Notes under the pieces: generated by a model
The model's database searches: none
Seen by the model: the letters and a program-made list of their open reading frames with translations, nothing else
Told to the model about the DNA's origin: nothing
In this document: positions 1 through 64,000 of the stretch, one piece after another
Layout of the letters: each line of letters begins with the position of its first letter
Position numbering within the stretch: position 1 is the stretch's first letter
Position numbers and translations under genes: made by a program
From: Denitrificimonas caeni DSM 24390
GTDB lineage: Bacteria; Pseudomonadota; Gammaproteobacteria; Pseudomonadales; Pseudomonadaceae
Direction: 5' to 3'
Assembly: GCF_000421765.1 (NCBI RefSeq)
Contig: NZ_ATXQ01000001.1
Location: 1 to 64,000 of the forward strand
DNA length: 64,000 nt

Positions 1-788
1 CCTAGCATGATAATGATGACGTCATTAGTGATTGCAAATGCACCAATCACACCATCAAAACTGAATGAAGCATCTAGCACTTCAAGATATAGGAAACCAG
101 CGATACCACCTTTCAAAATGGCACTTCCTGCTGCTGTACCAGTGCCGTTACTTTCAAGTATGCCCGATACGATTTGCACGCCTAAGTAGATTAAGACACC
201 CCAAACGCCTGCAATCAATACCGCAGGAGCCTGTTCATCAGTCACCCATGTTAGGGATAACATTAAGATTGCGAGCGCCACAAATACACTCATAGCGTTT
301 ACTCGACCGAGTTTTGCCAAGCGGCTTTCAAGCCAATCAAACCAATGCACTTCTTTTTCATCAAATAAGAAGTTTAAGAACACTAACAATAAGAACATAC
401 CACCGAAGGCTGAAATCTCAGCATGATGCTCTAAAAGTTTTGCCGAGTATTCTTTGGGATCATTTAATGCCAAGTTAACCACTTCCATCATGCCGAGGTC
501 TGCGGTAACGGCAACAATAACAATTGGAAAGACTAAACGCATACCAAATACAGCGATTAAGATACCAACGGTTAAGAAGATCATTTTCCAGAACTTGTCC
601 CAGTTCTTGAGCACTGAGGCGTTAACCACCGCGTTATCAAACGATAGCGAGATTTCCATGACGGCCAAAATAGCGGTAATTGATAGCGCAGATATCATCC
701 CGCCCATACCACTGTGTGAATATCCCCACCACGCTGCCACCATTAAGGCGATAGCAGTGAAGATAAAATCTAAATAAAAATGTCTCAT
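1..788 (-). CDS. DUF475 family TerC-like integral membrane protein (3' end outside window)
   Basis: The minus-strand frame is open from an ATG at 788 to the left edge, giving at least 262 residues with no stop. The start reads MRHFYLDFIFTAIALMVAAW. Several long hydrophobic segments alternate with charged loops. The acidic membrane motifs MEISLSFDNAVVNA and LEVLDASFSFDGVIGAF are typical of the TerC/DUF475 superfamily, where such Asp residues are thought to bind metal ions. Role: inner-membrane protein, possibly metal-ion handling; substrate unknown. It stands upstream of and in the same orientation as nothing visible here, with a DUF533/TerB-like gene 190 bp further right on the same strand. 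Family assignment is from sequence pattern; function is inference. Confidence 0.85.
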   Translation of the reverse strand, partial: MRHFYLDFIFTAIALMVAAWWGYSHSGMGGMISALSITAILAVMEISLSFDNAVVNASVLKNWDKFWKMIFLTVGILIAVFGMRLVFPIVIVAVTADLGMMEVVNLALNDPKEYSAKLLEHHAEISAFGGMFLLLVFLNFLFDEKEVHWFDWLESRLAKLGRVNAMSVFVALAILMLSLTWVTDEQAPAVLIAGVWGVLIYLGVQIVSGILESNGTGTAAGSAILKGGIAGFLYLEVLDASFSFDGVIGAFAITNDVIIIML

Positions 789-975
789 GGTTATCCTGTC
801 TGGTTGCTCAAGGCTAATGTCGGTTTACTATAGGCGCACACCATAAAAGGGTGAGTCAGAGCAAAGGTTATGCACGACGACGGATCACCAATCGCTCGTG
901 CAGTCTGCACGATACAATATGCTAATCATCTACAGTAGCCGCTAGGGCACTCAACTGCTGTTTGAGCGCTTAATT

Positions 976-1707
976 TTAAGAGTGATGCGCTATTGCTTGT
1001 GCTTCCAACTCCGCTTTTAGTGCCGGCGCAAGCTGCAGTTGACGTGCAAGTTCGTCAAGGTAGGCTCGCTCCATATAGCTTTCCTCATCGACTACAAGAA
1101 TGCTAGCGAGGTACATCTCAGCTGCAATTTCCGGGGTCTTGGCTGCTAAAGCTAGGTCAGCTGGATCGAGAGGTTTACGCAACTCTTGTTGGAACCATAA
1201 TTGTAGCTGCGGCTCGTTGGTGAGTTTGGCTATTGCATCATCAATCAGCTGCCGCTCGCGCTCGTCAATATGGCCGTCAGCTTTGGCGGCACAAATAATT
1301 GCGCGAAGAATAGCCTGGCTATGCTCTTCCATGATTGCTGGTGACACACGATCCACTGTCTGCGGTTGATGTTGTGTATAAGGTGCACTGGGCTGTGCCT
1401 GACCCCGATTTTGATTGTTATTTTGCCAGTTACTATAAGCTTTATAAGCCACAACACCCAGCGCTGCTAAGCCACCATAAGTAATAACATTGCCGCCTAC
1501 CTTGCGTGCCTTTTTACTGGACATCAGTAAGCTAATAATACCGCCACCCAAAGCACCCCCGCCAAGACTACCAAGCAGACCATTCAGTGCTGCATTGGGC
1601 TCGTTTGAAGCGGCCGGATTTGCCTGATGGGGTTGCGCTGTATTTTGCCCTTGCAGTAATTCTTTACCTGAGCTGAGAAGCTGATCGAGCAAGCTGCGAG
1701 TATTCAT
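976..1707 (-). CDS. DUF533 (YebE-like, TerB-related) protein
   Basis: 243 residues, ATG at 1707. The N-terminal third is low complexity (Gln/Ala/Asn rich), followed by a glycine-rich hydrophobic stretch at about residues 43-60 and a second hydrophobic segment at about 70-90 that suggest membrane association. The C-terminal half (about 120-240) is all-alpha with the motif AAKADGHIDERERQLI, the acidic loop seen in DUF533 and TerB-like domains. The family is widespread in proteobacteria and has no firmly assigned function. It reads away from the PepSY gene at 1991; the 283-bp gap between them carries two long perfect inverted repeats. Start is chosen because the product begins at the family's usual MNTRSLLDQLL. 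Confidence 0.85.
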   Translation of the reverse strand: MNTRSLLDQLLSSGKELLQGQNTAQPHQANPAASNEPNAALNGLLGSLGGGALGGGIISLLMSSKKARKVGGNVITYGGLAALGVVAYKAYSNWQNNNQNRGQAQPSAPYTQHQPQTVDRVSPAIMEEHSQAILRAIICAAKADGHIDERERQLIDDAIAKLTNEPQLQLWFQQELRKPLDPADLALAAKTPEIAAEMYLASILVVDEESYMERAYLDELARQLQLAPALKAELEAQAIAHHS

Positions 1708-1770
1708 CTATGTCTCCATTGCAAATGATAATTGATCCGAACTTATTGACAGGATAATAGTCAAATGATT

Positions 1771-1800
1771 CTGAGTCACTGAAATCTTTCAGTGACTCAG
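1771..1800. repeat. 30-bp perfect inverted repeat with 14-bp arms
   Basis: Arms CTGAGTCACTGAAA and TTTCAGTGACTCAG are separated by two bases (TC). It lies 64 bp upstream of the DUF533 start and about 190 bp upstream of the PepSY start, between two diverging genes. As it follows no gene end it is not an obvious terminator; it may be a regulator site, a cruciform or a small transposon footprint. Seen directly in the sequence. Confidence 0.8.
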
Positions 1801-1880
1801 CTAGGCTTACCTGACCTTTACATTCGCGCTTGAGCAGTACTTTAAAGCATCAAATAACGTTCGTGAAAAACTTTTAGCAC

Positions 1881-1910
1881 AAGCTTAAATAATACATATT
1901 ATTTAAGCTT
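1881..1910. repeat. second 30-bp perfect inverted repeat with 14-bp arms
   Basis: Arms AAGCTTAAATAATA and TATTATTTAAGCTT are separated by CA. It has the same architecture (14+2+14) as the repeat 110 bp to its left but an unrelated, AT-rich sequence. It lies about 80 bp upstream of the PepSY gene start. It could form a strong RNA hairpin in a leader or be a protein-binding palindrome. Confidence 0.8.
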
Positions 1911-1990
1911 GAATTAAGGCAGCGTCTGTAATCTCGGTATCGTAGACACACAATATCGTTGTGTTGCAACTTCCAGACAAGGAAATAACC

Positions 1991-2296
1991 ATGAAAACTT
2001 TAACTACATTATGCGTTTCCGCTGCTTTAATGATGAGCGCAGGTTTAGCTCAAGCTGATGTCAGCCCAGCTAAAACAGTTGAGCTCAGCACTTCAGGCGC
2101 GATTTTAGCCTTTGATAAACTTGACCAAACAGCTTTAGCGCAACATCCAAAAGCCACCATAGTGGACACAGAGCTTGATGAGTCGTACGGTCGCTATATT
2201 TACCAAGTAGACCTGCGTGATGATAAAGGCCAGAAATGGGAAGTTGAAATGGATGCCGCTACTGGTGAGATTTTGAAAAACCGCCAGGATGATTAA
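1991..2296 (+). CDS. exported PepSY-domain protein
   Basis: 101 residues from the ATG at 1991, chosen over upstream in-frame starts because AAGGA lies just before it and the product then opens with a signal peptide (MKTLTTLCVSAALMMSAGLA, cleavage near AQA-D). The mature part contains the PepSY pattern YIYQVDLRDDKGQKWEVEMD followed by ATGEIL, close to the standard 'DAxTGEIL' ending. PepSY proteins are small periplasmic proteins thought to bind or inhibit peptidases; the actual partner here is unknown. The gene is monocistronic, with an inverted repeat (CCCATGG/CCATGGG, 2334-2370) after the stop. Confidence 0.88.
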   Translation: MKTLTTLCVSAALMMSAGLAQADVSPAKTVELSTSGAILAFDKLDQTALAQHPKATIVDTELDESYGRYIYQVDLRDDKGQKWEVEMDAATGEILKNRQDD

Positions 2297-2576
2297 CTCT
2301 TAAAGAAACCTGTTGACAGAGCTGCGCAACTCCCCATGGTGAGAACTCTTTTAAAGTCCCGCCATGGGTACGCTCGTTAACCATGAACCACTTGAAGCCA
2401 TGTAGCGCGTGGCACTACGTATACAGCTTGTGAATATCCCTATTCAAATCAATACATTAGACTTACAGTATCGGCCTTCCAAATATAGAATTTTGATTTT
2501 CAAACGCTAAAACATATTGATTGTGTCAGCATTCATTAATTCAAATACCCCTCTGCTACAACTAAACGAGATATTT

Positions 2577-3539
2577 ATGTACTTAAAGGCTGAAAAGCAG
2601 TCTAGGCGTTCGATGCAAGCTCGTATCTGGATGTGGGTAATGCTGTGCTTGCTCGTGGTTGCTGCGTTCCAGTTACATACGCAGCGTATTGATTATCGCT
2701 TGTATTACTGGCTAAAAACTCACATGCACGCTGATGATTGGCAGGATCGTGCAGTATGGTTACCAAACTATCGTGTTGAGATCGACGCTAAGCCTGTCAT
2801 TGGTATAGACAACAATCTTTCCGGTCTGACCTATGACCGCGATCGAGGCATGCTATGGGCTGTCATTAATGGCCCTAATGAGTTAGTTGCTTTAAACCGA
2901 GATGGTGATGTGCAGGCGCGTTATAGCCTTGAGGGATTCGATGACGTAGAGGCAGTGACTTATATTGGTAATGGCCAACTGGTCGTTGCGGAAGAACGTA
3001 AACAAAACCTAGTTATTATAGATATCCCAGTGAGTGTTGATGGCACGCTACTTACCAGTGGATCTCTAAATAAGGAAAAATATCCATCACTCAAACTTGC
3101 ATTCTGGACTGAGGACAATAAAGGTTTAGAAAGCCTTACCTACGACCTTAAAAATGATCGTCTGTATGTGGCTAAAGAGCGTGACCCTATCCAATTGCTT
3201 GAGGTGAGTGGTCTGCGTGCAAGCTTAGATGAAGGGCTTCCTGTGAGTGTGCGTAATCTATCAGGCTGGATAAGGGATAACGTATTCGCAACCGATGTAT
3301 CGTCGGCTACCTACGATGAAAAGAGCGGCCATTTAGTTTTGTTGAGTGATGAGTCGAAACTACTGATCGAAATAACCACTGAAGGTAAAGTAATTAGTTT
3401 CAGATCCCTTGCTAGAGGGTTTGCGGGTTTACAAAAAGGTATTCCGCAGGCAGAAGGCGTAAACATTGACGAAGATGGCTATTTGTACGTGATCAGTGAG
3501 CCCAACTTGTTCTATCGCTTTACACGCGAGCCCGAGTGA
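2577..3539 (+). CDS. SdiA-regulated / YjiK-like beta-propeller membrane-anchored protein
   Basis: About 320 residues from the ATG at 2577 (upstream TTG at 2517 is possible but has no ribosome site). An N-terminal hydrophobic segment (WMWVMLCLLVVAAF, about residues 16-30) should anchor or export the protein. The rest contains propeller-type repeats: NNLSGLTYDRDRGMLWAV, DDVEAVTYIGNGQLVVAEE, KGLESLTYDLKNDRLYVAKE and AEGVNIDEDGYLYVISEPN. This repeated 'E-G/A-V-x-Y-D' pattern fits the SdiA-regulated (YjiK) family, whose biochemical function is not established. The gene is followed by the mntP leader in the same direction, but the riboswitch implies separate control of mntP. Confidence 0.8.
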   Translation: MYLKAEKQSRRSMQARIWMWVMLCLLVVAAFQLHTQRIDYRLYYWLKTHMHADDWQDRAVWLPNYRVEIDAKPVIGIDNNLSGLTYDRDRGMLWAVINGPNELVALNRDGDVQARYSLEGFDDVEAVTYIGNGQLVVAEERKQNLVIIDIPVSVDGTLLTSGSLNKEKYPSLKLAFWTEDNKGLESLTYDLKNDRLYVAKERDPIQLLEVSGLRASLDEGLPVSVRNLSGWIRDNVFATDVSSATYDEKSGHLVLLSDESKLLIEITTEGKVISFRSLARGFAGLQKGIPQAEGVNIDEDGYLYVISEPNLFYRFTREPE

Positions 3540-3694
3540 ACCGGCTCATGCTCACCGCGCTCACGACACATTCCCCACCTTGGTGAATATAACTGTGGTT
3601 CTGTAGTGATAGTACTGTGGCGATTGAGGCCTTTATTTATAGTCGGGACACAAACAAAGCCGAATTTGCTATTGCTGTAAGCTATTGCTAAAGT

Positions 3695-3848
3695 TGCGGC
3701 CTCTTTGGGGAGTAGCCTGCTTCCGATATTCGGAAGAGTTCGTATCAACATACTTGGCCAAATGCCATGGTGCGGACACCGCTCGGTTGGCGAGACCATC
3801 GATATACTCATGCCTGAGGTCGGGCGTGTGCGTATATCGTGGACTCAA
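3695..3848 (+). promoter_or_regulatory. yybP-ykoY manganese riboswitch upstream of mntP
   Basis: The leader contains GGGGAGTAGC at 3707-3716, the hallmark of the yybP-ykoY class, then ATCAACATACTTGGC (3746-3760), a central GC-rich stem region, GCGAGACCATCGATATACTC, and GCCTGAGGTCGGGC before the mntP start. This class binds Mn2+ and is known to control mntP. The open frame that runs through it in front of mntP is therefore leader RNA, not protein. Exact ends are estimated; assignment rests on the consensus core and the gene it precedes. Confidence 0.78.
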
Positions 3849-3870
3849 TATGCCCGACCGGATTAATCTA

Positions 3871-4428
3871 ATGAACCCTATAGCCCTTCTTTTACTTGCT
3901 TTTGCAATGTCCACAGATGCCTTCGCCGCTGCAATTGGCAAGGGCGCAAGCCTAAAAAAACCCAGTTTCTCAGAAGCCTTAAGAATGGGTTTTATTTTCG
4001 GCTCAATCGAAGCAATAACACCTGTGATAGGTTGGTTGATTGGTAAGTCGGCATCATCTTATGTAGAAGCTTGGGCTCACTGGATAGCATTTTTTCTATT
4101 AGTGGTCTTGGGTTTGTACATGATTTATGAAGGAATGAAACCCGCCTCAGAAGAAGTAGAAAAACCTTCCAGTCACTCTTTTCTTAAAGTTTCTCTGACT
4201 GCAATAGGTACTAGCATTGATGCTATGGCTGTTGGCGTGGGGCTAGCATTTATTAATGTGAACATTTGGATTGCAGCTGCTCTAATTGGATTAGCGACGA
4301 CATTCATGGTGACGCTGGGAGTGATGCTAGGGCGAACTATTGGTTCCGTACTGGGACACAGAGCGGAAATCTTTGGCGGCCTTACGCTCATAGCGGTAGG
4401 CGTATGGATATTGTTGGGGCACTTGTAG
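3871..4428 (+). CDS. mntP: manganese efflux pump MntP
   Basis: 185 residues from the ATG at 3871, which gives the family's standard opening [20 protein letters not shown]. MntP exports Mn2+ across the inner membrane. Six hydrophobic segments are visible, with the two conserved half-repeat motifs carrying membrane aspartates: [15 protein letters not shown] near residue 15 and [15 protein letters not shown] near residue 115. Length matches the family (about 185-190). An in-frame ATG at 3850 would add seven residues (MPDRINL) and is less likely. Upstream riboswitch implies induction by high manganese. Confidence 0.93.
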
Positions 4429-4433
4429 CGCTT

Positions 4434-4476
4434 AAAAAACAAACCTCCCTCTGGCTTAATAGCGGAGGGATGCAAG
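4434..4476 (-). terminator. probable rho-independent terminator (minus strand)
   Basis: On the minus strand CCCTCC and GGGAGG can pair around a short loop, followed by a T-rich tract (TTTGTTTTTT). It would end transcripts coming from the right (IS remnant side); on the plus strand the same hairpin could end mntP but lacks a T tract. Confidence 0.5.
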
Positions 4477-4627
4477 ATGAGTTCACCAGACGCTTACGAG
4501 GTATACTCTAATCGCACTACTATTCACTACTCATATTATTCGCTTACTGCTCAACGTTCCCTGTACTGCACAGCAATGGCTACCGCCATCAGAGTTTAGA
4601 CAATAAAACCCCGCTGAAATCGAATTT

Positions 4628-4925
4628 GGACTGCCCCCCATTTATTGGACAGGTTAATGATCAGGCGGCCAAGGCCTGAGTTCGATATTGTATCGGGCTC
4701 AGGCCTTTTAATTTTAGCCTAATACGTTCGTGATTATAGCAGTGGATATATTCATCAATAGCTTTTTTAGCTGCTCTACAGACGTCCATTTCTGTAAGTA
4801 ATACAGTTCTGACTTTAGCGTTCCAAAGAAGCTCTCTATCACTGCATTATCTAAGCAGTTTCCTTTGCGAGACATACTTTGTGAGAGCCTTTTACTTCGT
4901 AGCATTTCTTGGTGCCGAGGTTTTT
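4628..4925 (-). pseudogene. IS3-family transposase OrfB C-terminal remnant with IS end
   Basis: Minus-strand translation gives the C-terminal end of an IS3-group Orf[49 protein letters not shown]. After a one-base frameshift in an A tract near 4770 it continues [20 protein letters not shown] and LSPIQYRTQALAA before a stop. The catalytic Glu of the DDE triad is in the retained part ([10 protein letters not shown]); the first two Asp residues are missing. The outer end of the element is visible at 4628-4653 (TGGACTGCCCCCCATTTATT). The 5' half of the element is gone beyond about 4925. It is dead and lies just outside the island. Confidence 0.85.
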
Positions 4926-5170
4926 TGTTGCGCTTGCCAACCAGAACTCTAGGTTGTCACGATAGTTACTCTGGCCATTACTTGAGGATAACGAATAAGT
5001 TAAGCATGGCAGCCGGAAGGCTGCCTTTTGCAAGACCTTTGTCACTGATGGAAAGATTATTTAAAGACAATTATCGCGCAAATCAGCGTCAAATATCGCG
5101 CCACGCTACACTGATGCAGTTTCGCTTAACCCTCTAGCAGTGAGAGCAAAAAATGGGCAACAAGCACCCT

Positions 5171-5222
5171 AAAAAGCAAAAACCCCTGAAAATCACTAGG
5201 ATAATCAAGGGTTTAGGTGTTT
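5171..5222 (-). terminator. displaced original ssrA terminator
   Basis: AAACCCCTGA (5181-5190 region) pairs with TCAAGGGTTT (about 5206-5215) around a 15-nt loop. Read on the minus strand the hairpin is followed by TTTTTGCTTTTT. It lies immediately beyond the left att repeat, exactly where the tmRNA terminator should be before island insertion, so it is probably the original one, now 32 kb from the gene. Confidence 0.6.
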
Positions 5223-5226
5223 CTTT

Positions 5227-5242
5227 TTGGTGGAGCCGGGGG
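5227..5242. repeat. left island attachment site (duplicated tmRNA 3' end)
   Basis: The 16-bp sequence TTGGTGGAGCCGGGGG is identical to 37721-37736, the 3' terminus (…CCACCA on the minus strand) of the tmRNA gene. It marks the left boundary of the ssrA-inserted island. Confidence 0.9.
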
Positions 5243-5300
5243 AAACCTAACAGAGCTTGTAACATATTGATTTACATTGATATATTTAACATAAATAATA

Positions 5301-5324
5301 TTTTGGAATACCTTTTGGAATACC
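5301..5324 (+). repeat. two tandem 12-bp repeats TTTTGGAATACC (left integrase arm)
   Basis: TTTTGGAATACC occurs twice head to tail, 59 bp inside the left att core. The same 12-mer family occurs three times in tandem inside the right end (37573-37608). Likely arm-type binding sites for the integrase or its excision factor. The rest of 5243-5539 shows no gene. Confidence 0.75.
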
Positions 5325-5539
5325 AAAGTATTATTTATAACTCCACCACCTAGCAGCGTCCCACCTGACTCTGCAGCAACCCAAACCCTCTCCATCTGCT
5401 GCACACTATCACACTTGATTTCGCTTGATCGTATATCAAACTTGTGCAAAAAGCCCGCACACAGCACCACACGAAGTCGATTCAAAAAAATCTCACTCAT
5501 ACATCACTTAACTGACAATACATCCCGTAGGAGTTCTCT

Positions 5540-5857
5540 ATGTCAGTCAAGTGTCCTTACTGCTCATCAACAAATATAAGCCATCCGCAAACAGGCACAT
5601 CCGTTGCCTCATGCATCGGTGCGCTTGGCGGTGCTGCCAGCGCTATCTACACCGCAGTCAACAGCGTATCTAAACAATCACCTTATGTATTCACTGCTGC
5701 AACAATAACCAACCTGATACTGGCCGGCCTTGCTGGCGGTTTAAGCGGCTCCGTTTTCGGTTCTAAATTAGGGCAAGAGCTTGATAACAAGCTATTCCCT
5801 GAGCTCCAGTGCAGCAACTGTCAGCGCAGATTCTCTTCAGTCATTGCACTGACTTAA
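5540..5857 (+). CDS. small zinc-ribbon membrane-like protein
   Basis: 105 residues, ATG at 5540 with GGAG six bases upstream. An N-terminal CPYC (residues 5-8) and a C-terminal CSNC (about 91-94) could form one split zinc ribbon. Between them are hydrophobic, glycine-rich segments (GALGGAASAIYTAV and LILAGLAGGLSGSVFGSKLG), of the glycine-zipper type. No named family is recognised. It is the first gene inside the left island end and is followed 25 bp later by the DUF932 gene, so they may be one operon. Function unknown. Confidence 0.7.
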   Translation: MSVKCPYCSSTNISHPQTGTSVASCIGALGGAASAIYTAVNSVSKQSPYVFTAATITNLILAGLAGGLSGSVFGSKLGQELDNKLFPELQCSNCQRRFSSVIALT

Positions 5858-5881
5858 CAATTTTTTAAAGGAGTTTTCATC

Positions 5882-6850
5882 ATGGCTCATTTAATTGAAC
5901 AAATGGCTTACGTTGGTGATACGCCCTGGCATGGCTTGGGCAATCAACTGTCACCTAAACAACCTTTAGAAGTCTGGCGTCATGAAGCGGGTATGGACTG
6001 GGATATTTTAGAAAGCCCAGTGCACTTTAAATCCAGCATGGCTGGCCACCTAGGCAGCATCCATACCTTCCCTGAACAAAAAGTTCTCTACCGCTCTGAT
6101 ACCAAGCTGCCGTTATCAGTGGTTTCTAAGCGCTATCAGACGGTCCAGCCAAGCGAAGTGATCGAGTTTTACCGCGACCTGACTGAAGTATCTGGATTTG
6201 AACTGGAAACCGCTGGCGTGCTTAAAGGTGGACGTAAGTTCTGGGCTCTGGCTCGTACTGGTCAAGACTTCACGCTCAAAGGTAAAGATCTAGTTAACAG
6301 TTATATCCTGCTGGCTACCTCCTGTGATGGCACCTTGGCCACTACAGCCACACCTACAACAGTACGTGTCGTGTGCAATAACACTTTAACGGTATCGCTC
6401 AACGGTGCACCTATGGCCATCAAGGTGCCGCACAGCACCAAGTTTAATCCTGATGTAGTAAAGCGTGATTTGGGTATTGCCGTCTCGCAATGGGATGACT
6501 TTAAGTACCAGATGAACCTGCTGTCTCAACGCAAGGTGCGCTGGAAGGAAGCGATGGGCTACTTCATGGGCGTTATGTGCCAGCTGGATGGTGAAGTGCT
6601 TGTACCTGAGAAACTGCCTAACGAGAGAGCCTTACGCGTGGTGCAAGACCTGTATGACGGACGTGGACGCGGTAGTGAGCTTGAGTCTGCAAGCGGTACA
6701 GCCTGGGGCTTACTCAGTGCAGTCACCGAGTTTGTTGATCACCACAAGCAAGCACGCAGTAATGACAACCGCCTGGACTCAGCTTGGTTTGGTCAAGGTG
6801 CTCAGATCAAACAACGCGCTCTAGATACAGCCTTACAACTCGTTGCTTAA
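5882..6850 (+). CDS. DUF932 phage/plasmid-like protein (TIGR03299 type)
   Basis: 322 residues, ATG at 5882 preceded by AAAGGAG. The opening MAHLIEQMAYVGDTPWHGLG and the later VVSKRYQTVQPSEVIEFYRD and CNNTLTVSL motifs are characteristic of DUF932 proteins, which are common on plasmids, phages and integrative islands. Molecular role is unknown, though the family is regularly found beside YqaJ-type nucleases and RadC, as here, suggesting DNA processing or recombination of the mobile element. Full length for the family. Part of a plus-strand series with the next three genes. Confidence 0.88.
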   Translation: MAHLIEQMAYVGDTPWHGLGNQLSPKQPLEVWRHEAGMDWDILESPVHFKSSMAGHLGSIHTFPEQKVLYRSDTKLPLSVVSKRYQTVQPSEVIEFYRDLTEVSGFELETAGVLKGGRKFWALARTGQDFTLKGKDLVNSYILLATSCDGTLATTATPTTVRVVCNNTLTVSLNGAPMAIKVPHSTKFNPDVVKRDLGIAVSQWDDFKYQMNLLSQRKVRWKEAMGYFMGVMCQLDGEVLVPEKLPNERALRVVQDLYDGRGRGSELESASGTAWGLLSAVTEFVDHHKQARSNDNRLDSAWFGQGAQIKQRALDTALQLVA

Positions 6851-6895
6851 ATTTCAACACATAGAGTTACGTTATAGCGTAATGGAGTATTTATC

Positions 6896-7906
6896 ATGCA
6901 AACCAATCAAGTCAATACAGAAGTAAAAGCCATCATTAACCGCCCTGCTTTGCGCTTAGTCAGCACTAAGAACCTGGAGCGTGAAGAATGGCTGAACATC
7001 CGTAAGCAAGGCATCGGCAGCTCTGATGCTGCAGCTGCTGTTGGATTAAACCCTTACAAGTCACAGCTTGAGTTATGGATGGAGAAAACTGGCCGTGACG
7101 CTGAGCTGCCACAGCTTGATCCAGCCGACGATACCAGCCCTGCATTTTGGGGCACGATCTTGGAGCCGATTGTGGCCTCGCATTACACTAATAAAACTGG
7201 AAGCCGTGTGCGTCGTATCAACGCGGTATTACAGCACCCTGATCCTGAGCTTTCATGGATGCTGGCTAATATCGACCGTGAAGTGATTGGCGTTGAAGAT
7301 GTGCAAATTCTGGAGTGCAAAACAGCCGGTATCAATGGCTCTCGTTTATGGAAGGAAGGCGTGCCTGAGTACGTGCAACTGCAGGTCATGCATCAGTTAG
7401 CCGTCACTGGCAAACAAGCTGCTGACGTTGCTGTGCTGCTGGGTGGTCAACACTTGGAGATCTACCGTATCGAGCGCGACGAAACCATGATTGCGCAACT
7501 GATCGAGCTAGAACGGCAATTCTGGAACTACGTGGAAACCGATACACCACCACCGGCAGATGGCTCTGCTTCTGCGGATACAGCACTGCGCTGTTTGTTC
7601 CCGCAAGACCATGGTGAAACCGTTGATTTCTCTGTGGATGAAGAACTCACCCTAGCGTATGAAACGCTCAAACAGGTGCGTGACACTATCAGTGAACAAG
7701 AGAAGCATGAGTCAGCCCTCAAGCAAAAGATCCAACAAGCCATGGGCGATGCCTCACGTGCGATGTTTGCTTCAGGCGCTGTGACTTGGAAGAAAGCTAA
7801 AGACAGCCTCACTTTTGATACCGCGTCTCTGCTGCGTGACTTGCCCCACCTTAAAGAGCAATACCAAGCGTTACGCAAAGGCAGTCGTCGTTTCTTAATC
7901 TCATAG
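6896..7906 (+). CDS. YqaJ-like viral recombinase / lambda-type exonuclease
   Basis: 336 residues. Residues about 30-190 form a lambda-exonuclease-fold (PD-(D/E)XK) nuclease: REEWLNIRKQGIGSSDAAAA, then the acidic residue in SWMLANIDREV and the E-x-K in ILECKTAGINGSRLW, followed by PEYVQLQVMHQLAVTG, the conserved helix with Gln. The C-terminal third is a charged helical region (about 240-290) that could be coiled coil. Such enzymes resect 5' ends for single-strand annealing recombination; no annealase is visible next to it. It follows DUF932 by 45 bp and precedes a strong hairpin at 7929-7965. Confidence 0.88.
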   Translation: MQTNQVNTEVKAIINRPALRLVSTKNLEREEWLNIRKQGIGSSDAAAAVGLNPYKSQLELWMEKTGRDAELPQLDPADDTSPAFWGTILEPIVASHYTNKTGSRVRRINAVLQHPDPELSWMLANIDREVIGVEDVQILECKTAGINGSRLWKEGVPEYVQLQVMHQLAVTGKQAADVAVLLGGQHLEIYRIERDETMIAQLIELERQFWNYVETDTPPPADGSASADTALRCLFPQDHGETVDFSVDEELTLAYETLKQVRDTISEQEKHESALKQKIQQAMGDASRAMFASGAVTWKKAKDSLTFDTASLLRDLPHLKEQYQALRKGSRRFLIS

Positions 7907-7928
7907 ACTCATACAACCAACACAGCAT

Positions 7929-7965
7929 AAAGCCCCCTGACTGCATAGCGCGGTCAGGGGGCTTT
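7929..7965 (+). terminator. strong hairpin after the YqaJ gene
   Basis: AAAGCCCCCTGAC pairs with GTCAGGGGGCTTT around an 11-nt loop; a short ATG-CTTT follows rather than a long T tract. It probably ends or attenuates the transcript before the gene at 7985. Confidence 0.7.
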
Positions 7966-7984
7966 ATGCTTTAAGGAGAACACC

Positions 7985-8884
7985 ATGCTGAAAGGTTTAG
8001 CTATTACCCCACCAGTGCTGGGGCGTATTTCAATTGGGCGCGTTGTAGAAAAGAACGGTAAACGTCTGCCTGAAAAAGATGATCAATTCACTATCACCTC
8101 ACAGGTACAAACCCGTGACGGCTGGTTATTACACCCGCTGAATGATGACCTACGCCAAGAGCAAGAAGGCAAGCTGCGTAGCATTCCGATTCGCTTACTG
8201 TTTAACGAGCCTGAACTAAACTTTCGTGCTGACTACAGTTTGTTTGATCGTAATACTGGCCGCCCGTTATGCGTAGGTAATGGCGAGACCTGTAAGCGTC
8301 AAACGGAAAGCGGTATTCAGTCGTTACCTTGTCCATCACCCGATAGCTGTCCACTGGCACAAGGCAATGCCTGTAAGCCATACGCTCGCTTGAACGTCCT
8401 GATTGGTGACGACGACAGCATGGGCAGCTTCGTGTTTCGCACCACAGGTTTTAACAGCATCCGCACCCTCACTGCTCGCTTGAATTACTTTAAGGCCATC
8501 TCAAACAATCTCTTGTCTTGTCTGCCACTGGAGCTGCGCTTGCGTGGTAAGTCCGCACGCCAAAGCCGTGGTACGCCCATCTTTTACGCTGACATTACGT
8601 TACGTGAAGGGCTGAGCATGAAAGACACTTTAATGGCAGCTAAGCAGCTGCATGAGCAACGTCAGCAAACGGGATTCAATCAAGATGCGCTGGATCACAT
8701 TGCCAGCGCTGGCTTAGGTAATGGAGCCTTTGAAGAGGATGAAGATGACATCAGCGCAATCGTTGAAGAGTTTTACCCTACTGAAAGTAGAGCCAATCAC
8801 GACTTAAAAAGTCAGGTTCTTGCCGAACGATCATTAGCAGAAAAGCTTCACCAAAAAGCGAGTGCGAACGCCAGCAACGCTTAA
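7985..8884 (+). CDS. Cys-rich island protein ('hydrolase or metal-binding protein' type)
   Basis: 299 residues, ATG at 7985 with AAGGAG upstream. The opening PPVLGRISIGRVVEKNGKRL and a Cys cluster at about residues 97-125 (C-x6-C, PCPSPDSCPLAQGNAC) suggest a bound zinc or iron-sulfur cluster. The C-terminal 50 residues are acidic then Lys/Ala rich. Proteins of this type are annotated 'hydrolase or metal-binding protein' in Pseudomonas islands; a resemblance to recombination-directionality-factor-like phage proteins is possible but is inference. It sits between the exonuclease and radC in the conserved island backbone. Confidence 0.7.
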   Translation: MLKGLAITPPVLGRISIGRVVEKNGKRLPEKDDQFTITSQVQTRDGWLLHPLNDDLRQEQEGKLRSIPIRLLFNEPELNFRADYSLFDRNTGRPLCVGNGETCKRQTESGIQSLPCPSPDSCPLAQGNACKPYARLNVLIGDDDSMGSFVFRTTGFNSIRTLTARLNYFKAISNNLLSCLPLELRLRGKSARQSRGTPIFYADITLREGLSMKDTLMAAKQLHEQRQQTGFNQDALDHIASAGLGNGAFEEDEDDISAIVEEFYPTESRANHDLKSQVLAERSLAEKLHQKASANASNA

Positions 8885-8902
8885 TCACACACCCACTATT
8901 TC

Positions 8903-8928
8903 AAGCCACCCATCGAGGTGGCTTTTTT
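8903..8928 (+). terminator. rho-independent terminator ahead of radC
   Basis: AAGCCACC pairs with GGTGGCTT around CATCGA, followed directly by TTTTTT. It ends the 7985 gene. The T tract touches the first in-frame ATG of radC (8929), which argues for the later radC start at 8950. Confidence 0.85.
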
Positions 8929-8949
8929 ATGTCTACAAGGAAAACCATC

Positions 8950-9450
8950 ATGCGCTATCACATGCTTAAAGCCGGTACTGAACCTGGCACCTACGTTATG
9001 GAATCACCAATCGTAACGGAGCACGACATCTTAACGATGGCCAAACAACTCTCACAAAAACGCCTCAGCAAAGGTCGTGCACTCGAAAGCCCACAAGCAG
9101 TTAAGGATCACTTGCGCACGCTGTTGCATGATTATGAGCATGAGGTCTTTGCCGTGCTGCTACTTGATACCAAACATAAGATCATTGGCTTCCACGAGCT
9201 GTTCAGAGGCACGATCGACTCAGCCTCTGTCTACCCGCGTGAAGTGGTAAAGACTGCGCTTGAGCATAACGCTGCAGCCATGATCATCACGCACAATCAT
9301 CCTTCAGGCAATCCAGAACCGAGTCAGGCCGACATCCATCTCACCACCCGTTTAAAGGAGGCGCTGGCACTGGTAGAAGTGCGGGTACTGGACCACATCA
9401 TCGTCGGGACTGATGGGTGCTATTCGCTGGTTGAGAATGGGAATATGTGA
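8950..9450 (+). CDS. radC: RadC-family JAB/MPN domain protein
   Basis: 166 residues from the ATG at 8950, selected because AAGGA lies eight bases upstream while the ATG at 8929 falls in the preceding terminator. The JAMM metalloprotease-like signature is intact: ITHNHPSGNPEPSQAD with the two His and the Asp, preceded by a conserved Glu region (ELFRGTIDSA). Island-borne RadC proteins are commonplace and, despite the historical name, a role in DNA repair is not established. Length matches the short, island type that lacks the N-terminal HhH region. Confidence 0.9.
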   Translation: MRYHMLKAGTEPGTYVMESPIVTEHDILTMAKQLSQKRLSKGRALESPQAVKDHLRTLLHDYEHEVFAVLLLDTKHKIIGFHELFRGTIDSASVYPREVVKTALEHNAAAMIITHNHPSGNPEPSQADIHLTTRLKEALALVEVRVLDHIIVGTDGCYSLVENGNM

Positions 9451-9818
9451 GTGCTCAAGCCAGGCAGCGCAAGCTGCTTGGCTTCAGCTATTGATGCTTT
9501 ATTTTTTGAATGGCTTGATAAATCAGAGCTGTTTTACAATGGCCTTAATGACATCTAGCGCGAAAGGCGAGGCTGTTTTTTACTTGATTCTCAAGCCATG
9601 TTATTTGTTCTTTAGCCCCTGCTCTATTTTCTCGATACAAGGCAGGCTGGTATGCAACTCTAAATCATGCACCAAGGTAATTATCCAATGGACATGCTTG
9701 AATCAGCTTAAACGCAATAAGTGGAAGTGAAACTTCAGAAAAGCCACATTAAAACATGCTATACACAGATAACTTACACTAGCGTAAAGCTACTGAAACA
9801 ACAAAAAGGAACTCGAAA
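9451..9818. other. 368-bp stretch without a convincing gene
   Basis: A plus-strand open frame (9413-9730) overlaps the end of radC in another frame and has no family signal. No repeat, IS end or RNA gene is seen. The last 40 bp carry the ribosome site (AAGGA) of the next gene. Confidence 0.6.
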
Positions 9819-10160
9819 ATGAGTTATAAAACAGCTTTTTCACAAGATTTTGATCTTGGCTTTAAGATAAAAAACTTCCCTGTAGAACTAATAGATAAAA
9901 GCTATCGGAATGATATTTGCCCATCATTTTATTTTAAAATCCAAGACCAGTATTTTGTCTTATGGGTCAACTACAAAGAAAATAACTTAAGAGAAGACCC
10001 TAATACTAAGCGTTACATTATTACCCATGGAGTAAACCTAGGTGACAACGAACACTTAGAGATTTACGACGACAGCAACAAATCAGATATTCTAATGACC
10101 GATAGCATTAGTGAAGTTGAAAGCACAATACGAAAAATGCTGGTAAGCGATAAAGAATAA
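9819..10160 (+). CDS. hypothetical protein
   Basis: 113 residues, ATG at 9819 with AAAAAGGA upstream. The sequence is AT rich, unlike the GC-rich operon that converges on it from the right. It has alternating charged and aromatic residues (PSFYFKIQDQYFVLWVNYKE) and an acidic end, suggesting a small beta-rich cytosolic protein. No signal peptide, membrane segment or recognised domain. Isolated between radC and the 3' end of the DISARM operon; function unknown. Confidence 0.65.
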   Translation: MSYKTAFSQDFDLGFKIKNFPVELIDKSYRNDICPSFYFKIQDQYFVLWVNYKENNLREDPNTKRYIITHGVNLGDNEHLEIYDDSNKSDILMTDSISEVESTIRKMLVSDKE

Positions 10161-10186
10161 TATCCCTATCATTACGCTTAGCACTA

Positions 10187-10948
10187 TTAAATCGGAGACA
10201 CTATTTTCGTGTCTATGAGTGAGCGCAAGTGCTCATCAAGCAACTTTGTAACCCTCCCACCAGAAATCAGAACTCCAGCCTCCATGTTTTTTTCCATAGC
10301 GTGCCCAGTCAAGTTAGCACTGGTGATGAAGCATATATTGCCATCGGCAACGGCAACTTTGGCGTGAACACTTCCGCCGGAAAACGGAGCAGTTTTATCC
10401 TGCCAAGCATAGAGATTAGCAGCCGGAACCAGCGTTCTCATTTTGCCTATCGCATCGAAAGTGATGCTGCCACCATGACTTTTAGACAACTCGAGCAGCA
10501 TAGAGATGACCACACCGCGATCACTTGCCGCGTTCAAAGCCTTAACGATAGTGGACACGTCGTAGGCCACGAAGCTGGTAATGAACAGCGACTGTTCTGC
10601 GGAGTTGATTACCTGCAAAAGCGCTTGCTCTGTTCGACGAGCCGACACGAAAGGTGTCGTCGGACCAGTCCACACAAGTTCAGTGGATTGTTCGAAAGCG
10701 GCTTTGGTGTAAACGTGGCTAGCAGCGATAAGCATTGATGCAAGTTCGTCTGAACCGACTTTGGTGTTTTGCCACGCGACCGCAAGTTGCTCTACCACGG
10801 TGCTGGCCACAGGGGTTCCCACCACGCTCGACAACCCTGTCGCCACCCTGCTGGCATCAATTCGACGAACCCGGGCCGCAACGGCCTGTACTTTCTCAGG
10901 CGAAATCAGAGAGACCAAGGCTGCAATAGCATCCAAAAGCTCATCCAT
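10187..10948 (-). CDS. drmC: DISARM protein DrmC, phospholipase D-like
   Basis: 253 residues from the ATG at 10948, chosen because it lies one base after the drmB stop (TGA-C-ATG); a longer frame from 11035 would overlap drmB by 86 bp. One HKD motif, HAKVAVADGNICFITSANLT, at about residue 200 gives the phospholipase-D-type His, Lys and Asp. A second, degenerate half occurs near TTPFVSARRTEQALLQVINS. DrmC-type proteins are PLD-domain members of DISARM anti-phage systems; in the described system the PLD gene was dispensable for part of the protection. Last gene of the minus-strand operon. Confidence 0.88.
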   Translation of the reverse strand: MDELLDAIAALVSLISPEKVQAVAARVRRIDASRVATGLSSVVGTPVASTVVEQLAVAWQNTKVGSDELASMLIAASHVYTKAAFEQSTELVWTGPTTPFVSARRTEQALLQVINSAEQSLFITSFVAYDVSTIVKALNAASDRGVVISMLLELSKSHGGSITFDAIGKMRTLVPAANLYAWQDKTAPFSGGSVHAKVAVADGNICFITSANLTGHAMEKNMEAGVLISGGRVTKLLDEHLRSLIDTKIVSPI

Positions 10949-10949
10949 G

Positions 10950-12815
10950 TCAGAAACCCTTGAAGAAAGCAGCATTGGAGCATTCGAGTGTTGGCACCAA
11001 GAGCGAGCGATCAAGATAACGGTTGCCTCGCTCACAAGATGTCTCAGCTACTAAACTACAGGCATGACAAGCAGCAACATGAAGTGAGCGATCTTTCTCT
11101 GGATCATGTTCCGAGCAGAGTGGATCCGATGAGCAAATCTTCGAACGATTCAGCGCTTGCTCCAACAGGCGGCCAAGATTTTCAGGCTTGCCAAGATCGA
11201 CGAGACCGCCCAGCGTGCCGTCCGAATCGGCTGCTGCCGTATAGATGAGGATGCCTGCCTGCGGGCTAGCGCCCGACGTGTCGGCATAGATACGTTCACG
11301 AATACTCGCGGCGTTGTATCCACACTCCAGAGCCAGCTCACGAATCAGCAAGTGAGACAGCGTGTGCAGCATCGCATAACGAATGCCGGGGTAGCCCTCG
11401 TTCGGGTCGAGATGGCGCGAATTGCGCCACCCCTTGTGACCACCACGGAGCATCTGATCGACCTTTTTTACACCATCCAGAGCCTCCCACTTGACGAGCG
11501 CGGCTTCGTCGAACTGGATGAAGATTCCTTCACCATGAACCTGGTTGGCTGGCACCCAATCCGGCTTGCTGCGTGACAGGCTTGCCATCTGTGGACGTTC
11601 GTTAGGATCATCGGACTCTTCGGGTGCTTCAACCCGCGTGAACCCCAGCAGCGCATTCACTTCCCGCAAGCGCTCTAGGAGCAAGACTCGGCGGATCTGG
11701 CCCCCGAGACCCGGTGGCGTACCGACCTTCTTGCTCATGAAGTGCGGGTAGTCCGTGGGCGGGTTGGCCTCTGTCAGCACACTCCACTCGGGCTCTTTAA
11801 TGTCGGCCTCACCCACGACATCATGCCCACCGCCGGAGCGATGTATCTCAATGGCTGACCAGATCAAGGCTGCTGCGTACTTGTCTATACCTGGCAGCGC
11901 ACCGGTTTTTTTCAAGGTCTTCACTGTCACCGACACTTCGGCTTCGGAATCCAAATCCTCGAAAAACTCCCAGCCATCCTGGATCAGCTGACTCAGAGGG
12001 TCCTTCGTCTGCGGAATTGCGAGAGCCGAGAGAGTGATTGGGAACCAGCTATTGGTAGCTCCCAATAGAACGGCGCGGGCTTCCTCATCGCATTCGTTGT
12101 CGAAGTGATCTAGGTGCGGATGTCTTCCTCGACAGCCTGGCAGATTCTCTTTTCCGGCTTTACCAAAGGCGTGCGCCATGCTTCTTGATGCAGTACACGC
12201 ATCACACTTCACCCACAGGTTTTCGGTTTGCAGCGACGCACCGCTCTCGAAAAAGCGCAACGTACCCTTGCACGAACTGTTACCACCATGGACGAAGTAG
12301 TGCCACGGAAAATCATCAAGATGGCCATCACGGCAAGCCAACAGGAAACGTGCGGGTACAGCATCCGCATCCTTGGCGGGTTGATCTCCCTTGGATCCAC
12401 GACAGCCTTTATGTACGAAGCGAGTTCGCTCAGGTCTAAAGCGATTCTCCTTTATCTCGAATAACCCGGCGTCAAAGGGCGATAGTAATCCGCACTTCAC
12501 GCAACGCATCCAGCGCGGGAAAGGCCTCACAGGCACACCAATGTTAGCCTCAGCCGACCAAGGGTCGACAAGTTCGCTTTTCTGAAAAGGTGGCATCCGC
12601 AAGTTCTCAACCTGTGCCCCCAAAACTTTACGAACTGCAGCTAGTAGACGCGCCTCTTGAATTGGCTGGCAGCGATCCTTTTCCCACCGATCAATACCAA
12701 GCGTCACCACGGAAAGGCTCGGCAAGTCGATTAAGGCACCTGGGCCGTAAGTCCACAATAACTGGCTTGGGCGTACTTCGCCGACTGGCGTTTTATTATT
12801 GATAATCATATTCAA
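10950..12815 (-). CDS. drmB: DISARM protein DrmB (DUF1998)
   Basis: 621 residues, ATG at 12815 overlapping the drmA stop by 4 bp (ATGA). N-terminal RPSQLLWTYGPGALIDLPSL is the family's usual opening. Cys-rich zinc-binding patterns follow: CVKCG (about residue 105), FLLACRDGHLDDFPW, CDAC (about 205). The C-terminal DUF1998 region has YAMLHTLSHLLIRELALECG and the Cys/His cluster CSSDPLCSEH…CHACSL. DrmB acts with the helicase DrmA; the DrmA-DrmB pair is the core complex of DISARM and is thought to recognise and load on phage DNA. Full length. Confidence 0.95.
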   Translation of the reverse strand: MNMIINNKTPVGEVRPSQLLWTYGPGALIDLPSLSVVTLGIDRWEKDRCQPIQEARLLAAVRKVLGAQVENLRMPPFQKSELVDPWSAEANIGVPVRPFPRWMRCVKCGLLSPFDAGLFEIKENRFRPERTRFVHKGCRGSKGDQPAKDADAVPARFLLACRDGHLDDFPWHYFVHGGNSSCKGTLRFFESGASLQTENLWVKCDACTASRSMAHAFGKAGKENLPGCRGRHPHLDHFDNECDEEARAVLLGATNSWFPITLSALAIPQTKDPLSQLIQDGWEFFEDLDSEAEVSVTVKTLKKTGALPGIDKYAAALIWSAIEIHRSGGGHDVVGEADIKEPEWSVLTEANPPTDYPHFMSKKVGTPPGLGGQIRRVLLLERLREVNALLGFTRVEAPEESDDPNERPQMASLSRSKPDWVPANQVHGEGIFIQFDEAALVKWEALDGVKKVDQMLRGGHKGWRNSRHLDPNEGYPGIRYAMLHTLSHLLIRELALECGYNAASIRERIYADTSGASPQAGILIYTAAADSDGTLGGLVDLGKPENLGRLLEQALNRSKICSSDPLCSEHDPEKDRSLHVAACHACSLVAETSCERGNRYLDRSLLVPTLECSNAAFFKGF

Positions 12816-15800
12816 TCCTCATCCTTCGTTGCGGGACGAGGCTTCCAATCGTGATCGTCCGTGATATGGCTCGTGTTCATAATCAGGCGCACGCCGGGCT
12901 CTACTTCCCGCATCGACATCGGCACTGTCCAGTTGTCCCATGCTTGAATTCCTGGCGACTTTATCAACGCAACGGTCTTGTCTTTCTCTGGGCCACGTTT
13001 CTCATAGGCTAAGATCCGCCCACCTTTGCTGACTTCTTTCGCCCATTCGTCGGCGCGTTCTTTCAGTTCTGTCTCAGCTAACTGCTTACGTGAGTTATCT
13101 TCGGCAACGTTCCCCGCGCGATTCGCCAATACCTTGATGGCATCCGTCATCTCGGTCTGGTTGGACATACTTAGTTGGCCCGCGCCTTCGTTGGGGCTGA
13201 AGATATCGTTCTCAAGGCGCATTAAACTCAGCATCGCGCCTGTCAAACCTCGGTCCATCGCGCGTGGTGAGAACGGCGTTACCGATTGCGCCTCGACGTG
13301 TTTGTAGAACGTGGCGTGATAGTGTTCGAAGGTTTCGTAATGAGACAGGTCGCGCGGTCTTGCCCATGTGAGCACCGTGCAGACCAAGCCTGGGAAAGAA
13401 CGTCCAACGCGGCTGGTGGCCTGAATGTATTCGGCAGTACCTTTGGGTTGACCATTCACGGCCATTAGTCCGAGTCGATTCACGTCGACACCCACAGACA
13501 GCATGTTGGTTGCCAGCACTACATCAATGGCGCGAGTGTCCCCGTCTTGCCACTTGGTTACGTATTTTCCGGCGCCAGTGTCAAACTCAGATTTAAACTT
13601 CACCTCTAAGTTATCGAGATACTTCGGGATATCCTGGCTAGAGACCCGCGAGGTCAGTTCACGAATATTGCTGACACTGCGTTGAGCCAGCGCCGGCCGC
13701 TCCACCATGCTCATTTGAACGCGATAGGAACGCGTCTGCACATCGTCTTCTGCCAACCGCTTCATGCCGCCCAACTCACGCAGGGAGTTGAAATAGCCGA
13801 CCATAGTCATATACGGATCGGCAGGCTCACCAAAGTGATCAAACAGCTCCTGTGCCGCCGTCAGAAATGCCGTGTAGACGCGGATTAGCATCGCCGGGCG
13901 CGAACTACCGGGTGAACACACGCCGAGGTAGCGCCGCCCCGGCTTGTCTTCGATTGGACGCTGTACCGAGAAAAAGTTATCTTCTACATCCAGACCGTGA
14001 GGTGGAAACACCGAAACACGACGCATGAAGACGTTGTTCACCTGCTCTTTGGCTTTGCGCACCGTCGCCGTGGAGGCGATGATCTTCGGCTTGACCGTTT
14101 TACCATCAAGCGACCAACCACACAGCTCGTCCACAGCGGTCTCATACAAACCCACCATGGTGCCCAGCGGACCACTAATCAGGTGAAACTCATCCTGAAT
14201 AATTAAGTCGGGTGGACGTATCGGATGAATGGCCCTTACCTTTGAGGAAGGAAGCCCCTTGCCAGCTTGGTGATTGCCATTGCAGTCGGCACCTTGCCAG
14301 AGCAGGCCGTGGCGCTCGCATTCCTGACCTGCACGGCCAAACAGCGTACGCACCTGTCCACGCCACGCCATCATGGCGAACTTGTCTACCGTGGCAATCA
14401 TCATGGTGGGGGGGCGGTGATACATTTCTTCGTCCACCACCAGTACAGGAATTCCAGGATGCGACTGCTTGCTGGATTTACCTTTAGAAAAGTCACATCG
14501 ACCTTTTTTATCGCCACAATAGACAAACGTTCGTCCACGACCTTTGTCGATCTCAACGTCTCGCCCCGGGGCTACTTCTGAGCCGCACCATGGACAACTG
14601 GTGAGCTGCGCAGGTGATGCCGCGCCAGCATTGTATTTGCCGGGGTTGCGCACATCTTCAATCGCTCGATGGCTATCCTCGGTTGTACCCGGTGTAACCT
14701 TGTTGCCAACCCACAGGCCGATGGTAAAGGGTTCCGTGCCGAGGGATTTGTCGCCCCTGTCCAGCGCCTCTCGGCGCAATACTTCCATGGCGCAAATCAA
14801 CGCTGTGGCGCGCTGGAACTGCTGTAGCGTCAACAGACGCAGCGTATATCGCATGATCACAGCCAAGCCGCGTGAGCTGTCGTAGCCACCCAAGTTGCCC
14901 TGCATGCGTCGAATGGCCATGGTGAAGGCTGCAACACCCAAATAGGCTTCCGTTTTACCACCACCTGTTGGGAACCACAGTAAGTCCGCATAGGCTTCAA
15001 CGGGCTGAACTCGATCTGGGTGACTCGGGTCGGCCAGCGATGGGATTGAAAGCAGCAGAAACGCCAACTGGAATGGACGCCAACTACGATTTTTTAGCAC
15101 ATCGAACTTATCAATGGTGACATCTTCACCCCGACGCATGGCCAGCGCATATTGGCTGCGCACGCGTTGCGTCGCCATGGCTTGGTTGGCGAACCGGAAT
15201 GCCGCCAGCGCTTTTTCGTTTTCCTTTAACGCATCAATACCTTGCTGCAGGCGCGTATGAATCCCCTGGCAGCGATCCATCGCTTGTTGCGATTGGGTAT
15301 CATAACCGGTGATTTCGGAACCTACCCGAGCGCGCTGTTCATCTATCCACGCAGCATAATCCTTGGTGAGCATACTCAAGGCGTCAACCAACGGATCGAT
15401 ATCCAATGTCGCTAGGCGCTGCATATCGAGCAAACCACTGCTGACCATTTCGCGCATCGCCGGCCGATCGCTCGGGTCAAGCCCAGGGGTCTCCGTTACC
15501 TGCACTTCGTACTGCGGCATTACCGTGGTGCGTACCTCTGTGGCCAGCGTGACGTCGTCTGCGGTTTCGGCATGGACGGCAACACCATGACCCACCGCGA
15601 ATTCCACGCGGTTGCGGTAAATCATCTCGAGAGCTTCGCGTTCGGGGTCCATACCGTCGGCATCCAGCACTGGCCTGCGCCGGAAGATAGCGCGCTTGGT
15701 GGCATCCTCCTCAGAGCGCACGATCAGCTCCGGCTGGAACACCCACGCCATATCGCGGTTGGTGTCTGGTTCCTCTTGCGCATTCACCAAGAACAAAGTG

Positions 15801-16777
15801 ACAAGCCGATCACCATTGGTATTCTTAGCTCGCACGGAGCCTTGAACGCGCACCTCAGAAAATTCTTTGTCAGGGGCCTGATGCGGTATTACGCCCTCGA
15901 TCAGCGGCAGTAAAATCTTGCCGCCACAGGGAATGCGTTGCCACACTTTCGCTTTCTGGCCATTGGATTTAAGTAATTCATGATCACTGTTGGGAACGCG
16001 CTCGTAGCGACCCCAGCGCGCTTCAATCTCAATTTTATCGGCATCACCATCCACACAAAACGTCATGCCAAGGCTGCTGGGAACCAGCGACTGGTTACTG
16101 GCAGCATCAATTTCATCACCAGAATCTGACTCTGGTTCTACACGCCCGGTGGCGGTTCCAAACTCTGCGCCAGGCTCATGCCGCCCAGGGGCCTTGGTCT
16201 CGGTGGGTTCTTCCGCATCTTCATTGGCTAATGGTCCATCCAGCCCCTCAATACCGCCTTGAGCAGCTTCACGCGGAGCCAGTTTGCCAACCAGATAGCG
16301 GTCGCGTACACCCATATCAACGATACGTTCATTGGGGCCGCCAGCTGGCCCCAGCAAATCATCCATCACGGCCAACTGCAGTAGCTCGCGGATATAGGCC
16401 TGATCCTCAATGGCTGGCACTTCCGCGATAGTCTTGTGCAATGCCTTAGGGAGCGTCTCCAGAAAATCAGTCCATTGAACACGTCCAACACTGCTGGTGG
16501 ATGGCGGAGTGAGCGATGTTAGACCAATCGAAACGGCTGGTTCGACCAACAACATGCGGTCGAAGTAGAACGTGGTAGCTTCCAGATCAGACCTAACCCT
16601 CAGTACCCGCCCAACCCGCGTAATATTCCCAGCAGTGTTCAGCACCAACACCCAGTCGTCCTCGACGATGGCTTGATAAAGTGAACGCTCGCCTTTCAAT
16701 CGTAGTGTATAAGGCACCAGTGTGTGATCGGCAGCGGGATCCTGATCAACAATGATCCATGCATTGGTTGTTGTCAT
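12812..16777 (-). CDS. drmA: DISARM helicase DrmA
   Basis: 1321 residues. SF2 helicase motifs are intact: motif I WFPTGGGKTEAYLG (about 600), motif II IIQDEFHLI (about 862), and motif VI QATSRVGRSFPGL (about 1120). A Cys4-type zinc ribbon (CPWCG … CGDKKGRC) is inserted near 730-765. The first 550 residues carry the long DrmA N-terminal region. DrmA is the helicase partner of DrmB in DISARM and may translocate on DNA. Here it follows the GHKL-ATPase gene by 12 bp rather than drmMI directly. High GC relative to both island flanks. Confidence 0.95.
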   Translation of the reverse strand: MTTTNAWIIVDQDPAADHTLVPYTLRLKGERSLYQAIVEDDWVLVLNTAGNITRVGRVLRVRSDLEATTFYFDRMLLVEPAVSIGLTSLTPPSTSSVGRVQWTDFLETLPKALHKTIAEVPAIEDQAYIRELLQLAVMDDLLGPAGGPNERIVDMGVRDRYLVGKLAPREAAQGGIEGLDGPLANEDAEEPTETKAPGRHEPGAEFGTATGRVEPESDSGDEIDAASNQSLVPSSLGMTFCVDGDADKIEIEARWGRYERVPNSDHELLKSNGQKAKVWQRIPCGGKILLPLIEGVIPHQAPDKEFSEVRVQGSVRAKNTNGDRLVTLFLVNAQEEPDTNRDMAWVFQPELIVRSEEDATKRAIFRRRPVLDADGMDPEREALEMIYRNRVEFAVGHGVAVHAETADDVTLATEVRTTVMPQYEVQVTETPGLDPSDRPAMREMVSSGLLDMQRLATLDIDPLVDALSMLTKDYAAWIDEQRARVGSEITGYDTQSQQAMDRCQGIHTRLQQGIDALKENEKALAAFRFANQAMATQRVRSQYALAMRRGEDVTIDKFDVLKNRSWRPFQLAFLLLSIPSLADPSHPDRVQPVEAYADLLWFPTGGGKTEAYLGVAAFTMAIRRMQGNLGGYDSSRGLAVIMRYTLRLLTLQQFQRATALICAMEVLRREALDRGDKSLGTEPFTIGLWVGNKVTPGTTEDSHRAIEDVRNPGKYNAGAASPAQLTSCPWCGSEVAPGRDVEIDKGRGRTFVYCGDKKGRCDFSKGKSSKQSHPGIPVLVVDEEMYHRPPTMMIATVDKFAMMAWRGQVRTLFGRAGQECERHGLLWQGADCNGNHQAGKGLPSSKVRAIHPIRPPDLIIQDEFHLISGPLGTMVGLYETAVDELCGWSLDGKTVKPKIIASTATVRKAKEQVNNVFMRRVSVFPPHGLDVEDNFFSVQRPIEDKPGRRYLGVCSPGSSRPAMLIRVYTAFLTAAQELFDHFGEPADPYMTMVGYFNSLRELGGMKRLAEDDVQTRSYRVQMSMVERPALAQRSVSNIRELTSRVSSQDIPKYLDNLEVKFKSEFDTGAGKYVTKWQDGDTRAIDVVLATNMLSVGVDVNRLGLMAVNGQPKGTAEYIQATSRVGRSFPGLVCTVLTWARPRDLSHYETFEHYHATFYKHVEAQSVTPFSPRAMDRGLTGAMLSLMRLENDIFSPNEGAGQLSMSNQTEMTDAIKVLANRAGNVAEDNSRKQLAETELKERADEWAKEVSKGGRILAYEKRGPEKDKTVALIKSPGIQAWDNWTVPMSMREVEPGVRLIMNTSHITDDHDWKPRPATKDED

Positions 16778-16789
16778 ACGCTGATTTCC

Positions 16790-18745
16790 CTAAATTCTAT
16801 CTACGATTTTTTCAAGTTTGTCGAGTGATTTACTCTTTTCGATGTACCCAGAATACGCTTCTTGGGCACCATGAATTAGAGTGTCGTAGTGAACGATGCG
16901 ACTGCCTGGAGAGATGGAGGTCATTGACGACTTCAGGCGCTCAGGATTAGACGACTCCTCATCCACCGCCTTGCCCAACACAAAAATCACCTCTATGTCA
17001 GGGGTTGACTGATTTTGCTCTCGTAAAATCTTTGTCAATTTATCAACGTAGGTTTGACCTTGCTCGACCAGTTCGAGCAGGCCCATCTTGCGGCCAACTT
17101 TCTTGAGTTCGACGATGACGTGCTTGCCCGCATTGGTTCTATAAGCGATATCAACGCGACCTAAGCGTTCTTTTTCGGTCATGTCATCAATTATCACTCC
17201 GGCTTTTAGCAGACGCGATTCCATGATTGGGCTATCTGTTGCCCTTTCCCACGCTGGATCTAACAACCAAAGGTGGTCAAACAAATATTGTTGTAGTACT
17301 CGCTCTTTTGCGTCCGCATCAACAATATTCTGGAAGTCGCGAATCGCATCAAGGCGCGATTTAACTATATCCCTGTAGAGAGAAGCTTCCAGTGAATCCC
17401 TATCGGCAAGCACCGCCAATAATCGTTCTGCACTTTCAATACTAGTAACAAATTCCTCGGTAGATCCACGAAGCTTCATTCGCTCAAAGGCCAAGATTCC
17501 GTGCCGATACATGAGTTTCCTGTCTTCTTCCTCATCCACCGGTAGCGCACTAAGTTTGGCAATCAACGTCTCAGCGCTTTTCTTGTAACCATCGGGTAGC
17601 GTATCAAGCCATTCTGCGAGTGCGGGCGAAGTCTCTTTGGCTTTCTCGACCTCATGTTTCTTGCGCCACTCCGTCCAGCGCTTCTCGACCTGCGTCAGAC
17701 GTGATTTCAGGAACGCGATTAGCTGCCCATATCTGGGGTCATCCTCCTGAACACGTTGGCGATCGCTGGTGGCGATATCTGGCGCGTCATCGGCGTCAAG
17801 AAAATCCGCTTCGATCTGCCCGGTGAGGTATTTGGTATAGAGTCGGCCATCATTCAGTTTGTCCAGGATATTTTCATGGAATAGCCGGCCGCGAGCGAAC
17901 ACGACGATGCCGTTGAGGTTACCGGCATCCTCACTGTCGAGTTGCTTCGGAAATCTAGCGGTGCCGATCCAGCCGCTAACCTTCCATCCGGTGTCCCATG
18001 TATCAAAACGATTCGGGAGCGATTCCTGCTCCAGCAGTTGGGTAGCGGGAGTCAGGTCGAGCGGGTCATCACCAAATTGCCATAGAAACTGGACCATCGG
18101 CAGGTCGCCACGATCGGACGACGTGATGGCCTTCCCATCCAGATCAATTTTGAATCCATGCGCCTCCCCGATCACGGAGAAGCGGCGAGCCAGACGCTTG
18201 CGTAAGGCCACCGCTCCACGTCCTAGCCGCTGACGTTTGATGTCGTGCAAAACAATCCGTGTGCCCTGCGACACACAGATCTTTTCAGTAGGTAAGGATT
18301 CGGGACTGTAGAACGGCTCCTTTTTCTGGACGGATTCGTGGATGCCATCCACGGTCATACGAAGACCATGTGCTTCGCCATCTCTGGCAGACTCGACCTC
18401 AATGACGTTGGCGATTGAGAATAGCGAGAGTTTGCCCAGCCCTTTGCGTCCCATCACCGGTCGCCCCTTAGCGGTCGTCTTGCCATGCACGACATCTTCA
18501 TCACGCCGCCGGTAACCGACTCGCAGGTACTTACCGTTCATATCGTCGACCGACATACCGATGCCGTCATCGACGATCTCGATCCAATTGCCGTCCGGAT
18601 CAATCTTTATGTCGACGGTCTCGGCATCAGCATCCCAGGCGTTCGCAACGGCCTCAGTCAGTACCGCAGCGATGTTGCTGTAGAGGTTGATCCCGAGGTG
18701 ATCAAGCACGTTCAGGTCGACCGTCATTTTGTATGTATCTGTCAT
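16790..18745 (-). CDS. GHKL (HSP90/MutL-like) ATPase with C-terminal PD-(D/E)XK-like domain
   Basis: 651 residues from the ATG at 18745, preceded by GGGGAG; 10 bp after the KAP gene stop. N-terminal GHKL ATPase boxes: N box LTEAVANAWDADAETVDI (about 25-42), G1 box VDDGIGM (about 56), G2 box MGRKGLGKLSLFSIAN (about 94-109). A central charged helical region (about 330-480) follows. The last 160 residues contain FDHLWLLDPAWERA, then GRVDIAYR (about 527) and HVIVELKKVG (about 540) with a following helix holding Gln (EQGQTYVDKL): the D…E-x-K…Q pattern of PD-(D/E)XK nucleases, comparable with DUF4263/Shedu-like domains. An ATP-gated nuclease accessory of DISARM is an inference. Confidence 0.85.
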   Translation of the reverse strand: MTDTYKMTVDLNVLDHLGINLYSNIAAVLTEAVANAWDADAETVDIKIDPDGNWIEIVDDGIGMSVDDMNGKYLRVGYRRRDEDVVHGKTTAKGRPVMGRKGLGKLSLFSIANVIEVESARDGEAHGLRMTVDGIHESVQKKEPFYSPESLPTEKICVSQGTRIVLHDIKRQRLGRGAVALRKRLARRFSVIGEAHGFKIDLDGKAITSSDRGDLPMVQFLWQFGDDPLDLTPATQLLEQESLPNRFDTWDTGWKVSGWIGTARFPKQLDSEDAGNLNGIVVFARGRLFHENILDKLNDGRLYTKYLTGQIEADFLDADDAPDIATSDRQRVQEDDPRYGQLIAFLKSRLTQVEKRWTEWRKKHEVEKAKETSPALAEWLDTLPDGYKKSAETLIAKLSALPVDEEEDRKLMYRHGILAFERMKLRGSTEEFVTSIESAERLLAVLADRDSLEASLYRDIVKSRLDAIRDFQNIVDADAKERVLQQYLFDHLWLLDPAWERATDSPIMESRLLKAGVIIDDMTEKERLGRVDIAYRTNAGKHVIVELKKVGRKMGLLELVEQGQTYVDKLTKILREQNQSTPDIEVIFVLGKAVDEESSNPERLKSSMTSISPGSRIVHYDTLIHGAQEAYSGYIEKSKSLDKLEKIVDRI

Positions 18746-18755
18746 ATGCTCCCCA

Positions 18756-20897
18756 TCAATCATCAAACGCGCCAACGCCATCAGGATTTATGCCCGCTTT
18801 GAGCATCTCGAATTCTTTCAAAAATTGATCCACTGCTTCGCGTGCCATGTCTGGAACCGTGCCCGACTTCCGCAGGTCTATCAAACGTTGCGCACAGACT
18901 TCCGTATCCAAGTACCGCTCCAACCACGCCGGATTCAAGCGCGGTTGAAGGCTCACGGCCCAATCACCCATCGTCTGCGATCGTGTTTGCGAGCAGAACT
19001 TCGGCAGGAATGTCAGCAGAGCATCATTTGATGAAGTTGCCGCTTCACACCATGACCTTGCCTCGGCAGGGTCGCCCCAGAGACACCATGCGGCCAATAA
19101 GCGAGCAAGTTGCGAATGCGCCAACAATTCGCTCTGACTGAGTTTGGATCTCAAGCCGTTAAGCCAGCAGGCTTTCAGGTCATTAAGAGTGGTTGTGTCA
19201 ACGAGCGCCTCTTCGCCATTCTCCGCATACTTTTTAACCTCGTCGGAGAGTGCCGCGATCAAATAGCGCTGCACTCCGAGGGCACGCCCTTGGTCTATCG
19301 CAGTCTTGAGCAGCTCATGCCGCTGAGCTCGGTCGACGCGTTTGAGAAGGTGATACACCACGCGTGTTACGCGTAATTCGTTGCCAAAATCGAAGGAGCC
19401 GCGTTCATCGCTGTCTAGTACAAGCGAGTCGCCCATATCAAGGAGCACATTGATGAACACCGGGATGTGCGTATCGGGGATATCCTCTTCAACATGATCC
19501 ATGAGTCGTTCAAGTAGCGCTCGTGCTTTTGACAGGCCATCAGGGCGTTTCTCGCTTGCGGCTTGAACCAGCGCGTCGCCCAATGTGGCAGGCGCTTCTG
19601 CCAAGCTCAAAAGTGCCAGCATTTCGCTGCGTCGGACTGCGCCAGGAGGAACGGTCATTCGGAAGTAAGTGAGGAACACATCGGGATGGCAAGCGCGAAG
19701 ACTCCTCCGCCATTGCGCCAACCAATCGGCTCCGTAGCCCATTTTTCCAATTTTCGGAAAAATGCGTTCAAGAAGTGCTCCCGTGCTGGAACGAAGCTGC
19801 TCTGGCAGCGCTTGCGCCCATTGCTCATGAAAGGCTGCACGGGCCTTTTGATCGCTGTCATACCTGCTATCACGACTGTGGCCAGAAAACTTATCCTGAT
19901 TTGTACGGATGACGTCATACAGACCGGGCAGAAAAACGCGAAGCGCTTCAAGTGCGATGAAATCTACCGGGTTAACCTCGCCACGTACCGCCGGATAGGT
20001 TACTGACAATGTATTCGTGAAACGGACGATATCACGCGGCACCTGGATCAGCGGGTCAATCCCATCGTGGAAGGCATTCGTCCAATAGGACTGGTCGAAA
20101 AGGCCGTCAGATGTGTCGCCCAACACCTCATCAAGGCGTTTGAACAGAGCCGCCCGCAACGCCACGCGATCGACTGGCGGCAACTCAAACGGCACTTGGA
20201 TGATCTTTTCCAAATAGCGTTCGCCTGGCATACCACTCTGCTGCTCAATGGCCTGTGCGGCGACTTCACGATCAAAGGCGAGCAGATAGACGACGTTGGG
20301 AAAGTCGGCCAATGCCTTGATGACGGTGAACAGTTGGCGGGCCTCTTCTGGCGTGAGGCGGTCGATATCATCAATGACGACAAGGATTCGCTTTTCAGCC
20401 TCTCGCAGTATCTTGCTGATTTCCGACTTTAGTGCAGGAACGTCCTTCGGCTTGCGCTTGGTGACCATGCCGATGAATTTTCCGATCATCCCAGCTGCAC
20501 CGCCGGTCATGCCACCCAGGTCGATCAGTCCACCAACGCCTTCGGCAAAATCACCCAGCAGGTCGCCCAGCTTTTTGAACTTCTCGCTCTTGGTGGGCAG
20601 CACGGCCTGCAACTGGCCAAGAAAAGCGCGAGCGAGGTTTTCCTGTCCGGAGAACCACCATGGATTGAAAGTCACGATGACAGGCTGTTCAACTTCCGAG
20701 CGCTGTTCCAGAAAGTGCCGCACATAGCTCAATACTGTGGACTTTCCTGAGCCCCACGGGCCATAGAGCGCCAGTACCAAGCCATCATTGCCCGGGTAGC
20801 GGCAAATGCTATTGGCAAGACTCTCGGCGAACGGAGCATGCCCGAACAGATCGTCCTGCGGGTTTGAGCTTGGGCGATCGGCCGAGAGTGCGGTCAT
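18756..20897 (-). CDS. KAP-family P-loop NTPase
   Basis: 713 residues, start overlapping the drmMI stop by 4 bp (ATGA). Opening DDLFGHAPFAESLANSIC is typical of KAP NTPases. Walker A is LYGPWGSGKSTVL (about 44-56); Walker B is ILVVIDDIDRLTPEEA (about 170-185), followed by the sensor-like VVYLLAFDREVAAQAI. A Gly/Ala/Met-rich hydrophobic stretch (GGMTGGAAGMIGKFIGMV, about 125-145) lies in the place where KAP proteins carry membrane segments. The C-terminal half is helical. KAP NTPases occur in several defence contexts; no effector domain is seen in this protein, so it may power or regulate the neighbouring GHKL-nuclease. Confidence 0.88.
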   Translation of the reverse strand: MTALSADRPSSNPQDDLFGHAPFAESLANSICRYPGNDGLVLALYGPWGSGKSTVLSYVRHFLEQRSEVEQPVIVTFNPWWFSGQENLARAFLGQLQAVLPTKSEKFKKLGDLLGDFAEGVGGLIDLGGMTGGAAGMIGKFIGMVTKRKPKDVPALKSEISKILREAEKRILVVIDDIDRLTPEEARQLFTVIKALADFPNVVYLLAFDREVAAQAIEQQSGMPGERYLEKIIQVPFELPPVDRVALRAALFKRLDEVLGDTSDGLFDQSYWTNAFHDGIDPLIQVPRDIVRFTNTLSVTYPAVRGEVNPVDFIALEALRVFLPGLYDVIRTNQDKFSGHSRDSRYDSDQKARAAFHEQWAQALPEQLRSSTGALLERIFPKIGKMGYGADWLAQWRRSLRACHPDVFLTYFRMTVPPGAVRRSEMLALLSLAEAPATLGDALVQAASEKRPDGLSKARALLERLMDHVEEDIPDTHIPVFINVLLDMGDSLVLDSDERGSFDFGNELRVTRVVYHLLKRVDRAQRHELLKTAIDQGRALGVQRYLIAALSDEVKKYAENGEEALVDTTTLNDLKACWLNGLRSKLSQSELLAHSQLARLLAAWCLWGDPAEARSWCEAATSSNDALLTFLPKFCSQTRSQTMGDWAVSLQPRLNPAWLERYLDTEVCAQRLIDLRKSGTVPDMAREAVDQFLKEFEMLKAGINPDGVGAFDD

Positions 20898-23800
20898 TCA
20901 TTCTCTCCATCAAACAGATCGCCAAGATTTTCTTGAAGAGCATTGTCTTTACCGCGTGAGCGACGTTTTTTGTCGTTGCACTTTTGAGCGCTGAGTGAGC
21001 TAACTTTAATGAGTTCCTCATCGTTGCGTTTACGATTCAATGTCGCGAGTCGTTCGAGTATGGCTTTTTTGGCCTTCTCGGTTATAGAAAATCGCACTCC
21101 TTGTCTCGTTTCGTGAAATCCATGTCCAAGCTCGACATCATTCCAGCCATAAGCGGAAACTACAGATATATCCAGCTCTCGATGTAAATCACGCAAGCCA
21201 ACGATCTCAGAGCTGCGATCTTCTGCATCATGCATTCTGTTGTAAATTTTTGTTAATCCAATCTGCTGGCCTTCGAGTAGATTTTGGCGATATTCGTAGT
21301 ATTCCTTACCCGACTCCTCCACCAGATCCAAGTTATCTGGGAACGGGAAAGTGGAAAGAACAGTGCTGGCCGTATATCGAAGTAGCTCAAGACTGGTTGA
21401 GCAGTATTGCCATACCCATTTTTCGTGAAGAGTCGATTGTAGGCATCCGTAAGTAGCGAAATCGGGTCTAACGATAACTACCATTGGATGTGCAAAAACA
21501 CTTTTCGCAGAGACAAAGGTCGGGAAGATATATTTTGCGGTAAAAGGCTGAACGATCACCCGATCTAGTTGCGACAATTTCTCTTCAAGCCCAGGCCGCG
21601 CCTCGGCATACCTCCACCAACGTTCACGATTGGCTTTTCTCTTAACAAGGTCTCTTTCTGGCTTTACTAGGTCTCGAACCAAAGCCAAACATTCTGGAAA
21701 TTCGCTTTCGCACTCAGCGAGCTCGCGCATTGAAAAATTTATCGCATATAAGCCTGACGACTGACTTGGCTCATTGTTAATGTCGTCGCCGCGAATATAT
21801 TGAAATATCGCCTTGGCGTTGTTTTTATTGGCCTGAATCAGACTGTTCTTTTCTTCCTCATTGAGAACAAACCCTTGCCCCATCAAGTAGTGGCCAGAAA
21901 AGCAGAGCCCCTCATTCGACGCCAACTGTTTCGGTGATGAATCAGCCTGATCTTCGGAGCTTTGCAAATAAGAAGTAATAGCGCCAGAGGTAAGCTGGCC
22001 ATTGATTTTTACCGCGCCACTCCATTCGAATTTGGAAATGTGTACTTGGGCTATTTTGACGCCAGCCAATCCAGGCCACTCCATCGAAGGAACGCAGCTG
22101 TATACCGAAAGACCATCGGCGAGCAAGCGCTCAAGTCCGTTAACTCTTGACTCACCTTGCGAAACGATGTCACTCAAAATCAGACCTATGTAGCCGCGGC
22201 TCTCTGAAAGCAAGGACGCTCTGATCAGAAAATAAACACACAAATCGGTTGTTCCGGCAGGCCCGTTCAACCATGTTTTCAAATAGGTGAGCAGTGCTTC
22301 TGAATGTCGAAATGTAATTCTCCGGCCACCCAAGAATGGTGGATTTCCAATCAACGCACTAAATCCACCACCTGAAGACGAAACAAAAACCTCTGGAAAC
22401 TCCAGCGGCCAATGAAAGGGGCGACGAGGAGGTTTGCCTACAGGCAACTCAACGGATAGGGAGGACTGTGCTCGACACTTTATTGCGTTAAATGCGTCGC
22501 CATTACCGTCAATTGCTTGACCTGCTTCAATAGCGATGGCATCCAGAACAGATCTACCTGATGCAGTAAAGACAGCGCCGATAAATGCATCCGCTATCAA
22601 TTCGGACACGGATAGACGACGACGAGCGTCTGCATCCAATTTCGCCATGACCTCAACATCTTGGATGTCGCGAATCGGCATCTCACGCAAACGCTGGCGA
22701 AGTTCGATCGCTTCGTGAACAGCCTTTTCGATGTTCTTGCCAAACAAACGCTGCTGCCCTTTGTCGCCGGGCGTCATTGAGAGTTCGGTCAGTTGGTCCA
22801 AGCGGGTGATTCCGAGCAAGCTGTCACCTGAACGCAGGTTGTGATCGAGAAAGCCAAAGGGACGCCCCTTTGCCAGCGTCACCAACCAGATTGAGAGCTT
22901 GGCCAGTTCGACGGCTAGCGGGTTCAAATCGACGCCGTACAGGCAACGTTCGGCGATGAGACGGCGCGCGATCACCGTGCGTGCTTCGCTGTCGCGCGGT
23001 AGAAGTTCCTTTGCCGCATCTGCGTCCAAGATTTCACCATCCACACTCACGGCTTGGCCCGAGGCCTCGACCTGAGACCAAGCCTCGACGAGGCGATCTG
23101 ACAGCCAACGGCAGGCTTGCACCAGGAATGCGCCCGAGCCCATGGCGGGGTCGCAGATCTTGAGGTCGAGTAGCTCAGAGGGGGATTTCAGCACCCAACG
23201 ATCGCGTGGCGTTCCCTCAGCTGGGCCGACATAGGTCACTGGCGTGAGCGTCTCGGTAACGATCGCTTCGGTCAGTGATTTCGGGGTGTAGTGGGTGCCG
23301 GTTTCGCGTCGATCGGAACCGGTGGTGACGATGAAGGCTCCAGCGGGATACACCAGCGGATAGCCCCACGGGTCGGTTCGCAGCAGTTGGGCATAGGGTT
23401 TGACACGATCGCGCAGCCTGGTGTCGCCTTGGCAAGCCGTCAGCAGGCGGTCGGCCAGGGTGTCGTCGACGGGCTTGGCAAGATCATTGCGCACCCGACT
23501 GGCAGAGCTACCCGTTCGCTCTTTCAGCAATGCAGCTAGTTGTGCAGCACCATCCAACCGTGCCGAATCCAGCTCGGCCAACGTAACCCATGGCTTTTTG
23601 GCGCTCTTGGTGGCATCCAGTTCCAGTGTGACTTGATCGATACGTTTAACCGTGCGCTCAAGCAGCCCCTCGTAGACGTAGCCGATCTGTTCGACATCCA
23701 GTGCGCGGTAGGACAGCGTACGGCCCTGGAATTGCTGGATAGCTTCCAGCAACAACAGCACGGTGCGGTTGTCGATGGGCAGCGGTGTGGCCGCATCAGT

Positions 23801-24943
23801 ACGCCAACTCGAGCCCTTGGCACGACCTTCGAGGAAAGGGAAACGATCCGGATCGAACAGTGATCCGCCCAGCGCTGGGAGACGCAGGTTCTCGTGTTCG
23901 ATGCCGCCGAACACAGCGCGAAAGATCGCCAACAGACGTGACCAAGCATCCCAGCGGCGCTCGAGGATCTCTTCGGATTCCTTGCGCAACTGCATGCGCA
24001 AGGTGGAGAGCGCGTAGTTAGCCTCGTAGCGCTCGTCGCCCATCAGCAGCAGGCCGCGTTCTTCGGCGGAGAGCAGGAACACCAAGCGCATCATCACCGT
24101 CAGCGCGGCTTCATACAGCTCGGGTTCCTTGACGTCGTGCAGAAGTTCTCGATTGCGATCCTGGTCGGCTTTGTCGAGCGTCTGGATCAACACCTCGACG
24201 GCGCGGCGTACTTGCTCGCCAAGGGCGTCGGTGACTTCGTCCTGGAATTTCAGGGAACGATCGAACAGTGCGGGCAGTTGTTCGGACTCATCGACAAAGA
24301 AACGACGAATGCCGAGCAAGTGTACAAAGGCCTGCAGGGTGATGGGCTCCTGAGTCCAGATGCGTGCATACCAACTGGCAAATGTTGTGACCGCACCCAC
24401 TGGGGCATCCACCAGCATCCAGCGCTCGCCGTTGGTCACTAGTCCGAGGCGACAATCGAGCGAACGGCATAACTGCACCATGCGATCGGCGGGAGTGGCA
24501 ACCCAACCGTCTCGCTTCAAGGTGGCATCGAGATCGATATCCTGCGCATAGCTCTGGATCAGCAGTAACGGTTTGTTCGCGCGTTGTTCATCAATCACGG
24601 CAAGATCGGGTGACAGCGTCACACCGTGTTCGGGTAAGTTGGCTTTGAGGTTTGCGGCGCACCAATCGGCACGCTTAAGCACGTCGCCTTTGCCGTCTTC
24701 ATCAAGTTCGAGGCCTCGCGATAGTACTTCGTCAATCCAGGCAACGTGCAACTCAGCGAACTGCGCGTCTTCCAGCTCCAGCGCTTCGCGCCATTCCTCG
24801 TAAGCTTGGCGCAGACGTTTGCGTTTAGATGCATTGAGCTCTTCCAGCCCTTGAGGAAAGGCCTCCTTCAGAACAGGAACGGCGAGGAAGGGGCCGGAGA
24901 TTTCTATTAGCGACAGCCAATCATGATGGTTTTCGTAACTCAT
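20894..24943 (-). CDS. drmMI: DISARM adenine-N6 DNA methyltransferase DrmMI
   Basis: 1349 residues, starting inside the drmD stop (4-bp overlap). SAM-binding motif I is CDPAMGSGAFLVQACRWL (about 598), catalytic motif IV is IGNPPFLGGRRIT (about 865), the N-P-P-F form of class gamma adenine methylases (Eco57I-like). A large N-terminal helical region (1-450) and a C-terminal specificity-like region surround the catalytic core. DrmMI marks host DNA so that DISARM does not attack it; the recognition site cannot be read from sequence. The protein has no visible N-terminal PD-(D/E)XK motif, so it is not a fused type IIG restriction enzyme by eye. Confidence 0.92.
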   Translation of the reverse strand: MSYENHHDWLSLIEISGPFLAVPVLKEAFPQGLEELNASKRKRLRQAYEEWREALELEDAQFAELHVAWIDEVLSRGLELDEDGKGDVLKRADWCAANLKANLPEHGVTLSPDLAVIDEQRANKPLLLIQSYAQDIDLDATLKRDGWVATPADRMVQLCRSLDCRLGLVTNGERWMLVDAPVGAVTTFASWYARIWTQEPITLQAFVHLLGIRRFFVDESEQLPALFDRSLKFQDEVTDALGEQVRRAVEVLIQTLDKADQDRNRELLHDVKEPELYEAALTVMMRLVFLLSAEERGLLLMGDERYEANYALSTLRMQLRKESEEILERRWDAWSRLLAIFRAVFGGIEHENLRLPALGGSLFDPDRFPFLEGRAKGSSWRTDAATPLPIDNRTVLLLLEAIQQFQGRTLSYRALDVEQIGYVYEGLLERTVKRIDQVTLELDATKSAKKPWVTLAELDSARLDGAAQLAALLKERTGSSASRVRNDLAKPVDDTLADRLLTACQGDTRLRDRVKPYAQLLRTDPWGYPLVYPAGAFIVTTGSDRRETGTHYTPKSLTEAIVTETLTPVTYVGPAEGTPRDRWVLKSPSELLDLKICDPAMGSGAFLVQACRWLSDRLVEAWSQVEASGQAVSVDGEILDADAAKELLPRDSEARTVIARRLIAERCLYGVDLNPLAVELAKLSIWLVTLAKGRPFGFLDHNLRSGDSLLGITRLDQLTELSMTPGDKGQQRLFGKNIEKAVHEAIELRQRLREMPIRDIQDVEVMAKLDADARRRLSVSELIADAFIGAVFTASGRSVLDAIAIEAGQAIDGNGDAFNAIKCRAQSSLSVELPVGKPPRRPFHWPLEFPEVFVSSSGGGFSALIGNPPFLGGRRITFRHSEALLTYLKTWLNGPAGTTDLCVYFLIRASLLSESRGYIGLILSDIVSQGESRVNGLERLLADGLSVYSCVPSMEWPGLAGVKIAQVHISKFEWSGAVKINGQLTSGAITSYLQSSEDQADSSPKQLASNEGLCFSGHYLMGQGFVLNEEEKNSLIQANKNNAKAIFQYIRGDDINNEPSQSSGLYAINFSMRELAECESEFPECLALVRDLVKPERDLVKRKANRERWWRYAEARPGLEEKLSQLDRVIVQPFTAKYIFPTFVSAKSVFAHPMVVIVRPDFATYGCLQSTLHEKWVWQYCSTSLELLRYTASTVLSTFPFPDNLDLVEESGKEYYEYRQNLLEGQQIGLTKIYNRMHDAEDRSSEIVGLRDLHRELDISVVSAYGWNDVELGHGFHETRQGVRFSITEKAKKAILERLATLNRKRNDEELIKVSSLSAQKCNDKKRRSRGKDNALQENLGDLFDGENE

Positions 24944-27900
24944 GCGGCACCTCCCTGAGCTGCCGATTCAGGCACGAGAAAGATGACGGCGACCGGGAAA
25001 GTACGATCATTGAGTTTGGCATAACGGGTTTCGATGGCTTCAGCCTCCTGCTTGCGCTCGGCCGGAATACGAGCAAGGCGCGTTTCCAGTGCGGCAGTAT
25101 CTCGCCTGAGCTGAGTTCGCTCATCTTCAGAGAACAGGGAAAGCTGAGAAGGCTCTTGGTCTTTATACAGCTCTGCCTGGATAGCTTTTTCCAGCTCATC
25201 CAGTACCGCATTGATATCTTCCACTTCCTGCTGCTTGCGTGACTGTAGAGTATTGGTAAGAAACTTTAGGCGGTCTTTGGACCGTGCATCGACCGTTTGC
25301 AAGATGGCGCTTTGCGCACGATCGAAACGCACACGAATGGCATCAAACAGAGAGTCTTCAGCTTTAATTGGTGTGGCTTGATCCAGCCATTGCTGGACCT
25401 TGGTAACACCGTCTTCGCGTCGGAAAGATTTATCGCTCAGATAGCCTCCGGACACCGTCAGCTCTTCGTGGAGGCGGTGATGGTTGCCGCCAGTTACGAC
25501 CAGCCGCGAGATGACGACCACGGCAGGCCCATCGATCAGGGCGTCTGGCACCGAACGCACCGTGACGCGATGCAACTTCTTCACATCGTCTTGCGCCCAG
25601 ACCTCGGCACGTAGCAAGCGCAGGCACATCTGCACCAGTCGGTGGTTCAGGTGAACCAACACCACATCATCACGCCCTTTTGCCAGGGCGTGATCGAAGG
25701 TGACAGGCCGGATTTGCAGTGTGTGGGGGTGGCGCAGCCCCTCAAGACAGCGCGCCCATGAGCCCGATAGCGCGGGCATCTTGAATACGGTGCCCGCTGG
25801 GGTGTCGGCCAAGGCAAAGGGCTCAAGCGGCGGACGACCTGCCAACTTGAGGCCCGTCTTGACCGCCATGAGGATGTGTTCTGGCGTGAGATGGAAATCC
25901 TGCTGCGTGGTCAGGAGTCGTTCGTGCAGTTTGGCGACTCGGTCTTTCAGCTCGCGCTCGGCGCGCACGAAGCGTCTGGCTTTGGCGATCTTGGCTTCAG
26001 CGAGACGGGTATCGAGGTCTTTGAGCGAGCCTTCGATCAGCCCCGACATTTGCGGCGCGATGACCGGGTTGACGCTGCCCATGTCCGCCCGCATGGATTC
26101 GAGTTTGCGCAGTGCCCGGATGATGTCGTCGCCGTGACCGCCAATGGTAGCTTTGCCCTGATCGCCGCCATCAACGGGGTGCCAAATTAAGACCTCTTTC
26201 TGACGCTGACCGTGCCGATCGATACGGCCGTTGCGCTGCTCCATCACGTTGGGGTTGTACGGGATCTCCAGATGGATGAGACAGTTACAGTGGTTCTGCA
26301 AGTCGATACCTTCTGACGCGGCATCGGTGGCTAGCAGAATGCGCACCGCTGAATCCTTGGGCGAGGTTTGGAAGGCCGCTTTGACTTTCTCGCGCTCATC
26401 CTGTGGCATGCCACCGTGAAGGATGGCCAGTCGATCGCCACAGAAATCGTGGCTGGCCAAGATCTCGTGCATCCACTGGTGCGTAGTGCGGTATTCGGTG
26501 AACAAGATGACCCGACGATCATTCCACTGCCCGTCGGTCTTGAGGTTGGCCTTGAGCCAGTCGAGGATGGCCTTGGCCTTGGCATCGACCTGATTCTTGG
26601 CTGTCTGTGCCCACGACCGCAGTTCGTTCAACATTTGTTGCTGCTCTGCTGTCAGCGGTTGCGCGCGACGCGAGGCTTCTTCAACGGCTTCGGATTGGGC
26701 GTTTTCGACCTCTTGGTCATCCGCGTAGTCTTCCTCAACCCTTAAGATGGCTTTGCGCAAAATGCGGTCGGCCATTACATCCTTGTCTTTGCGTTGGCTG
26801 CCATTGGCCAGGCTGGCAATGTGCTTTTCCAGGGTGGATGCGAACGCAGCGGGTGAAGAGAAGAGCCGTTTCTTGAGCAACTGGTTGACGAACGACGTGC
26901 CGAAGGCATTACCGACCTTTTCGGCATCCTGCTCGCGGCTCGCGCAGTAGTCGTTCAGTTTTTGGTGAATGGCGCGCTCTTGTGGGGAGTACGAGGCCAG
27001 TAACGCTTGCAACTTGCGCTGCGCATAGAGCGGCTTACCTTCGGCATCGACCAGATCGCTTTTTAGGCGACGTATCATCACCTGACTCAGCTGCTTTTCA
27101 TCCGGCAGAATGTTTCGGGCAAAACGCTGGTCGTCCAATAACTCCAGCAGCGACGTAAAGGATTCGGTGTAACCGTTGTGTGGGGTTGCCGTCAGAAACA
27201 GGCGATGCTGGAAGTGTGGACTGATGGAACGGATGAAGCGTGTGCGCTGGCTCTCCAGCGCGTAGTTCGCACCGGCAGCGGGGGCGATGTTGTGTGCTTC
27301 ATCGACGACCAGCATGTCGAATTTGCGTGGATAGCTGGTATGCGCGGGCAAGACATCGCGCATGGCGCGCAGTCCTTCGCCGCTCTTGACCCAGTCCATG
27401 GAGGCAATCAAGCGCGGATGGGATGTCCACGGATTGGCATGGATGCCGCGATCTCGGCGCAGCTGCTTGATGTATGCCGTGTCGACAACCCGGAAATCAA
27501 GGCCAAACTTTTCCAGCATCTCGACGCGCCACTTCTCTTGCAGAGATGCGGGGCAGATGATCAGGACGGTGCGGGCACGGTGCCGCAGCAACATCTCCTG
27601 GATGACGAGACCCGCCTCGATGGTCTTGCCCAAGCCGACGTCGTCAGCGATGAGCAGATTGACGCGCGCCATGTCGATGGCACGCACCAAGGGATCGAGT
27701 TGGAAGTCTTCGATGCTGACGCCACTGCGGAACGGCGCTTGCAGAAATCCTCGGTCGGCATTGGTGGCAGCACCCCAGCGAACTGCATCAAGAAAAGCGT
27801 CGAGGGTGTTGGAGTCATCCTGGCCAGTAATTGACGGCAGACCTGCGCGCTCAATGATTTGCGCGCCTGGCTCAATCTCCCAGATAACTTCAAGCTCTTC

Positions 27901-28080
27901 CCCCAACCCATCTTCATCAATAGATGTGAGGGTCACGGCATTTTGCTGCGCCTTCGTTGATATCAACTTGGATGAAACAACTTCGACAACAACCCACTGA
28001 CGTCGCCTGACTTCTACCAACTGCCCTGGTTCTGGACGAGCACGGTAACCCTGATTATTCTGTATATTCGAACTTTCCAT
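24940..28080 (-). CDS. drmD: DISARM SNF2-like helicase DrmD
   Basis: 1046 residues. SNF2/RapA-type motifs: I LLIADDVGLGKTIEAGLV (about 140-157), Ia ICPASLQEKW, II VVDEAHNIAP (about 257), III FLTATPHNGYTESF (about 297), and C-terminal VI YNPNVMEQRNGRIDRHGQ (about 610-630). A charged helical C-terminal region follows (about 950-1020). DrmD, paired with DrmMI, defines class 1 DISARM; class 2 systems have DrmE instead, and no DrmE-like gene is present here. The ATG at 28080 lies 75 bp downstream of the C5-methylase stop. Confidence 0.93.
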   Translation of the reverse strand: MESSNIQNNQGYRARPEPGQLVEVRRRQWVVVEVVSSKLISTKAQQNAVTLTSIDEDGLGEELEVIWEIEPGAQIIERAGLPSITGQDDSNTLDAFLDAVRWGAATNADRGFLQAPFRSGVSIEDFQLDPLVRAIDMARVNLLIADDVGLGKTIEAGLVIQEMLLRHRARTVLIICPASLQEKWRVEMLEKFGLDFRVVDTAYIKQLRRDRGIHANPWTSHPRLIASMDWVKSGEGLRAMRDVLPAHTSYPRKFDMLVVDEAHNIAPAAGANYALESQRTRFIRSISPHFQHRLFLTATPHNGYTESFTSLLELLDDQRFARNILPDEKQLSQVMIRRLKSDLVDAEGKPLYAQRKLQALLASYSPQERAIHQKLNDYCASREQDAEKVGNAFGTSFVNQLLKKRLFSSPAAFASTLEKHIASLANGSQRKDKDVMADRILRKAILRVEEDYADDQEVENAQSEAVEEASRRAQPLTAEQQQMLNELRSWAQTAKNQVDAKAKAILDWLKANLKTDGQWNDRRVILFTEYRTTHQWMHEILASHDFCGDRLAILHGGMPQDEREKVKAAFQTSPKDSAVRILLATDAASEGIDLQNHCNCLIHLEIPYNPNVMEQRNGRIDRHGQRQKEVLIWHPVDGGDQGKATIGGHGDDIIRALRKLESMRADMGSVNPVIAPQMSGLIEGSLKDLDTRLAEAKIAKARRFVRAERELKDRVAKLHERLLTTQQDFHLTPEHILMAVKTGLKLAGRPPLEPFALADTPAGTVFKMPALSGSWARCLEGLRHPHTLQIRPVTFDHALAKGRDDVVLVHLNHRLVQMCLRLLRAEVWAQDDVKKLHRVTVRSVPDALIDGPAVVVISRLVVTGGNHHRLHEELTVSGGYLSDKSFRREDGVTKVQQWLDQATPIKAEDSLFDAIRVRFDRAQSAILQTVDARSKDRLKFLTNTLQSRKQQEVEDINAVLDELEKAIQAELYKDQEPSQLSLFSEDERTQLRRDTAALETRLARIPAERKQEAEAIETRYAKLNDRTFPVAVIFLVPESAAQGGAA

Positions 28081-28155
28081 GTGACCTACTACGTTTCCTT
28101 TTATCTAGTCTCTTTACCGGAAAAAATATCTAGAAGATTGATTATTGGTTCATAG

Positions 28156-29196
28156 CTAATGTGTGATCGCAGCAAGATGAACATTAATACTTCGTGCAAT
28201 CGCACGTCCTAGATCAACAGGAACAGCATTACCTATGAGACGCCCTAATTCTGTAAAACGCACCTTGCCATCATGGGGAATAAAAGCATAATCACGCGGA
28301 AAGCTCTGAATAATTGCAGCTTCTCTCAAAGTAATAGCCCGATCCTGTTCCGGATGCCCAAAGCGTCCATTCCCAAACCCGTAACATTGCGTAGTCATGG
28401 TTGGCGCAGGCTTATCCCACTCCATGCGTGCGTAGACGCCAGAGTAGCTCTTACCGCTTTCTGCGCGATGGCATTCTGCAACAAGATCCTCTGGCCAGTC
28501 ACGCCACGTACCACCTGGTTTTGAAACTTTAATACGTTTAAGATTTTTCTCAGACAGCGATGAAGATACATGTAGTTTATCCCCAGGCGCAGCCTCTCCT
28601 GCGCTCAAGGCTCGGAGATGACCAATCGCTTGCTTTACTGTCTTAGGCCTTTCGACCGTTGGTTGGATCATTTTAATATCGCCGTGCAGGGAGGCCAGCA
28701 ACACCATACGACGACGAGTTTGTGGTACACCGTATTTAGAGCTGTCGACAACATCAAACCAGACTTTGTAACCAAGCCGCTTAAGGGTATCAACGAAGTC
28801 CTGAAATACCGAGTGTTTGGCAACAGCAGGAACATTCTCCATTGTGATAATATCTGGACGTGTGCCCTTTGCTAGGCGAGCGAACTCGTATAAAAGCCCC
28901 CACTTACCGTCCTTTCCATCCAAAGCGTAGCGCTGTGCATAGGTGGAGAAAGGCTGGCATGGGGCACAACCCGCGAGAATTTTCCAATCAGCGTTGCCGA
29001 ACAATTGAGTCAACTCGGCAGCGCTGACCTTACTGACGTCTCGCTCTATGAACTTTGCGCTGTTGTTAGCTTCGTAAGGAAAGCGGCAAGCGGGGTCCAT
29101 ATCAATACCAGCAACGACAGGCACTCCTTCCAGCACGAAGCCATGCGTCAACCCACCAGCGCCACAGAACAAATCGACACAAGAAATATTCATCAT
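28156..29196 (-). CDS. C5-cytosine DNA methyltransferase (DrmMII-like)
   Basis: 346 residues, start at 29196 (tandem ATGATG). All core motifs are visible: I VDLFCGAGGLTHGF (residues 6-19), IV GCAPCQPFSTYAQR with the catalytic Cys (about 79-92), VI ITMENVPAVAKH (about 118), VIII QTRRRMVLLAS, and X RLIGNAVPVDLGRAIA at the end. Length is standard for a solitary or DISARM-associated enzyme. No cognate restriction enzyme is nearby. It is the first gene of the minus-strand series and sits 75 bp before drmD, so it may be transcribed with DISARM; an alternative is a solitary methylase that happens to precede it. Confidence 0.9.
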   Translation of the reverse strand: MMNISCVDLFCGAGGLTHGFVLEGVPVVAGIDMDPACRFPYEANNSAKFIERDVSKVSAAELTQLFGNADWKILAGCAPCQPFSTYAQRYALDGKDGKWGLLYEFARLAKGTRPDIITMENVPAVAKHSVFQDFVDTLKRLGYKVWFDVVDSSKYGVPQTRRRMVLLASLHGDIKMIQPTVERPKTVKQAIGHLRALSAGEAAPGDKLHVSSSLSEKNLKRIKVSKPGGTWRDWPEDLVAECHRAESGKSYSGVYARMEWDKPAPTMTTQCYGFGNGRFGHPEQDRAITLREAAIIQSFPRDYAFIPHDGKVRFTELGRLIGNAVPVDLGRAIARSINVHLAAITH

Positions 29197-30134
29197 TCCA
29201 ACAATCCTATTTTCGTTTCAACCCCAAAACGCCGCTCTTGAAACCCGTAGATATCAAGTTGACAAACAGTACATGGGTATAAGCGCACAAGCCGACAGCT
29301 TAAATTGTGTAACTATAGCAAAAGAACCAATTGCAGATGGTGCTAAAAACAAGCTATTGCTAAATGAACATAGCGATGCCCCACCTCAATGTAAGCGACA
29401 TCACCCCCACCAAACGCAACCGACTTAATCAGAGTTGAACAGAAGATCAAGCTAATACAACATTTGAGCATGCTCATAACTTATTTTTTCGTATGTGCCT
29501 CCTGGAGTCTGTCAACTAATAAGCCCCAGCTTTTCAGCAGACGAATAACCCCGTAGCGATTTAAGGGGACATCATGATTCGTTGCCGCTTACGCAAGACT
29601 TCACGCACAGGCAGAACTGTCACTCTCGCCAAAAAGCTCATTAATCCTGGCTGTTTCCTTAACCGTAAAAACATACGCATATATTTTAAATATTTCCCCA
29701 GCGATTAAAGATACTGTGATGTACGCCAAATGCGTCGTAGAGCTTGCTTACTAGATAGTTTCTCTTGCACTTTTGATTAGCAAGGGCAGCCCAAGGAGCT
29801 TTGTATCAAGAAAGCAGCAGCCCTTTTAATAGACGACCAAACTCACTATGTGACTACGAATGCTGGCTAGGTGCAGTAGGCTAGAGTTTTCACTTTCACC
29901 AAAAGACTCTACCGCTGAATTGACACCCCGGCGGCTACGCACAGTGGGCGGCATACCCACACGAGGGAGACACTACTGGATGAAAGACTCTCGTGCACTC
30001 AACGACTAGGAACAACCCCTTCAAACTCAAAAACTATAAGCTTGCTTAAGTAAATCAGCTATAGCCTTGCAGTAACCTGGCCACGATAAATTTCACATCA
30101 AACAGCGAGAACAGAAATGCAACTCATGCATCAA
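29197..30134. other. 938-bp gap upstream of the DISARM operon, with decayed DNA
   Basis: No intact gene. The first 120 bp should hold the operon promoter (minus strand), but no convincing -10/-35 pair can be fixed by eye. The middle contains a decayed IS3-like fragment (listed separately). The rest, to 30134, shows nothing recognisable. The drop from the GC-rich operon to AT-rich sequence is abrupt at about 29200. Confidence 0.6.
29565..29790 (-). pseudogene. decayed IS3-type OrfB fragment
   Basis: Minus-strand reading, in shifted frames, gives VSKLYDAFGVHHSIFNRW followed by ETARINELFGESDSSA, which resembles the start of IS3-family OrfB ('…R-x-L-x-x-x-F-G-V-x-R-S-S-Y-x-W' then 'I-x-E-L-F-x-E-S-x-G-S-A-G-A-R'). 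Several stops and frameshifts. Recognition is by pattern only. Confidence 0.45.
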
Positions 30135-30665
30135 CTAACAGAACAACTGCCCTACCGTTTTCATCGGCAAAAACATACGCACTCGCCCGTTCTGCTCACA
30201 CAGCACCTGAAACCCAAACTTCTGATAAAAGCTTTGAGCTGAGTCCGTTAAGCAGTCAACAACGATTGCGTAGGCTCGCATATGTGCATTCACGCCCCAC
30301 AAATACTCAAGCGCCTTAACCAGGCTGACTTTGCCTAGGCCACTGCCATGAAACTCTTTATGGACGGCTAGCTGGGCCAATAAAAATACCGGAACAGGAT
30401 AGTGAGGTAGTTTTTTAGCCAGTGACGCAGGTAATGTCTCACGGCAAATCGAACTGGGTGCAACACTATAAGACGCACAGATCGGATACTTCTGATTGAG
30501 CAAAGGTGCAGTACCGGGTAACACCATTGTGCGACTGATGCCCGCTTGCATGTGTTTCGCCGCTTGAGTCTGGATAAAAGTATTCAGCTCACTCTCACCA
30601 CAGTCAAAAGAGTCTCGATCATGCTTGGATTTACTGAGTTCTTCAAAAGCCTTTGACCAGCTCAT
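30135..30665 (-). CDS. GNAT acetyltransferase toxin (TacT-like)
   Basis: 176 residues; the ATG overlaps the antitoxin stop (ATGA). The protein has the compact GNAT fold seen in TacT/AtaT toxins: start FDCGESELNTFIQTQAAKHM, acetyl-CoA pyrophosphate loop VHKEFHGSGLGKVSLV (about 98-113), and the C-terminal DSAQSFYQKFGFQ with the conserved Tyr. Such toxins acetylate charged tRNAs and stop translation; the substrate here is inferred. Paired with the DUF1778 gene and lies next to DISARM on the island, so it could act as island maintenance. Confidence 0.9.
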   Translation of the reverse strand: MSWSKAFEELSKSKHDRDSFDCGESELNTFIQTQAAKHMQAGISRTMVLPGTAPLLNQKYPICASYSVAPSSICRETLPASLAKKLPHYPVPVFLLAQLAVHKEFHGSGLGKVSLVKALEYLWGVNAHMRAYAIVVDCLTDSAQSFYQKFGFQVLCEQNGRVRMFLPMKTVGQLFC

Positions 30666-30931
30666 TTAAAGTCACTCGCCTTGGCAAAGGCTGCTGCCTC
30701 TAGCAAAGCTTTGTTCGGTGCCTGAGCCTGCTCACAAGCTGCCATAAACTGATCGAATACATTGTCTTCAACAGTCATGCTTTCGTACTGAGCGATCACC
30801 TGAGTCGAATCTTCATCCATCAGCCTGACCACATACTCAGTTAAGCTTTTTAAGCCCAACAGCGCAGAGGCTTTTTCAGCTTTAGCCTTAATCTCTTCAT
30901 CAAGCCTGATGTCTAATCGTGCAGTTGCCAT
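30662..30931 (-). CDS. DUF1778 antitoxin (TacA-like, ribbon-helix-helix)
   Basis: 89 residues from the ATG at 30931, preceded by GGGGGAG; a longer frame from 31042 has no ribosome site. The N-terminus MATARLDIRLDEEIKAKAEK is the ribbon-helix-helix DNA-binding part, and the C-terminal tail (about 55-89) should wrap the toxin. It neutralises the downstream acetyltransferase and represses its own promoter. A 19-bp interrupted palindrome immediately upstream (30945-30963) is the likely operator. Confidence 0.9.
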   Translation of the reverse strand: MATARLDIRLDEEIKAKAEKASALLGLKSLTEYVVRLMDEDSTQVIAQYESMTVEDNVFDQFMAACEQAQAPNKALLEAAAFAKASDFK

Positions 30932-30944
30932 TTCACTCCCCCTT

Positions 30945-30963
30945 GTACGTATAAGCTCCGTAC
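30945..30963. promoter_or_regulatory. probable operator of the TacAT-like pair
   Basis: GTACG and CGTAC arms are separated by nine bases, directly in front of the antitoxin ribosome site. The position fits autoregulation by a ribbon-helix-helix antitoxin. Confidence 0.5.
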
Positions 30964-31270
30964 CTAACAGAGATAGTAGCGCAAACCTCGAACACAAGCA
31001 ATCTGTACGGAAGAATGACGGAGAGCTCCCAATAACTCTCAATACAATTTCTTAATGCTAACAAGAGAACGAACAGATCCAGAACACCGCCCCTTCACCA
31101 TATAGCCTAGCTATGCACTAGCGGGCTCTAATATCAGCAGTATTAGCGTTAAGGTGTGAGCTGAGGAAGTCAGGCTTTATCAAGCTTCATTGATACAGAT
31201 GTCCCATTACAGAACACCTGCTAAGCGAGCGCCTAGAAAACCGCACTAGGCTCACAGCCAACTCATCTAG

Positions 31271-31702
31271 TTAATACGGTAATTCACCTTCAGGTGCGCG
31301 AACAGCATCATAATCAAACACAATGCTGCCGTATTGCTTGCACTGTTTTTCCATGATCATTTCAGCGTCTTTGTAAACACGCAACCCTTCAAACTCCCAA
31401 CCACGTCCCATGCCATTGTAAAGAGCATAGGTGTAAGCCCCATTAGTAAAGGCCAAGTAGCTTGACCCGCCACCTGCAAACATCTCAGACCCTTTATAAA
31501 CACGACTGTTAGCTGAACTAGAAGGCAAGGAAAGCTCAACGTTTCCTGCTGTGCCATAACTGTAAACTGGATTACTAGATAACTTACTAGCCGCCACCAC
31601 CTTATTATTTTCTAGCACACAACTTATCGTTTCAGCGCTAACCTGACTGATCATGAGTGATAGCGGTAGCGCAATAGCTGCAACAATAACTTTCTTCATC
31701 AT
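31271..31702 (-). CDS. exported hypothetical protein
   Basis: 143 residues from the ATG at 31702 (or the adjacent ATG at 31699), with GGAAGGAG just upstream; the longer frame to 31885 overlaps the Gp2-like gene and is rejected. A clear signal peptide MKKVIVAAIALPLSLMISQV ends at about SAE. The mature part has two Cys that could form a disulfide (SCVLENN and KQCKQYG), and a small beta-rich domain (YLAFTNGAYTYALYNGMGRG). A similar layout occurs in small secreted island proteins, but no named family is recognised. Confidence 0.75.
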   Translation of the reverse strand: MMKKVIVAAIALPLSLMISQVSAETISCVLENNKVVAASKLSSNPVYSYGTAGNVELSLPSSSANSRVYKGSEMFAGGGSSYLAFTNGAYTYALYNGMGRGWEFEGLRVYKDAEMIMEKQCKQYGSIVFDYDAVRAPEGELPY

Positions 31703-31739
31703 TCGTCTCCTTCCATTAATAAGCATTGTATTTAACATG

Positions 31740-32393
31740 CTAGCATCGACTCCCACCAAAGCAATGACGGCTGCCTCTAACTTTGGTAGCCGCCTTAGCC
31801 ATGTAGCTCGCTCGATAGAACAAGTCATCTTGACTATTAAAGCCACCTGCAGTGACTGGATACTGAGCATTCCTTGGTATTTCAACCAAGCCTAACGCGC
31901 TTCGAGTCTCAATGTTTAACGCACTCGCCCAAGCTTCAACCAATCGAGCATAGATGTTAGACCTGCCAAGCTCGTACTTACCAAGACTATTGAACGCATC
32001 GTGGTTGACGAAAATAACTAAGTGATAATGCGGTACACCTTTTTGACCGACTTCACGGGCACACACATATCTCACGCTCGTATCATGAGCTTTAGGGTTA
32101 GTAAGTTGTGATTTTTTACGAGCATGTCGGACCTTAGCCCTGAGTGATGAAATAAAACTGTCTATTAGCCGACCTTCTTTAAAGTCTTGAAGTCCTCTAG
32201 GTAGTCTTAAATCCACTCTGAATGCAAAGGTTCTAGGATGCTCATCGAGTGATGCATTCATGACATCGATGATTTTATCTAAATGCTTTCTGACAAATGG
32301 GCCTTTACCATCCATGAGTGGATAGCCTCTGTATTCACTCCCATACACAAGTTCATTTTCAGAAAATTGGTTTGTATCGTTTCTTCTACGCAT
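31740..32393 (-). CDS. inovirus Gp2 / YagK-YfjJ-type replication initiator-like protein
   Basis: 217 residues, ATG at 32393. The core resembles HUH endonucleases: first strand TFAFRVDLRLPRG, then the HUH-type motif GVPHYHLVIFVNHDAF (about 118-133) and a late Tyr in LFYRASYMAKAATK (about 195). This pattern is that of the inovirus Gp2/YagK/YfjJ family, found on filamentous phages and satellite islands. It may start rolling-circle replication of the excised element. The family is often encoded beside an AlpA-type regulator, which lies 390 bp upstream here. Ends shortly after the Tyr motif, as is usual for the short members. Confidence 0.82.
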   Translation of the reverse strand: MRRRNDTNQFSENELVYGSEYRGYPLMDGKGPFVRKHLDKIIDVMNASLDEHPRTFAFRVDLRLPRGLQDFKEGRLIDSFISSLRAKVRHARKKSQLTNPKAHDTSVRYVCAREVGQKGVPHYHLVIFVNHDAFNSLGKYELGRSNIYARLVEAWASALNIETRSALGLVEIPRNAQYPVTAGGFNSQDDLFYRASYMAKAATKVRGSRHCFGGSRC

Positions 32394-32779
32394 GTCATTA
32401 CCTAAGTCATATTAGGTAGGCACGCAATGTCTGTCTGCAGTAGCTGAGTGATTAAGCTGAATGTCATACCTTGTAGAAATAGGCTTATGTCTGAGTCTAT
32501 GAGTAGTCAGTCATGTTCTTCTATAAGGGTTAGTTATTAGCTCATCGATAGCCTCTAGGGTGGCTATCTGTTTGGTCTATGTAGTATTGATAGATACTGC
32601 CTGTTTTATAGGTTATGAATGTTAGTAATGGTTGCCTAAAAGCATATTACTATAACCGAGAAACACGCTGTATCACGATGCCAGAGATCAGGGGGTCTGC
32701 TTCAGCTGAGGAGAAAGAAATCTGCGCCTACGAGGGGGAAGTCCAAATTAAAATTGGTCTGGTAAAGTTTTGATGGAAA
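32394..32779. other. 386-bp gap with small inverted repeats, between alpA-like and Gp2-like genes
   Basis: No gene is seen. GATAGCC/GGCTATC (32547-32568, loop of 8) and AGTAT/ATACT just to its right (about 32583-32598) form two small hairpins. They lie upstream of the replication-initiator-like gene and could be a nick site or origin, but this is inference. Confidence 0.45.
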
Positions 32780-32986
32780 TCAGGCAGCACTCAGTTCTGC
32801 AAGCTGGAGGTCACGCTGGGCTATTTTTTCTTCAATCCACTCCAATACTTCACTTTCTACCCATGCGACGCAGTTAGTGCCTAAATTGACCTGTTTAGGA
32901 AAAACCCCTTCCTTGATATATTTGTAGATAGTGGCTCTCGCCAAGCTGGTTAACGCTGAGACGTCTTTAATTTTTAACAGTTTCAT
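32780..32986 (-). CDS. AlpA-family excision/transcription regulator
   Basis: 68 residues from the ATG at 32986 with AGAGG upstream. It has the compact MerR-like winged helix of AlpA: LLKIKDVSALTSLARATIYK followed by YIKEGVFPKQVNLG and AWVESEVLEWIEEKI. In P4-like islands AlpA activates integrase expression or acts as an excisionase; the tandem 12-mers at the island ends are candidate targets here. The AT-rich context and lone position fit island backbone. Confidence 0.88.
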   Translation of the reverse strand: MKLLKIKDVSALTSLARATIYKYIKEGVFPKQVNLGTNCVAWVESEVLEWIEEKIAQRDLQLAELSAA

Positions 32987-33099
32987 GTTGTTACCTCTAG
33001 TGTGGTTTGACACACCAGTTGCAACATTCATATTTTTTTAATTTCTAGCCTCTCATTCTCTGTCATACAGAAGTCACACGCACCATGCTGCAAAAGCAC

Positions 33100-33425
33100 C
33101 ATCTCGCATTGCTATTTTGCTTACCCCGTAGGCCCTGACTGAAACCGGCGTGATACCAACTGTTTTCTTGTCTTTCAGCCTGTGGCTTTCTCCTCAAATA
33201 TGAACGATGTGTGCATGGTGCAACAACCAATCTAACAGCCTGCGGTTAACGTCGCGTCACCATCGAAAGCGTTGATCCACTAAGAATACTGGTGAAGACA
33301 ACACTCCTTACTCATAGCGTTTGACGTTGGTATTGAAGAACCCGTCAGCTTGCTCTCGACCAAGTGGCAGATAGCCCATTCCGCCAATGATGAGCTGCTG
33401 GGTCAGTAAAATGCCACATTCAGAA
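33100..33425 (-). pseudogene. IstB (IS21 family) remnant
   Basis: Minus-strand translation gives QQLIIGGMGYLPLGREQADG then FFNTNVKRYE-stop-G and, after a frame change, DWLLHHAHIVHI-stop-GESHRLKDKKTVGI. These match the Walker B and C-terminal parts of IS21 IstB ATPases ('D-E-M-G-Y-L-P-L', 'R-L-L-H-H-A-x-V'). At least two stops and frameshifts; Walker A region missing. No istA trace found. The remaining part of 33426-33767 holds no gene apart from the promoter region of the next gene. Confidence 0.8.
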
Positions 33426-33767
33426 TTGATCCAGACGCACCTGTTTTTGCCCTAGCGGTGCAATACATGAGTTTTCACAAGCACCTCCTGAGTCAACATC
33501 AGCCATCGCCCTTGCCATGCAATTAGGCGGTCATTTCTCTCAAACCAGACCGCTTTAATCTGGCAGTGATGGATCATTAACACTTTTACGACAACAGCGC
33601 ACTCCAAGGGTCTATAAACTCTAGCAATGATAAAAATAAGCTGATGTTTTTATGATGTTTTTGTGATGTATAACTTGCTGTAATTTAGATGTATAATTTA
33701 CACATTGGATTAGCATGAAGCTGCTATACTTTTCTCCACCTGTATAGCGCCTTAAGCGGAGTAAAAG

Positions 33768-35411
33768 TTGATATCAAACAATGAAAATCCCACCCTAAAA
33801 AAACGCAGTATTGACATATTAGAATCAAACCTACTCCATCTGCTTGAAATAACAGGAACCCCAGCGGACACGATCTCTGATCTTGAGTTCAAACTCCGCT
33901 CTAGGGATGACGATGAAAAACTACACGCGCAAGATGAGATAAACGCTCTAATTGACAACCTCTTAAAAGGCAGCAGAACCAGCTCTTCCACAGCAATTGC
34001 ACTTAAGCTTTACAGCGATATTTTTGAGCATGATAAGACGCCAAACACTCGAGCACTTATTAGGCCCGAAGAAGATCGAGAAGCGCCTGGGTTCGATCCA
34101 ATAGGGACTGATTCGAAGAAAGGATACATAGAATCGCTGAGTGAGCTTAAAAAATCCAACCTAGCCTATTTTGTTGAAATATATACACACACTCTCCACC
34201 CTGGGGCAATTGCAAGTTCTTTCGAGCCAACAACCTACGAAACCCCCCAGAGAAGGTACGTATTAATACAAAGATCATTACCAGAACAAATCAAAGAAAA
34301 ACTTAAACTGGCTGATGTTTTTCTAAAAAGAACACCTAAAACTCGCTATATAACCCTATTAAAAATGCTCGACCTGCACTGCGAACTCAGACCATCCAGC
34401 TCAGATACAAAATCCATTCAGTTAGCGATAGATACCTGGATAGCCACACTCAATTGGGATAAAGAGAACTTAAGCAAGCACACTCAACAACCAAGAGAGT
34501 TTTTCACAATAGCAACCGAAGTTATTAATAAAGCCCTAGGTTTCAAAAGCATCGGGACAGACCCAATCAAGAACATAGGAGATATCGCTGAAAAACTTGA
34601 CTTAATTTGTAGCTACGAATTTATCTCCAGCACAAGAAAAGCCTACTTAGATAAAATCGAAAAAACTTGGAGAGACTCAAAAAAACCTAAAAAGCTCCCC
34701 AAAGTCCCAGCATCACCCGTTAAAAGACCTTCGTTCGCCATAGATAAAGAATGCCATGATGCACTATCTAGAAAAATAATTGAAAAAACTCAACCAGCCT
34801 CTGTAAACAGAGTTATTAATAATCTTAGTAATCATTCCGCCAAGGCTCTAAGGGACATCAAGAATAGCGACAGATTACATAGCCTCAAAAGCTCCCGTAC
34901 CAAAAAAAGAATAAATGTAGACATAAGCATATCAACAGATAGAAAAATTGACTTACTGCGGGAGAAGCTAGGAGTTACTCGCTCTCAACTACTGGTTCAT
35001 GCAATCAATTACTACTTACAACCGAGCAAATTCAAACCTGCAAAGGATTCAGCCAGCACTGCAAAAAAGCAAGAAAACACTAAAAAATCAGCTGCTGAGA
35101 GCAAGCTACAATCTAAAACTCTCCCCCCTGAGACCACACAAACTGAGCCTCCAGAGTTACCACTAGACACAAAGCCTGCAGAACCCCTAAGCCCAGATAA
35201 TGCAAAGCACCAACAATTACTTGAATCAGAAGCAGCTCTGACTAAAAAGCTTGAAAATACTACACCCACAGAACCAGCAGATAAAACCGAACCAGTAAAC
35301 TCGCCCAACAATCAAATACATACCGAGCAAGATATACAAGTACCAAACGAGCTTCAGAAACTACTAGACAGAGATAAAGCATTACAAAAACTCAGGGGCA
35401 ATAAACGCTAG
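33768..35411 (+). CDS. large hypothetical protein with two ribbon-helix-helix-like segments
   Basis: 547 residues from a TTG at 33768 with GCGGAG six bases upstream. No named family recognised. Residues about 1-310 are helical and hydrophilic. At about 325-370 (RPSFAIDKECHDALSRKI … ASVNRVINNLSNHS) and about 383-424 (INVDISISTDRKIDLLREKL … SQLLVHAINYYL) two beta-strand/helix/helix segments look like tandem ribbon-helix-helix units. The last 120 residues are Pro/Thr/Glu/Lys rich and probably disordered. A DNA-binding or partition-type role is possible. AT rich, on the opposite strand to its neighbours; promoter lies in the direct-repeat-like stretch 33640-33710 (repeated ATGTATAA). Confidence 0.7.
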   Translation: MISNNENPTLKKRSIDILESNLLHLLEITGTPADTISDLEFKLRSRDDDEKLHAQDEINALIDNLLKGSRTSSSTAIALKLYSDIFEHDKTPNTRALIRPEEDREAPGFDPIGTDSKKGYIESLSELKKSNLAYFVEIYTHTLHPGAIASSFEPTTYETPQRRYVLIQRSLPEQIKEKLKLADVFLKRTPKTRYITLLKMLDLHCELRPSSSDTKSIQLAIDTWIATLNWDKENLSKHTQQPREFFTIATEVINKALGFKSIGTDPIKNIGDIAEKLDLICSYEFISSTRKAYLDKIEKTWRDSKKPKKLPKVPASPVKRPSFAIDKECHDALSRKIIEKTQPASVNRVINNLSNHSAKALRDIKNSDRLHSLKSSRTKKRINVDISISTDRKIDLLREKLGVTRSQLLVHAINYYLQPSKFKPAKDSASTAKKQENTKKSAAESKLQSKTLPPETTQTEPPELPLDTKPAEPLSPDNAKHQQLLESEAALTKKLENTTPTEPADKTEPVNSPNNQIHTEQDIQVPNELQKLLDRDKALQKLRGNKR

Positions 35412-35526
35412 CACCTCACACACCATCCTGATCAGCTATTGCCAATTTAAACTATGCAATAGCTGATCCGAATGAGCAAAATACTGCACTCATAGCTTAC
35501 AACCACTCTCTTGAAACCCTCTCACT

Positions 35527-35736
35527 TTAAACGTTAGCGCTATCTCTTAGCTGATCCAAGTAATCAGCCCAAGCCTGCATCATCTCGGCACGCTGCTCTA
35601 GAAAGCTAGTTCTGTTATACGCCCTACCGTTTGCATCCTTAACAGCATGGGCCAACTGATGCTCAATCCACTCCACGCGGTAGCCAAGCACCTCATCTAT
35701 AAAAACAGTCATAGAGCTCTTAAGCACAAATAGCAA
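35527..35736 (-). pseudogene. C-terminal fragment of a P4-type tyrosine integrase
   Basis: The minus frame encodes LGYRVEWIEHQLAHAVKDAN, then GRAYNRTSFLEQRAEMMQAW ADYLDQLR to a stop: the last 55 residues of a P4-type integrase including the catalytic Tyr region (AYNR). Residues upstream of DEVLGYR no longer match. It is distinct in sequence from the intact integrase (36307-37527), so it records an earlier or tandem integrative element. Confidence 0.82.
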
Positions 35737-35743
35737 AACTGCT

Positions 35744-36316
35744 TTGAAGGAACTGCAATCTCACATCAACCTTACGCCTCCAGCAAATACCAAAGACAAA
35801 AAGCCAATCGCGGCTCACATAGACAAAGCCACGAGCAGTAAAATAAAAACCTTAAAGAAAAAATTCAACTTTAGCTCTGTCTATCATCTGCTCGAATTCG
35901 CGGTCCAATACTACGAGAAAACTAACGGAAGAGCCGCAACCATTCCAGAAAACAACGCGCCAAATAACAATCATTTACAAAAACTTTCTCAACAATCAAA
36001 ACCTACCGATATAACAGCAAGAGAACAGCTATCTGATGCTAATCAATATGCCGCAATCAAAGAGCCTACAGATACAGAGCCGGCAATAGAGCAACTTCAA
36101 GTCATAAATAACAAGCCCGACTTTCAACATGATTTAGTACCTAGCACCACAAACGACAGGAAGCCTCTTCGCCATACACAAGAGAAAGCGCCTCCAGAAA
36201 CAGCAGTTATAGATAAAAGAAAATCTGCAAAATTAACTCTAAATTCCGGAAAAACTATACACGTAACACTCCTTGAGCGGAGGACATGGAAGGGCCTACC
36301 TAAAGCTTATAAATAA
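35744..36316 (+). CDS. hypothetical protein with ribbon-helix-helix-like segment
   Basis: 190 residues from a TTG at 35744; the ribosome site is weak, so the start is uncertain. Residues about 20-62 (KPIAAHIDKATSSKIKTLKK … VYHLLEFAVQYYEK) look like a ribbon-helix-helix unit similar to those of the 547-residue protein upstream. A long Gln/Thr/Pro/Glu-rich disordered part follows, ending in a Lys-rich beta-like tail (KSAKLTLNSGKTIHVTLLER). The gene converges on the integrase, overlapping its 3' end by 10 bp. Function unknown; possibly a paralogous piece of the upstream protein. Confidence 0.6.
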   Translation: MKELQSHINLTPPANTKDKKPIAAHIDKATSSKIKTLKKKFNFSSVYHLLEFAVQYYEKTNGRAATIPENNAPNNNHLQKLSQQSKPTDITAREQLSDANQYAAIKEPTDTEPAIEQLQVINNKPDFQHDLVPSTTNDRKPLRHTQEKAPPETAVIDKRKSAKLTLNSGKTIHVTLLERRTWKGLPKAYK

Positions 36317-37527
36317 GCCGCCGACAAGCCTTCTAACGAGGCTCTGACAATATGCTGGCTCCACCACTCCATCATGGGCCTTCTACGCTCAATGTATTCG
36401 GCACGATTGTAAGCACTGCGAACGTCGTTGCTGTCTACGTGAGCCAAGGCCACTTCGATCAACTCCGAATCCCAAGCCTGTTCGTTTAATGTAGTACTCG
36501 CAATAGAGCGCAGTCCGTGACTAACAAGCTCACCACCAAAGCCCATGCGTTTTAATGCCATGTTAGCTGTCTGCGTATTTGCATGAGACTTTGGGTCTCG
36601 ATCTGAAGGAAAGACATATTCTCTATGGCCGCTATAAGGCCTAATGACCTCTAGAAGAGCAATGGCCTGATCAGTTAGCGGTATAGAATGTGGGCGACGC
36701 TTTTTCATTCTTTCAGCAGGAATGGTCCAGACTTTCTTATCCAAATCAATATCTACCCAGGCAGCCGTTGCAGCCTCGCCCGGACGTGTCATTGTGTGAA
36801 GCTGCCACTCGATCAGCAATCGCGTGGTCTGCTTAATACTGGCAGTGCTTATTGTTCGCATTAAGCGCGACAACTCTTCAGGTAGCAAAGTGGGTAAGTT
36901 TTTCTTTTGTGGTTTTTTAAACGTACTTCTAATACCTGCTAACGGATTAGAGAAAATAATGCCTGCGTTTACGGCAAAGGTCATGATCTCATTCATTCGC
37001 TGCGATATCCGCTTGACCGTCTCAAGACTGCCTTTAGCCTCAACAGGCTTAAGTACACTAATTACCGCAGGCGCAGTAATGTCTGAAACAGCTACAGAAC
37101 CAAGATCAGGAAAAATGTAATTCTCCAAGGAGCGCCAAATATCATCTGCGTAATCAGGCGTAACCTGCTCCCGCTTAACCACAAACCATTCACCAGCAAC
37201 AGACAAAAGCGTTTGATCTCCCGCCACTCTCAAAATTTCTTCTTTTCGATCTCGAACCTGTTTGGGGTCAACTCCCTGCCCAACCAACTCTCGCGCCTCA
37301 AGCGTCTCTTTTCTAGCCTGGGCGAGCGACACCTCAGGGTATGGCCCTAACCCCATATTGATTCTTTTTTTAGTTACAGGGTGGCGATAGTTAAAATTCC
37401 ACAATAACGATCCATTAGTGCGCACACGAAGCTGCAAACCATCACCATCAGTTAAGACGTAATCTTTTTCTTTAGGCCGCAAAGCTTTGATTTTTCTATC
37501 GCTAAGGCGCGACTGCACTGCTGTCAT
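36307..37527 (-). CDS. island tyrosine integrase (P4 type)
   Basis: 406 residues from the ATG at 37527, preceded by GGAG at seven bases; 15 further codons upstream lie in the 12-mer repeat region and are rejected. N-terminal DUF4102-type arm-binding domain (LSDRKIKALRPKEKDYVLTD … NMGLGPYPEVSLAQAR). Catalytic domain with the Arg in HTMTRPGEAATAAW, HGLRSIAST, and the nucleophile Tyr in VRSAYNRAEYIERRRPMMEW. Full length with all catalytic residues, so probably active. It lies 195 bp from the ssrA 3' end that it uses as att site, with its promoter inside the tandem 12-mers, so self-repression is likely. Confidence 0.93.
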   Translation of the reverse strand: MTAVQSRLSDRKIKALRPKEKDYVLTDGDGLQLRVRTNGSLLWNFNYRHPVTKKRINMGLGPYPEVSLAQARKETLEARELVGQGVDPKQVRDRKEEILRVAGDQTLLSVAGEWFVVKREQVTPDYADDIWRSLENYIFPDLGSVAVSDITAPAVISVLKPVEAKGSLETVKRISQRMNEIMTFAVNAGIIFSNPLAGIRSTFKKPQKKNLPTLLPEELSRLMRTISTASIKQTTRLLIEWQLHTMTRPGEAATAAWVDIDLDKKVWTIPAERMKKRRPHSIPLTDQAIALLEVIRPYSGHREYVFPSDRDPKSHANTQTANMALKRMGFGGELVSHGLRSIASTTLNEQAWDSELIEVALAHVDSNDVRSAYNRAEYIERRRPMMEWWSQHIVRASLEGLSAAYL

Positions 37528-37545
37528 GATATATCTCCACACCCT

Positions 37546-37608
37546 TTGGTATTCCAAGAATACATTAAACATCCTTGGAATACCTTTTGGAATACCATGT
37601 GGAATACC
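37546..37608 (+). repeat. three tandem 12-mers ending GGAATACC plus one inverted copy (right integrase arm)
   Basis: CCTTGGAATACC, TTTTGGAATACC and ATGTGGAATACC follow each other without gap at 37573-37608, and TTGGTATTCCAAG lies inverted at 37546-37558. The group overlaps the integrase upstream region and is 112 bp inside the right att core. The same motif is present at the left end (5301-5324). Confidence 0.8.
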
Positions 37609-37684
37609 AAAAGTGCCGGATTGGAAAAGACGCCTATAGACTGCTATAGCTCTGAAACCCTTGATATACGTGGATTACAGGTAC

Positions 37685-37711
37685 AAAAAAAGGCGCCCTA
37701 GGACGCCTTTA
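37685..37711 (-). terminator. island-supplied ssrA terminator
   Basis: AAAGGCG and CGCCTTT pair around a short loop; on the minus strand the hairpin ends in TTTTTTT. It lies 10 bp beyond the tmRNA 3' end on the island side, so the island has brought a replacement terminator for ssrA. Confidence 0.8.
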
Positions 37712-37720
37712 GATGATGAT

Positions 37721-37736
37721 TTGGTGGAGCCGGGGG
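37721..37736. repeat. right island attachment site (tmRNA 3' end)
   Basis: TTGGTGGAGCCGGGGG, identical to 5227-5242. After this the two copies diverge (GATTTG here, AAACC on the left). Confidence 0.9.
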
Positions 37737-38111
37737 GATTTGAACCCCCGTCCGCCAGTACTCCGCTGTCGGTACTACATGCTTAGCCGTGTCTACTAAT
37801 TTAATCCGCAGCCGCCCGATCGGCAGGGTGCTTTGGATGAGTTGTGTAAGTTTTAGCCACTTCGTCCACAACGTACTACGCGGCGATTCTGTTCTATCTG
37901 ACAGTCACTTCGAGTTTACAGACATCCTCTAGTGACTGCTGGAGCCGAGGCTACCAGAGGAGCGGCTAAGCTGCTTACGCAGCTAGAGCTGTTGCTCCGT
38001 AGTTTTCGTCATTGGCAACTATAGAAGTTGCAACAGTGGATTTACGAGTTCTGTTACCAACTCGGCATGCACCTAAAGTTTCGCAACCAGCGTCGAATCC
38101 TAATCGGCCCC
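37722..38111 (-). ncRNA. ssrA: transfer-messenger RNA
   Basis: About 390 nt. The 5' end GGGGCCG (from 38111) pairs with CGGCTCC before ACCA at the 3' end (37722). The tRNA-like half includes GATTCGAC near the 5' end and GGTTCAAATCC-type T loop near the 3' end. The open frame resumes at GCC after TATAGTT and encodes the degradation tag ANDENYGATALAA followed by TAA at about 37975. It rescues stalled ribosomes together with SmpB. The gene is intact despite the island at its 3' end. Confidence 0.95.
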
Positions 38112-38342
38112 GAAGTGTTCGCTTACTTAAGTGACAGGCATCTTACGCTAAAGCGCGTGTTATGTCGATCAATCATCCACTTCTGTGGATTAACTGCCCG
38201 ACTACGCTTTATCGCTTGCCTAACTATAAGATGGGGCTTAGGTGGCTTTTTTCAAGGCCTGCATAAAAATACTTTCAGCGCATTGGTAAACCCTTGCGTA
38301 CAAGACCCTACTCAAACCGCCGCCAAACAACCTCAAGAAAAA

Positions 38343-40355
38343 TCAATCTGCAGCTGCATCCGGCACACTCAGTTTTTTCTGATTATGCACCCAGTCCACT
38401 AATTCTCCTTGCGGGATATATCCATCAACCGTTTGCCGCAGAATCTGGCGAATCAATACACAGTCATTCTTGTCAACGGCAGCAAGCAACTCATGCAAGA
38501 TGACAGTCAATTCTTGCCATGGCAAAAACTCTTCATCTGCACGCATGATCATCGCATGCTCAGTCGGCGAAACATTATCGCCAATCAACAGCTCTTCGTA
38601 GAGCTTTTCACCTGGGCGCAAACCACTAAACTCAATGGCAATTTCACCGCTTGGATTACTCTCACTGCGCACGGTTAAGCCGGTCAGGTTAATCATCTTC
38701 TCTGCGAGCTCAACGATTTTAACTGGCTCCCCCATATCCAAAACAAAGACATCGCCGCCCTGCCCCATAGCACCCGCTTGAATCACCAGCTGCGAGGCTT
38801 CTGGGATGGTCATAAAGTAACGGGTCATTTTTGGATGGGTCACGGTTACCGGACCGCCACGCTTGATTTGCTCACGAAATAACGGAATCACCGAGCCAGA
38901 CGAGCCCAGCACGTTACCAAAGCGCACCATAGTAAAGCGCGTGCTATTGATATAACTTTGCTCGTCCGCTGGGTCCATAAACATCTGTGTGGAAAGCTCT
39001 TTACTGAGCGCCTGCAACACCATTTCTGCCAAGCGCTTAGTGCTGCCCATAATGTTCGTCGGGCGCACCGCCTTGTCAGTGGAGATCAGCACAAAATGCT
39101 CAACATCGGCAGCAATCGCCGCTTGCGCAGTATTTAAAGTGCCAATCACGTTATTAAGAATACCTTCAGCTGTGTTGTGCTCAACCATCGGCACATGTTT
39201 GTAGGCAGCAGCGTGGTAGACGGTATTCACCCGCCAAGTACTCATCACCTCACGCAAACGTTTGATATTACGAATCGAGCCTAAAATCGGAATCAAACGT
39301 ACGCGCAACGCTTCTTTACAAATTCGCGTATCAAGCTCTTTTTGAATGCTATACAGATTGAATTCACTGTGCTCAAACAAAATCAAAGTGGTCGCACCAC
39401 TGGCTAAAATCTGCCGGCACAGCTCCGAACCAATCGATCCGCCAGCGCCGGTGACCATTACGACTTTTTCATTAATACAGCGCTCAAACAGCTTCATCTG
39501 TGGCGCTACAGGGTCGCGTCCTAATAGGTCGGCAATATCGACCTCTTGTAGATCTTGCACCTTGACACGACCACTGGCCAAATCCATAAAGCCTGGAATA
39601 CTGCGCACATGCAGCGCAAAAGGCTCAAGCTCAGCTAACACTTCACGACGTCGGGCACGTGTCGCCGAAGGCATTGCCAAGAGCACTTGTGTGGCACCCG
39701 TAAGGTCTATCATTTGCTGAATATGTTTAGGCTTATAAACTTTCAGTCCCGCAATAGTACGCGTAGCAATCGCATCATCGTCATCAATAAACGCCACTGG
39801 ACGCATTGATTTGCCCATCCGCAAAGCAGCAACCAGCTGATTGCCCGCCGAGCCAGCGCCATAAATAGCCACACGTGGCAAGTGATCGGCTTGTTTGATA
39901 AACGGCATATATGCCGCATTTCCTAGCCAGTCACCCAAGAAGTACTGGCGCATCAATAAACGTAAACCACCGATAGTGATAATACTTACCCACCAATAAT
40001 TCACTACCAATGAGCGTGGTACTGCGGCGGTGTCATCTTGAAACCAATAAATCGCTAATGCAAAAACTAAAGCCGAGACTGTCACTGCTTTAGCGATGGC
40101 CACCAACACTTCTTTGCCAACGAAGCGCATCACCGCACGGTACATTCCAAAGCGAATGAACAAAGGAATAGCAATAAGAGGCGCAATCACAAACAACCAG
40201 CGCTGCTCGCCGAGCAAGTCAACCCGGTGGTCAACGCCTAAACGAACAATAAACGCCAGCCATAAAGACAGCCATACTAAAAAGACATCGGCAAAAACCT
40301 GCAGCAATCGTTTATAACGACGCGGTAAGCCTAATAGCATTTCTCTCAATTTCAT
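38343..40355 (-). CDS. wbpM: UDP-N-acetylglucosamine 4,6-dehydratase WbpM-like (NDP-sugar epimerase/dehydratase)
   Basis: 670 residues from the ATG at 40355, preceded by AAAGGGA. The N-terminal 130 residues have four membrane segments. A CoA-binding-like Rossmann domain follows (VAIYGAGSAGNQL), then the catalytic short-chain dehydratase domain with VMVTGAGGSIGSELCR (about 305) and TNIMGSTKRLAEM, where Met replaces the usual Tyr of Y-x3-K, as in membrane WbpM homologues. The enzyme makes the 4-keto-6-deoxy intermediate for QuiNAc/FucNAc-type O-antigen sugars at the inner membrane. It is the last gene of the cluster, as in Pseudomonas. Confidence 0.93.
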   Translation of the reverse strand: MKLREMLLGLPRRYKRLLQVFADVFLVWLSLWLAFIVRLGVDHRVDLLGEQRWLFVIAPLIAIPLFIRFGMYRAVMRFVGKEVLVAIAKAVTVSALVFALAIYWFQDDTAAVPRSLVVNYWWVSIITIGGLRLLMRQYFLGDWLGNAAYMPFIKQADHLPRVAIYGAGSAGNQLVAALRMGKSMRPVAFIDDDDAIATRTIAGLKVYKPKHIQQMIDLTGATQVLLAMPSATRARRREVLAELEPFALHVRSIPGFMDLASGRVKVQDLQEVDIADLLGRDPVAPQMKLFERCINEKVVMVTGAGGSIGSELCRQILASGATTLILFEHSEFNLYSIQKELDTRICKEALRVRLIPILGSIRNIKRLREVMSTWRVNTVYHAAAYKHVPMVEHNTAEGILNNVIGTLNTAQAAIAADVEHFVLISTDKAVRPTNIMGSTKRLAEMVLQALSKELSTQMFMDPADEQSYINSTRFTMVRFGNVLGSSGSVIPLFREQIKRGGPVTVTHPKMTRYFMTIPEASQLVIQAGAMGQGGDVFVLDMGEPVKIVELAEKMINLTGLTVRSESNPSGEIAIEFSGLRPGEKLYEELLIGDNVSPTEHAMIMRADEEFLPWQELTVILHELLAAVDKNDCVLIRQILRQTVDGYIPQGELVDWVHNQKKLSVPDAAAD

Positions 40356-40494
40356 TTGTGTCCCTTTAGACTCTGTGCTGTCATTAGCACCCATTACCAG
40401 TCTGCAAATCGTCGATTGCAATACATATTAACGTGTTATTTATTAAGCTCTTACAGCGCAGTAAGAACAAATTCTCTAGACAAATCTGTGCGTG

Positions 40495-41517
40495 TTAATC
40501 AGCAGCCTTTTCCAACTGCCCAGCTTTAAACTTTACCGCCAGTAACACCAACGGTAGATATGCAATTACCACGCCAAGCAAGCCGTCTACATAGCCAAGC
40601 CCCACCAATAAAGCCATGGGTAGCAACCAAACAAGGTTGATCAGCATAACAGCCAAAGTTACAGGCCGGTGTGCAGCATATTGGCGTGAAGCATATTGGT
40701 AAGCATGACTGCGATGCGCCTCATAGACCTTGTCCCCGCGCAATAAACGCCGTAATAAAGTAAAAGTCGCATCCACCACAAACACACCGAGCAATATCAC
40801 CCAACTCCACAGCAACTCAGCGGTAAACCAAGCGGCCTGTAACGACAGCACAGCCAAAATCAGACCTAAAAAGCCACTTCCCGCATCACCCATAAAAATG
40901 CGCGCTGGCGGAAAATTCCAACATAAAAACCCAGCCACAGCCGCCGCTAACAAAACCGGCACCAATGCTAAATTCGCGGCACCCAGCAACACATACAACA
41001 ACGCGCCACCGAGACACACACAAATCGCCTCAACACTGGCAATACCATCAATACCATCCATAAAGTTATACAGATTGAGCAGCCAGACGATATACACAGC
41101 TGCCAATACATGGCCTATCACGCCTAAATCAAAGGCATAACCAAACACCAATAGCGACGGCAAGCCACCTAACCAATACAAAGCCCAAGCAGCTGATGAA
41201 AAGTGACCGAGTAAGCGCCAGCGTGCCGCAATATGGCCATGGTCATCTAAAAAACCAAGTATTGCCACGCCCGCACCTGCTCCAATAGTACCAATCACAA
41301 ATGGCCAAGGTAGCAACTGCAACACACCCAAAAACGGCAAAACCGCAAGAAAACTTAAAACAATCGCCACACCACCACCGCGCGGCGTGGGCACGGAATG
41401 AGAACTACGCTCGTTAGGAATATCCATCAAACTGCTAGCCAGCGCATAACGGCGCAAAACCCAGGTCAAAACAAAAGCTGCTATAAATACAACCGCAGCA
41501 ATCAACACGTTACTCAT
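40495..41517 (-). CDS. wbpL: WbpL-like undecaprenyl-phosphate glycosyl-1-phosphate transferase
   Basis: 340 residues, ATG at 41517. About ten hydrophobic segments. Polyprenyl-phosphate HexNAc-1-P transferase motifs are present: NERSSHSVPTPRGGGVAIVL, LNLYNFMDGIDGIASVE with the Asp pair, and RIFMGDAGSGFLGLIL. The enzyme loads the first sugar (FucNAc, QuiNAc or GlcNAc) on undecaprenyl phosphate to start the O-unit. It sits 140 bp upstream of wbpM in the same direction, the standard Pseudomonas arrangement. Confidence 0.92.
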   Translation of the reverse strand: MSNVLIAAVVFIAAFVLTWVLRRYALASSLMDIPNERSSHSVPTPRGGGVAIVLSFLAVLPFLGVLQLLPWPFVIGTIGAGAGVAILGFLDDHGHIAARWRLLGHFSSAAWALYWLGGLPSLLVFGYAFDLGVIGHVLAAVYIVWLLNLYNFMDGIDGIASVEAICVCLGGALLYVLLGAANLALVPVLLAAAVAGFLCWNFPPARIFMGDAGSGFLGLILAVLSLQAAWFTAELLWSWVILLGVFVVDATFTLLRRLLRGDKVYEAHRSHAYQYASRQYAAHRPVTLAVMLINLVWLLPMALLVGLGYVDGLLGVVIAYLPLVLLAVKFKAGQLEKAAD

Positions 41518-41548
41518 AGGTATTCCAAAGTTTATGACACATTAAATA

Positions 41549-42001
41549 TTATGCGTTTTTACTTTCCGCGCTTTCTGGTAAAAAGTGCAGCGTTGGTAGC
41601 AGCAAAGTACCCAACATCGAGCGCGCAGTGATCTGCTGCAACATGTCCCGAATAGCACCATAAAGCATGGCTGAGCCATTCACTCGAACCAAGTCGTATC
41701 TATCGTCGCAAGTAAAATCAGCTGCAAGTTTAAACACGCCCTGCACAGCAATATCAAAGGTGTAAGGTGCTTTTTTTACTGCATCAGCTTCATTTAAAAC
41801 GGCAACTCGCAACGCAACTAAAAAGTCAGTCGTGTTATTTTCTTGCTGACCCACGGTGTTTTCTACAAGTAGATTTACCCCTTCAAAATCAAACTGTGGC
41901 GCCCAAATTTCACCCAGACCGTCAGCATCCTCAAATGTTTCTACCCGTGTTTTAGTAAAGACCATCTGCATCAACTGTAGAGGCGATAATTGAATACTCA
42001 T
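41549..42001 (-). CDS. SecB-like toxin-antitoxin chaperone
   Basis: 150 residues from the ATG at 42001, one base after the mqsA-like stop (TAA-A-ATG). The sequence MSIQLSPLQLMQMVFTKTRV and the later FDIAVQGVFKLAADF and YGAIRDMLQQITARSMLGTL match the SecB fold, including the final LLLPTLHF typical of SecB-like chaperones of tripartite toxin-antitoxin-chaperone systems. It is shorter and more divergent than housekeeping SecB. It probably folds or protects the neighbouring antitoxin. No toxin gene is next to the pair. Confidence 0.82.
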   Translation of the reverse strand: MSIQLSPLQLMQMVFTKTRVETFEDADGLGEIWAPQFDFEGVNLLVENTVGQQENNTTDFLVALRVAVLNEADAVKKAPYTFDIAVQGVFKLAADFTCDDRYDLVRVNGSAMLYGAIRDMLQQITARSMLGTLLLPTLHFLPESAESKNA

Positions 42002-42002
42002 T

Positions 42003-42611
42003 TTAATGGACCCATTGCTTTTGAGCAGACCCAGCAAAATGTGCTGTACCAATCACAACCTGCTCACGTACAGAGTCCTGCAATTGAAAACCTGCATACA
42101 ACTGCTGCTGTACTCGCCCTTTAGCTCTCACAGCGGCTAAAGCGAGGGTCATAGACTGGCTTGATAACGTTATTTGTTCAGTAGCAAACCCAGCATGTTG
42201 TTTAAGCCACGCAAACGCTGCAGGCACAGCTTGAGCAACGCGTAAAAGCTTATCCATGCCTTCCGATTGGGCAACATCATCCGACTCATATTTACTGAAA
42301 GCCACGGGCCCACCACCAAACACTTGAGCAGCCTGAGCCTGGGTTAACTCCAGAGACTCGCGCAGTTCGCGTAATTGCGCGCCCGTTAGCAAACCATCGA
42401 CTTCCTTTTTAAACGCCTGCAAAACACGCTTATTCGCGCGCAAGTGCTTAGCGTCTGCCTGCTCTGTTCCACACTCAGAACAACAGGCAAAGTACAGCGG
42501 CAGCAGACGTTCAACACCTTTATAAACCGTTGACTCGCTTGCCTGCTGCTCAGTTAAAACACCCTGCTCACAAAGAGGGCAGGTTGAAAATACATTTTTA
42601 TCAGTTGTCAT
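42003..42611 (-). CDS. MqsA-family antitoxin (zinc finger + HTH) with C-terminal extension
   Basis: 202 residues from the ATG at 42611 (GGAG six bases upstream). N-terminal YgiT-type zinc finger: CPLCEQG … CCSECG, then a helix-turn-helix domain with LRESLELTQAQAAQVFGGGP and AFSKYESDDVAQSEG as in MqsA. The C-terminal 75 residues (after LKQHAGFATEQ) are an extension beyond ordinary MqsA and may be the chaperone-addiction region for the SecB-like protein. In MqsRAC-type systems an MqsR toxin precedes; only 66 bp separate this gene from the acetyltransferase, so MqsR is absent. Confidence 0.85.
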   Translation of the reverse strand: MTTDKNVFSTCPLCEQGVLTEQQASESTVYKGVERLLPLYFACCSECGTEQADAKHLRANKRVLQAFKKEVDGLLTGAQLRELRESLELTQAQAAQVFGGGPVAFSKYESDDVAQSEGMDKLLRVAQAVPAAFAWLKQHAGFATEQITLSSQSMTLALAAVRAKGRVQQQLYAGFQLQDSVREQVVIGTAHFAGSAQKQWVH

Positions 42612-42699
42612 TTTTGTCTCCATCATAGATGACACGACACAACACGTCTCCCTATGCTTTTACCATAATGATAAGTCATTTTATCATTACTCGGTAGAC

Positions 42700-43278
42700 T
42701 TATTCCGCGCGTAGCGCTGTTCCCGCAGGGATATTCTCAGCATCAGGCACTACTACGTTGTAACCTGCACTGCATCCAGCTTGTAACCAAGCACGTGCGC
42801 CAACGCGAACGCCACCCGCAATCTGCACTCCAACACCCAAATGGCCGAAGTCGCCCAGCACGGCATCATGGTCCAGCGTGGCATTGGCATTAATAATCGC
42901 CGCACGGCCCACTTGCGCATCTACACCCACAACAGCTAACGCCATAACTGCAGTACCCGCACCCAAAATTACTGAAGCGCTGACATAAGCACGCGGATGC
43001 ACTACAGATACCAATTTAATACCTGCTTGTTCAATGGCCGTACACCACTGTTCACGCACTTCATTATTACCTACAGCAGCAATCGCACCTTGCGCTTTAT
43101 CAACAAACTTGGCTAAACCCGCAACATCAGTGACCACAGGCAAGCCAAAAGATTCTTGCAACGCAGGCCAACGGTCATCGACAAACAAAACCTGCTGCCA
43201 ATCACCTGATAATAAAGCCGATTCAGCAACCGCTTTACCATGCCCACCAGCACCTAATATCAACAATGTCTTTGTCAT
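42700..43278 (-). CDS. PglD/NeuD-like sugar O/N-acetyltransferase
   Basis: 192 residues from the ATG at 43278. The N-terminal Rossmann-like part LLILGAGGHGKAVAESALLS is followed by a left-handed beta-helix of hexapeptide repeats (GAGTAVMALAVVGVDAQVGR, IINANATLDHDAVLGDF) with the catalytic His in TLDHDA. Such enzymes acetylate amino sugars of O-antigen or glycan precursors using acetyl-CoA. Co-directional with, and 18 bp after, the epimerase gene, so it probably acts on the same sugar. Confidence 0.88.
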   Translation of the reverse strand: MTKTLLILGAGGHGKAVAESALLSGDWQQVLFVDDRWPALQESFGLPVVTDVAGLAKFVDKAQGAIAAVGNNEVREQWCTAIEQAGIKLVSVVHPRAYVSASVILGAGTAVMALAVVGVDAQVGRAAIINANATLDHDAVLGDFGHLGVGVQIAGGVRVGARAWLQAGCSAGYNVVVPDAENIPAGTALRAE

Positions 43279-43295
43279 AAGCTCAAAACCCAACC

Positions 43296-44264
43296 CTAAG
43301 ACTCTGCCAGATACGCGGCGGCTGTTTTACGCATGGCATCTTCAACAGTGACGGGAGGCGTCCAGCCCAATAACTGCTGATTTTTACTGATATCAACCTG
43401 CAAAGACCCACACAATCGCTGAGAAAAACTACGCTTACCCAGTAACGCAAAAGCTGCATTCAACCAGCTCATAGGCACAGGCAGCAAACGTGCCCGCTTA
43501 TCTAAAGCAACGCCCAACTGCTGTAACATTTGCGTAACAGATAAATCATGACCATCACTGGCTAAAAACACTTGATTAACAGCTGCAGGATGCTCAGCGC
43601 AGATCAAAATCAAATCCACCAAATTATCCAGCGCTACTAAACTACGCTTGTTATGAATGGCACCTAAAGGCAGAGGTACGCCGCGCTGCACCCATTGCAT
43701 CATGCTGCGAAAATTGGCTTTCACACCTGGGCCATACACCAAGACCGGACGCACAATCGCAACTTCTAAGCCTGTCTCTTGCGCTAATGCCAGCAACGCC
43801 TGCTCGGCTTCGTATTTCGACACACCATAGGGGTCGCTTGGCTGTGCTAACGCATCCGCCGTATACGGCTGCCCCAACTCAGTGCCTTCACCATTCACTT
43901 TAATCGAACTGACAAATACAAAGCGCTGCACTCCAGCAGCCACCGCTTGGCGCGCTAAGGCTAAAGTGCCATCAACATTCACTTTACGAAACTCAGCTAA
44001 AGGATCATTCGAGGTTTCATTCATCACATGCACACGGGCAGCAGCATGAATCACCACATCAACACCTTGCAGCGCATCACGCCAATCCGTTTGTGCTGTG
44101 AGCTCTGGTACTTGCACAACACGCACCACATTTGCCACAAGCACAGCACGACGTACAGCAATGGTTAAATCGTATTGCCCATCGGCAACAATTCGCTGCT
44201 GCACAGCACGGCCAACAAAGCCAGTCGCACCAGTGAGCAGCACACGTTTTTGTTTAACAGCCAT
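43296..44264 (-). CDS. NAD-dependent epimerase/reductase (O-antigen sugar)
   Basis: 322 residues, ATG at 44264. Extended short-chain dehydrogenase: LLTGATGFVGRAVQQ at the N-terminus, VFVSSIKVNGEG, and the catalytic YGVSKYEAEQALL (Y-x3-K). Similar proteins stand next to wbpL in Pseudomonas O-antigen loci (WbpV-like or UDP-HexNAc 4-ketoreductases working after WbpM). Substrate inferred as the 4-keto-6-deoxy product of WbpM or a related UDP-HexNAc. The preceding 350 bp are REP-like repeats and the frameshifted Fic end. Confidence 0.88.
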   Translation of the reverse strand: MAVKQKRVLLTGATGFVGRAVQQRIVADGQYDLTIAVRRAVLVANVVRVVQVPELTAQTDWRDALQGVDVVIHAAARVHVMNETSNDPLAEFRKVNVDGTLALARQAVAAGVQRFVFVSSIKVNGEGTELGQPYTADALAQPSDPYGVSKYEAEQALLALAQETGLEVAIVRPVLVYGPGVKANFRSMMQWVQRGVPLPLGAIHNKRSLVALDNLVDLILICAEHPAAVNQVFLASDGHDLSVTQMLQQLGVALDKRARLLPVPMSWLNAAFALLGKRSFSQRLCGSLQVDISKNQQLLGWTPPVTVEDAMRKTAAAYLAES

Positions 44265-44337
44265 CTACAAATCCCTGCAAGTTGAACCTCTACCAACACT
44301 TCTGAGCGCGCGAACCACTAATCCGCACCCCACCCCC

Positions 44338-44440
44338 TAGGAGCGCAAGCCACTAGCCCACACTTGCACAACCTCTGGGAGCGCGGGCCGCTGGCCCGCA
44401 TCCGCCAAAATCCCCAAGATTGCGAGCCGCTGGCCCGCAC
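44338..44440. repeat. cluster of REP-like palindromes (GCGGGCC-GCT-GGCCCGC)
   Basis: One perfect copy, GCGGGCCGCTGGCCCGC at 44383-44399 inside GGGAGCGCGGGCCGCTGGCC, with degenerate copies on each side (about 44338-44361 and 44424-44441). Further copies are at 49441-49464, 51246-51270 and 51361-51383. The rest of 44265-44614 contains no gene except the lost Fic end. Confidence 0.85.
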
Positions 44441-44499
44441 AGACGCAACATGGCGCCGTCAAATAGACTGCAACGATCTCGCAAAGGTGGAGGCACCGA

Positions 44500-45112
44500 C
44501 ACTACAGCCGGATAATACACGTGCCAGAAGCCGCTCTCACTTTGTGTAAACAGGTGTCTTTTGACGCGCCTCGCGACAGGCTGCAGCCATACCTTCTCCA
44601 GACACCCCACCCCACTAAAAAGCATAACCAGAGAGCTCTGCCAACTGGTCTAAAAATATTCTCTGCACCCGGCCGTTACCCTCTCGAAACGGATGGATCA
44701 TATTCACCCGTCCCAAGTAATAGGCGGCTTTATATACAAAATCTGTTATATCCAACTCACGAAGAAAGCTATCTTTGTGCGGCTGATCAAATACCTCAGC
44801 AGACACATCCTCGATCTTTCGGTAAGGCAAAAAAAGCTGACCACCTTTAGAGATTTCAGTTTGTCGTAACTGACCTGCCCACTCGTAAATATCGCTGAAG
44901 AGATAATGGTGGATGCGACACATGTGCTTAAGATTGAAGGTCGGCTCTATTGGGTTCGCTATCAACTCTGCAAAAGCCACTTTACTGATAGCGGCTTCAG
45001 CTTCATTCAGCGCTTGGGTATTGGTAATACCCAAACGATTGATTAGACAGGTAGAACCACTCAGCAGATAAGGATCTTCTTCCTGAAGATCATAGTTCCC
45101 ATAGCCTTGCAT
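44500..45112 (-). pseudogene. Fic-domain protein, frameshifted at the C-terminus
   Basis: The intact part, 44615-45112 (165 residues), starts just after the antitoxin stop. It holds the AMPylation motif HPFREGNGRVQR (about residue 140) and the flap region (QTEISKGGQLFLPYRKI). A stop comes early at SGYAF. Removing one T from the five-T run (44617-44621) restores GYAFSGVSGEGMAAACREAR QKTPVYTK, then one stop, then ERLLARVLS, which looks like the normal C-terminal helices of class I Fic proteins. The catalytic loop is complete but the fold's last helices are lost, so activity is uncertain. The VbhA-like inhibitor is intact. Confidence 0.8.
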
Positions 45113-45116
45113 CACA

Positions 45117-45308
45117 TCAAGAGGTTGAAGAAGCTTGCTGGTACTTTGCTACCAGTTGTATCCTTACTGACTCGCCTGATACACGACCAGCAGCCACTTT
45201 CAGCATTATAGCTTCTGACTGCTTCGTCATCTGTATACCTTCAATGGCCATGGAGCCTACAGCCTGACGAACCTTGAACGCCAACAATTGAGCTTTGGTG
45301 TATTTCAT
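45117..45308 (-). CDS. VbhA-type Fic antitoxin
   Basis: 63 residues from the ATG at 45308 (GGAGGA upstream); longer frames run into the 89-bp repeats. The inhibitory helix carries SMAIEG (residues 19-24), matching the [S/T]-x3-E-[G/N] motif whose Glu blocks the ATP site of class I Fic enzymes. The C-terminal half VSGESVRIQLVAKYQ is the usual VbhA ending. It is followed within 5 bp by the Fic gene. Confidence 0.88.
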   Translation of the reverse strand: MKYTKAQLLAFKVRQAVGSMAIEGIQMTKQSEAIMLKVAAGRVSGESVRIQLVAKYQQASSTS

Positions 45309-45412
45309 AGTGTTCCTCCAATGACAGCCACAGCATAGCGCTGCGAGCCGCACACAGGCAAGACGCCTCACGACCTTTGCGCCCATTCCCCCGTCTTTGC
45401 GAGCGCCACCCT

Positions 45413-45501
45413 GTCTTTGCGAGCGCAGCGAAGCAATCCACTTCGCAGACCGCACGGTGTCCAACCATGGACTGCCACCTCGCTACGCTCCTCGCAGAGA
45501 C
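45413..45501 (+). repeat. 89-bp MITE-like repeat, copy 1
   Basis: Begins GTCTTTGCGAGCGCAGCGAA and ends GCTACGCTCCTCGCAGAGAC, which are imperfect inverted ends. A near-identical copy is at 45590-45678, and related copies are at 47502-47613, 49281-49367 and (eroded) 60127-60212; half copies at 45512-45542 and 49224-49258. Confidence 0.85.
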
Positions 45502-45589
45502 AGCACTGCATAGACTGCCACGGCCTACGGCCTCGCAGAGACAGAAACGCGTCTTGGCGAACCCCACCTGTCTTGGCGAGCACCACCCA

Positions 45590-45678
45590 GTCTTTGCGAG
45601 CGCAGCGAAGCAATCCACTTCGCAGACCGCACGGTATCAAACCATGGACTGCCGCGTCGCTACGCTCCTCGCAGAGAC
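45590..45678 (+). repeat. 89-bp MITE-like repeat, copy 2
   Basis: Same length and ends as copy 1, differing at a few positions (for example CACGGTATC for CACGGTGTC). A different but related unit (GTCATTGCGACCGCGAGGAA) begins at 45687. Confidence 0.85.
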
Positions 45679-45766
45679 GGTGTTCTGTCATTGCGACCGC
45701 GAGGAACGTGGCGGGAAGCAATCTACCTATCAAACCACGCGTGGCCAGTCTTCCAGCACATGAAAA

Positions 45767-45862
45767 GGCATTATAATGCCAATATATTCTGACTCGCATG
45801 AATTTTAGGCATTATATTGCCATTTATAGTTTGTATGATAAGATTTTCAGCATTATATTGCC
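45767..45862 (+). promoter_or_regulatory. three operator-like palindromes upstream of hipA, spaced 41 bp
   Basis: GGCATTATAATGCC (perfect palindrome, 45767-45780), GGCATTATATTGCC (45808-45821) and AGCATTATATTGCC (45849-45862). Start-to-start spacing is 41 bp twice, near four helical turns. The last lies 14 bp before the hipA ATG. TATAAT inside the first may be a -10 box. Fits cooperative binding of the HipB-like protein. Confidence 0.8.
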
Positions 45863-45875
45863 TGGTGGTACATCC

Positions 45876-47207
45876 ATGAATGCATTAACTCTACAGCTCT
45901 ATGCCCAAGGTCAATGGCATGATGCTGCACTACTGAGCGTTACCAACCCTCAGCAAGGATTACGCGCTGGTTGCACTTTAGGTTATATATCCAATTACCT
46001 GGTGGATTGCCTCGAAAAAGAGCACACAGCCCTAGCGTGGTCGTTGAGCGCTAACTTACCACTCGGCTGGGCTGCTTATGCTAATGCGCCGGTTTGGGCT
46101 GCCTTGCAAGATATCATCCCTGCAGGTGCGGCACGCCGTTTCTTAGAGCAGCGCTACGGACTGCAGCGTCCAGCGGGTATGGCCATGGATGTTTACTTAC
46201 TTGCCCAATGCACACCTGCGCCCATTGGCCATTTACGCATTAAAGAAGCAGCCGAATTAATAACCACTGCTCCAGCATTAGGCTTTTCACGCGACAGTGT
46301 GGTGCGCCGGGATAACCACTTTTTAGAATATGCCTATGAACAAGGTGCAGCCATTGGCGGCGCAACCGGAGCAGGCGGTGAAGCACCTAAACTACTGTTA
46401 ACTGAAGCTGCGGATGGCTTACTGTATGCGGACGCCAGTTTAGCCGATGAGCATGCAGTAACACATTGGTTTATTAAGTTTCCACGCCATACAGCAAACG
46501 CTACCGATCAAGATATTTTACGCAGCGAATATTGCTATTACCGCGCCATTCATCAGCTTGGGTTTTCCACGGTTGAACAATCAGGATTAGCCCTTGAAGA
46601 AATGAATAAACCGAGCTTATGGATGCGACGCTTTGATCGACGGGTCGAGAATCAGCAGGTGCAAAGGTTTGCCGTTGAATCAATTTACTCCTTACTAGAG
46701 GTCACAGAACCGGGTAGTTATTTACAGCATGTAGAAGTGCTTAAACGCTTGATATGCCTTTGGCGATTGCAGCAGCAAGAATCAACTATTGCTGAGTTAG
46801 TGCTGGAGTACTTACGCCGTGATTTACTTAATCAAGTGCTCGGCAATAGTGATAATCATGGCCGCAATACATCCATTATTCGCGGTGAACAGTCTATAGC
46901 TTTAGCGCCCATTTATGATTTAGCACCCATGGTGATGGATGACGAGGGCATTACTCGCACCACTAAATGGCCACAGACTCTTGAGCGTGGTGGGCAGGTT
47001 GATTGGCTGGCAGTCTGTCAGCTGGTCGGCGAACTGGCCGATCTTACGCCGGAGTGGCTGTACCAGCAGTTGCGAGATACTGCACAGCTGCTGTTAGCGC
47101 TGCCCGATTTACTGCTCGATTTAGGCCTGCCTGAACGAACTTGGCAACACCCTAGAATCCCATTACGTCACTTACAGCGCCAATTCACTTTGTGGGGGTT
47201 ATGTTAA
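45876..47207 (+). CDS. hipA: HipA-family Ser/Thr kinase toxin
   Basis: 443 residues from the ATG at 45876; the longer frame from 45798 runs through the operators. N-terminal Couple_hipA-type region (LGYISNYLVDCLEKEHTALA), then the kinase-like fold: FSRDSVVRRDNHFLEYAYEQ GAAIGGATGAGG (nucleotide loop), HWFIKFPR (ATP-binding Lys), NQVLGNSDNHGRNTSI (catalytic loop) and APIYDLAPMV (metal-binding Asp). HipA phosphorylates translation-related proteins to halt growth; target here unknown. Overlaps the HTH antitoxin gene by one base, with the toxin first. Confidence 0.88.
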   Translation: MNALTLQLYAQGQWHDAALLSVTNPQQGLRAGCTLGYISNYLVDCLEKEHTALAWSLSANLPLGWAAYANAPVWAALQDIIPAGAARRFLEQRYGLQRPAGMAMDVYLLAQCTPAPIGHLRIKEAAELITTAPALGFSRDSVVRRDNHFLEYAYEQGAAIGGATGAGGEAPKLLLTEAADGLLYADASLADEHAVTHWFIKFPRHTANATDQDILRSEYCYYRAIHQLGFSTVEQSGLALEEMNKPSLWMRRFDRRVENQQVQRFAVESIYSLLEVTEPGSYLQHVEVLKRLICLWRLQQQESTIAELVLEYLRRDLLNQVLGNSDNHGRNTSIIRGEQSIALAPIYDLAPMVMDDEGITRTTKWPQTLERGGQVDWLAVCQLVGELADLTPEWLYQQLRDTAQLLLALPDLLLDLGLPERTWQHPRIPLRHLQRQFTLWGLC

Positions 47208-47476
47208 TGGATGTTTTTGAGCGACAGCGTTACTTAGATGAACTGGGTGAACAACTGGCAAAGGGTAAAATCAGCATCGGTGAGGCGGTATACAGATTAC
47301 GTAAAGACGTTACCGGCTTAGGCCAAGCGCCATTTGCGCGCATGTGCAAAATATCTTTGCGAGCCTTGCGGCAAATTGAGCACAATGAAGGCAATCCAAC
47401 CTTGCAGACTTTAAACAATATTTTTAACTTATTTGGCATGCAGATAGGCGTCATTAAACGCGCACAGCCATATTAA
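47207..47476 (+). CDS. HipB-like helix-turn-helix antitoxin
   Basis: 89 residues from the ATG at 47207 (TAATG overlap with hipA; GGGGG eight bases upstream). XRE-type HTH: APFARMCKISLRALRQIEHN EGNPTLQTLNNIFNLFG. It should bind the HipA kinase and the three palindromes upstream of hipA. The order toxin-antitoxin is the reverse of classic hipBA. Confidence 0.85.
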   Translation: MDVFERQRYLDELGEQLAKGKISIGEAVYRLRKDVTGLGQAPFARMCKISLRALRQIEHNEGNPTLQTLNNIFNLFGMQIGVIKRAQPY

Positions 47477-47501
47477 TCTGCCAGTCTCTGCGCCCCATGC
47501 C

Positions 47502-47613
47502 GTCTTTGCGAGCGTAGCGAAGCAATCCAACCCTGTAGGTCGGGCTTCAGCCCGACAAGTCAGCCTAAAGGCAGACCTACAGACTGCCACGTCGCTACAC
47601 TCCTCGCAGATAC
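47502..47613 (+). repeat. MITE-like repeat with nested second repeat
   Basis: Has the GTCTTTGCGAGCGTAGCGAA start and a CTCCTCGCAGATAC end, but the centre is replaced by GTAGGTCGGGCTTCAGCCCG … AGGCAGACCTACA, a separate palindromic unit (GTAGGTC … GACCTAC arms). Confidence 0.75.
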
Positions 47614-47637
47614 GAATCTGGCCTCACAGCAGCACAG

Positions 47638-48489
47638 CTAAGTATTACTCACTCCTGTATCTGTAAACCTAATACGCTCTGCCAACTGCATAAAATAATT
47701 ATGCGACCAAATATCTAAAGCCTGTGCATTTGCAATAAAGCGTCGCACATCATTCTTGGCCGACTCAACATCCAGTTGCTCAATGCGCTGCATTAACCAT
47801 GCGCGAAACAAATCGGGAGTTAAAAGCTCGTCACCTAAATCCCCACTTTGCCTAGCTCGCATCTCTAAATGCGTTAAATTTAACTCAGCACCCTGCCGCA
47901 CATACCATTCAAAATCGAACCAGTCTCGTCCCTTAACTCGATTTTTCCATCGTCTAAACAACAGGGCATGCATTTTACCGGCATACAAATCAGACAAGCT
48001 AAAACACTTCACATACACAGAATAAGGATTCAACAACAGCTTTTCTTCGGTTTTAAAACCCAGCGGTGGCTCAGTATCGACCTCGAACTTAATTTTCAAC
48101 GCTTTCTGGCCACGTACGCTCACGTCATAAATACTGGTATTTTTCTTTAAAAATGCAGATACCACCGCCGTTTCAATCGATTTTTCACGCGCCGAAATCT
48201 CTACCTCAAACCCTAATGCATTAAACTCAGCAATCAAGGCATCAAAGTAGGGCTCAAAAGAAAAGTCTGCTTGTGGTTGCAGTAAGGAAAAATCCAAGTC
48301 TTCTGAAAATCGAGGCAGGTCGTAAAAGATTCGCAAACAGGTACCGCCATAAAAAGCCGCCTTATCAAAAAAACCTGCTCGCACTAAACCTGCTAACGCA
48401 ATCTCTTGCATTACTTCACGCAAAGCGTCGTTGATATCATCACCATCAGCCAAATGATATTTTTTCAGCATCTGCTCAACAACGCTCAT
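47638..48489 (-). CDS. abiEii: AbiEii/AbiGii-type nucleotidyltransferase toxin
   Basis: 283 residues, start overlapping the AbiEi stop by 4 bp. The nucleotidyltransferase signature FYGGTCLRIFYDLPRFSEDL DFSLL (about 44-68) holds the G-G-T-x-L-R and D-L-D-F motifs, with KIKFEVDTEPP as a further strand and KMHALLFRRWKNRVKGRDWF DFEWY as the conserved C-terminal part. AbiEii modifies tRNA or other RNA ends in abortive infection and toxin-antitoxin systems. Full length. It forms a pair with the upstream regulator. Confidence 0.93.
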   Translation of the reverse strand: MSVVEQMLKKYHLADGDDINDALREVMQEIALAGLVRAGFFDKAAFYGGTCLRIFYDLPRFSEDLDFSLLQPQADFSFEPYFDALIAEFNALGFEVEISAREKSIETAVVSAFLKKNTSIYDVSVRGQKALKIKFEVDTEPPLGFKTEEKLLLNPYSVYVKCFSLSDLYAGKMHALLFRRWKNRVKGRDWFDFEWYVRQGAELNLTHLEMRARQSGDLGDELLTPDLFRAWLMQRIEQLDVESAKNDVRRFIANAQALDIWSHNYFMQLAERIRFTDTGVSNT

Positions 48490-49121
48490 AGCAACCCCTC
48501 TAGCACCTGACGCAAAGCTTTAAACTGGCGTGTTTTATAACCAGAGTTCGCATAACTCTCTAGCACGGTCGCGTCAAAATCAGCTAAAAGTTCTGCATCC
48601 ATGCGTAGGTCTTCAAACAAAAAAGCCTCCATAGAAGCCTTGCCTAAAGCCTTTAAGTGACGAGCTAACAAAACCGTATCACACACCGCTTTGGTTGGAC
48701 TCGCCAGCCAAAAGTATTGATTACCGACGCTCTCAATCGTTAAACCAAGCGGAAAAAGCTGCTGCGGAATCTTAGAGTAAGAAAAACGCCCCAAGGAATT
48801 TTCCAACTCCCGCCCACGCCCTGTGCAGACAGACGTGACCTCAACGACTCGCTCAGGAATCAATCCATGCCATGACAGTGCATACTCCAAAGAGACACAA
48901 GAAGGTCCATACAATCGATTGGCAATCAAAGGCAAGCACAAGGCTTCTTGACGCCAGGGCGCACCCACAACATACAAGCCGCGCTTTAAAGAAATAAGTG
49001 TGCCTGAGGCTAACCATTCCGAAATTTTATCATTCGGACGTGCGTAATCAGACAACAAAGGCAATAGCGCACCATGCGAAAACGGCACAGCACCAAAGGA
49101 AGATAAACGATGCTCAAACAT
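48486..49121 (-). CDS. abiEi: AbiEi-type antitoxin/transcriptional regulator
   Basis: 211 residues, ATG at 49121. An N-terminal winged-helix region (SEWLASGTLISLKRGLYVVG) is followed by the AbiEi C-terminal fold (YGPSCVSLEYALSWHGLIPE and LASPTKAVCDTVLLA). AbiEi-type proteins repress the operon and counter the toxin without stable protein contact (type IV). An A/T-rich inverted region (CGGAAATTATCCG, about 49149-49161) just upstream may be its operator. Confidence 0.88.
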   Translation of the reverse strand: MFEHRLSSFGAVPFSHGALLPLLSDYARPNDKISEWLASGTLISLKRGLYVVGAPWRQEALCLPLIANRLYGPSCVSLEYALSWHGLIPERVVEVTSVCTGRGRELENSLGRFSYSKIPQQLFPLGLTIESVGNQYFWLASPTKAVCDTVLLARHLKALGKASMEAFLFEDLRMDAELLADFDATVLESYANSGYKTRQFKALRQVLEGLL

Positions 49122-49199
49122 AAAGATCTTATTCTTGATTAGATAATCGGAAATTATCCGTTTATCCGCACATAATTACAACAAAAGTAACAAACACTA

Positions 49200-49470
49200 C
49201 GCTCTATCACTAAATCTATCCCCATGGACCGCCACGGCCTACGGCCTCGCAGAGACAGAAGCGCGTCATTGAGCCACACCGTCTTTGCGAGCGCAGCGAA
49301 GCAATCCACCTCGCAAACACCACGGTGTCCAACCATGGACTGCCGCGGCCTACGGCCTCGCAGAGACGCGTATCAATAAACTGCCGCTACGCTCCTCGCA
49401 ATGTCCGTTTTCAGCGCGCTCCTCGCAATGACCGCGCCCCTGGGAGCGCGGGCCGCTGGCCCGCATTTAG
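49200..49470. repeat. repeat block: MITE-like copy, half copies and REP palindrome
   Basis: An 87-bp copy at 49281-49367, half units at 49224-49258 and 49379-49431, and a REP-like GGGAGCGCGGGCCGCTGGCC at 49442-49464. No gene in 49122-49500. Confidence 0.8.
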
Positions 49471-49500
49471 CATCACTGCCAGCCCAGCGAAACAACCTAC

Positions 49501-51078
49501 CTACAACACCCCAGCCAACAACCCCTGCGCCTCATCAATCAACAACTGCAAATGCGCTTCACTGATAAAGCTCTCAGCATAAATCTTATACAACGCCTCA
49601 GTACCACTGGGCCGCGCGGCAAACCAGCCGTTCTCAGTACAGACCTTAATCCCACCAATCGCCGCATCATTGCCTGGGGCATTGAGTAGCACCGCGGTAA
49701 TCGCCTCACCCGCCAATTCAGTGGCGCGAATATGCGCAACAGTCAAACCCTTAAACGCAGCCTTCTGCTCAGGCGTGGCAGCGGCATCAATGCGGCGGTA
49801 ATAAGGCGTACCGTGTTGCGCCGTGAGCTTGGCATAATACTGTGATGGGCTTAAACCGGTCACTGCAGTGATTTCCGCCGCTAACAAACACAAGACAATA
49901 CCGTCTTTATCTGTGGTCCAAGTGTCACCGGCAAAGGTTAATACAGTTGCTCCTGCACTTTCCTCACCGGCAAAAGCTAATTCACGCTGATGCAAACCCT
50001 CAACAAACCACTTAAACCCCACCGGCACTTCATACAACTCACGGCCATGGGCCGCGACAATGCGATCCATCAAGGATGAAGTGACCAAGGTTTTGCCAAT
50101 CTTTAGCGCAGATGACCACAGCGGCCGATGGGTTAACAGGTAATCCACACACACGCACAAAAAGTGATTGGGATTCATCAAACCGGCGGCATCAACAATG
50201 CCATGCCGATCCGCATCGGGGTCATTGGCAAAGGACAAAGCAAACTGCTCACGAATCTTCAGTAAATTCGCCATGGCCGCAGGGCTTGAGCAATCCATAC
50301 GAATGCGGCCATCGTGGTCCGGCGGCATAAAGGCAAACTCAGGGTCTTGGCTGCTATTGACCACAGTGATATTCAAGCCAGCATCCGTCGCCAACGCCTG
50401 CCACACCGCCAAAGCCGTACCGCCCATGGGATCAACACCCAGCTTTAAACCGGACTGGCGAATCGCGGCTAAATCCACCACCTGATCCAGTTCGGCAATA
50501 TAACGCGCCACATAATCGTACTGCGCAACCTGCGCCAAAGCATCCGATAACGCCACACGCTGCACCGCAACACAAGCATCACGCAAATACTGATTCGCCC
50601 GCGCTTCAATCCAACTCGTTACATCACTGTCTGCTGGACCACCATCGGGCGTGTTGTATTTAATACCGCCATCTTCCGGTGGATTATGCGATGGGGTAAT
50701 AATCAAACCATCGGCCAAATCCGCCAAACGCTGCGCGTTATAGCTTAAAATCGCCCGACTGACCAAAGGCGTCGCCGTCACGCCCTCATCCTGAGCCATA
50801 CGCACCGCCACCTGATTGGCCAGCAACACCTGCAACGCCACCTCCCAAGCCGGGCGTGATAAAGCATGAGTGTCTAAACCGATAAACAACGGCCCAGCAA
50901 TCCCCGCCTGCAGACGATAATCCACCACAGCTTGGGCAATGGCGAGAATGTGTTGCTCGTTAAAACTGGCGGTTAAAGAAGAACCGCGATGGCCGGAGGT
51001 GCCGAAGCTGACTAACTGAGCGGGAAAAGTAGAATCGGGTTTAACAGAATAAAAGGCATCGAGCCAAGGGGTGATCAA
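49501..51078 (-). CDS. pgm: alpha-D-glucose phosphate-specific phosphoglucomutase
   Basis: 525 residues from a TTG at 51078, with GGAG eight bases upstream; the frame continues to 51411 but that part is translated repeat DNA. It interconverts glucose-1-P and glucose-6-P for nucleotide sugar supply. Motifs: VSFGTSGHRGSS near the start, catalytic ITPSHNPPEDGGIKYN, metal-binding NDPDADRHGI, sugar loop FAGEESAGATV and phosphate loop RPSGTEALYKIY. Slightly shorter at the N-terminus than E. coli Pgm (546 residues) but has the corresponding start (LITPWLDAFYSVKPD). Repeats on both sides. Confidence 0.93.
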   Translation of the reverse strand: MITPWLDAFYSVKPDSTFPAQLVSFGTSGHRGSSLTASFNEQHILAIAQAVVDYRLQAGIAGPLFIGLDTHALSRPAWEVALQVLLANQVAVRMAQDEGVTATPLVSRAILSYNAQRLADLADGLIITPSHNPPEDGGIKYNTPDGGPADSDVTSWIEARANQYLRDACVAVQRVALSDALAQVAQYDYVARYIAELDQVVDLAAIRQSGLKLGVDPMGGTALAVWQALATDAGLNITVVNSSQDPEFAFMPPDHDGRIRMDCSSPAAMANLLKIREQFALSFANDPDADRHGIVDAAGLMNPNHFLCVCVDYLLTHRPLWSSALKIGKTLVTSSLMDRIVAAHGRELYEVPVGFKWFVEGLHQRELAFAGEESAGATVLTFAGDTWTTDKDGIVLCLLAAEITAVTGLSPSQYYAKLTAQHGTPYYRRIDAAATPEQKAAFKGLTVAHIRATELAGEAITAVLLNAPGNDAAIGGIKVCTENGWFAARPSGTEALYKIYAESFISEAHLQLLIDEAQGLLAGVL

Positions 51079-51119
51079 GATTGAAACTCCATTACTGTAT
51101 GACGCTGCATCGCTATTAA

Positions 51120-51400
51120 CTATAAACGGCCACGGCCTAAAGGCTCGCAGTGACGGTACTGTGTCTTTACGACCTCTCGCGCTGTCTTTGCGACCGCAAG
51201 GAACATGGCGGGAAGCAATCCATCCCGAAACCACGCGGCGCTCAATGGGAGCGCGGACCGCTGGCCCGCATTTAGCATCACTGCAAGCCCAGCTCCGTCT
51301 TTGCGACCGCGAGTAACGTGGCGGAGAGCAATCCATCCCGCAAGCCACGCGGCGCACACTAGGAGCGCGGGCCGCTGGCCCGCACCTGCATAACATAGCA
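51120..51400. repeat. repeat block upstream of pgm
   Basis: Two units of the type GTCTTTGCGACCGC(A/G)AGGAA … GCAATCCATCCCG (about 51190-51240 and 51298-51345) alternate with two REP-like palindromes (51246-51270, 51361-51383). Nothing else is seen in 51079-51464; the pgm promoter must lie in or beside these repeats. Confidence 0.8.
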
Positions 51401-51464
51401 TTGGCGAACAAACTGCCAAGCCACTACGCTACTAGCGGAAAAATCAGCCTGGATACATCAGTCG

Positions 51465-52589
51465 TTACTTTAAGAGCATCCCCACCAACCGCTCATTGAC
51501 TTCCTGCGCATCAAACTTCTCTTGCGCAATGCGGTAGCTCTCTTTGCCCATTTGCTCAATCAGCTCTGGCTGCTCAATAAAACGAATCATTTTTTCAGCG
51601 AGCTGTTCAGGCGACCAAGGTGGTACAAAAAAACCATTCACCCCATCCACAACAGTTTCACGGCAACCTGGCACATCAGTGGTAATCACTGCTCGCCCAA
51701 TCGCCAACGCTTCTTGGGTACTGCGCGGCACGCCTTCTCGATACGAAGGCAAAACAAACACACTTGAATTTGCAAGCCACTCACCAACATTATCAACGTG
51801 ACCAGGATAAATCACAGCACCTTGGGCAATCAACGTATCTAACTCTATACGTGTCAGCCCACCAGGATTTGCCTCATCTAGGCCACCAAGCATGACAAAC
51901 TCAGCCTCAGGATAGCGCTGCCTCACTAACTGCGCAGCGGCAATGTATTCATTCACGCCTTTTTCAGCCAATAAGCGCCCAATAAATATAAAGCGTACAG
52001 GCTCAGATGGCGCTGAACTATAAGGATAATCCGCCAAGTTCAAACCGATACCACCCAATACACTGACATTACGCGTTTTGATTTTGTAGCGTTCAAGCAA
52101 ATCCACTGGATCATCAGGATTGAGAAAGATCACCCGATCAGCAAAACGAAACGCCACGCGATACAACATCACCTGAATACGGCGGATGAGTTTAGTTTTG
52201 AAGCTTGGCCCAGCAGGTTGATCGGTAAAGACAAAACCTAAACCCTCTAACATCGCAATACGACGCGGCACCTTGGCCAGCGCAGCAGCTAACGTCCCAT
52301 AGATAACAGGCTTAGAAAAGTATGAAAAAACAATATCAGGCTGAATGTCTTTCAGCAGTCGCTTGAGCTGTAACAGTGTTTTTAAATCGGCCAACGGATT
52401 TAAACCCGCACGGCTTAGGCTGTAATCAACAGGAATAGCACCAAGCGCTGTAACTTGCTGCTTTTGTGCCGGCGTGAAGTCGGTGGCGAAGGTATAAACT
52501 TGATAGCCTTGTTGAACTAGAGACAAAATCAAGTCGCGACGAAAACCAAGAATGGAGGCAGCAGTGGTGCCGATGATGGTTAGCTTCAA
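51465..52589 (-). CDS. GT4 family glycosyltransferase
   Basis: 374 residues from a TTG at 52589 that overlaps the acyltransferase stop by 4 bp. N-terminal GT-B fold (IGTTAASILGFRRDLILSLV and GLGFVFTDQPAG) and C-terminal nucleotide-sugar half with RFIFIGRLLAEKGVNEYIAA, SYREGVPRSTQEALAIGRAV (E-x7-E) and TTDVPGCRETV. Resembles PglA/WbjE-like transferases adding a HexNAc or deoxyhexose in O-unit assembly at the inner membrane; exact sugar unknown. Confidence 0.88.
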   Translation of the reverse strand: MKLTIIGTTAASILGFRRDLILSLVQQGYQVYTFATDFTPAQKQQVTALGAIPVDYSLSRAGLNPLADLKTLLQLKRLLKDIQPDIVFSYFSKPVIYGTLAAALAKVPRRIAMLEGLGFVFTDQPAGPSFKTKLIRRIQVMLYRVAFRFADRVIFLNPDDPVDLLERYKIKTRNVSVLGGIGLNLADYPYSSAPSEPVRFIFIGRLLAEKGVNEYIAAAQLVRQRYPEAEFVMLGGLDEANPGGLTRIELDTLIAQGAVIYPGHVDNVGEWLANSSVFVLPSYREGVPRSTQEALAIGRAVITTDVPGCRETVVDGVNGFFVPPWSPEQLAEKMIRFIEQPELIEQMGKESYRIAQEKFDAQEVNERLVGMLLK

Positions 52590-54475
52590 TTGGCTTTCTC
52601 ACTTTTTAAGGCCCTTAAATAAGACGAAATATAATTTCCAACCAATTCAGCGCCCACAGTTGACAAATGGTCTCCATCAAAGTGAATAGGGATGCCATCA
52701 ACATAATTCAAACAGCCATTTTTATCACACAGTATGTCACGAGGAGAAATAAAATGAACATTACTATATTTATCAGCAAAGTTCTTTAAAGCTTCATCTA
52801 TTGGTTGCTCGTTATTTTCAGAGTACAACTTACATTCATTACCTATTTTCTGGCCTAGCAGCTCTCTGCCTGCTAAACACTGCCAAACATCATACCCAGG
52901 ATATGAATAAGTACCTACGATAATTAAATTATTATTAGCACTTAACTCTGAAACCATTTTATCTAAGCCAGACAAAACAACTTCAATATATTTATCGGAT
53001 AAAATTTCTTCCTTATTTATTTTACTTGAAAGCCTTCCTACATACGCATTCCAATTTTGATTTAGAACCAAATTAGATCCCGAGTTACCCCTAATAGCAT
53101 TGAGTAGTAATCCATACATATCACTACAATCTGTGGATTTATCTGTTAAATGATCAGGTTGAATCATACAGATAGTACGGGCTACAGATGCAGTTTTAAA
53201 CTCTTGCTCATTAAAAAACCTTAAGTATTGTAAGGAATAGCTATCGCCAACCAAAATCAAGTTAGCTTTTCCAGGATCGGCATTAACATAAAAAAGCCAC
53301 CCGTTAGATTGACTGAAAAATGGTACAGCACCATAATATTTATTAGTAATCTCTTGCTTGTTTAGTTTATATTCATCTGAAATTCTATTTGGTGCGCCAC
53401 CATTATTATAAAAAAACATTGAAACCGAAACAGATAAAATTAAAAGGAAAACAACTCCATAACCATGATTCCGTTTTTTCTCAACAACCTCGTACAGTAA
53501 GAAAGAAATAAAGAAAACAACAACAAGGTATAAATATATATTTAAATTAAAATTAAGCTGTTTAGAGAAAACTAAAACAGGCCAATGTACCAGATAAATA
53601 GAGTAAGACCACAGACCTATCGTTTTAAATAAAAAATTACCTAGTAAAGACTTTTTATTTGCTGCTAACAAGCATAAGTATGTACCAAAGACAGGTAGTA
53701 AACTCAAATACCCTGGCCAAGGCATTGTTTCATTGATATAAAAAAACGAAAAAACTATAGATAATAACCCTATAATTTCAATTACATACAAATAACTTCT
53801 TGCTTTTTTAGACTCGAAATTTTTTAGTGGAAATAAAAACACCAACCCACCAACAAGCATTTCCCAAGCTCGTGAATATAATGAAAAATATGCGGACGTT
53901 GGATTCGCATATGATAAATACACAGATAAACAAAAGGAAAATAAAGTCGCCGCCAAAATTATGTACTTAAGTTTTTTATTAGAAAACAGCTTGCTTAGTA
54001 AAATAATAAAAACAGGATATAATAAGTAAAACTGCCACTCTAACGAAAGAGACCAAGTATGCAATAAAAACTTACCCTCACTAACAGTATCAAAATAATC
54101 AGCTTCGCCAGCGTATACGAAGTTTGAAACAAACAACGAACTAGCAAGTGAGTGCTTTGAAATTTCCTTATAGCCTGCTGGGGCAATAAATACATAACCT
54201 AAAATCAAGACAATTAAAAGAACTACTAATAAAGCAGGAAAAATTCGTTTAGCTCGTGACTTTACAAAATGAACATAATCAAAACCATTGCCTTTAAGCC
54301 CATTAAAAATAATACTGGTCATTAAAAAGCCAGATATAACAAAAAAAACATCTACACCAACAAAACCACCAGGCAAAGATGTTCTAGAGTAATGAAAAAT
54401 TACAACAGCAATAACAGCAATCGCTCTTAGACCTGTAATATCATTTCTCATTCTTTTAACCAATGTATTATCCAT
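52586..54475 (-). CDS. OafA-type acyltransferase with C-terminal SGNH domain
   Basis: About 629 residues from the ATG at 54475 (a TTG at 54499 is possible). The first 350 residues form the acyltransferase-3 membrane domain with about ten segments, opening RNDITGLRAIAVIAVVIFHY with the catalytic His and GFVGVDVFFVISGFLM. The periplasmic SGNH part has the Ser in LILVGDSYSLQYLRF and a late Asp/His in HFDGDHLSTVGAELVG. It should O-acetylate the O-antigen during export. Very AT rich compared with its neighbours, a sign of recent transfer. Confidence 0.9.
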   Translation of the reverse strand: MDNTLVKRMRNDITGLRAIAVIAVVIFHYSRTSLPGGFVGVDVFFVISGFLMTSIIFNGLKGNGFDYVHFVKSRAKRIFPALLVVLLIVLILGYVFIAPAGYKEISKHSLASSLFVSNFVYAGEADYFDTVSEGKFLLHTWSLSLEWQFYLLYPVFIILLSKLFSNKKLKYIILAATLFSFCLSVYLSYANPTSAYFSLYSRAWEMLVGGLVFLFPLKNFESKKARSYLYVIEIIGLLSIVFSFFYINETMPWPGYLSLLPVFGTYLCLLAANKKSLLGNFLFKTIGLWSYSIYLVHWPVLVFSKQLNFNLNIYLYLVVVFFISFLLYEVVEKKRNHGYGVVFLLILSVSVSMFFYNNGGAPNRISDEYKLNKQEITNKYYGAVPFFSQSNGWLFYVNADPGKANLILVGDSYSLQYLRFFNEQEFKTASVARTICMIQPDHLTDKSTDCSDMYGLLLNAIRGNSGSNLVLNQNWNAYVGRLSSKINKEEILSDKYIEVVLSGLDKMVSELSANNNLIIVGTYSYPGYDVWQCLAGRELLGQKIGNECKLYSENNEQPIDEALKNFADKYSNVHFISPRDILCDKNGCLNYVDGIPIHFDGDHLSTVGAELVGNYISSYLRALKSEKAN

Positions 54476-54502
54476 AAAAATTCTTAATGCGCTTATCAAT
54501 AA

Positions 54503-55534
54503 TTAAAATAAAATTAAAATAGTTTTTATATACCAAGGCATCGCCTTAGCAATTCCATCCGTAATCCGGTACTCAGGCGCATAGCCAAGTTTACTCGCAG
54601 CCTTACTAATATCTGCTTGTGAATGGCGCACATCACCGGCGCGGAAATCACGGTAAACAGGCTTACGGGTATACGGCTTGCCGTTTTCAGCTAACGCCGA
54701 CTGCAAGGCATGGAACAAATCGTTCAGCGTAGTGCGATCACCCACCGCCACGTTATAGACTTCGTTCTTCGCCTCATCAGGCGCCGTGGCAGCCAGTAAA
54801 TTCATTTGTACTGTATTTTCAATAAAACAAAAATCACGGCTGGTTTCACCATCACCATTGATAAACAGCTCATCGCCTTGAATCATTGCTGCCGTCCACT
54901 TTGGAATCACTGCAGCGTAGGCACCATTAGGGTCTTGGCGTTTTCCAAAGACATTAAAATAGCGCAAACCAATGCAGTTAAAACCATAGGTTTTCGCGAA
55001 TACATCGGCGTACAGTTCATTCACATACTTAGTCACCGCATAAGGTGATAAGGGCTTGCCAATGTTTTCTTCAACCTTAGGTAAAGCAGGGTGATCACCA
55101 TAAGTAGAGCTGCTCGCAGCATAGGTAAAGCTTTTGACCTGTGCATCACGTGCAGCAACAAGCATATTCACAAAGCCAGTAATGTTGGCTGCATTAGTGG
55201 TGATCGGGTCAGCAATCGAGCGCGGAACCGAACCTAAAGCTGCCTGATGCAGCACATAATCCACATCCATACAGGCTTTTTGACAATCCTCTAAATTACG
55301 GATGTCACCTTCAATAAACGTAAAGCCTGCCCACTGCTCCGGCGTGACCAATCCTTGAACTTCATCAAGATTGTATTGATGCCCAGTCGCAAAGTTATCA
55401 AGGCCAATCACACGCTGATTGAGCTTTAATAAGTGCTCAAGCAAATTCGATCCAATAAAGCCAGCCACACCAGTTACAAGCCAAACTTTAGGCTCGCGGG
55501 TCAGACGTTTTAATAATGTGTCGTAAACAGTCAT
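54503..55534 (-). CDS. wbpP: UDP-N-acetylglucosamine C4 epimerase (WbpP/TviC-like)
   Basis: 343 residues, ATG at 55534. Extended SDR with [20 protein letters not shown] (NAD-binding), [14 protein letters not shown] and the catalytic [15 protein letters not shown]. The N-terminal extension [20 protein letters not shown] is that of WbpP/TviC. It interconverts UDP-GlcNAc/UDP-GalNAc or their uronic acids, and works with the dehydrogenase encoded 37 bp upstream. The AT-rich end of the next gene starts 28 bp downstream. Confidence 0.92.
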
Positions 55535-55570
55535 GTACTCAACCCAACCAGTGGGCCTCCTTGTTGGGTG

Positions 55571-56848
55571 TTATAATCTCAAATCACTTTCTTCAGCAGG
55601 CAGCAAGTACTTCAAGTCATATAAAATATGCTCTGACTTACCTAACGCGCGAATCTCGGCAGCGCCCATCTCTTTAAATTGCTGATGACCAACCGCTAAA
55701 ATAATCGCATCATAGGTCGCAGCCTCAAGCTGACTGATTGGTGTGATTGCGTACTCACGCTGAGCTTCTTCTACAGCAACCCATGGGTCAAACACATCTG
55801 CTTGCACACCGTAATCTTTTAACTCAGTCACAATATCGACAATGCGAGTATTGCGTAGGTCGGGGCAGTTTTCTTTAAAGGCTAAGCCCATCACCAACAC
55901 GCGTGCGCCTTGCACTTGAATACGCTTTTTCATCATGGCTTTAACCAACTGCGACACCACGTACTGCCCCATGCTGTCGTTAATACGACGACCAGCAAGA
56001 ATGATCTCTGGGTGATAGCCAATCGATTGCGCTTTATGCGTGAGGTAGTAAGGATCAACACCAATACAGTGCCCGCCCACTAAACCTGGACGGAACGGCA
56101 AGAAGTTCCACTTAGTACCGGCAGCTTCCAGAACGGCTTCAGTATCAATACCCATCTTATTAAAAATCAGCGCAAGCTCATTAATTAAAGCAATGTTCAC
56201 ATCACGCTGCGTATTTTCAATCACCTTAGCCGCTTCAGCCACTCGAATGCTTTTGGCCTTATGTGTGCCCACAGTGATGATCTCGTTGTACAGCGCATCG
56301 ACAATATCGGCAATTTCTGGCGTTGAACCTGCCGTGACTTTTTTGATATTGGTCACACGGTGTTCTTTATCACCAGGATTAATACGCTCTGGGCTGTAGC
56401 CCGCATAAAAATCTTGGTTAAAGACCAAACCCGATACCCGCTCAAGTACGGGGACACAGTCTTCTTCTGTAGCGCCGGGATACACAGTCGACTCGTAAAT
56501 AACGATGTCGCCTTTTTTTAACACCTTGCCAATAGTTTCTGAGGCTTTAATCAAAGGCGTTAAATCTGGGCGTTTAAACTCATCGATAGGCGTTGGCACA
56601 GTAACAATAAAAACATTACAGTTTTTTAAATCGTCTAGATTCGAGGTGTAGCTAAGTTGTGCTGCTTGAGCTAGCTCCTCGTCACTCACTTCTAAGGTAC
56701 TGTCATGTCCAGCTTGCAGTGCTGCAATACGAGGTTGGTTAATATCAAAGCCAACAACTGAACGCTGTTTACCAAACTCTACAGCAAGAGGAAGGCCTAC
56801 GTAGCCAAGACCGATTACGGCTAGTTTTATTTCTGAGAGTGCTTTCAT
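55571..56848 (-). CDS. wbpO: UDP-HexNAc 6-dehydrogenase (WbpO/TviB-like)
   Basis: 425 residues, ATG at 56848 with AAGGAACACC upstream. NAD motif [20 protein letters not shown], the catalytic Cys in [16 protein letters not shown] (about 260), and C-terminal [19 protein letters not shown]. The enzyme oxidises UDP-GlcNAc or UDP-GalNAc to the uronic acid. With WbpP it gives UDP-GalNAcA, which could then be amidated by the asparagine-synthase-like protein two genes upstream. Confidence 0.93.
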
Positions 56849-56863
56849 AGGTGTTCCTTCTGT

Positions 56864-57979
56864 TTAACTATTCCAAACGTCATGATATTTATTAATCATG
56901 GTTTCGATACTGAAATGTTCTAAAATTCTATTACGTGCTTGGTTTTGCAGTTCTAACCACTGTAAAGAGTCTTGTTTTAGCGTAAGTGCCTGTGTAATAG
57001 CTGAAGCTAACTGACGACTATCCTGCGCTGGCACAACCCAGCCTGCTTCACCCACAATTAAAGCTGCATCACCGACATCAGTGCTTACACAAGGTGTTCC
57101 ACACGCCATAGCCTCGGCAATAACGTTTGGAAACGCTTCACTGGAAGAACTTAAAATATGCAGATCTAACGCATTCATAATGGCTGGAATATCGTTACGC
57201 TGCTCAAGCAAGACGATATGTGACTGCAACCCTTGCTTTTCAATTTCGCTTATCAATTCGTTATTCGTCGCACTTAAGTCTTTACCCACTAAAAGGCATT
57301 TAAAATTAAATTGATGTTTGAGTTGAGACAAGGCTGCCAGAAGGTTGGTGTGATCTTTTAGCGGGTCGTACCTGCCCACCATGCCAAGCAAGACAACATT
57401 TTCGTTTAGCATTAATGCATTTCTGGTATCAAGCGCAAGCTGGCTATTAGGGGTGAACTTATCCAACTCATAACCATTACCAATCACCACCATTTTCTTG
57501 CGTTGATAGCCCTTTTTTGCATGCACTTCTAAGGCTTTATTAGCGCAACAAATAATCTGTTTTGGTATGAAAGGACTGATCCAAGCACAAAGCTTAGCTA
57601 TAAGAATAGTGCTGCGTTTAGATTTGCCTTTTTCAAGAACCGAATGGCGAATATTCCAAAATATATTTTTGATGCCGGCTAAACGTGCTATAACGCCACC
57701 GATTAAATCAGCGTGATACATCCAAGTTTGAACTACATCAGGCTTAGTGGATTTTAATAAGTTGTATAGTTGTCGCAAACCAGAAAAAGTGACTCGCCCT
57801 TGAGGCATATTTAGGCAATATACTTTGACACCTTCGCTTTGCAGCAAAGGCCCATACTTCCCCATACCCATTAGTGAAATTACGCTGTGCTTGTACTTCT
57901 TATCTCGTTTACATAAACGATAAAGAACGCCCTCAGCGCCACCGTTATTAAGGCCGGTAATAATATGAACAATATGCAT
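56864..57979 (-). CDS. GT4 family glycosyltransferase
   Basis: 371 residues from the ATG at 57979, sharing one base with the upstream stop (TAATG). N-terminal HIVHIITGLNNGGAEGVLYR is the usual GT4 acceptor-side opening; the donor side has VVLLGMVGRYDPLKDHTNLL, the SSSSEAFPNVIAEAMACGTP C motif (E-x7-E) and VSTDVGDAALIVG. It transfers one sugar of the O-unit; specificity unknown. Tightly coupled to the amidotransferase gene. Confidence 0.9.
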   Translation of the reverse strand: MHIVHIITGLNNGGAEGVLYRLCKRDKKYKHSVISLMGMGKYGPLLQSEGVKVYCLNMPQGRVTFSGLRQLYNLLKSTKPDVVQTWMYHADLIGGVIARLAGIKNIFWNIRHSVLEKGKSKRSTILIAKLCAWISPFIPKQIICCANKALEVHAKKGYQRKKMVVIGNGYELDKFTPNSQLALDTRNALMLNENVVLLGMVGRYDPLKDHTNLLAALSQLKHQFNFKCLLVGKDLSATNNELISEIEKQGLQSHIVLLEQRNDIPAIMNALDLHILSSSSEAFPNVIAEAMACGTPCVSTDVGDAALIVGEAGWVVPAQDSRQLASAITQALTLKQDSLQWLELQNQARNRILEHFSIETMINKYHDVWNS

Positions 57980-59865
57980 TACTGGACTTCTAGCCAAGCT
58001 TGAAACATTAATACGCCCCATAACTTCAGAGCATGATCGCGCTTACCCTGTAAGTGCTGATGCCAAGTTTGACGTACCATTTGCACATTAAAATAACCGT
58101 CATTACGCAATCTGGTTTCTGAGAGCAACGTTTCAGCCCACTCTTTTAATGGACCACGCAGCCATTGCGCCAATGGAATAGAAAATCCTTTTTTCGGCCG
58201 CTCAATTAGATGCTTAGGCACATGTCTGTAGAGCACTTCACGCAGTACCCACTTACCTTTTCCGTCACGTATTTTCATCGTTAAGGGGAGCGTCCAAGCA
58301 AACTCAACCACACGATGATCTAGCATGGGTACACGTACTTCAAGGCTATTTGCCATAGCCGCCCTATCTACTTTTACTAAAATATCGTCGATCATATATT
58401 GGCTAGCATCCATCGCCATCATCCAATGCTCAAAGCAATCAGTATTCGGCTGCTGGCTAGGGATGTCGAATACAGTAGGATAGGGCTTAGCACCTAGGAC
58501 TAGCTGTTCAGGCTGCTGCCAGTGAGTCATTAATATATGGTAAAACTCTGCACGGTCTTTGCTCGGCAATACATTTAAAAGCTTCAATAGTTTATCAGGC
58601 ATAGGTAGCCCGCCAAGCAAACTGGCTACGGCTTTTCTTATTGAAAGCGGGAGCTTGCTAATAGCATTCCATATCTTAGGCGCAAATTGATAAGGTGTGT
58701 ACCCCCCGAACAACTCATCCCCAGCATCACCACTTAGTGCCACAGTCACTTGCTGCTTAGCCATTTGATTAACTAAAAAAGTAGGGATTTGTGAGCTATC
58801 AGCAAAAGGTTCAGAGTAAATATGCGGTAACTTAGGCACTACTGCTAATGCATCTTTAGCACTGACGTAATACTCGGTATGGTTTGTTCCTAAATGCGCA
58901 GCAACTTCTTTGGCATACACGGCTTCGTTATAGCCTGGCTCATCAAACCCAATGGCAAAGGTTTGTACAGGACTTGAACTTTGCTTTTGCATTAAGGCCA
59001 CAATAGTGCTGCTATCTATACCACCACTTAAAAAAGCCCCAAGTGATACATCAGCTAGCATTTGTCCTGCAACACTTTGATTTAATACGTTTTCTAACGC
59101 ATCGACAGTCTGAACAACATCACCCTTAAAAGGGCTTGCGATCCCAGTTTCAACCACGTCTTTAAAAGACCAGTAAGACTCAGGTGAAACATCTGAGCGC
59201 TTTTGACCTTTTTTTATACGTACAAAATACCCAGCTTTTAATTTCTCTATCCCTTCATAAATACTATAAGGAGCAGGAATGCTGTTATAACGCATTAAGA
59301 GTGCAAGGGAGTTTCGATCTATAGCTGCATTAAAACCAGGATGAGCTTTAAGTGCCTTAAGCTCAGAACCAAAAAGTAGTACATCACCACACCAACCCCA
59401 GTAGAGCGGTTTTTCGCCAAGCCTATCACGTGCTAAAACTAATTCGTTTTCTTGTCTGTCCCATAAAGCAAAAGCAAACATACCCACTGTAGCTTGGAGC
59501 GTTTTCTTAAGCCCCCAAACGGCAATGCACTCTAATAAGGTTTCGGTATCCGAGTTTCCTCTCCACACAATCTTGCATACTTCTTTTTCGAGCTGTGTAC
59601 GCAAATCCAAGTGGTTGTAAATTTCGCCATTGAAAGAAATAACAAATCGATTATTTGCGGAATGCATTGGCTGGGCACCAGCTTCAGATAACTCCAGAAT
59701 GGACAGTCGAACATGAGCCAGACCAACACCACTATCCGCATCAAACCAAACATCATTAGCATCCGGTCCACGGTGTAGAAGAGAGTTAGCCATGACGTTT
59801 AAGGCTGACAAACCAACATCATTAGGCAAATAGAATTTTAAAATAAAACCAGAAAAACCGCACAT
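57979..59865 (-). CDS. asparagine synthase-like glutamine amidotransferase (WbpS/WbmJ-like)
   Basis: 628 residues, ATG at 59865. Class II glutaminase domain with the N-terminal nucleophile Cys (MCGFSGF) and RGPDANDVW, then the ATP-pyrophosphatase domain SLGAFLSGGIDSSTIVALMQ, and ALSGDAGDELFGGYTPY. In O-antigen clusters such proteins amidate uronic acids (for example GalNAcA to GalNAcAN) rather than make asparagine. The neighbouring wbpO/wbpP supports that reading. Full length. Confidence 0.9.
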   Translation of the reverse strand: MCGFSGFILKFYLPNDVGLSALNVMANSLLHRGPDANDVWFDADSGVGLAHVRLSILELSEAGAQPMHSANNRFVISFNGEIYNHLDLRTQLEKEVCKIVWRGNSDTETLLECIAVWGLKKTLQATVGMFAFALWDRQENELVLARDRLGEKPLYWGWCGDVLLFGSELKALKAHPGFNAAIDRNSLALLMRYNSIPAPYSIYEGIEKLKAGYFVRIKKGQKRSDVSPESYWSFKDVVETGIASPFKGDVVQTVDALENVLNQSVAGQMLADVSLGAFLSGGIDSSTIVALMQKQSSSPVQTFAIGFDEPGYNEAVYAKEVAAHLGTNHTEYYVSAKDALAVVPKLPHIYSEPFADSSQIPTFLVNQMAKQQVTVALSGDAGDELFGGYTPYQFAPKIWNAISKLPLSIRKAVASLLGGLPMPDKLLKLLNVLPSKDRAEFYHILMTHWQQPEQLVLGAKPYPTVFDIPSQQPNTDCFEHWMMAMDASQYMIDDILVKVDRAAMANSLEVRVPMLDHRVVEFAWTLPLTMKIRDGKGKWVLREVLYRHVPKHLIERPKKGFSIPLAQWLRGPLKEWAETLLSETRLRNDGYFNVQMVRQTWHQHLQGKRDHALKLWGVLMFQAWLEVQ

Positions 59866-60244
59866 AAATTAATATTTCATTCCTTTAAGAAGAGTATGCA
59901 AAAACAGTTCCACATATAAAAATAGAGAAAGAGAACGAGGAAATTTCTAAACCGACTGTTTGTTGTGATTCAATCAAACGTTTAGCACTAACGAAGAATC
60001 CTTTGCATTAATACTAATTACAAAATGCAACTTTTTAATTCATTCAAGAAAAATTAAAAAATCATTATCACATTATTAAATTATTAAATTATTAAGAACT
60101 ATAAAGTAAACTCTAAATAAAAAAACGCCATTACGAACGAAGTGGAGCAATCTGATTGACTTTGCATGTCAATAATTCAGATATTACAGCGTCGCTCCTC
60201 ACAGTTACGCAATTAATTAGTACTTCCTAAAATCTAAAAAAAAA
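59866..60244. other. 379-bp AT-rich gap with an eroded MITE-like repeat
   Basis: The stretch 60127-60212 (CGCCATTACGAACGAAGTGG … CGTCGCTCCTCACAGTTACG) is an eroded copy of the 89-bp repeat. The remainder is AT rich and probably holds a promoter for the downstream genes; no gene is seen. Confidence 0.65.
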
Positions 60245-61270
60245 TCAGCACCACTCTTCAAGTACATCCAGCCACTTACCGACAACACTTTCTAAACTAA
60301 ATTCTCGCTCTGCGATAGAACGTGCAGTCATACCAAACTGATAATTTAGGCTGTCGTTTTCGAGAAGTATTTTGATAGCTTCGTACCACTGATCTTCCGT
60401 TTCAGGGCCATAACCAAACTGACCAAAACCTAACACATCAACATTCATACCAACTGGCGACACAACTACAGGTATACCTGCAGACATATACTGGAGCATT
60501 TTGAAAGCGCACTTTCCTCTAGTCCACGGATCATCATCGAGTGGCATTAGACCTAACGTCCATGTTGGTAATTCATCAAACTCAATGTTTGGGTACCACT
60601 TAACAAAATTACAGACATTTCTTAGTTCAACTGGTATTGCCGATGAGTGGCTAGTAATAATTCTCAATTCAACATTATCGCCCATTTGTTTCAAAACAGA
60701 GCAAATAGCAGTGGTAATTGGCTTAAAGTATTTCAAGTTTCCAGGCGTACCTATCCACCCGATGATCTTTTTCTTTGGCTCCTCCAGCCGCCTAGGGTTA
60801 ACCATCATTTTATTGACATCAACCCCAGTTGGTATTATTTTAATATTCGCATTGTATTTAGAGAAGTATTCAGCTAAATAGGCATTACCACAAACAACGC
60901 CAACACTAGATTTCGCAGCATTGATAGCAGCTAAACCTCGTTTATTTAGAAAAATTGCATCATCAACATCTAAAATAACTTTACCGGGCAAGAACCTTTC
61001 AACAGTGGGAATAGTAGATATCAACTCTCTCTGCAAGATAGTTATATCTGTTTTTTTTAATAAACTAAGATAAGTCAAACGTTCCAACAAAGCAGCGATT
61101 AGCCACACCGGCCGTTTGTGTTTTTCCATGGGAGGAAAACTGGATACTGCAGGTATAATTTCATTAATTAAAATACCATGTGCTTCAAATATGGACTTCA
61201 ACACACCAATTCTGTACCAGCCAGACGGCGCAACGCCAGTGCTTGTAATTGCATTAACTATCAAGTTCAC
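60245..61270 (-). CDS. GT4-like glycosyltransferase
   Basis: 341 residues from a GTG at 61270, three bases after the upstream stop. GT-B pattern: VILDVDDAIFLNKRGLAAIN (short-tether loop seen in GT4 enzymes of this type), KKIIGWIGTPGNLKYFKPIT, and the donor-side KMLQYMSAGIPVVVSPVGMN. Acts in O-unit assembly; sugar unknown. AT rich and co-directional with wzy and wzx, so probably one transcript. Confidence 0.85.
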   Translation of the reverse strand: MNLIVNAITSTGVAPSGWYRIGVLKSIFEAHGILINEIIPAVSSFPPMEKHKRPVWLIAALLERLTYLSLLKKTDITILQRELISTIPTVERFLPGKVILDVDDAIFLNKRGLAAINAAKSSVGVVCGNAYLAEYFSKYNANIKIIPTGVDVNKMMVNPRRLEEPKKKIIGWIGTPGNLKYFKPITTAICSVLKQMGDNVELRIITSHSSAIPVELRNVCNFVKWYPNIEFDELPTWTLGLMPLDDDPWTRGKCAFKMLQYMSAGIPVVVSPVGMNVDVLGFGQFGYGPETEDQWYEAIKILLENDSLNYQFGMTARSIAEREFSLESVVGKWLDVLEEWC

Positions 61271-61273
61271 ACC

Positions 61274-62551
61274 TTAACTTTGGAGGAGTACACGTTTAAG
61301 CTGATAATTTCTTTTATAAAAGAATAAACGCAAAAATATGCAGATTATTAAAACCTTTATAATCCAGTAAAAAGAATATCCTATTCCATCCTTAAAAACA
61401 GATAGCACGACAGCTGAGAACATGGCTGGATATACGACCAATGAAAACAACTGTTTTTCTTTCATCTTATGATAAGTAGCTGACAAAAATGCAGCATAAG
61501 CCCCAAACACCACTAAAAGACCTATATATCCATAGTGTGGAATTATTGAAAAATACATACTATAGACATTACCTGGGCGTAAATCCCCATAGTCAGCAAA
61601 GTCAGCATGTTGATGTAAAGGTTGACACATACCTAATTTTGATAAGATATGACAAGCCGAATTAGTGAAGTCCCAATTTGTTGCCACATCAATTTCATCC
61701 GTAAAGTATCTTGAAAACAATATAGGTCCTTGATAAAAATAATCGAAAATATGCTCTACCATAACCAAAAGAGTATCGCTGACCGTCTGCTCTTCCACGT
61801 CGAACTTTTTGACCCATATTCCGCCAAAAAATATAATACAGAATAGAAGTAAAACGGGTATTGCCAAGTAGCGAATTTTCAGTTTATCGGAAAAAACTGC
61901 AAAGATAACTAGCCAACCCAGAATTAATGAAACCAAACCAGATCGTCCATAGACGATAAGACTGATAGCAACAAAGGGGGCTACAAGTATAATAAAATTC
62001 AGCGGATTAATTTTCTTATTAAGAACACCAAAGAGAAAGATATTGGCCAAAACACCTATTAATACAAAAAAATTGCTAACCAACGGATTCAAAATATCCT
62101 CACCAGAAAGCGAAGCTCTTCTAATACTGTAAGAAATTTCAGTCATATTAGAACCGTAATTAAGTATATTAATAATGGCCAGTGGATAAGAAATTATGGC
62201 TATCACGACCCACAGCACCAAAAGATGACTAAAGTTCAGCTTATCTGCCGACCCTACAGTCGAGTAAGCACCTACTCTAATAGGCTGAGCCAGACCCCAT
62301 GAAGTCAAAATAGCTATAAAAGCAAACCAGACTGTTCCCATAACATAAAGCAGTACCGCTTCAACTGCCAAGTGATAAAAGCCTAGTAGCGGAAGGAATG
62401 CCAACACAACGAGTGCTGCGCCCCATGTTAAAAGCATCGCAGTTGCTGGAGCAAAAACTGTTTTTTCATAAGCTCTGGAAAAAACAGCACCTATCAATAA
62501 GGTACATCCAGCGAGCAAAGACAGCAATGCCAGGTGCCAATCAAAGAACAT
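61274..62551 (-). CDS. wzy: O-antigen polymerase Wzy-like membrane protein
   Basis: 425 residues, ATG at 62551, overlapping wzx by 11 bp. About eleven to twelve hydrophobic segments with a large extracytoplasmic loop (about 245-330, EQTVSDTLLVMVEHIFDYFY … ADFADYGDLRPGNVYSMYFS). This profile, with the RPGNVYS-type loop, fits oligosaccharide repeat-unit polymerases. Sequence conservation in Wzy is low, so identity rests on topology and position between flippase and glycosyltransferase. Confidence 0.85.
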   Translation of the reverse strand: MFFDWHLALLSLLAGCTLLIGAVFSRAYEKTVFAPATAMLLTWGAALVVLAFLPLLGFYHLAVEAVLLYVMGTVWFAFIAILTSWGLAQPIRVGAYSTVGSADKLNFSHLLVLWVVIAIISYPLAIINILNYGSNMTEISYSIRRASLSGEDILNPLVSNFFVLIGVLANIFLFGVLNKKINPLNFIILVAPFVAISLIVYGRSGLVSLILGWLVIFAVFSDKLKIRYLAIPVLLLFCIIFFGGIWVKKFDVEEQTVSDTLLVMVEHIFDYFYQGPILFSRYFTDEIDVATNWDFTNSACHILSKLGMCQPLHQHADFADYGDLRPGNVYSMYFSIIPHYGYIGLLVVFGAYAAFLSATYHKMKEKQLFSLVVYPAMFSAVVLSVFKDGIGYSFYWIIKVLIICIFLRLFFYKRNYQLKRVLLQS

Positions 62552-64000
62552 TATCTATACCTTTCATAGCTTTAGCATTCTTAAGCAGGGTTACTAAATC
62601 ATCTCGCATAAAAACAAATACACAAGCACCAAATACAACAACACCAATAAAAATCTTTAGAATAAGCGAAAATATTAAACCAAAATCACTGTTCAACAAA
62701 CTAACAGCTATCATCATGATCATGCTTGACAAGCTTACTTTAAAAGCAAAAACCCAAGGAAAAACAGGAAATTTAAACACCTTTTTCGATAGAATAACTG
62801 TCAATATTAAATAGAAAAAATAAGCGATCAAAGTTGCATAAGCAGCACCAATAATACCTATTTTCAAAATAAGAAAATAGTTTAGAAAGCAATTAAGTAG
62901 CGCAGCAAGCAATGGCGGTATAGTTTGTAACCAAGTCGTCTTGGTGATTTGAAAGGCATAATCAAAGTAATAAGATTTGATCGTAGACAACAACACCGAC
63001 AACGCTAGGATAGGAATCAATGATATTGATGCGAGAGAGAAAGCTCCTCCTAGAAAAATCTCGGAGATTTCCTCTTTCACGGCCACGAACCCTAACGTAA
63101 CAGGAAGCATAATAAACAAAAGAATCCGAATTGAAATCGACAGTAACTCTCTTACTGCCTCTTCCCCCTCATTCTCATATGCTTTTAGAATTATCGGGAA
63201 CGCTGCAAGATGCACAATTGAAGCAATGATGGCTATGGTGTATTGAGTCAGGTCATAGCCTGCAGAATATAAACCGACCGAATCGCTGCCCAGCATTACG
63301 TCAATAAAAACCCTGTCTGAAAAGCTAATGATCATTACGAACAAGTACAGCAGGGTTAGCGGCGCACCGTAGATCCACAATTGTTTCAAAACTGTAAAGT
63401 CGAAACTATCCCAGTTCGGCTTTACCCATAAGCTAAGAGCAGGTAATGAGGCGAACAGAGTTGCAATAGCCAAACTGGCTAACAAACTATACACGCCGTA
63501 ATCAGCTAACAAGCAGACTGTACCGACCACCAAGAACAATATATTTTTAAGTGCGAGAGATACTCCGTATGCTTTGGGTTTTAGGTTGGCATTGATCAGC
63601 TTCTGACTCAACAAGGCAAAAAATAAAACAAAAAATAAAACAACAAAGAAGTAATAATTAATTGACAATGGCGGTAAAATATTGAAAAAACCCAGCCCCC
63701 CAGTTAAGACCGCAACCGCAATACTTAGCAACAATGCGCTTGCTATAACTGTAGAGTGAAGCTGCATTTTTTCTGTAACGGTGTTTGCTGCTGGTTCAAA
63801 TCGTCCAAGACCAATGACGAGGAAGTTTCCGAGTATTGCCACTAAGGTTGTTGCTAGATTAACCGTCAAGGAATACTCACCAAACTGATCTGGCGACATG
63901 AGCCTAGTGAATACCATCAATGCAGCCATAGATGCCATAGCAGGGAAGAACTTGACGATGGTGTAACTCAGTGTATGTCGGAGTATCAAACTTTCGGCGC
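62541..64000 (-). CDS. wzx: O-antigen flippase Wzx-like (5' end may lie outside window)
   Basis: At least 482 residues. A TTG at 63989 could start it, but the frame stays open to the right edge (…AES before LILRHTLSY), so the real start may be outside. MATE/MOP-type topology with about twelve to fourteen segments, opening TLSYTIVKFFPAMASMAALM VFTRLMSPDQFGEYSL, typical of oligosaccharide flippases. It moves the undecaprenyl-linked O-unit to the periplasm for Wzy. First visible gene of the cluster in the direction of transcription. Confidence 0.9.
   Translation of the reverse strand, partial: AESLILRHTLSYTIVKFFPAMASMAALMVFTRLMSPDQFGEYSLTVNLATTLVAILGNFLVIGLGRFEPAANTVTEKMQLHSTVIASALLLSIAVAVLTGGLGFFNILPPLSINYYFFVVLFFVLFFALLSQKLINANLKPKAYGVSLALKNILFLVVGTVCLLADYGVYSLLASLAIATLFASLPALSLWVKPNWDSFDFTVLKQLWIYGAPLTLLYLFVMIISFSDRVFIDVMLGSDSVGLYSAGYDLTQYTIAIIASIVHLAAFPIILKAYENEGEEAVRELLSISIRILLFIMLPVTLGFVAVKEEISEIFLGGAFSLASISLIPILALSVLLSTIKSYYFDYAFQITKTTWLQTIPPLLAALLNCFLNYFLILKIGIIGAAYATLIAYFFYLILTVILSKKVFKFPVFPWVFAFKVSLSSMIMMIAVSLLNSDFGLIFSLILKIFIGVVVFGACVFVFMRDDLVTLLKNAKAMKGIDNVL

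Follow-up and report, generated by a model that had tools for sequence, protein, structure and literature searches.

Proteins in which a GHKL ATPase is joined to a PD-(D/E)XK nuclease have been described before. ParaMORC3 proteins, reported in 2008 by Iyer, Abhiman and Aravind, feature GHKL and S5 domains and a C-terminal RE-fold with an E-D-ExK motif, and are associated with DNA methylases and SFII helicases (PMC2292703). The paper predates DISARM, and the embedding of such genes among drmD, drmMI, drmA, drmB and drmC is not named in its accessible sections. VcSduA, a GHKL-Shedu protein ('type I-D') featuring DUF4263, defends as a single gene, and phage defence is lost in ATPase as in nuclease point mutants; no methylase is described with it (PMC12137116). 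NCBIfam sorts further proteins into the 'BbrUII/HgiDII family restriction enzyme' (NF050001), whose standalone members are found adjacent to a C5-cytosine DNA methyltransferase (C5-MTase). Given paraMORC3, NF050001 and VcSduA, the GHKL-PD-(D/E)XK fusion is not new. As to class 1 DISARM, the operon of Serratia sp. SCBI includes a C5-MTase and an adenine MTase, and neither a GHKL restriction enzyme nor a KAP NTPase is mentioned in the accessible sections of its description (PMC9142583).

The window, i.e. the whole stretch of 64,000 nucleotides of Denitrificimonas caeni DSM 24390 analysed here, encodes a further member of the BbrUII/HgiDII family. The setting, a class 1 DISARM operon, seems to be new within the open-licence literature searched. 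The protein is probably a plug-in, sequence-specific restriction enzyme residing in the slot between drmMI and drmA, with the methylase of the DISARM operon as antidote, rather than the core nuclease of DISARM.

Architecture of the 651-aa protein

16790..18745, minus strand: BbrUII/HgiDII-family restriction enzyme gene, 651 aa (NF050001, HATPase_c_3, PADLOC REase_II, AlphaFold2 models, fold matches)
17642..18724, minus strand: GHKL ATPase and S5/transducer module, about residues 8-368 (Morc3 5ix2 match; N, G1 and G2 boxes conserved in 76/76 homologs)
16790..17305, minus strand: predicted PD-(D/E)XK nuclease domain, about residues 481-651 (E481, D532, E546-x-K548, Q562)

The reading frame starts with the ATG at 18745, just 3' of a GGGGAG ribosome-binding site, and ends at 16790; use of an alternative in-frame ATG at 18781 would yield a 663-aa product. 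From the N to the C terminus, the protein is made of a GHKL ATPase, an S5 domain, a helical linker and a PD-(D/E)XK nuclease. It matches NF050001 along the entire profile (862 bits vs a cut-off of 550, positions 1-659 of 659), includes a HATPase_c_3 domain, and is labelled REase_II by PADLOC. The likeness to the BbrUII/HgiDII family extends to the identical order of domains, and to the presence in the locus of a C5-MTase of the same family. The protein also conforms to the paraMORC3 description, as it features GHKL and S5 domains, and an RE-fold in which the E-D-ExK residues correspond to E481, D532, E546 and K548.

A GHKL ATPase fused to a PD-(D/E)XK-like domain had been originally predicted from the N, G1 and G2 boxes and the motifs GRVDIAYR, HVIVELKK and EQGQTYVDKL. 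All are in place, the latter three about 425 residues past G2, and the fusion is corroborated by invariant residues, fold matches and the assignment to NF050001. Residues E31 and N35 (N box), D59, G61 and G63 (G1), G99, K101, G102, G104 and K105 (G2) are intact, and all ten are identical in 76/76 aligned homologs, some of which are only about 25% identical overall. The same holds for E481, R530, D532, E546, K548, Q562 and Y566 in the C-terminal region. Identity of both ATP-site and nuclease residues in all homologs indicates that the match to the catalytic motif is not due to chance.

In the full-length AlphaFold2 model (mean pLDDT 81), the best fold match of the ATPase module (residues 8-368) is Morc3 (5ix2; Z 24.9, rmsd 3.3, 297 aligned residues), and MORC2, SMCHD1 and Hsp90 are also matched. 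The comparison with MutL and HSP90 initially drawn holds true in that the module is of the Hsp90/MORC type. The GHKL + S5 ATPase fold is common to MutL, Hsp90, MORC and the 651-aa protein, but the latter falls far under the cut-offs of the MutL, HtpG and MzaB profiles, the MutL scores being 29.9 bits vs 391, and 28.2 vs 180. The nuclease of MutL itself has a different fold.

The prediction of a C-terminal PD-(D/E)XK nuclease is supported by residue conservation and modelling. Secondary structure assigned by DSSP to the full-length model runs as alpha (481-490), beta (507-511), beta (530-536), beta (542-547), alpha (556-576) and beta (584-590). The alpha-beta-beta-beta-alpha-beta order, set in the original prediction as the hallmark of the fold, is thus present in the model, with the first strand in a low-confidence stretch. 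D532 is located on the second strand, E546 on the third with K548 adjoining, and Q562 in the 556-576 helix. The domain modelled alone (pLDDT 71, a lower confidence than that of the full-length model) best matches in the PDB the Bacillus cereus Shedu nuclease domain (8ti9, Z 9.4, rmsd 3.9, 149 aligned residues; 8ti8, Z 9.2), so that the kinship with Shedu originally surmised is found at the level of the fold. E. coli SduA (8ps5) and EndoMS/NucS (5gkj) follow, both with Z 7.9; Nt.BspD6I, FokI and EcoT38I score lower. Since chains of RNA polymerase subunit E reach scores like that of EndoMS, only the Shedu matches stand slightly clear. By sequence, membership in Shedu was rejected, as the SduA_C profile (PF14082) scores 15.7 bits (E 0.017) vs a gathering cut-off of 27, and 17.4-18.5 bits in relatives. 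A profile search of the C terminus against PDB sequences gave nothing significant; NucS was the best real candidate (E 0.34), and in this weak alignment the D, ELK and Q residues line up.

The DISARM operon and its element

28156..29196, minus strand: C5-cytosine DNA methyltransferase, encoded at the start of the operon (DNA_methylase PF00145, 4e-59)
24940..28080, minus strand: drmD, SNF2-like helicase of class 1 DISARM (NF038317, 1416 bits vs a cut-off of 610)
20894..24943, minus strand: drmMI, MmeI-like adenine methyltransferase (PADLOC DrmMI, 1860 bits; Eco57I/MmeI Pfam domains)
18756..20897, minus strand: P-loop NTPase of the KAP family ('PifA' in PADLOC), which shares the drmMI-drmA slot with the nuclease (KAP_NTPase, 2e-60)
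12812..16777, minus strand: drmA, class 1 DISARM helicase (NF038325, 1510 bits vs a cut-off of 950)
10950..12815, minus strand: drmB, DUF1998 protein (NF038324, 770 bits vs a cut-off of 240)
10187..10948, minus strand: drmC, PLD-family putative nuclease (NF038319, 254 bits vs a cut-off of 133)

Along the minus strand, the order of genes is C5-MTase, drmD, drmMI, KAP NTPase, nuclease, drmA, drmB and drmC. The C5-MTase gene is spaced 75 bp from drmD, gaps of 10 and 12 bp separate the nuclease gene from the KAP gene and from drmA, respectively, and the remaining junctions from drmD to drmB are 4 bp overlaps. The start of drmC is placed at the ATG at 10948, the longest reading frame starting at 11035. 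The DISARM setting assumed at the outset is substantiated by a complete class 1 operon, recognized by NCBIfam, PADLOC and Pfam profiles: drmD, drmA, drmB and drmC exceed the NCBIfam cut-offs, and drmMI was assigned by PADLOC. DrmA is related to its Serratia counterpart, and scores 2538 bits against the solved structure of the latter (7s9v). Whereas in standalone BbrUII/HgiDII pairs the methylase is adjacent to the nuclease, in the window it is located about 9 kb upstream, and drmD, drmMI and the KAP gene are found in between. KAP NTPase genes reside at the equivalent place in loci L016, L017, L021, L034 and L096.

An integrative element at ssrA carries the DISARM locus. A 17-bp direct repeat (5226-5242 and 37720-37736) brackets about 32.5 kb of the window, which include, besides DISARM, YqaJ, DUF932 and a Gp3-like recombination directionality factor. 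The tmRNA gene (37722-38111, minus strand) has the repeat copy at 37720-37736 at its 3' terminus, and next to this copy lies a tyrosine integrase gene (36307-37572).

Distribution of the nuclease and content of the drmMI-drmA slot

Homologs of the nuclease were collected by scanning GTDB species genomes, from which the best 80 relatives were taken, and viral contigs, which contributed 78 more. Among the relatives surveyed, nucleases at least 73% identical to that of the window reside in DISARM operons in 24/24 distinct loci, found in several phyla; the gene is in the drmMI-drmA slot in 20, after drmC in 3, before drmD in 1. Remoter members of the family mostly form standalone pairs with a C5-MTase, often accompanied by Vsr, in chromosomes, plasmids and P2-like phages, and separate associations with DISARM occur at L008, L050, L052, L060/L074 and L062. 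On the nuclease tree (like the other trees, a quick search for which SH-aLRT values are the only support), 6 changes between DISARM and standalone state are needed, at least 5 of which are forced by starred branches. One clade of 25 rows is found only in DISARM, and support for the main DISARM clade is 83.

P2-like phages (L015, 8001-11049; IMG/VR loci L117-L133) carry the family enzyme, denoted 'ParaMORC3', beside a Dcm-type methylase, between portal and replication genes. Four copies of the family (L073, L084, L085, L090) mark the uncultured Cenarchaeum chromosome OY282369.1. Between the restriction enzyme and drmA, L020 (11877-16739), L025 (11962-16715) and L034 (from 11964) encode another drmD-like helicase (about 1043-1071 aa), together with a protein of about 545 aa with no Pfam match.

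DISARM loci were also sampled independently of the nuclease. Searches via drmA or drmD identified nine related class 1 loci (L195, L232, L243/L244, L276, L278, L280, L285, L287, L288), in which drmA is at least about 60% identical to that of the window. A C5-MTase is found at the head of the operon in 9/9, a BbrUII-family nuclease in 0/9, and the drmMI-drmA slot is empty in 4. The methylase hence belongs regularly to this DISARM subtype, and the nuclease is cargo. A strict coupling of C5-MTase and nuclease in DISARM is ruled out by the same loci, since all have the methylase and none the nuclease. The remoter class 1 DISARM loci surveyed, from cyanobacteria and actinobacteria, lack a C5-MTase of this kind. 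A DrmA search of viral contigs yielded only three loci, and a search of 395 genomes around an enterobacterial relative a single, more distant DISARM locus.

The original prediction held that the gene may supply the nuclease of DISARM. Its lack in all nine control loci rules it out as a core component, and the family mostly resides outside DISARM, in ordinary restriction-modification pairs with a C5-MTase. It is unlikely that the protein is a true effector of the system, i.e. an ATP-gated nuclease recruited by DrmAB loaded on phage DNA, which it would then degrade. The exclusive finding of close relatives in DISARM is in keeping with such a role, as is the fact that DISARM backbones whose nucleases have diverged still keep one of the BbrUII/HgiDII family; yet control operons do without the gene, four of them with nothing in its place, and the divergence of the nuclease correlates only moderately with that of DrmA (r 0.57, vs 0.94 for DrmA and DrmB). 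According to Bravo et al., DrmC is dispensable and the DISARM nuclease 'remained a mystery' (PMC9142583), which leaves room for an effector. In L050 and L074, DrmB proteins are 88% identical and nucleases only 52%, and the MTases of the two genomes group together; the nuclease thus appears to have been exchanged under a constant methylase.

The slot also hosts unrelated cassettes. UvrD-like helicase + DUF2290 pairs, defence-associated according to PADLOC, are found in L276 (11760-14617) and L280 (5405-8265). L195 (13510-15924) and L278 (5441-7852) feature a Methyltransf_35 protein paired to another kind of GHKL (HATPase_c_3) protein, about 470 aa long; NCBIfam profiles did not match the Microvirga pair, nor did PADLOC models match the L278 pair. 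L243 (12440-15622) encodes a 1060-aa protein with a sub-threshold match to reverse transcriptases. In the DISARM operon of L040, which also encodes a C5-MTase, the slot is filled by an AspBHI-N + Mrr_cat enzyme (11960-13180), of a kind known to cut DNA containing 5-methylcytosine. Such variety, and the location of the whole locus on an integrative element, would fit an ordinary restriction-modification system which landed in the operon and is linked to DISARM by co-transcription alone. This is an improbable explanation, because associations with DISARM arose about six separate times on the tree and one clade is confined to DISARM, and because the nuclease has no adjoining methylase of its own and would have to depend on that of the operon.

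The C5-methylase, its site and the proposed mechanism

In a tree that does without M.HgiDII itself, the group accompanying standalone BbrUII-family enzymes encompasses the C5-MTases that head DISARM operons (support 98). Compared to 29 standalone partners, the MTase of the window has a mean identity of 58.5% in the region containing the target-recognition part and 50.5% in the N-terminal catalytic part. This is the reverse of what is expected for enzymes differing in specificity, and suggests, at the sequence level, that recognition sites are shared or similar. No other C5-MTase was detected in the complete genome, and no methylase is encoded directly beside the nuclease, which would have to rely on the enzyme of the operon. 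A family MTase was found in 12/13 nuclease-bearing genomes searched. Only the genome behind L024, a MAG that may be incomplete, departs from this: its nuclease is embedded in DISARM, and no family C5-MTase is detectable. The head C5-MTase probably protects host DNA against the nuclease.

The site may be GTCGAC, methylated by M.HgiDII (PMC5867850), or a degenerate TCGA-centred sequence, such as the YMT(mC)GAKR reported for the C5-MTase of Serratia class 1 DISARM (PMC9142583). The two share the TCGA core, but GTCGAC does not fit YMT(mC)GAKR. Avoidance of GTCGAC is uninformative as evidence of specificity: 10 sites are found in the window vs about 13 expected and, by a rough composition estimate, no depletion is seen in the genome (447 sites).

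It is very unlikely that the protein acts in the manner of Shedu and VcSduA, as an ATP-gated nuclease sensing a DNA or phage feature rather than unmethylated sequence and free of a cognate methylase, since the closeness of the nuclease fold to Shedu, the single-gene defence by VcSduA and the L024 genome are outweighed by the end-to-end match to a restriction-enzyme family, the C5-MTase adjoining family members in most loci surveyed, and the SduA_C score below threshold. VcSduA shares with the window protein the combination of GHKL ATPase and PD-(D/E)XK nuclease, and differs from it as a single-gene system, the window protein being accompanied by a C5-MTase.

The plug-in reading builds on the family, domains and invariant active sites of the protein, its operon position and recurrent association with DISARM, and the kinship and uniqueness in the genome of the methylase. 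The nuclease would act as a dimer, whose N-terminal GHKL gates would shut around DNA upon ATP binding, in the manner of MORC, Hsp90 and MutL. Once closed, this clamp would license the pair of C-terminal PD-(D/E)XK domains to cut unmethylated, possibly TCGA-centred, target sites in incoming DNA, host sites being protected by the head C5-MTase, which also belongs to DISARM loci devoid of this nuclease. ATP-driven gating is plausible by homology to VcSduA, in which ATPase and nuclease mutants both lose defence. The enzyme would thereby add sequence-specific double-strand cutting to the structure-sensing DrmAB helicase, and share the self/non-self mark of DISARM. An enzyme cutting GTCGAC is expected to leave 4-nt sticky ends. 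The direct loading of DrmAB on such ends is weakened by its reported need for 5' overhangs of about 7 nt, shorter ones being bound poorly (PMC9142583); hand-over is hence unlikely without resection or unwinding.

If the plug-in reading is true, the locus illustrates how a defence operon may take in a foreign restriction enzyme and the host survive, the required methylase being present beforehand. It would also provide a defined C5-MTase and nuclease pair to ask whether the DISARM mark protects against DrmAB only or against plug-in nucleases too, and a system in which the gating of a PD-(D/E)XK restriction enzyme by ATP can be tested. More speculatively, and with considerable doubt, class 1 DISARM could be viewed as featuring an internal cargo slot, and a C5-MTase serving as common antidote to a range of interchangeable, ATP-gated restriction enzymes that share one specificity; plug-in cutting and structure sensing by DrmAB would then form one layered system, with breaks feeding DrmAB after resection or unwinding.

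The window has no Vsr mismatch endonuclease gene beside the C5-MTase or after the nuclease, where it is often found in DISARM loci, as in L032 (11974-12441), L043 (1509-1994), L195 (5831-6280) and L285 (6811-7245).
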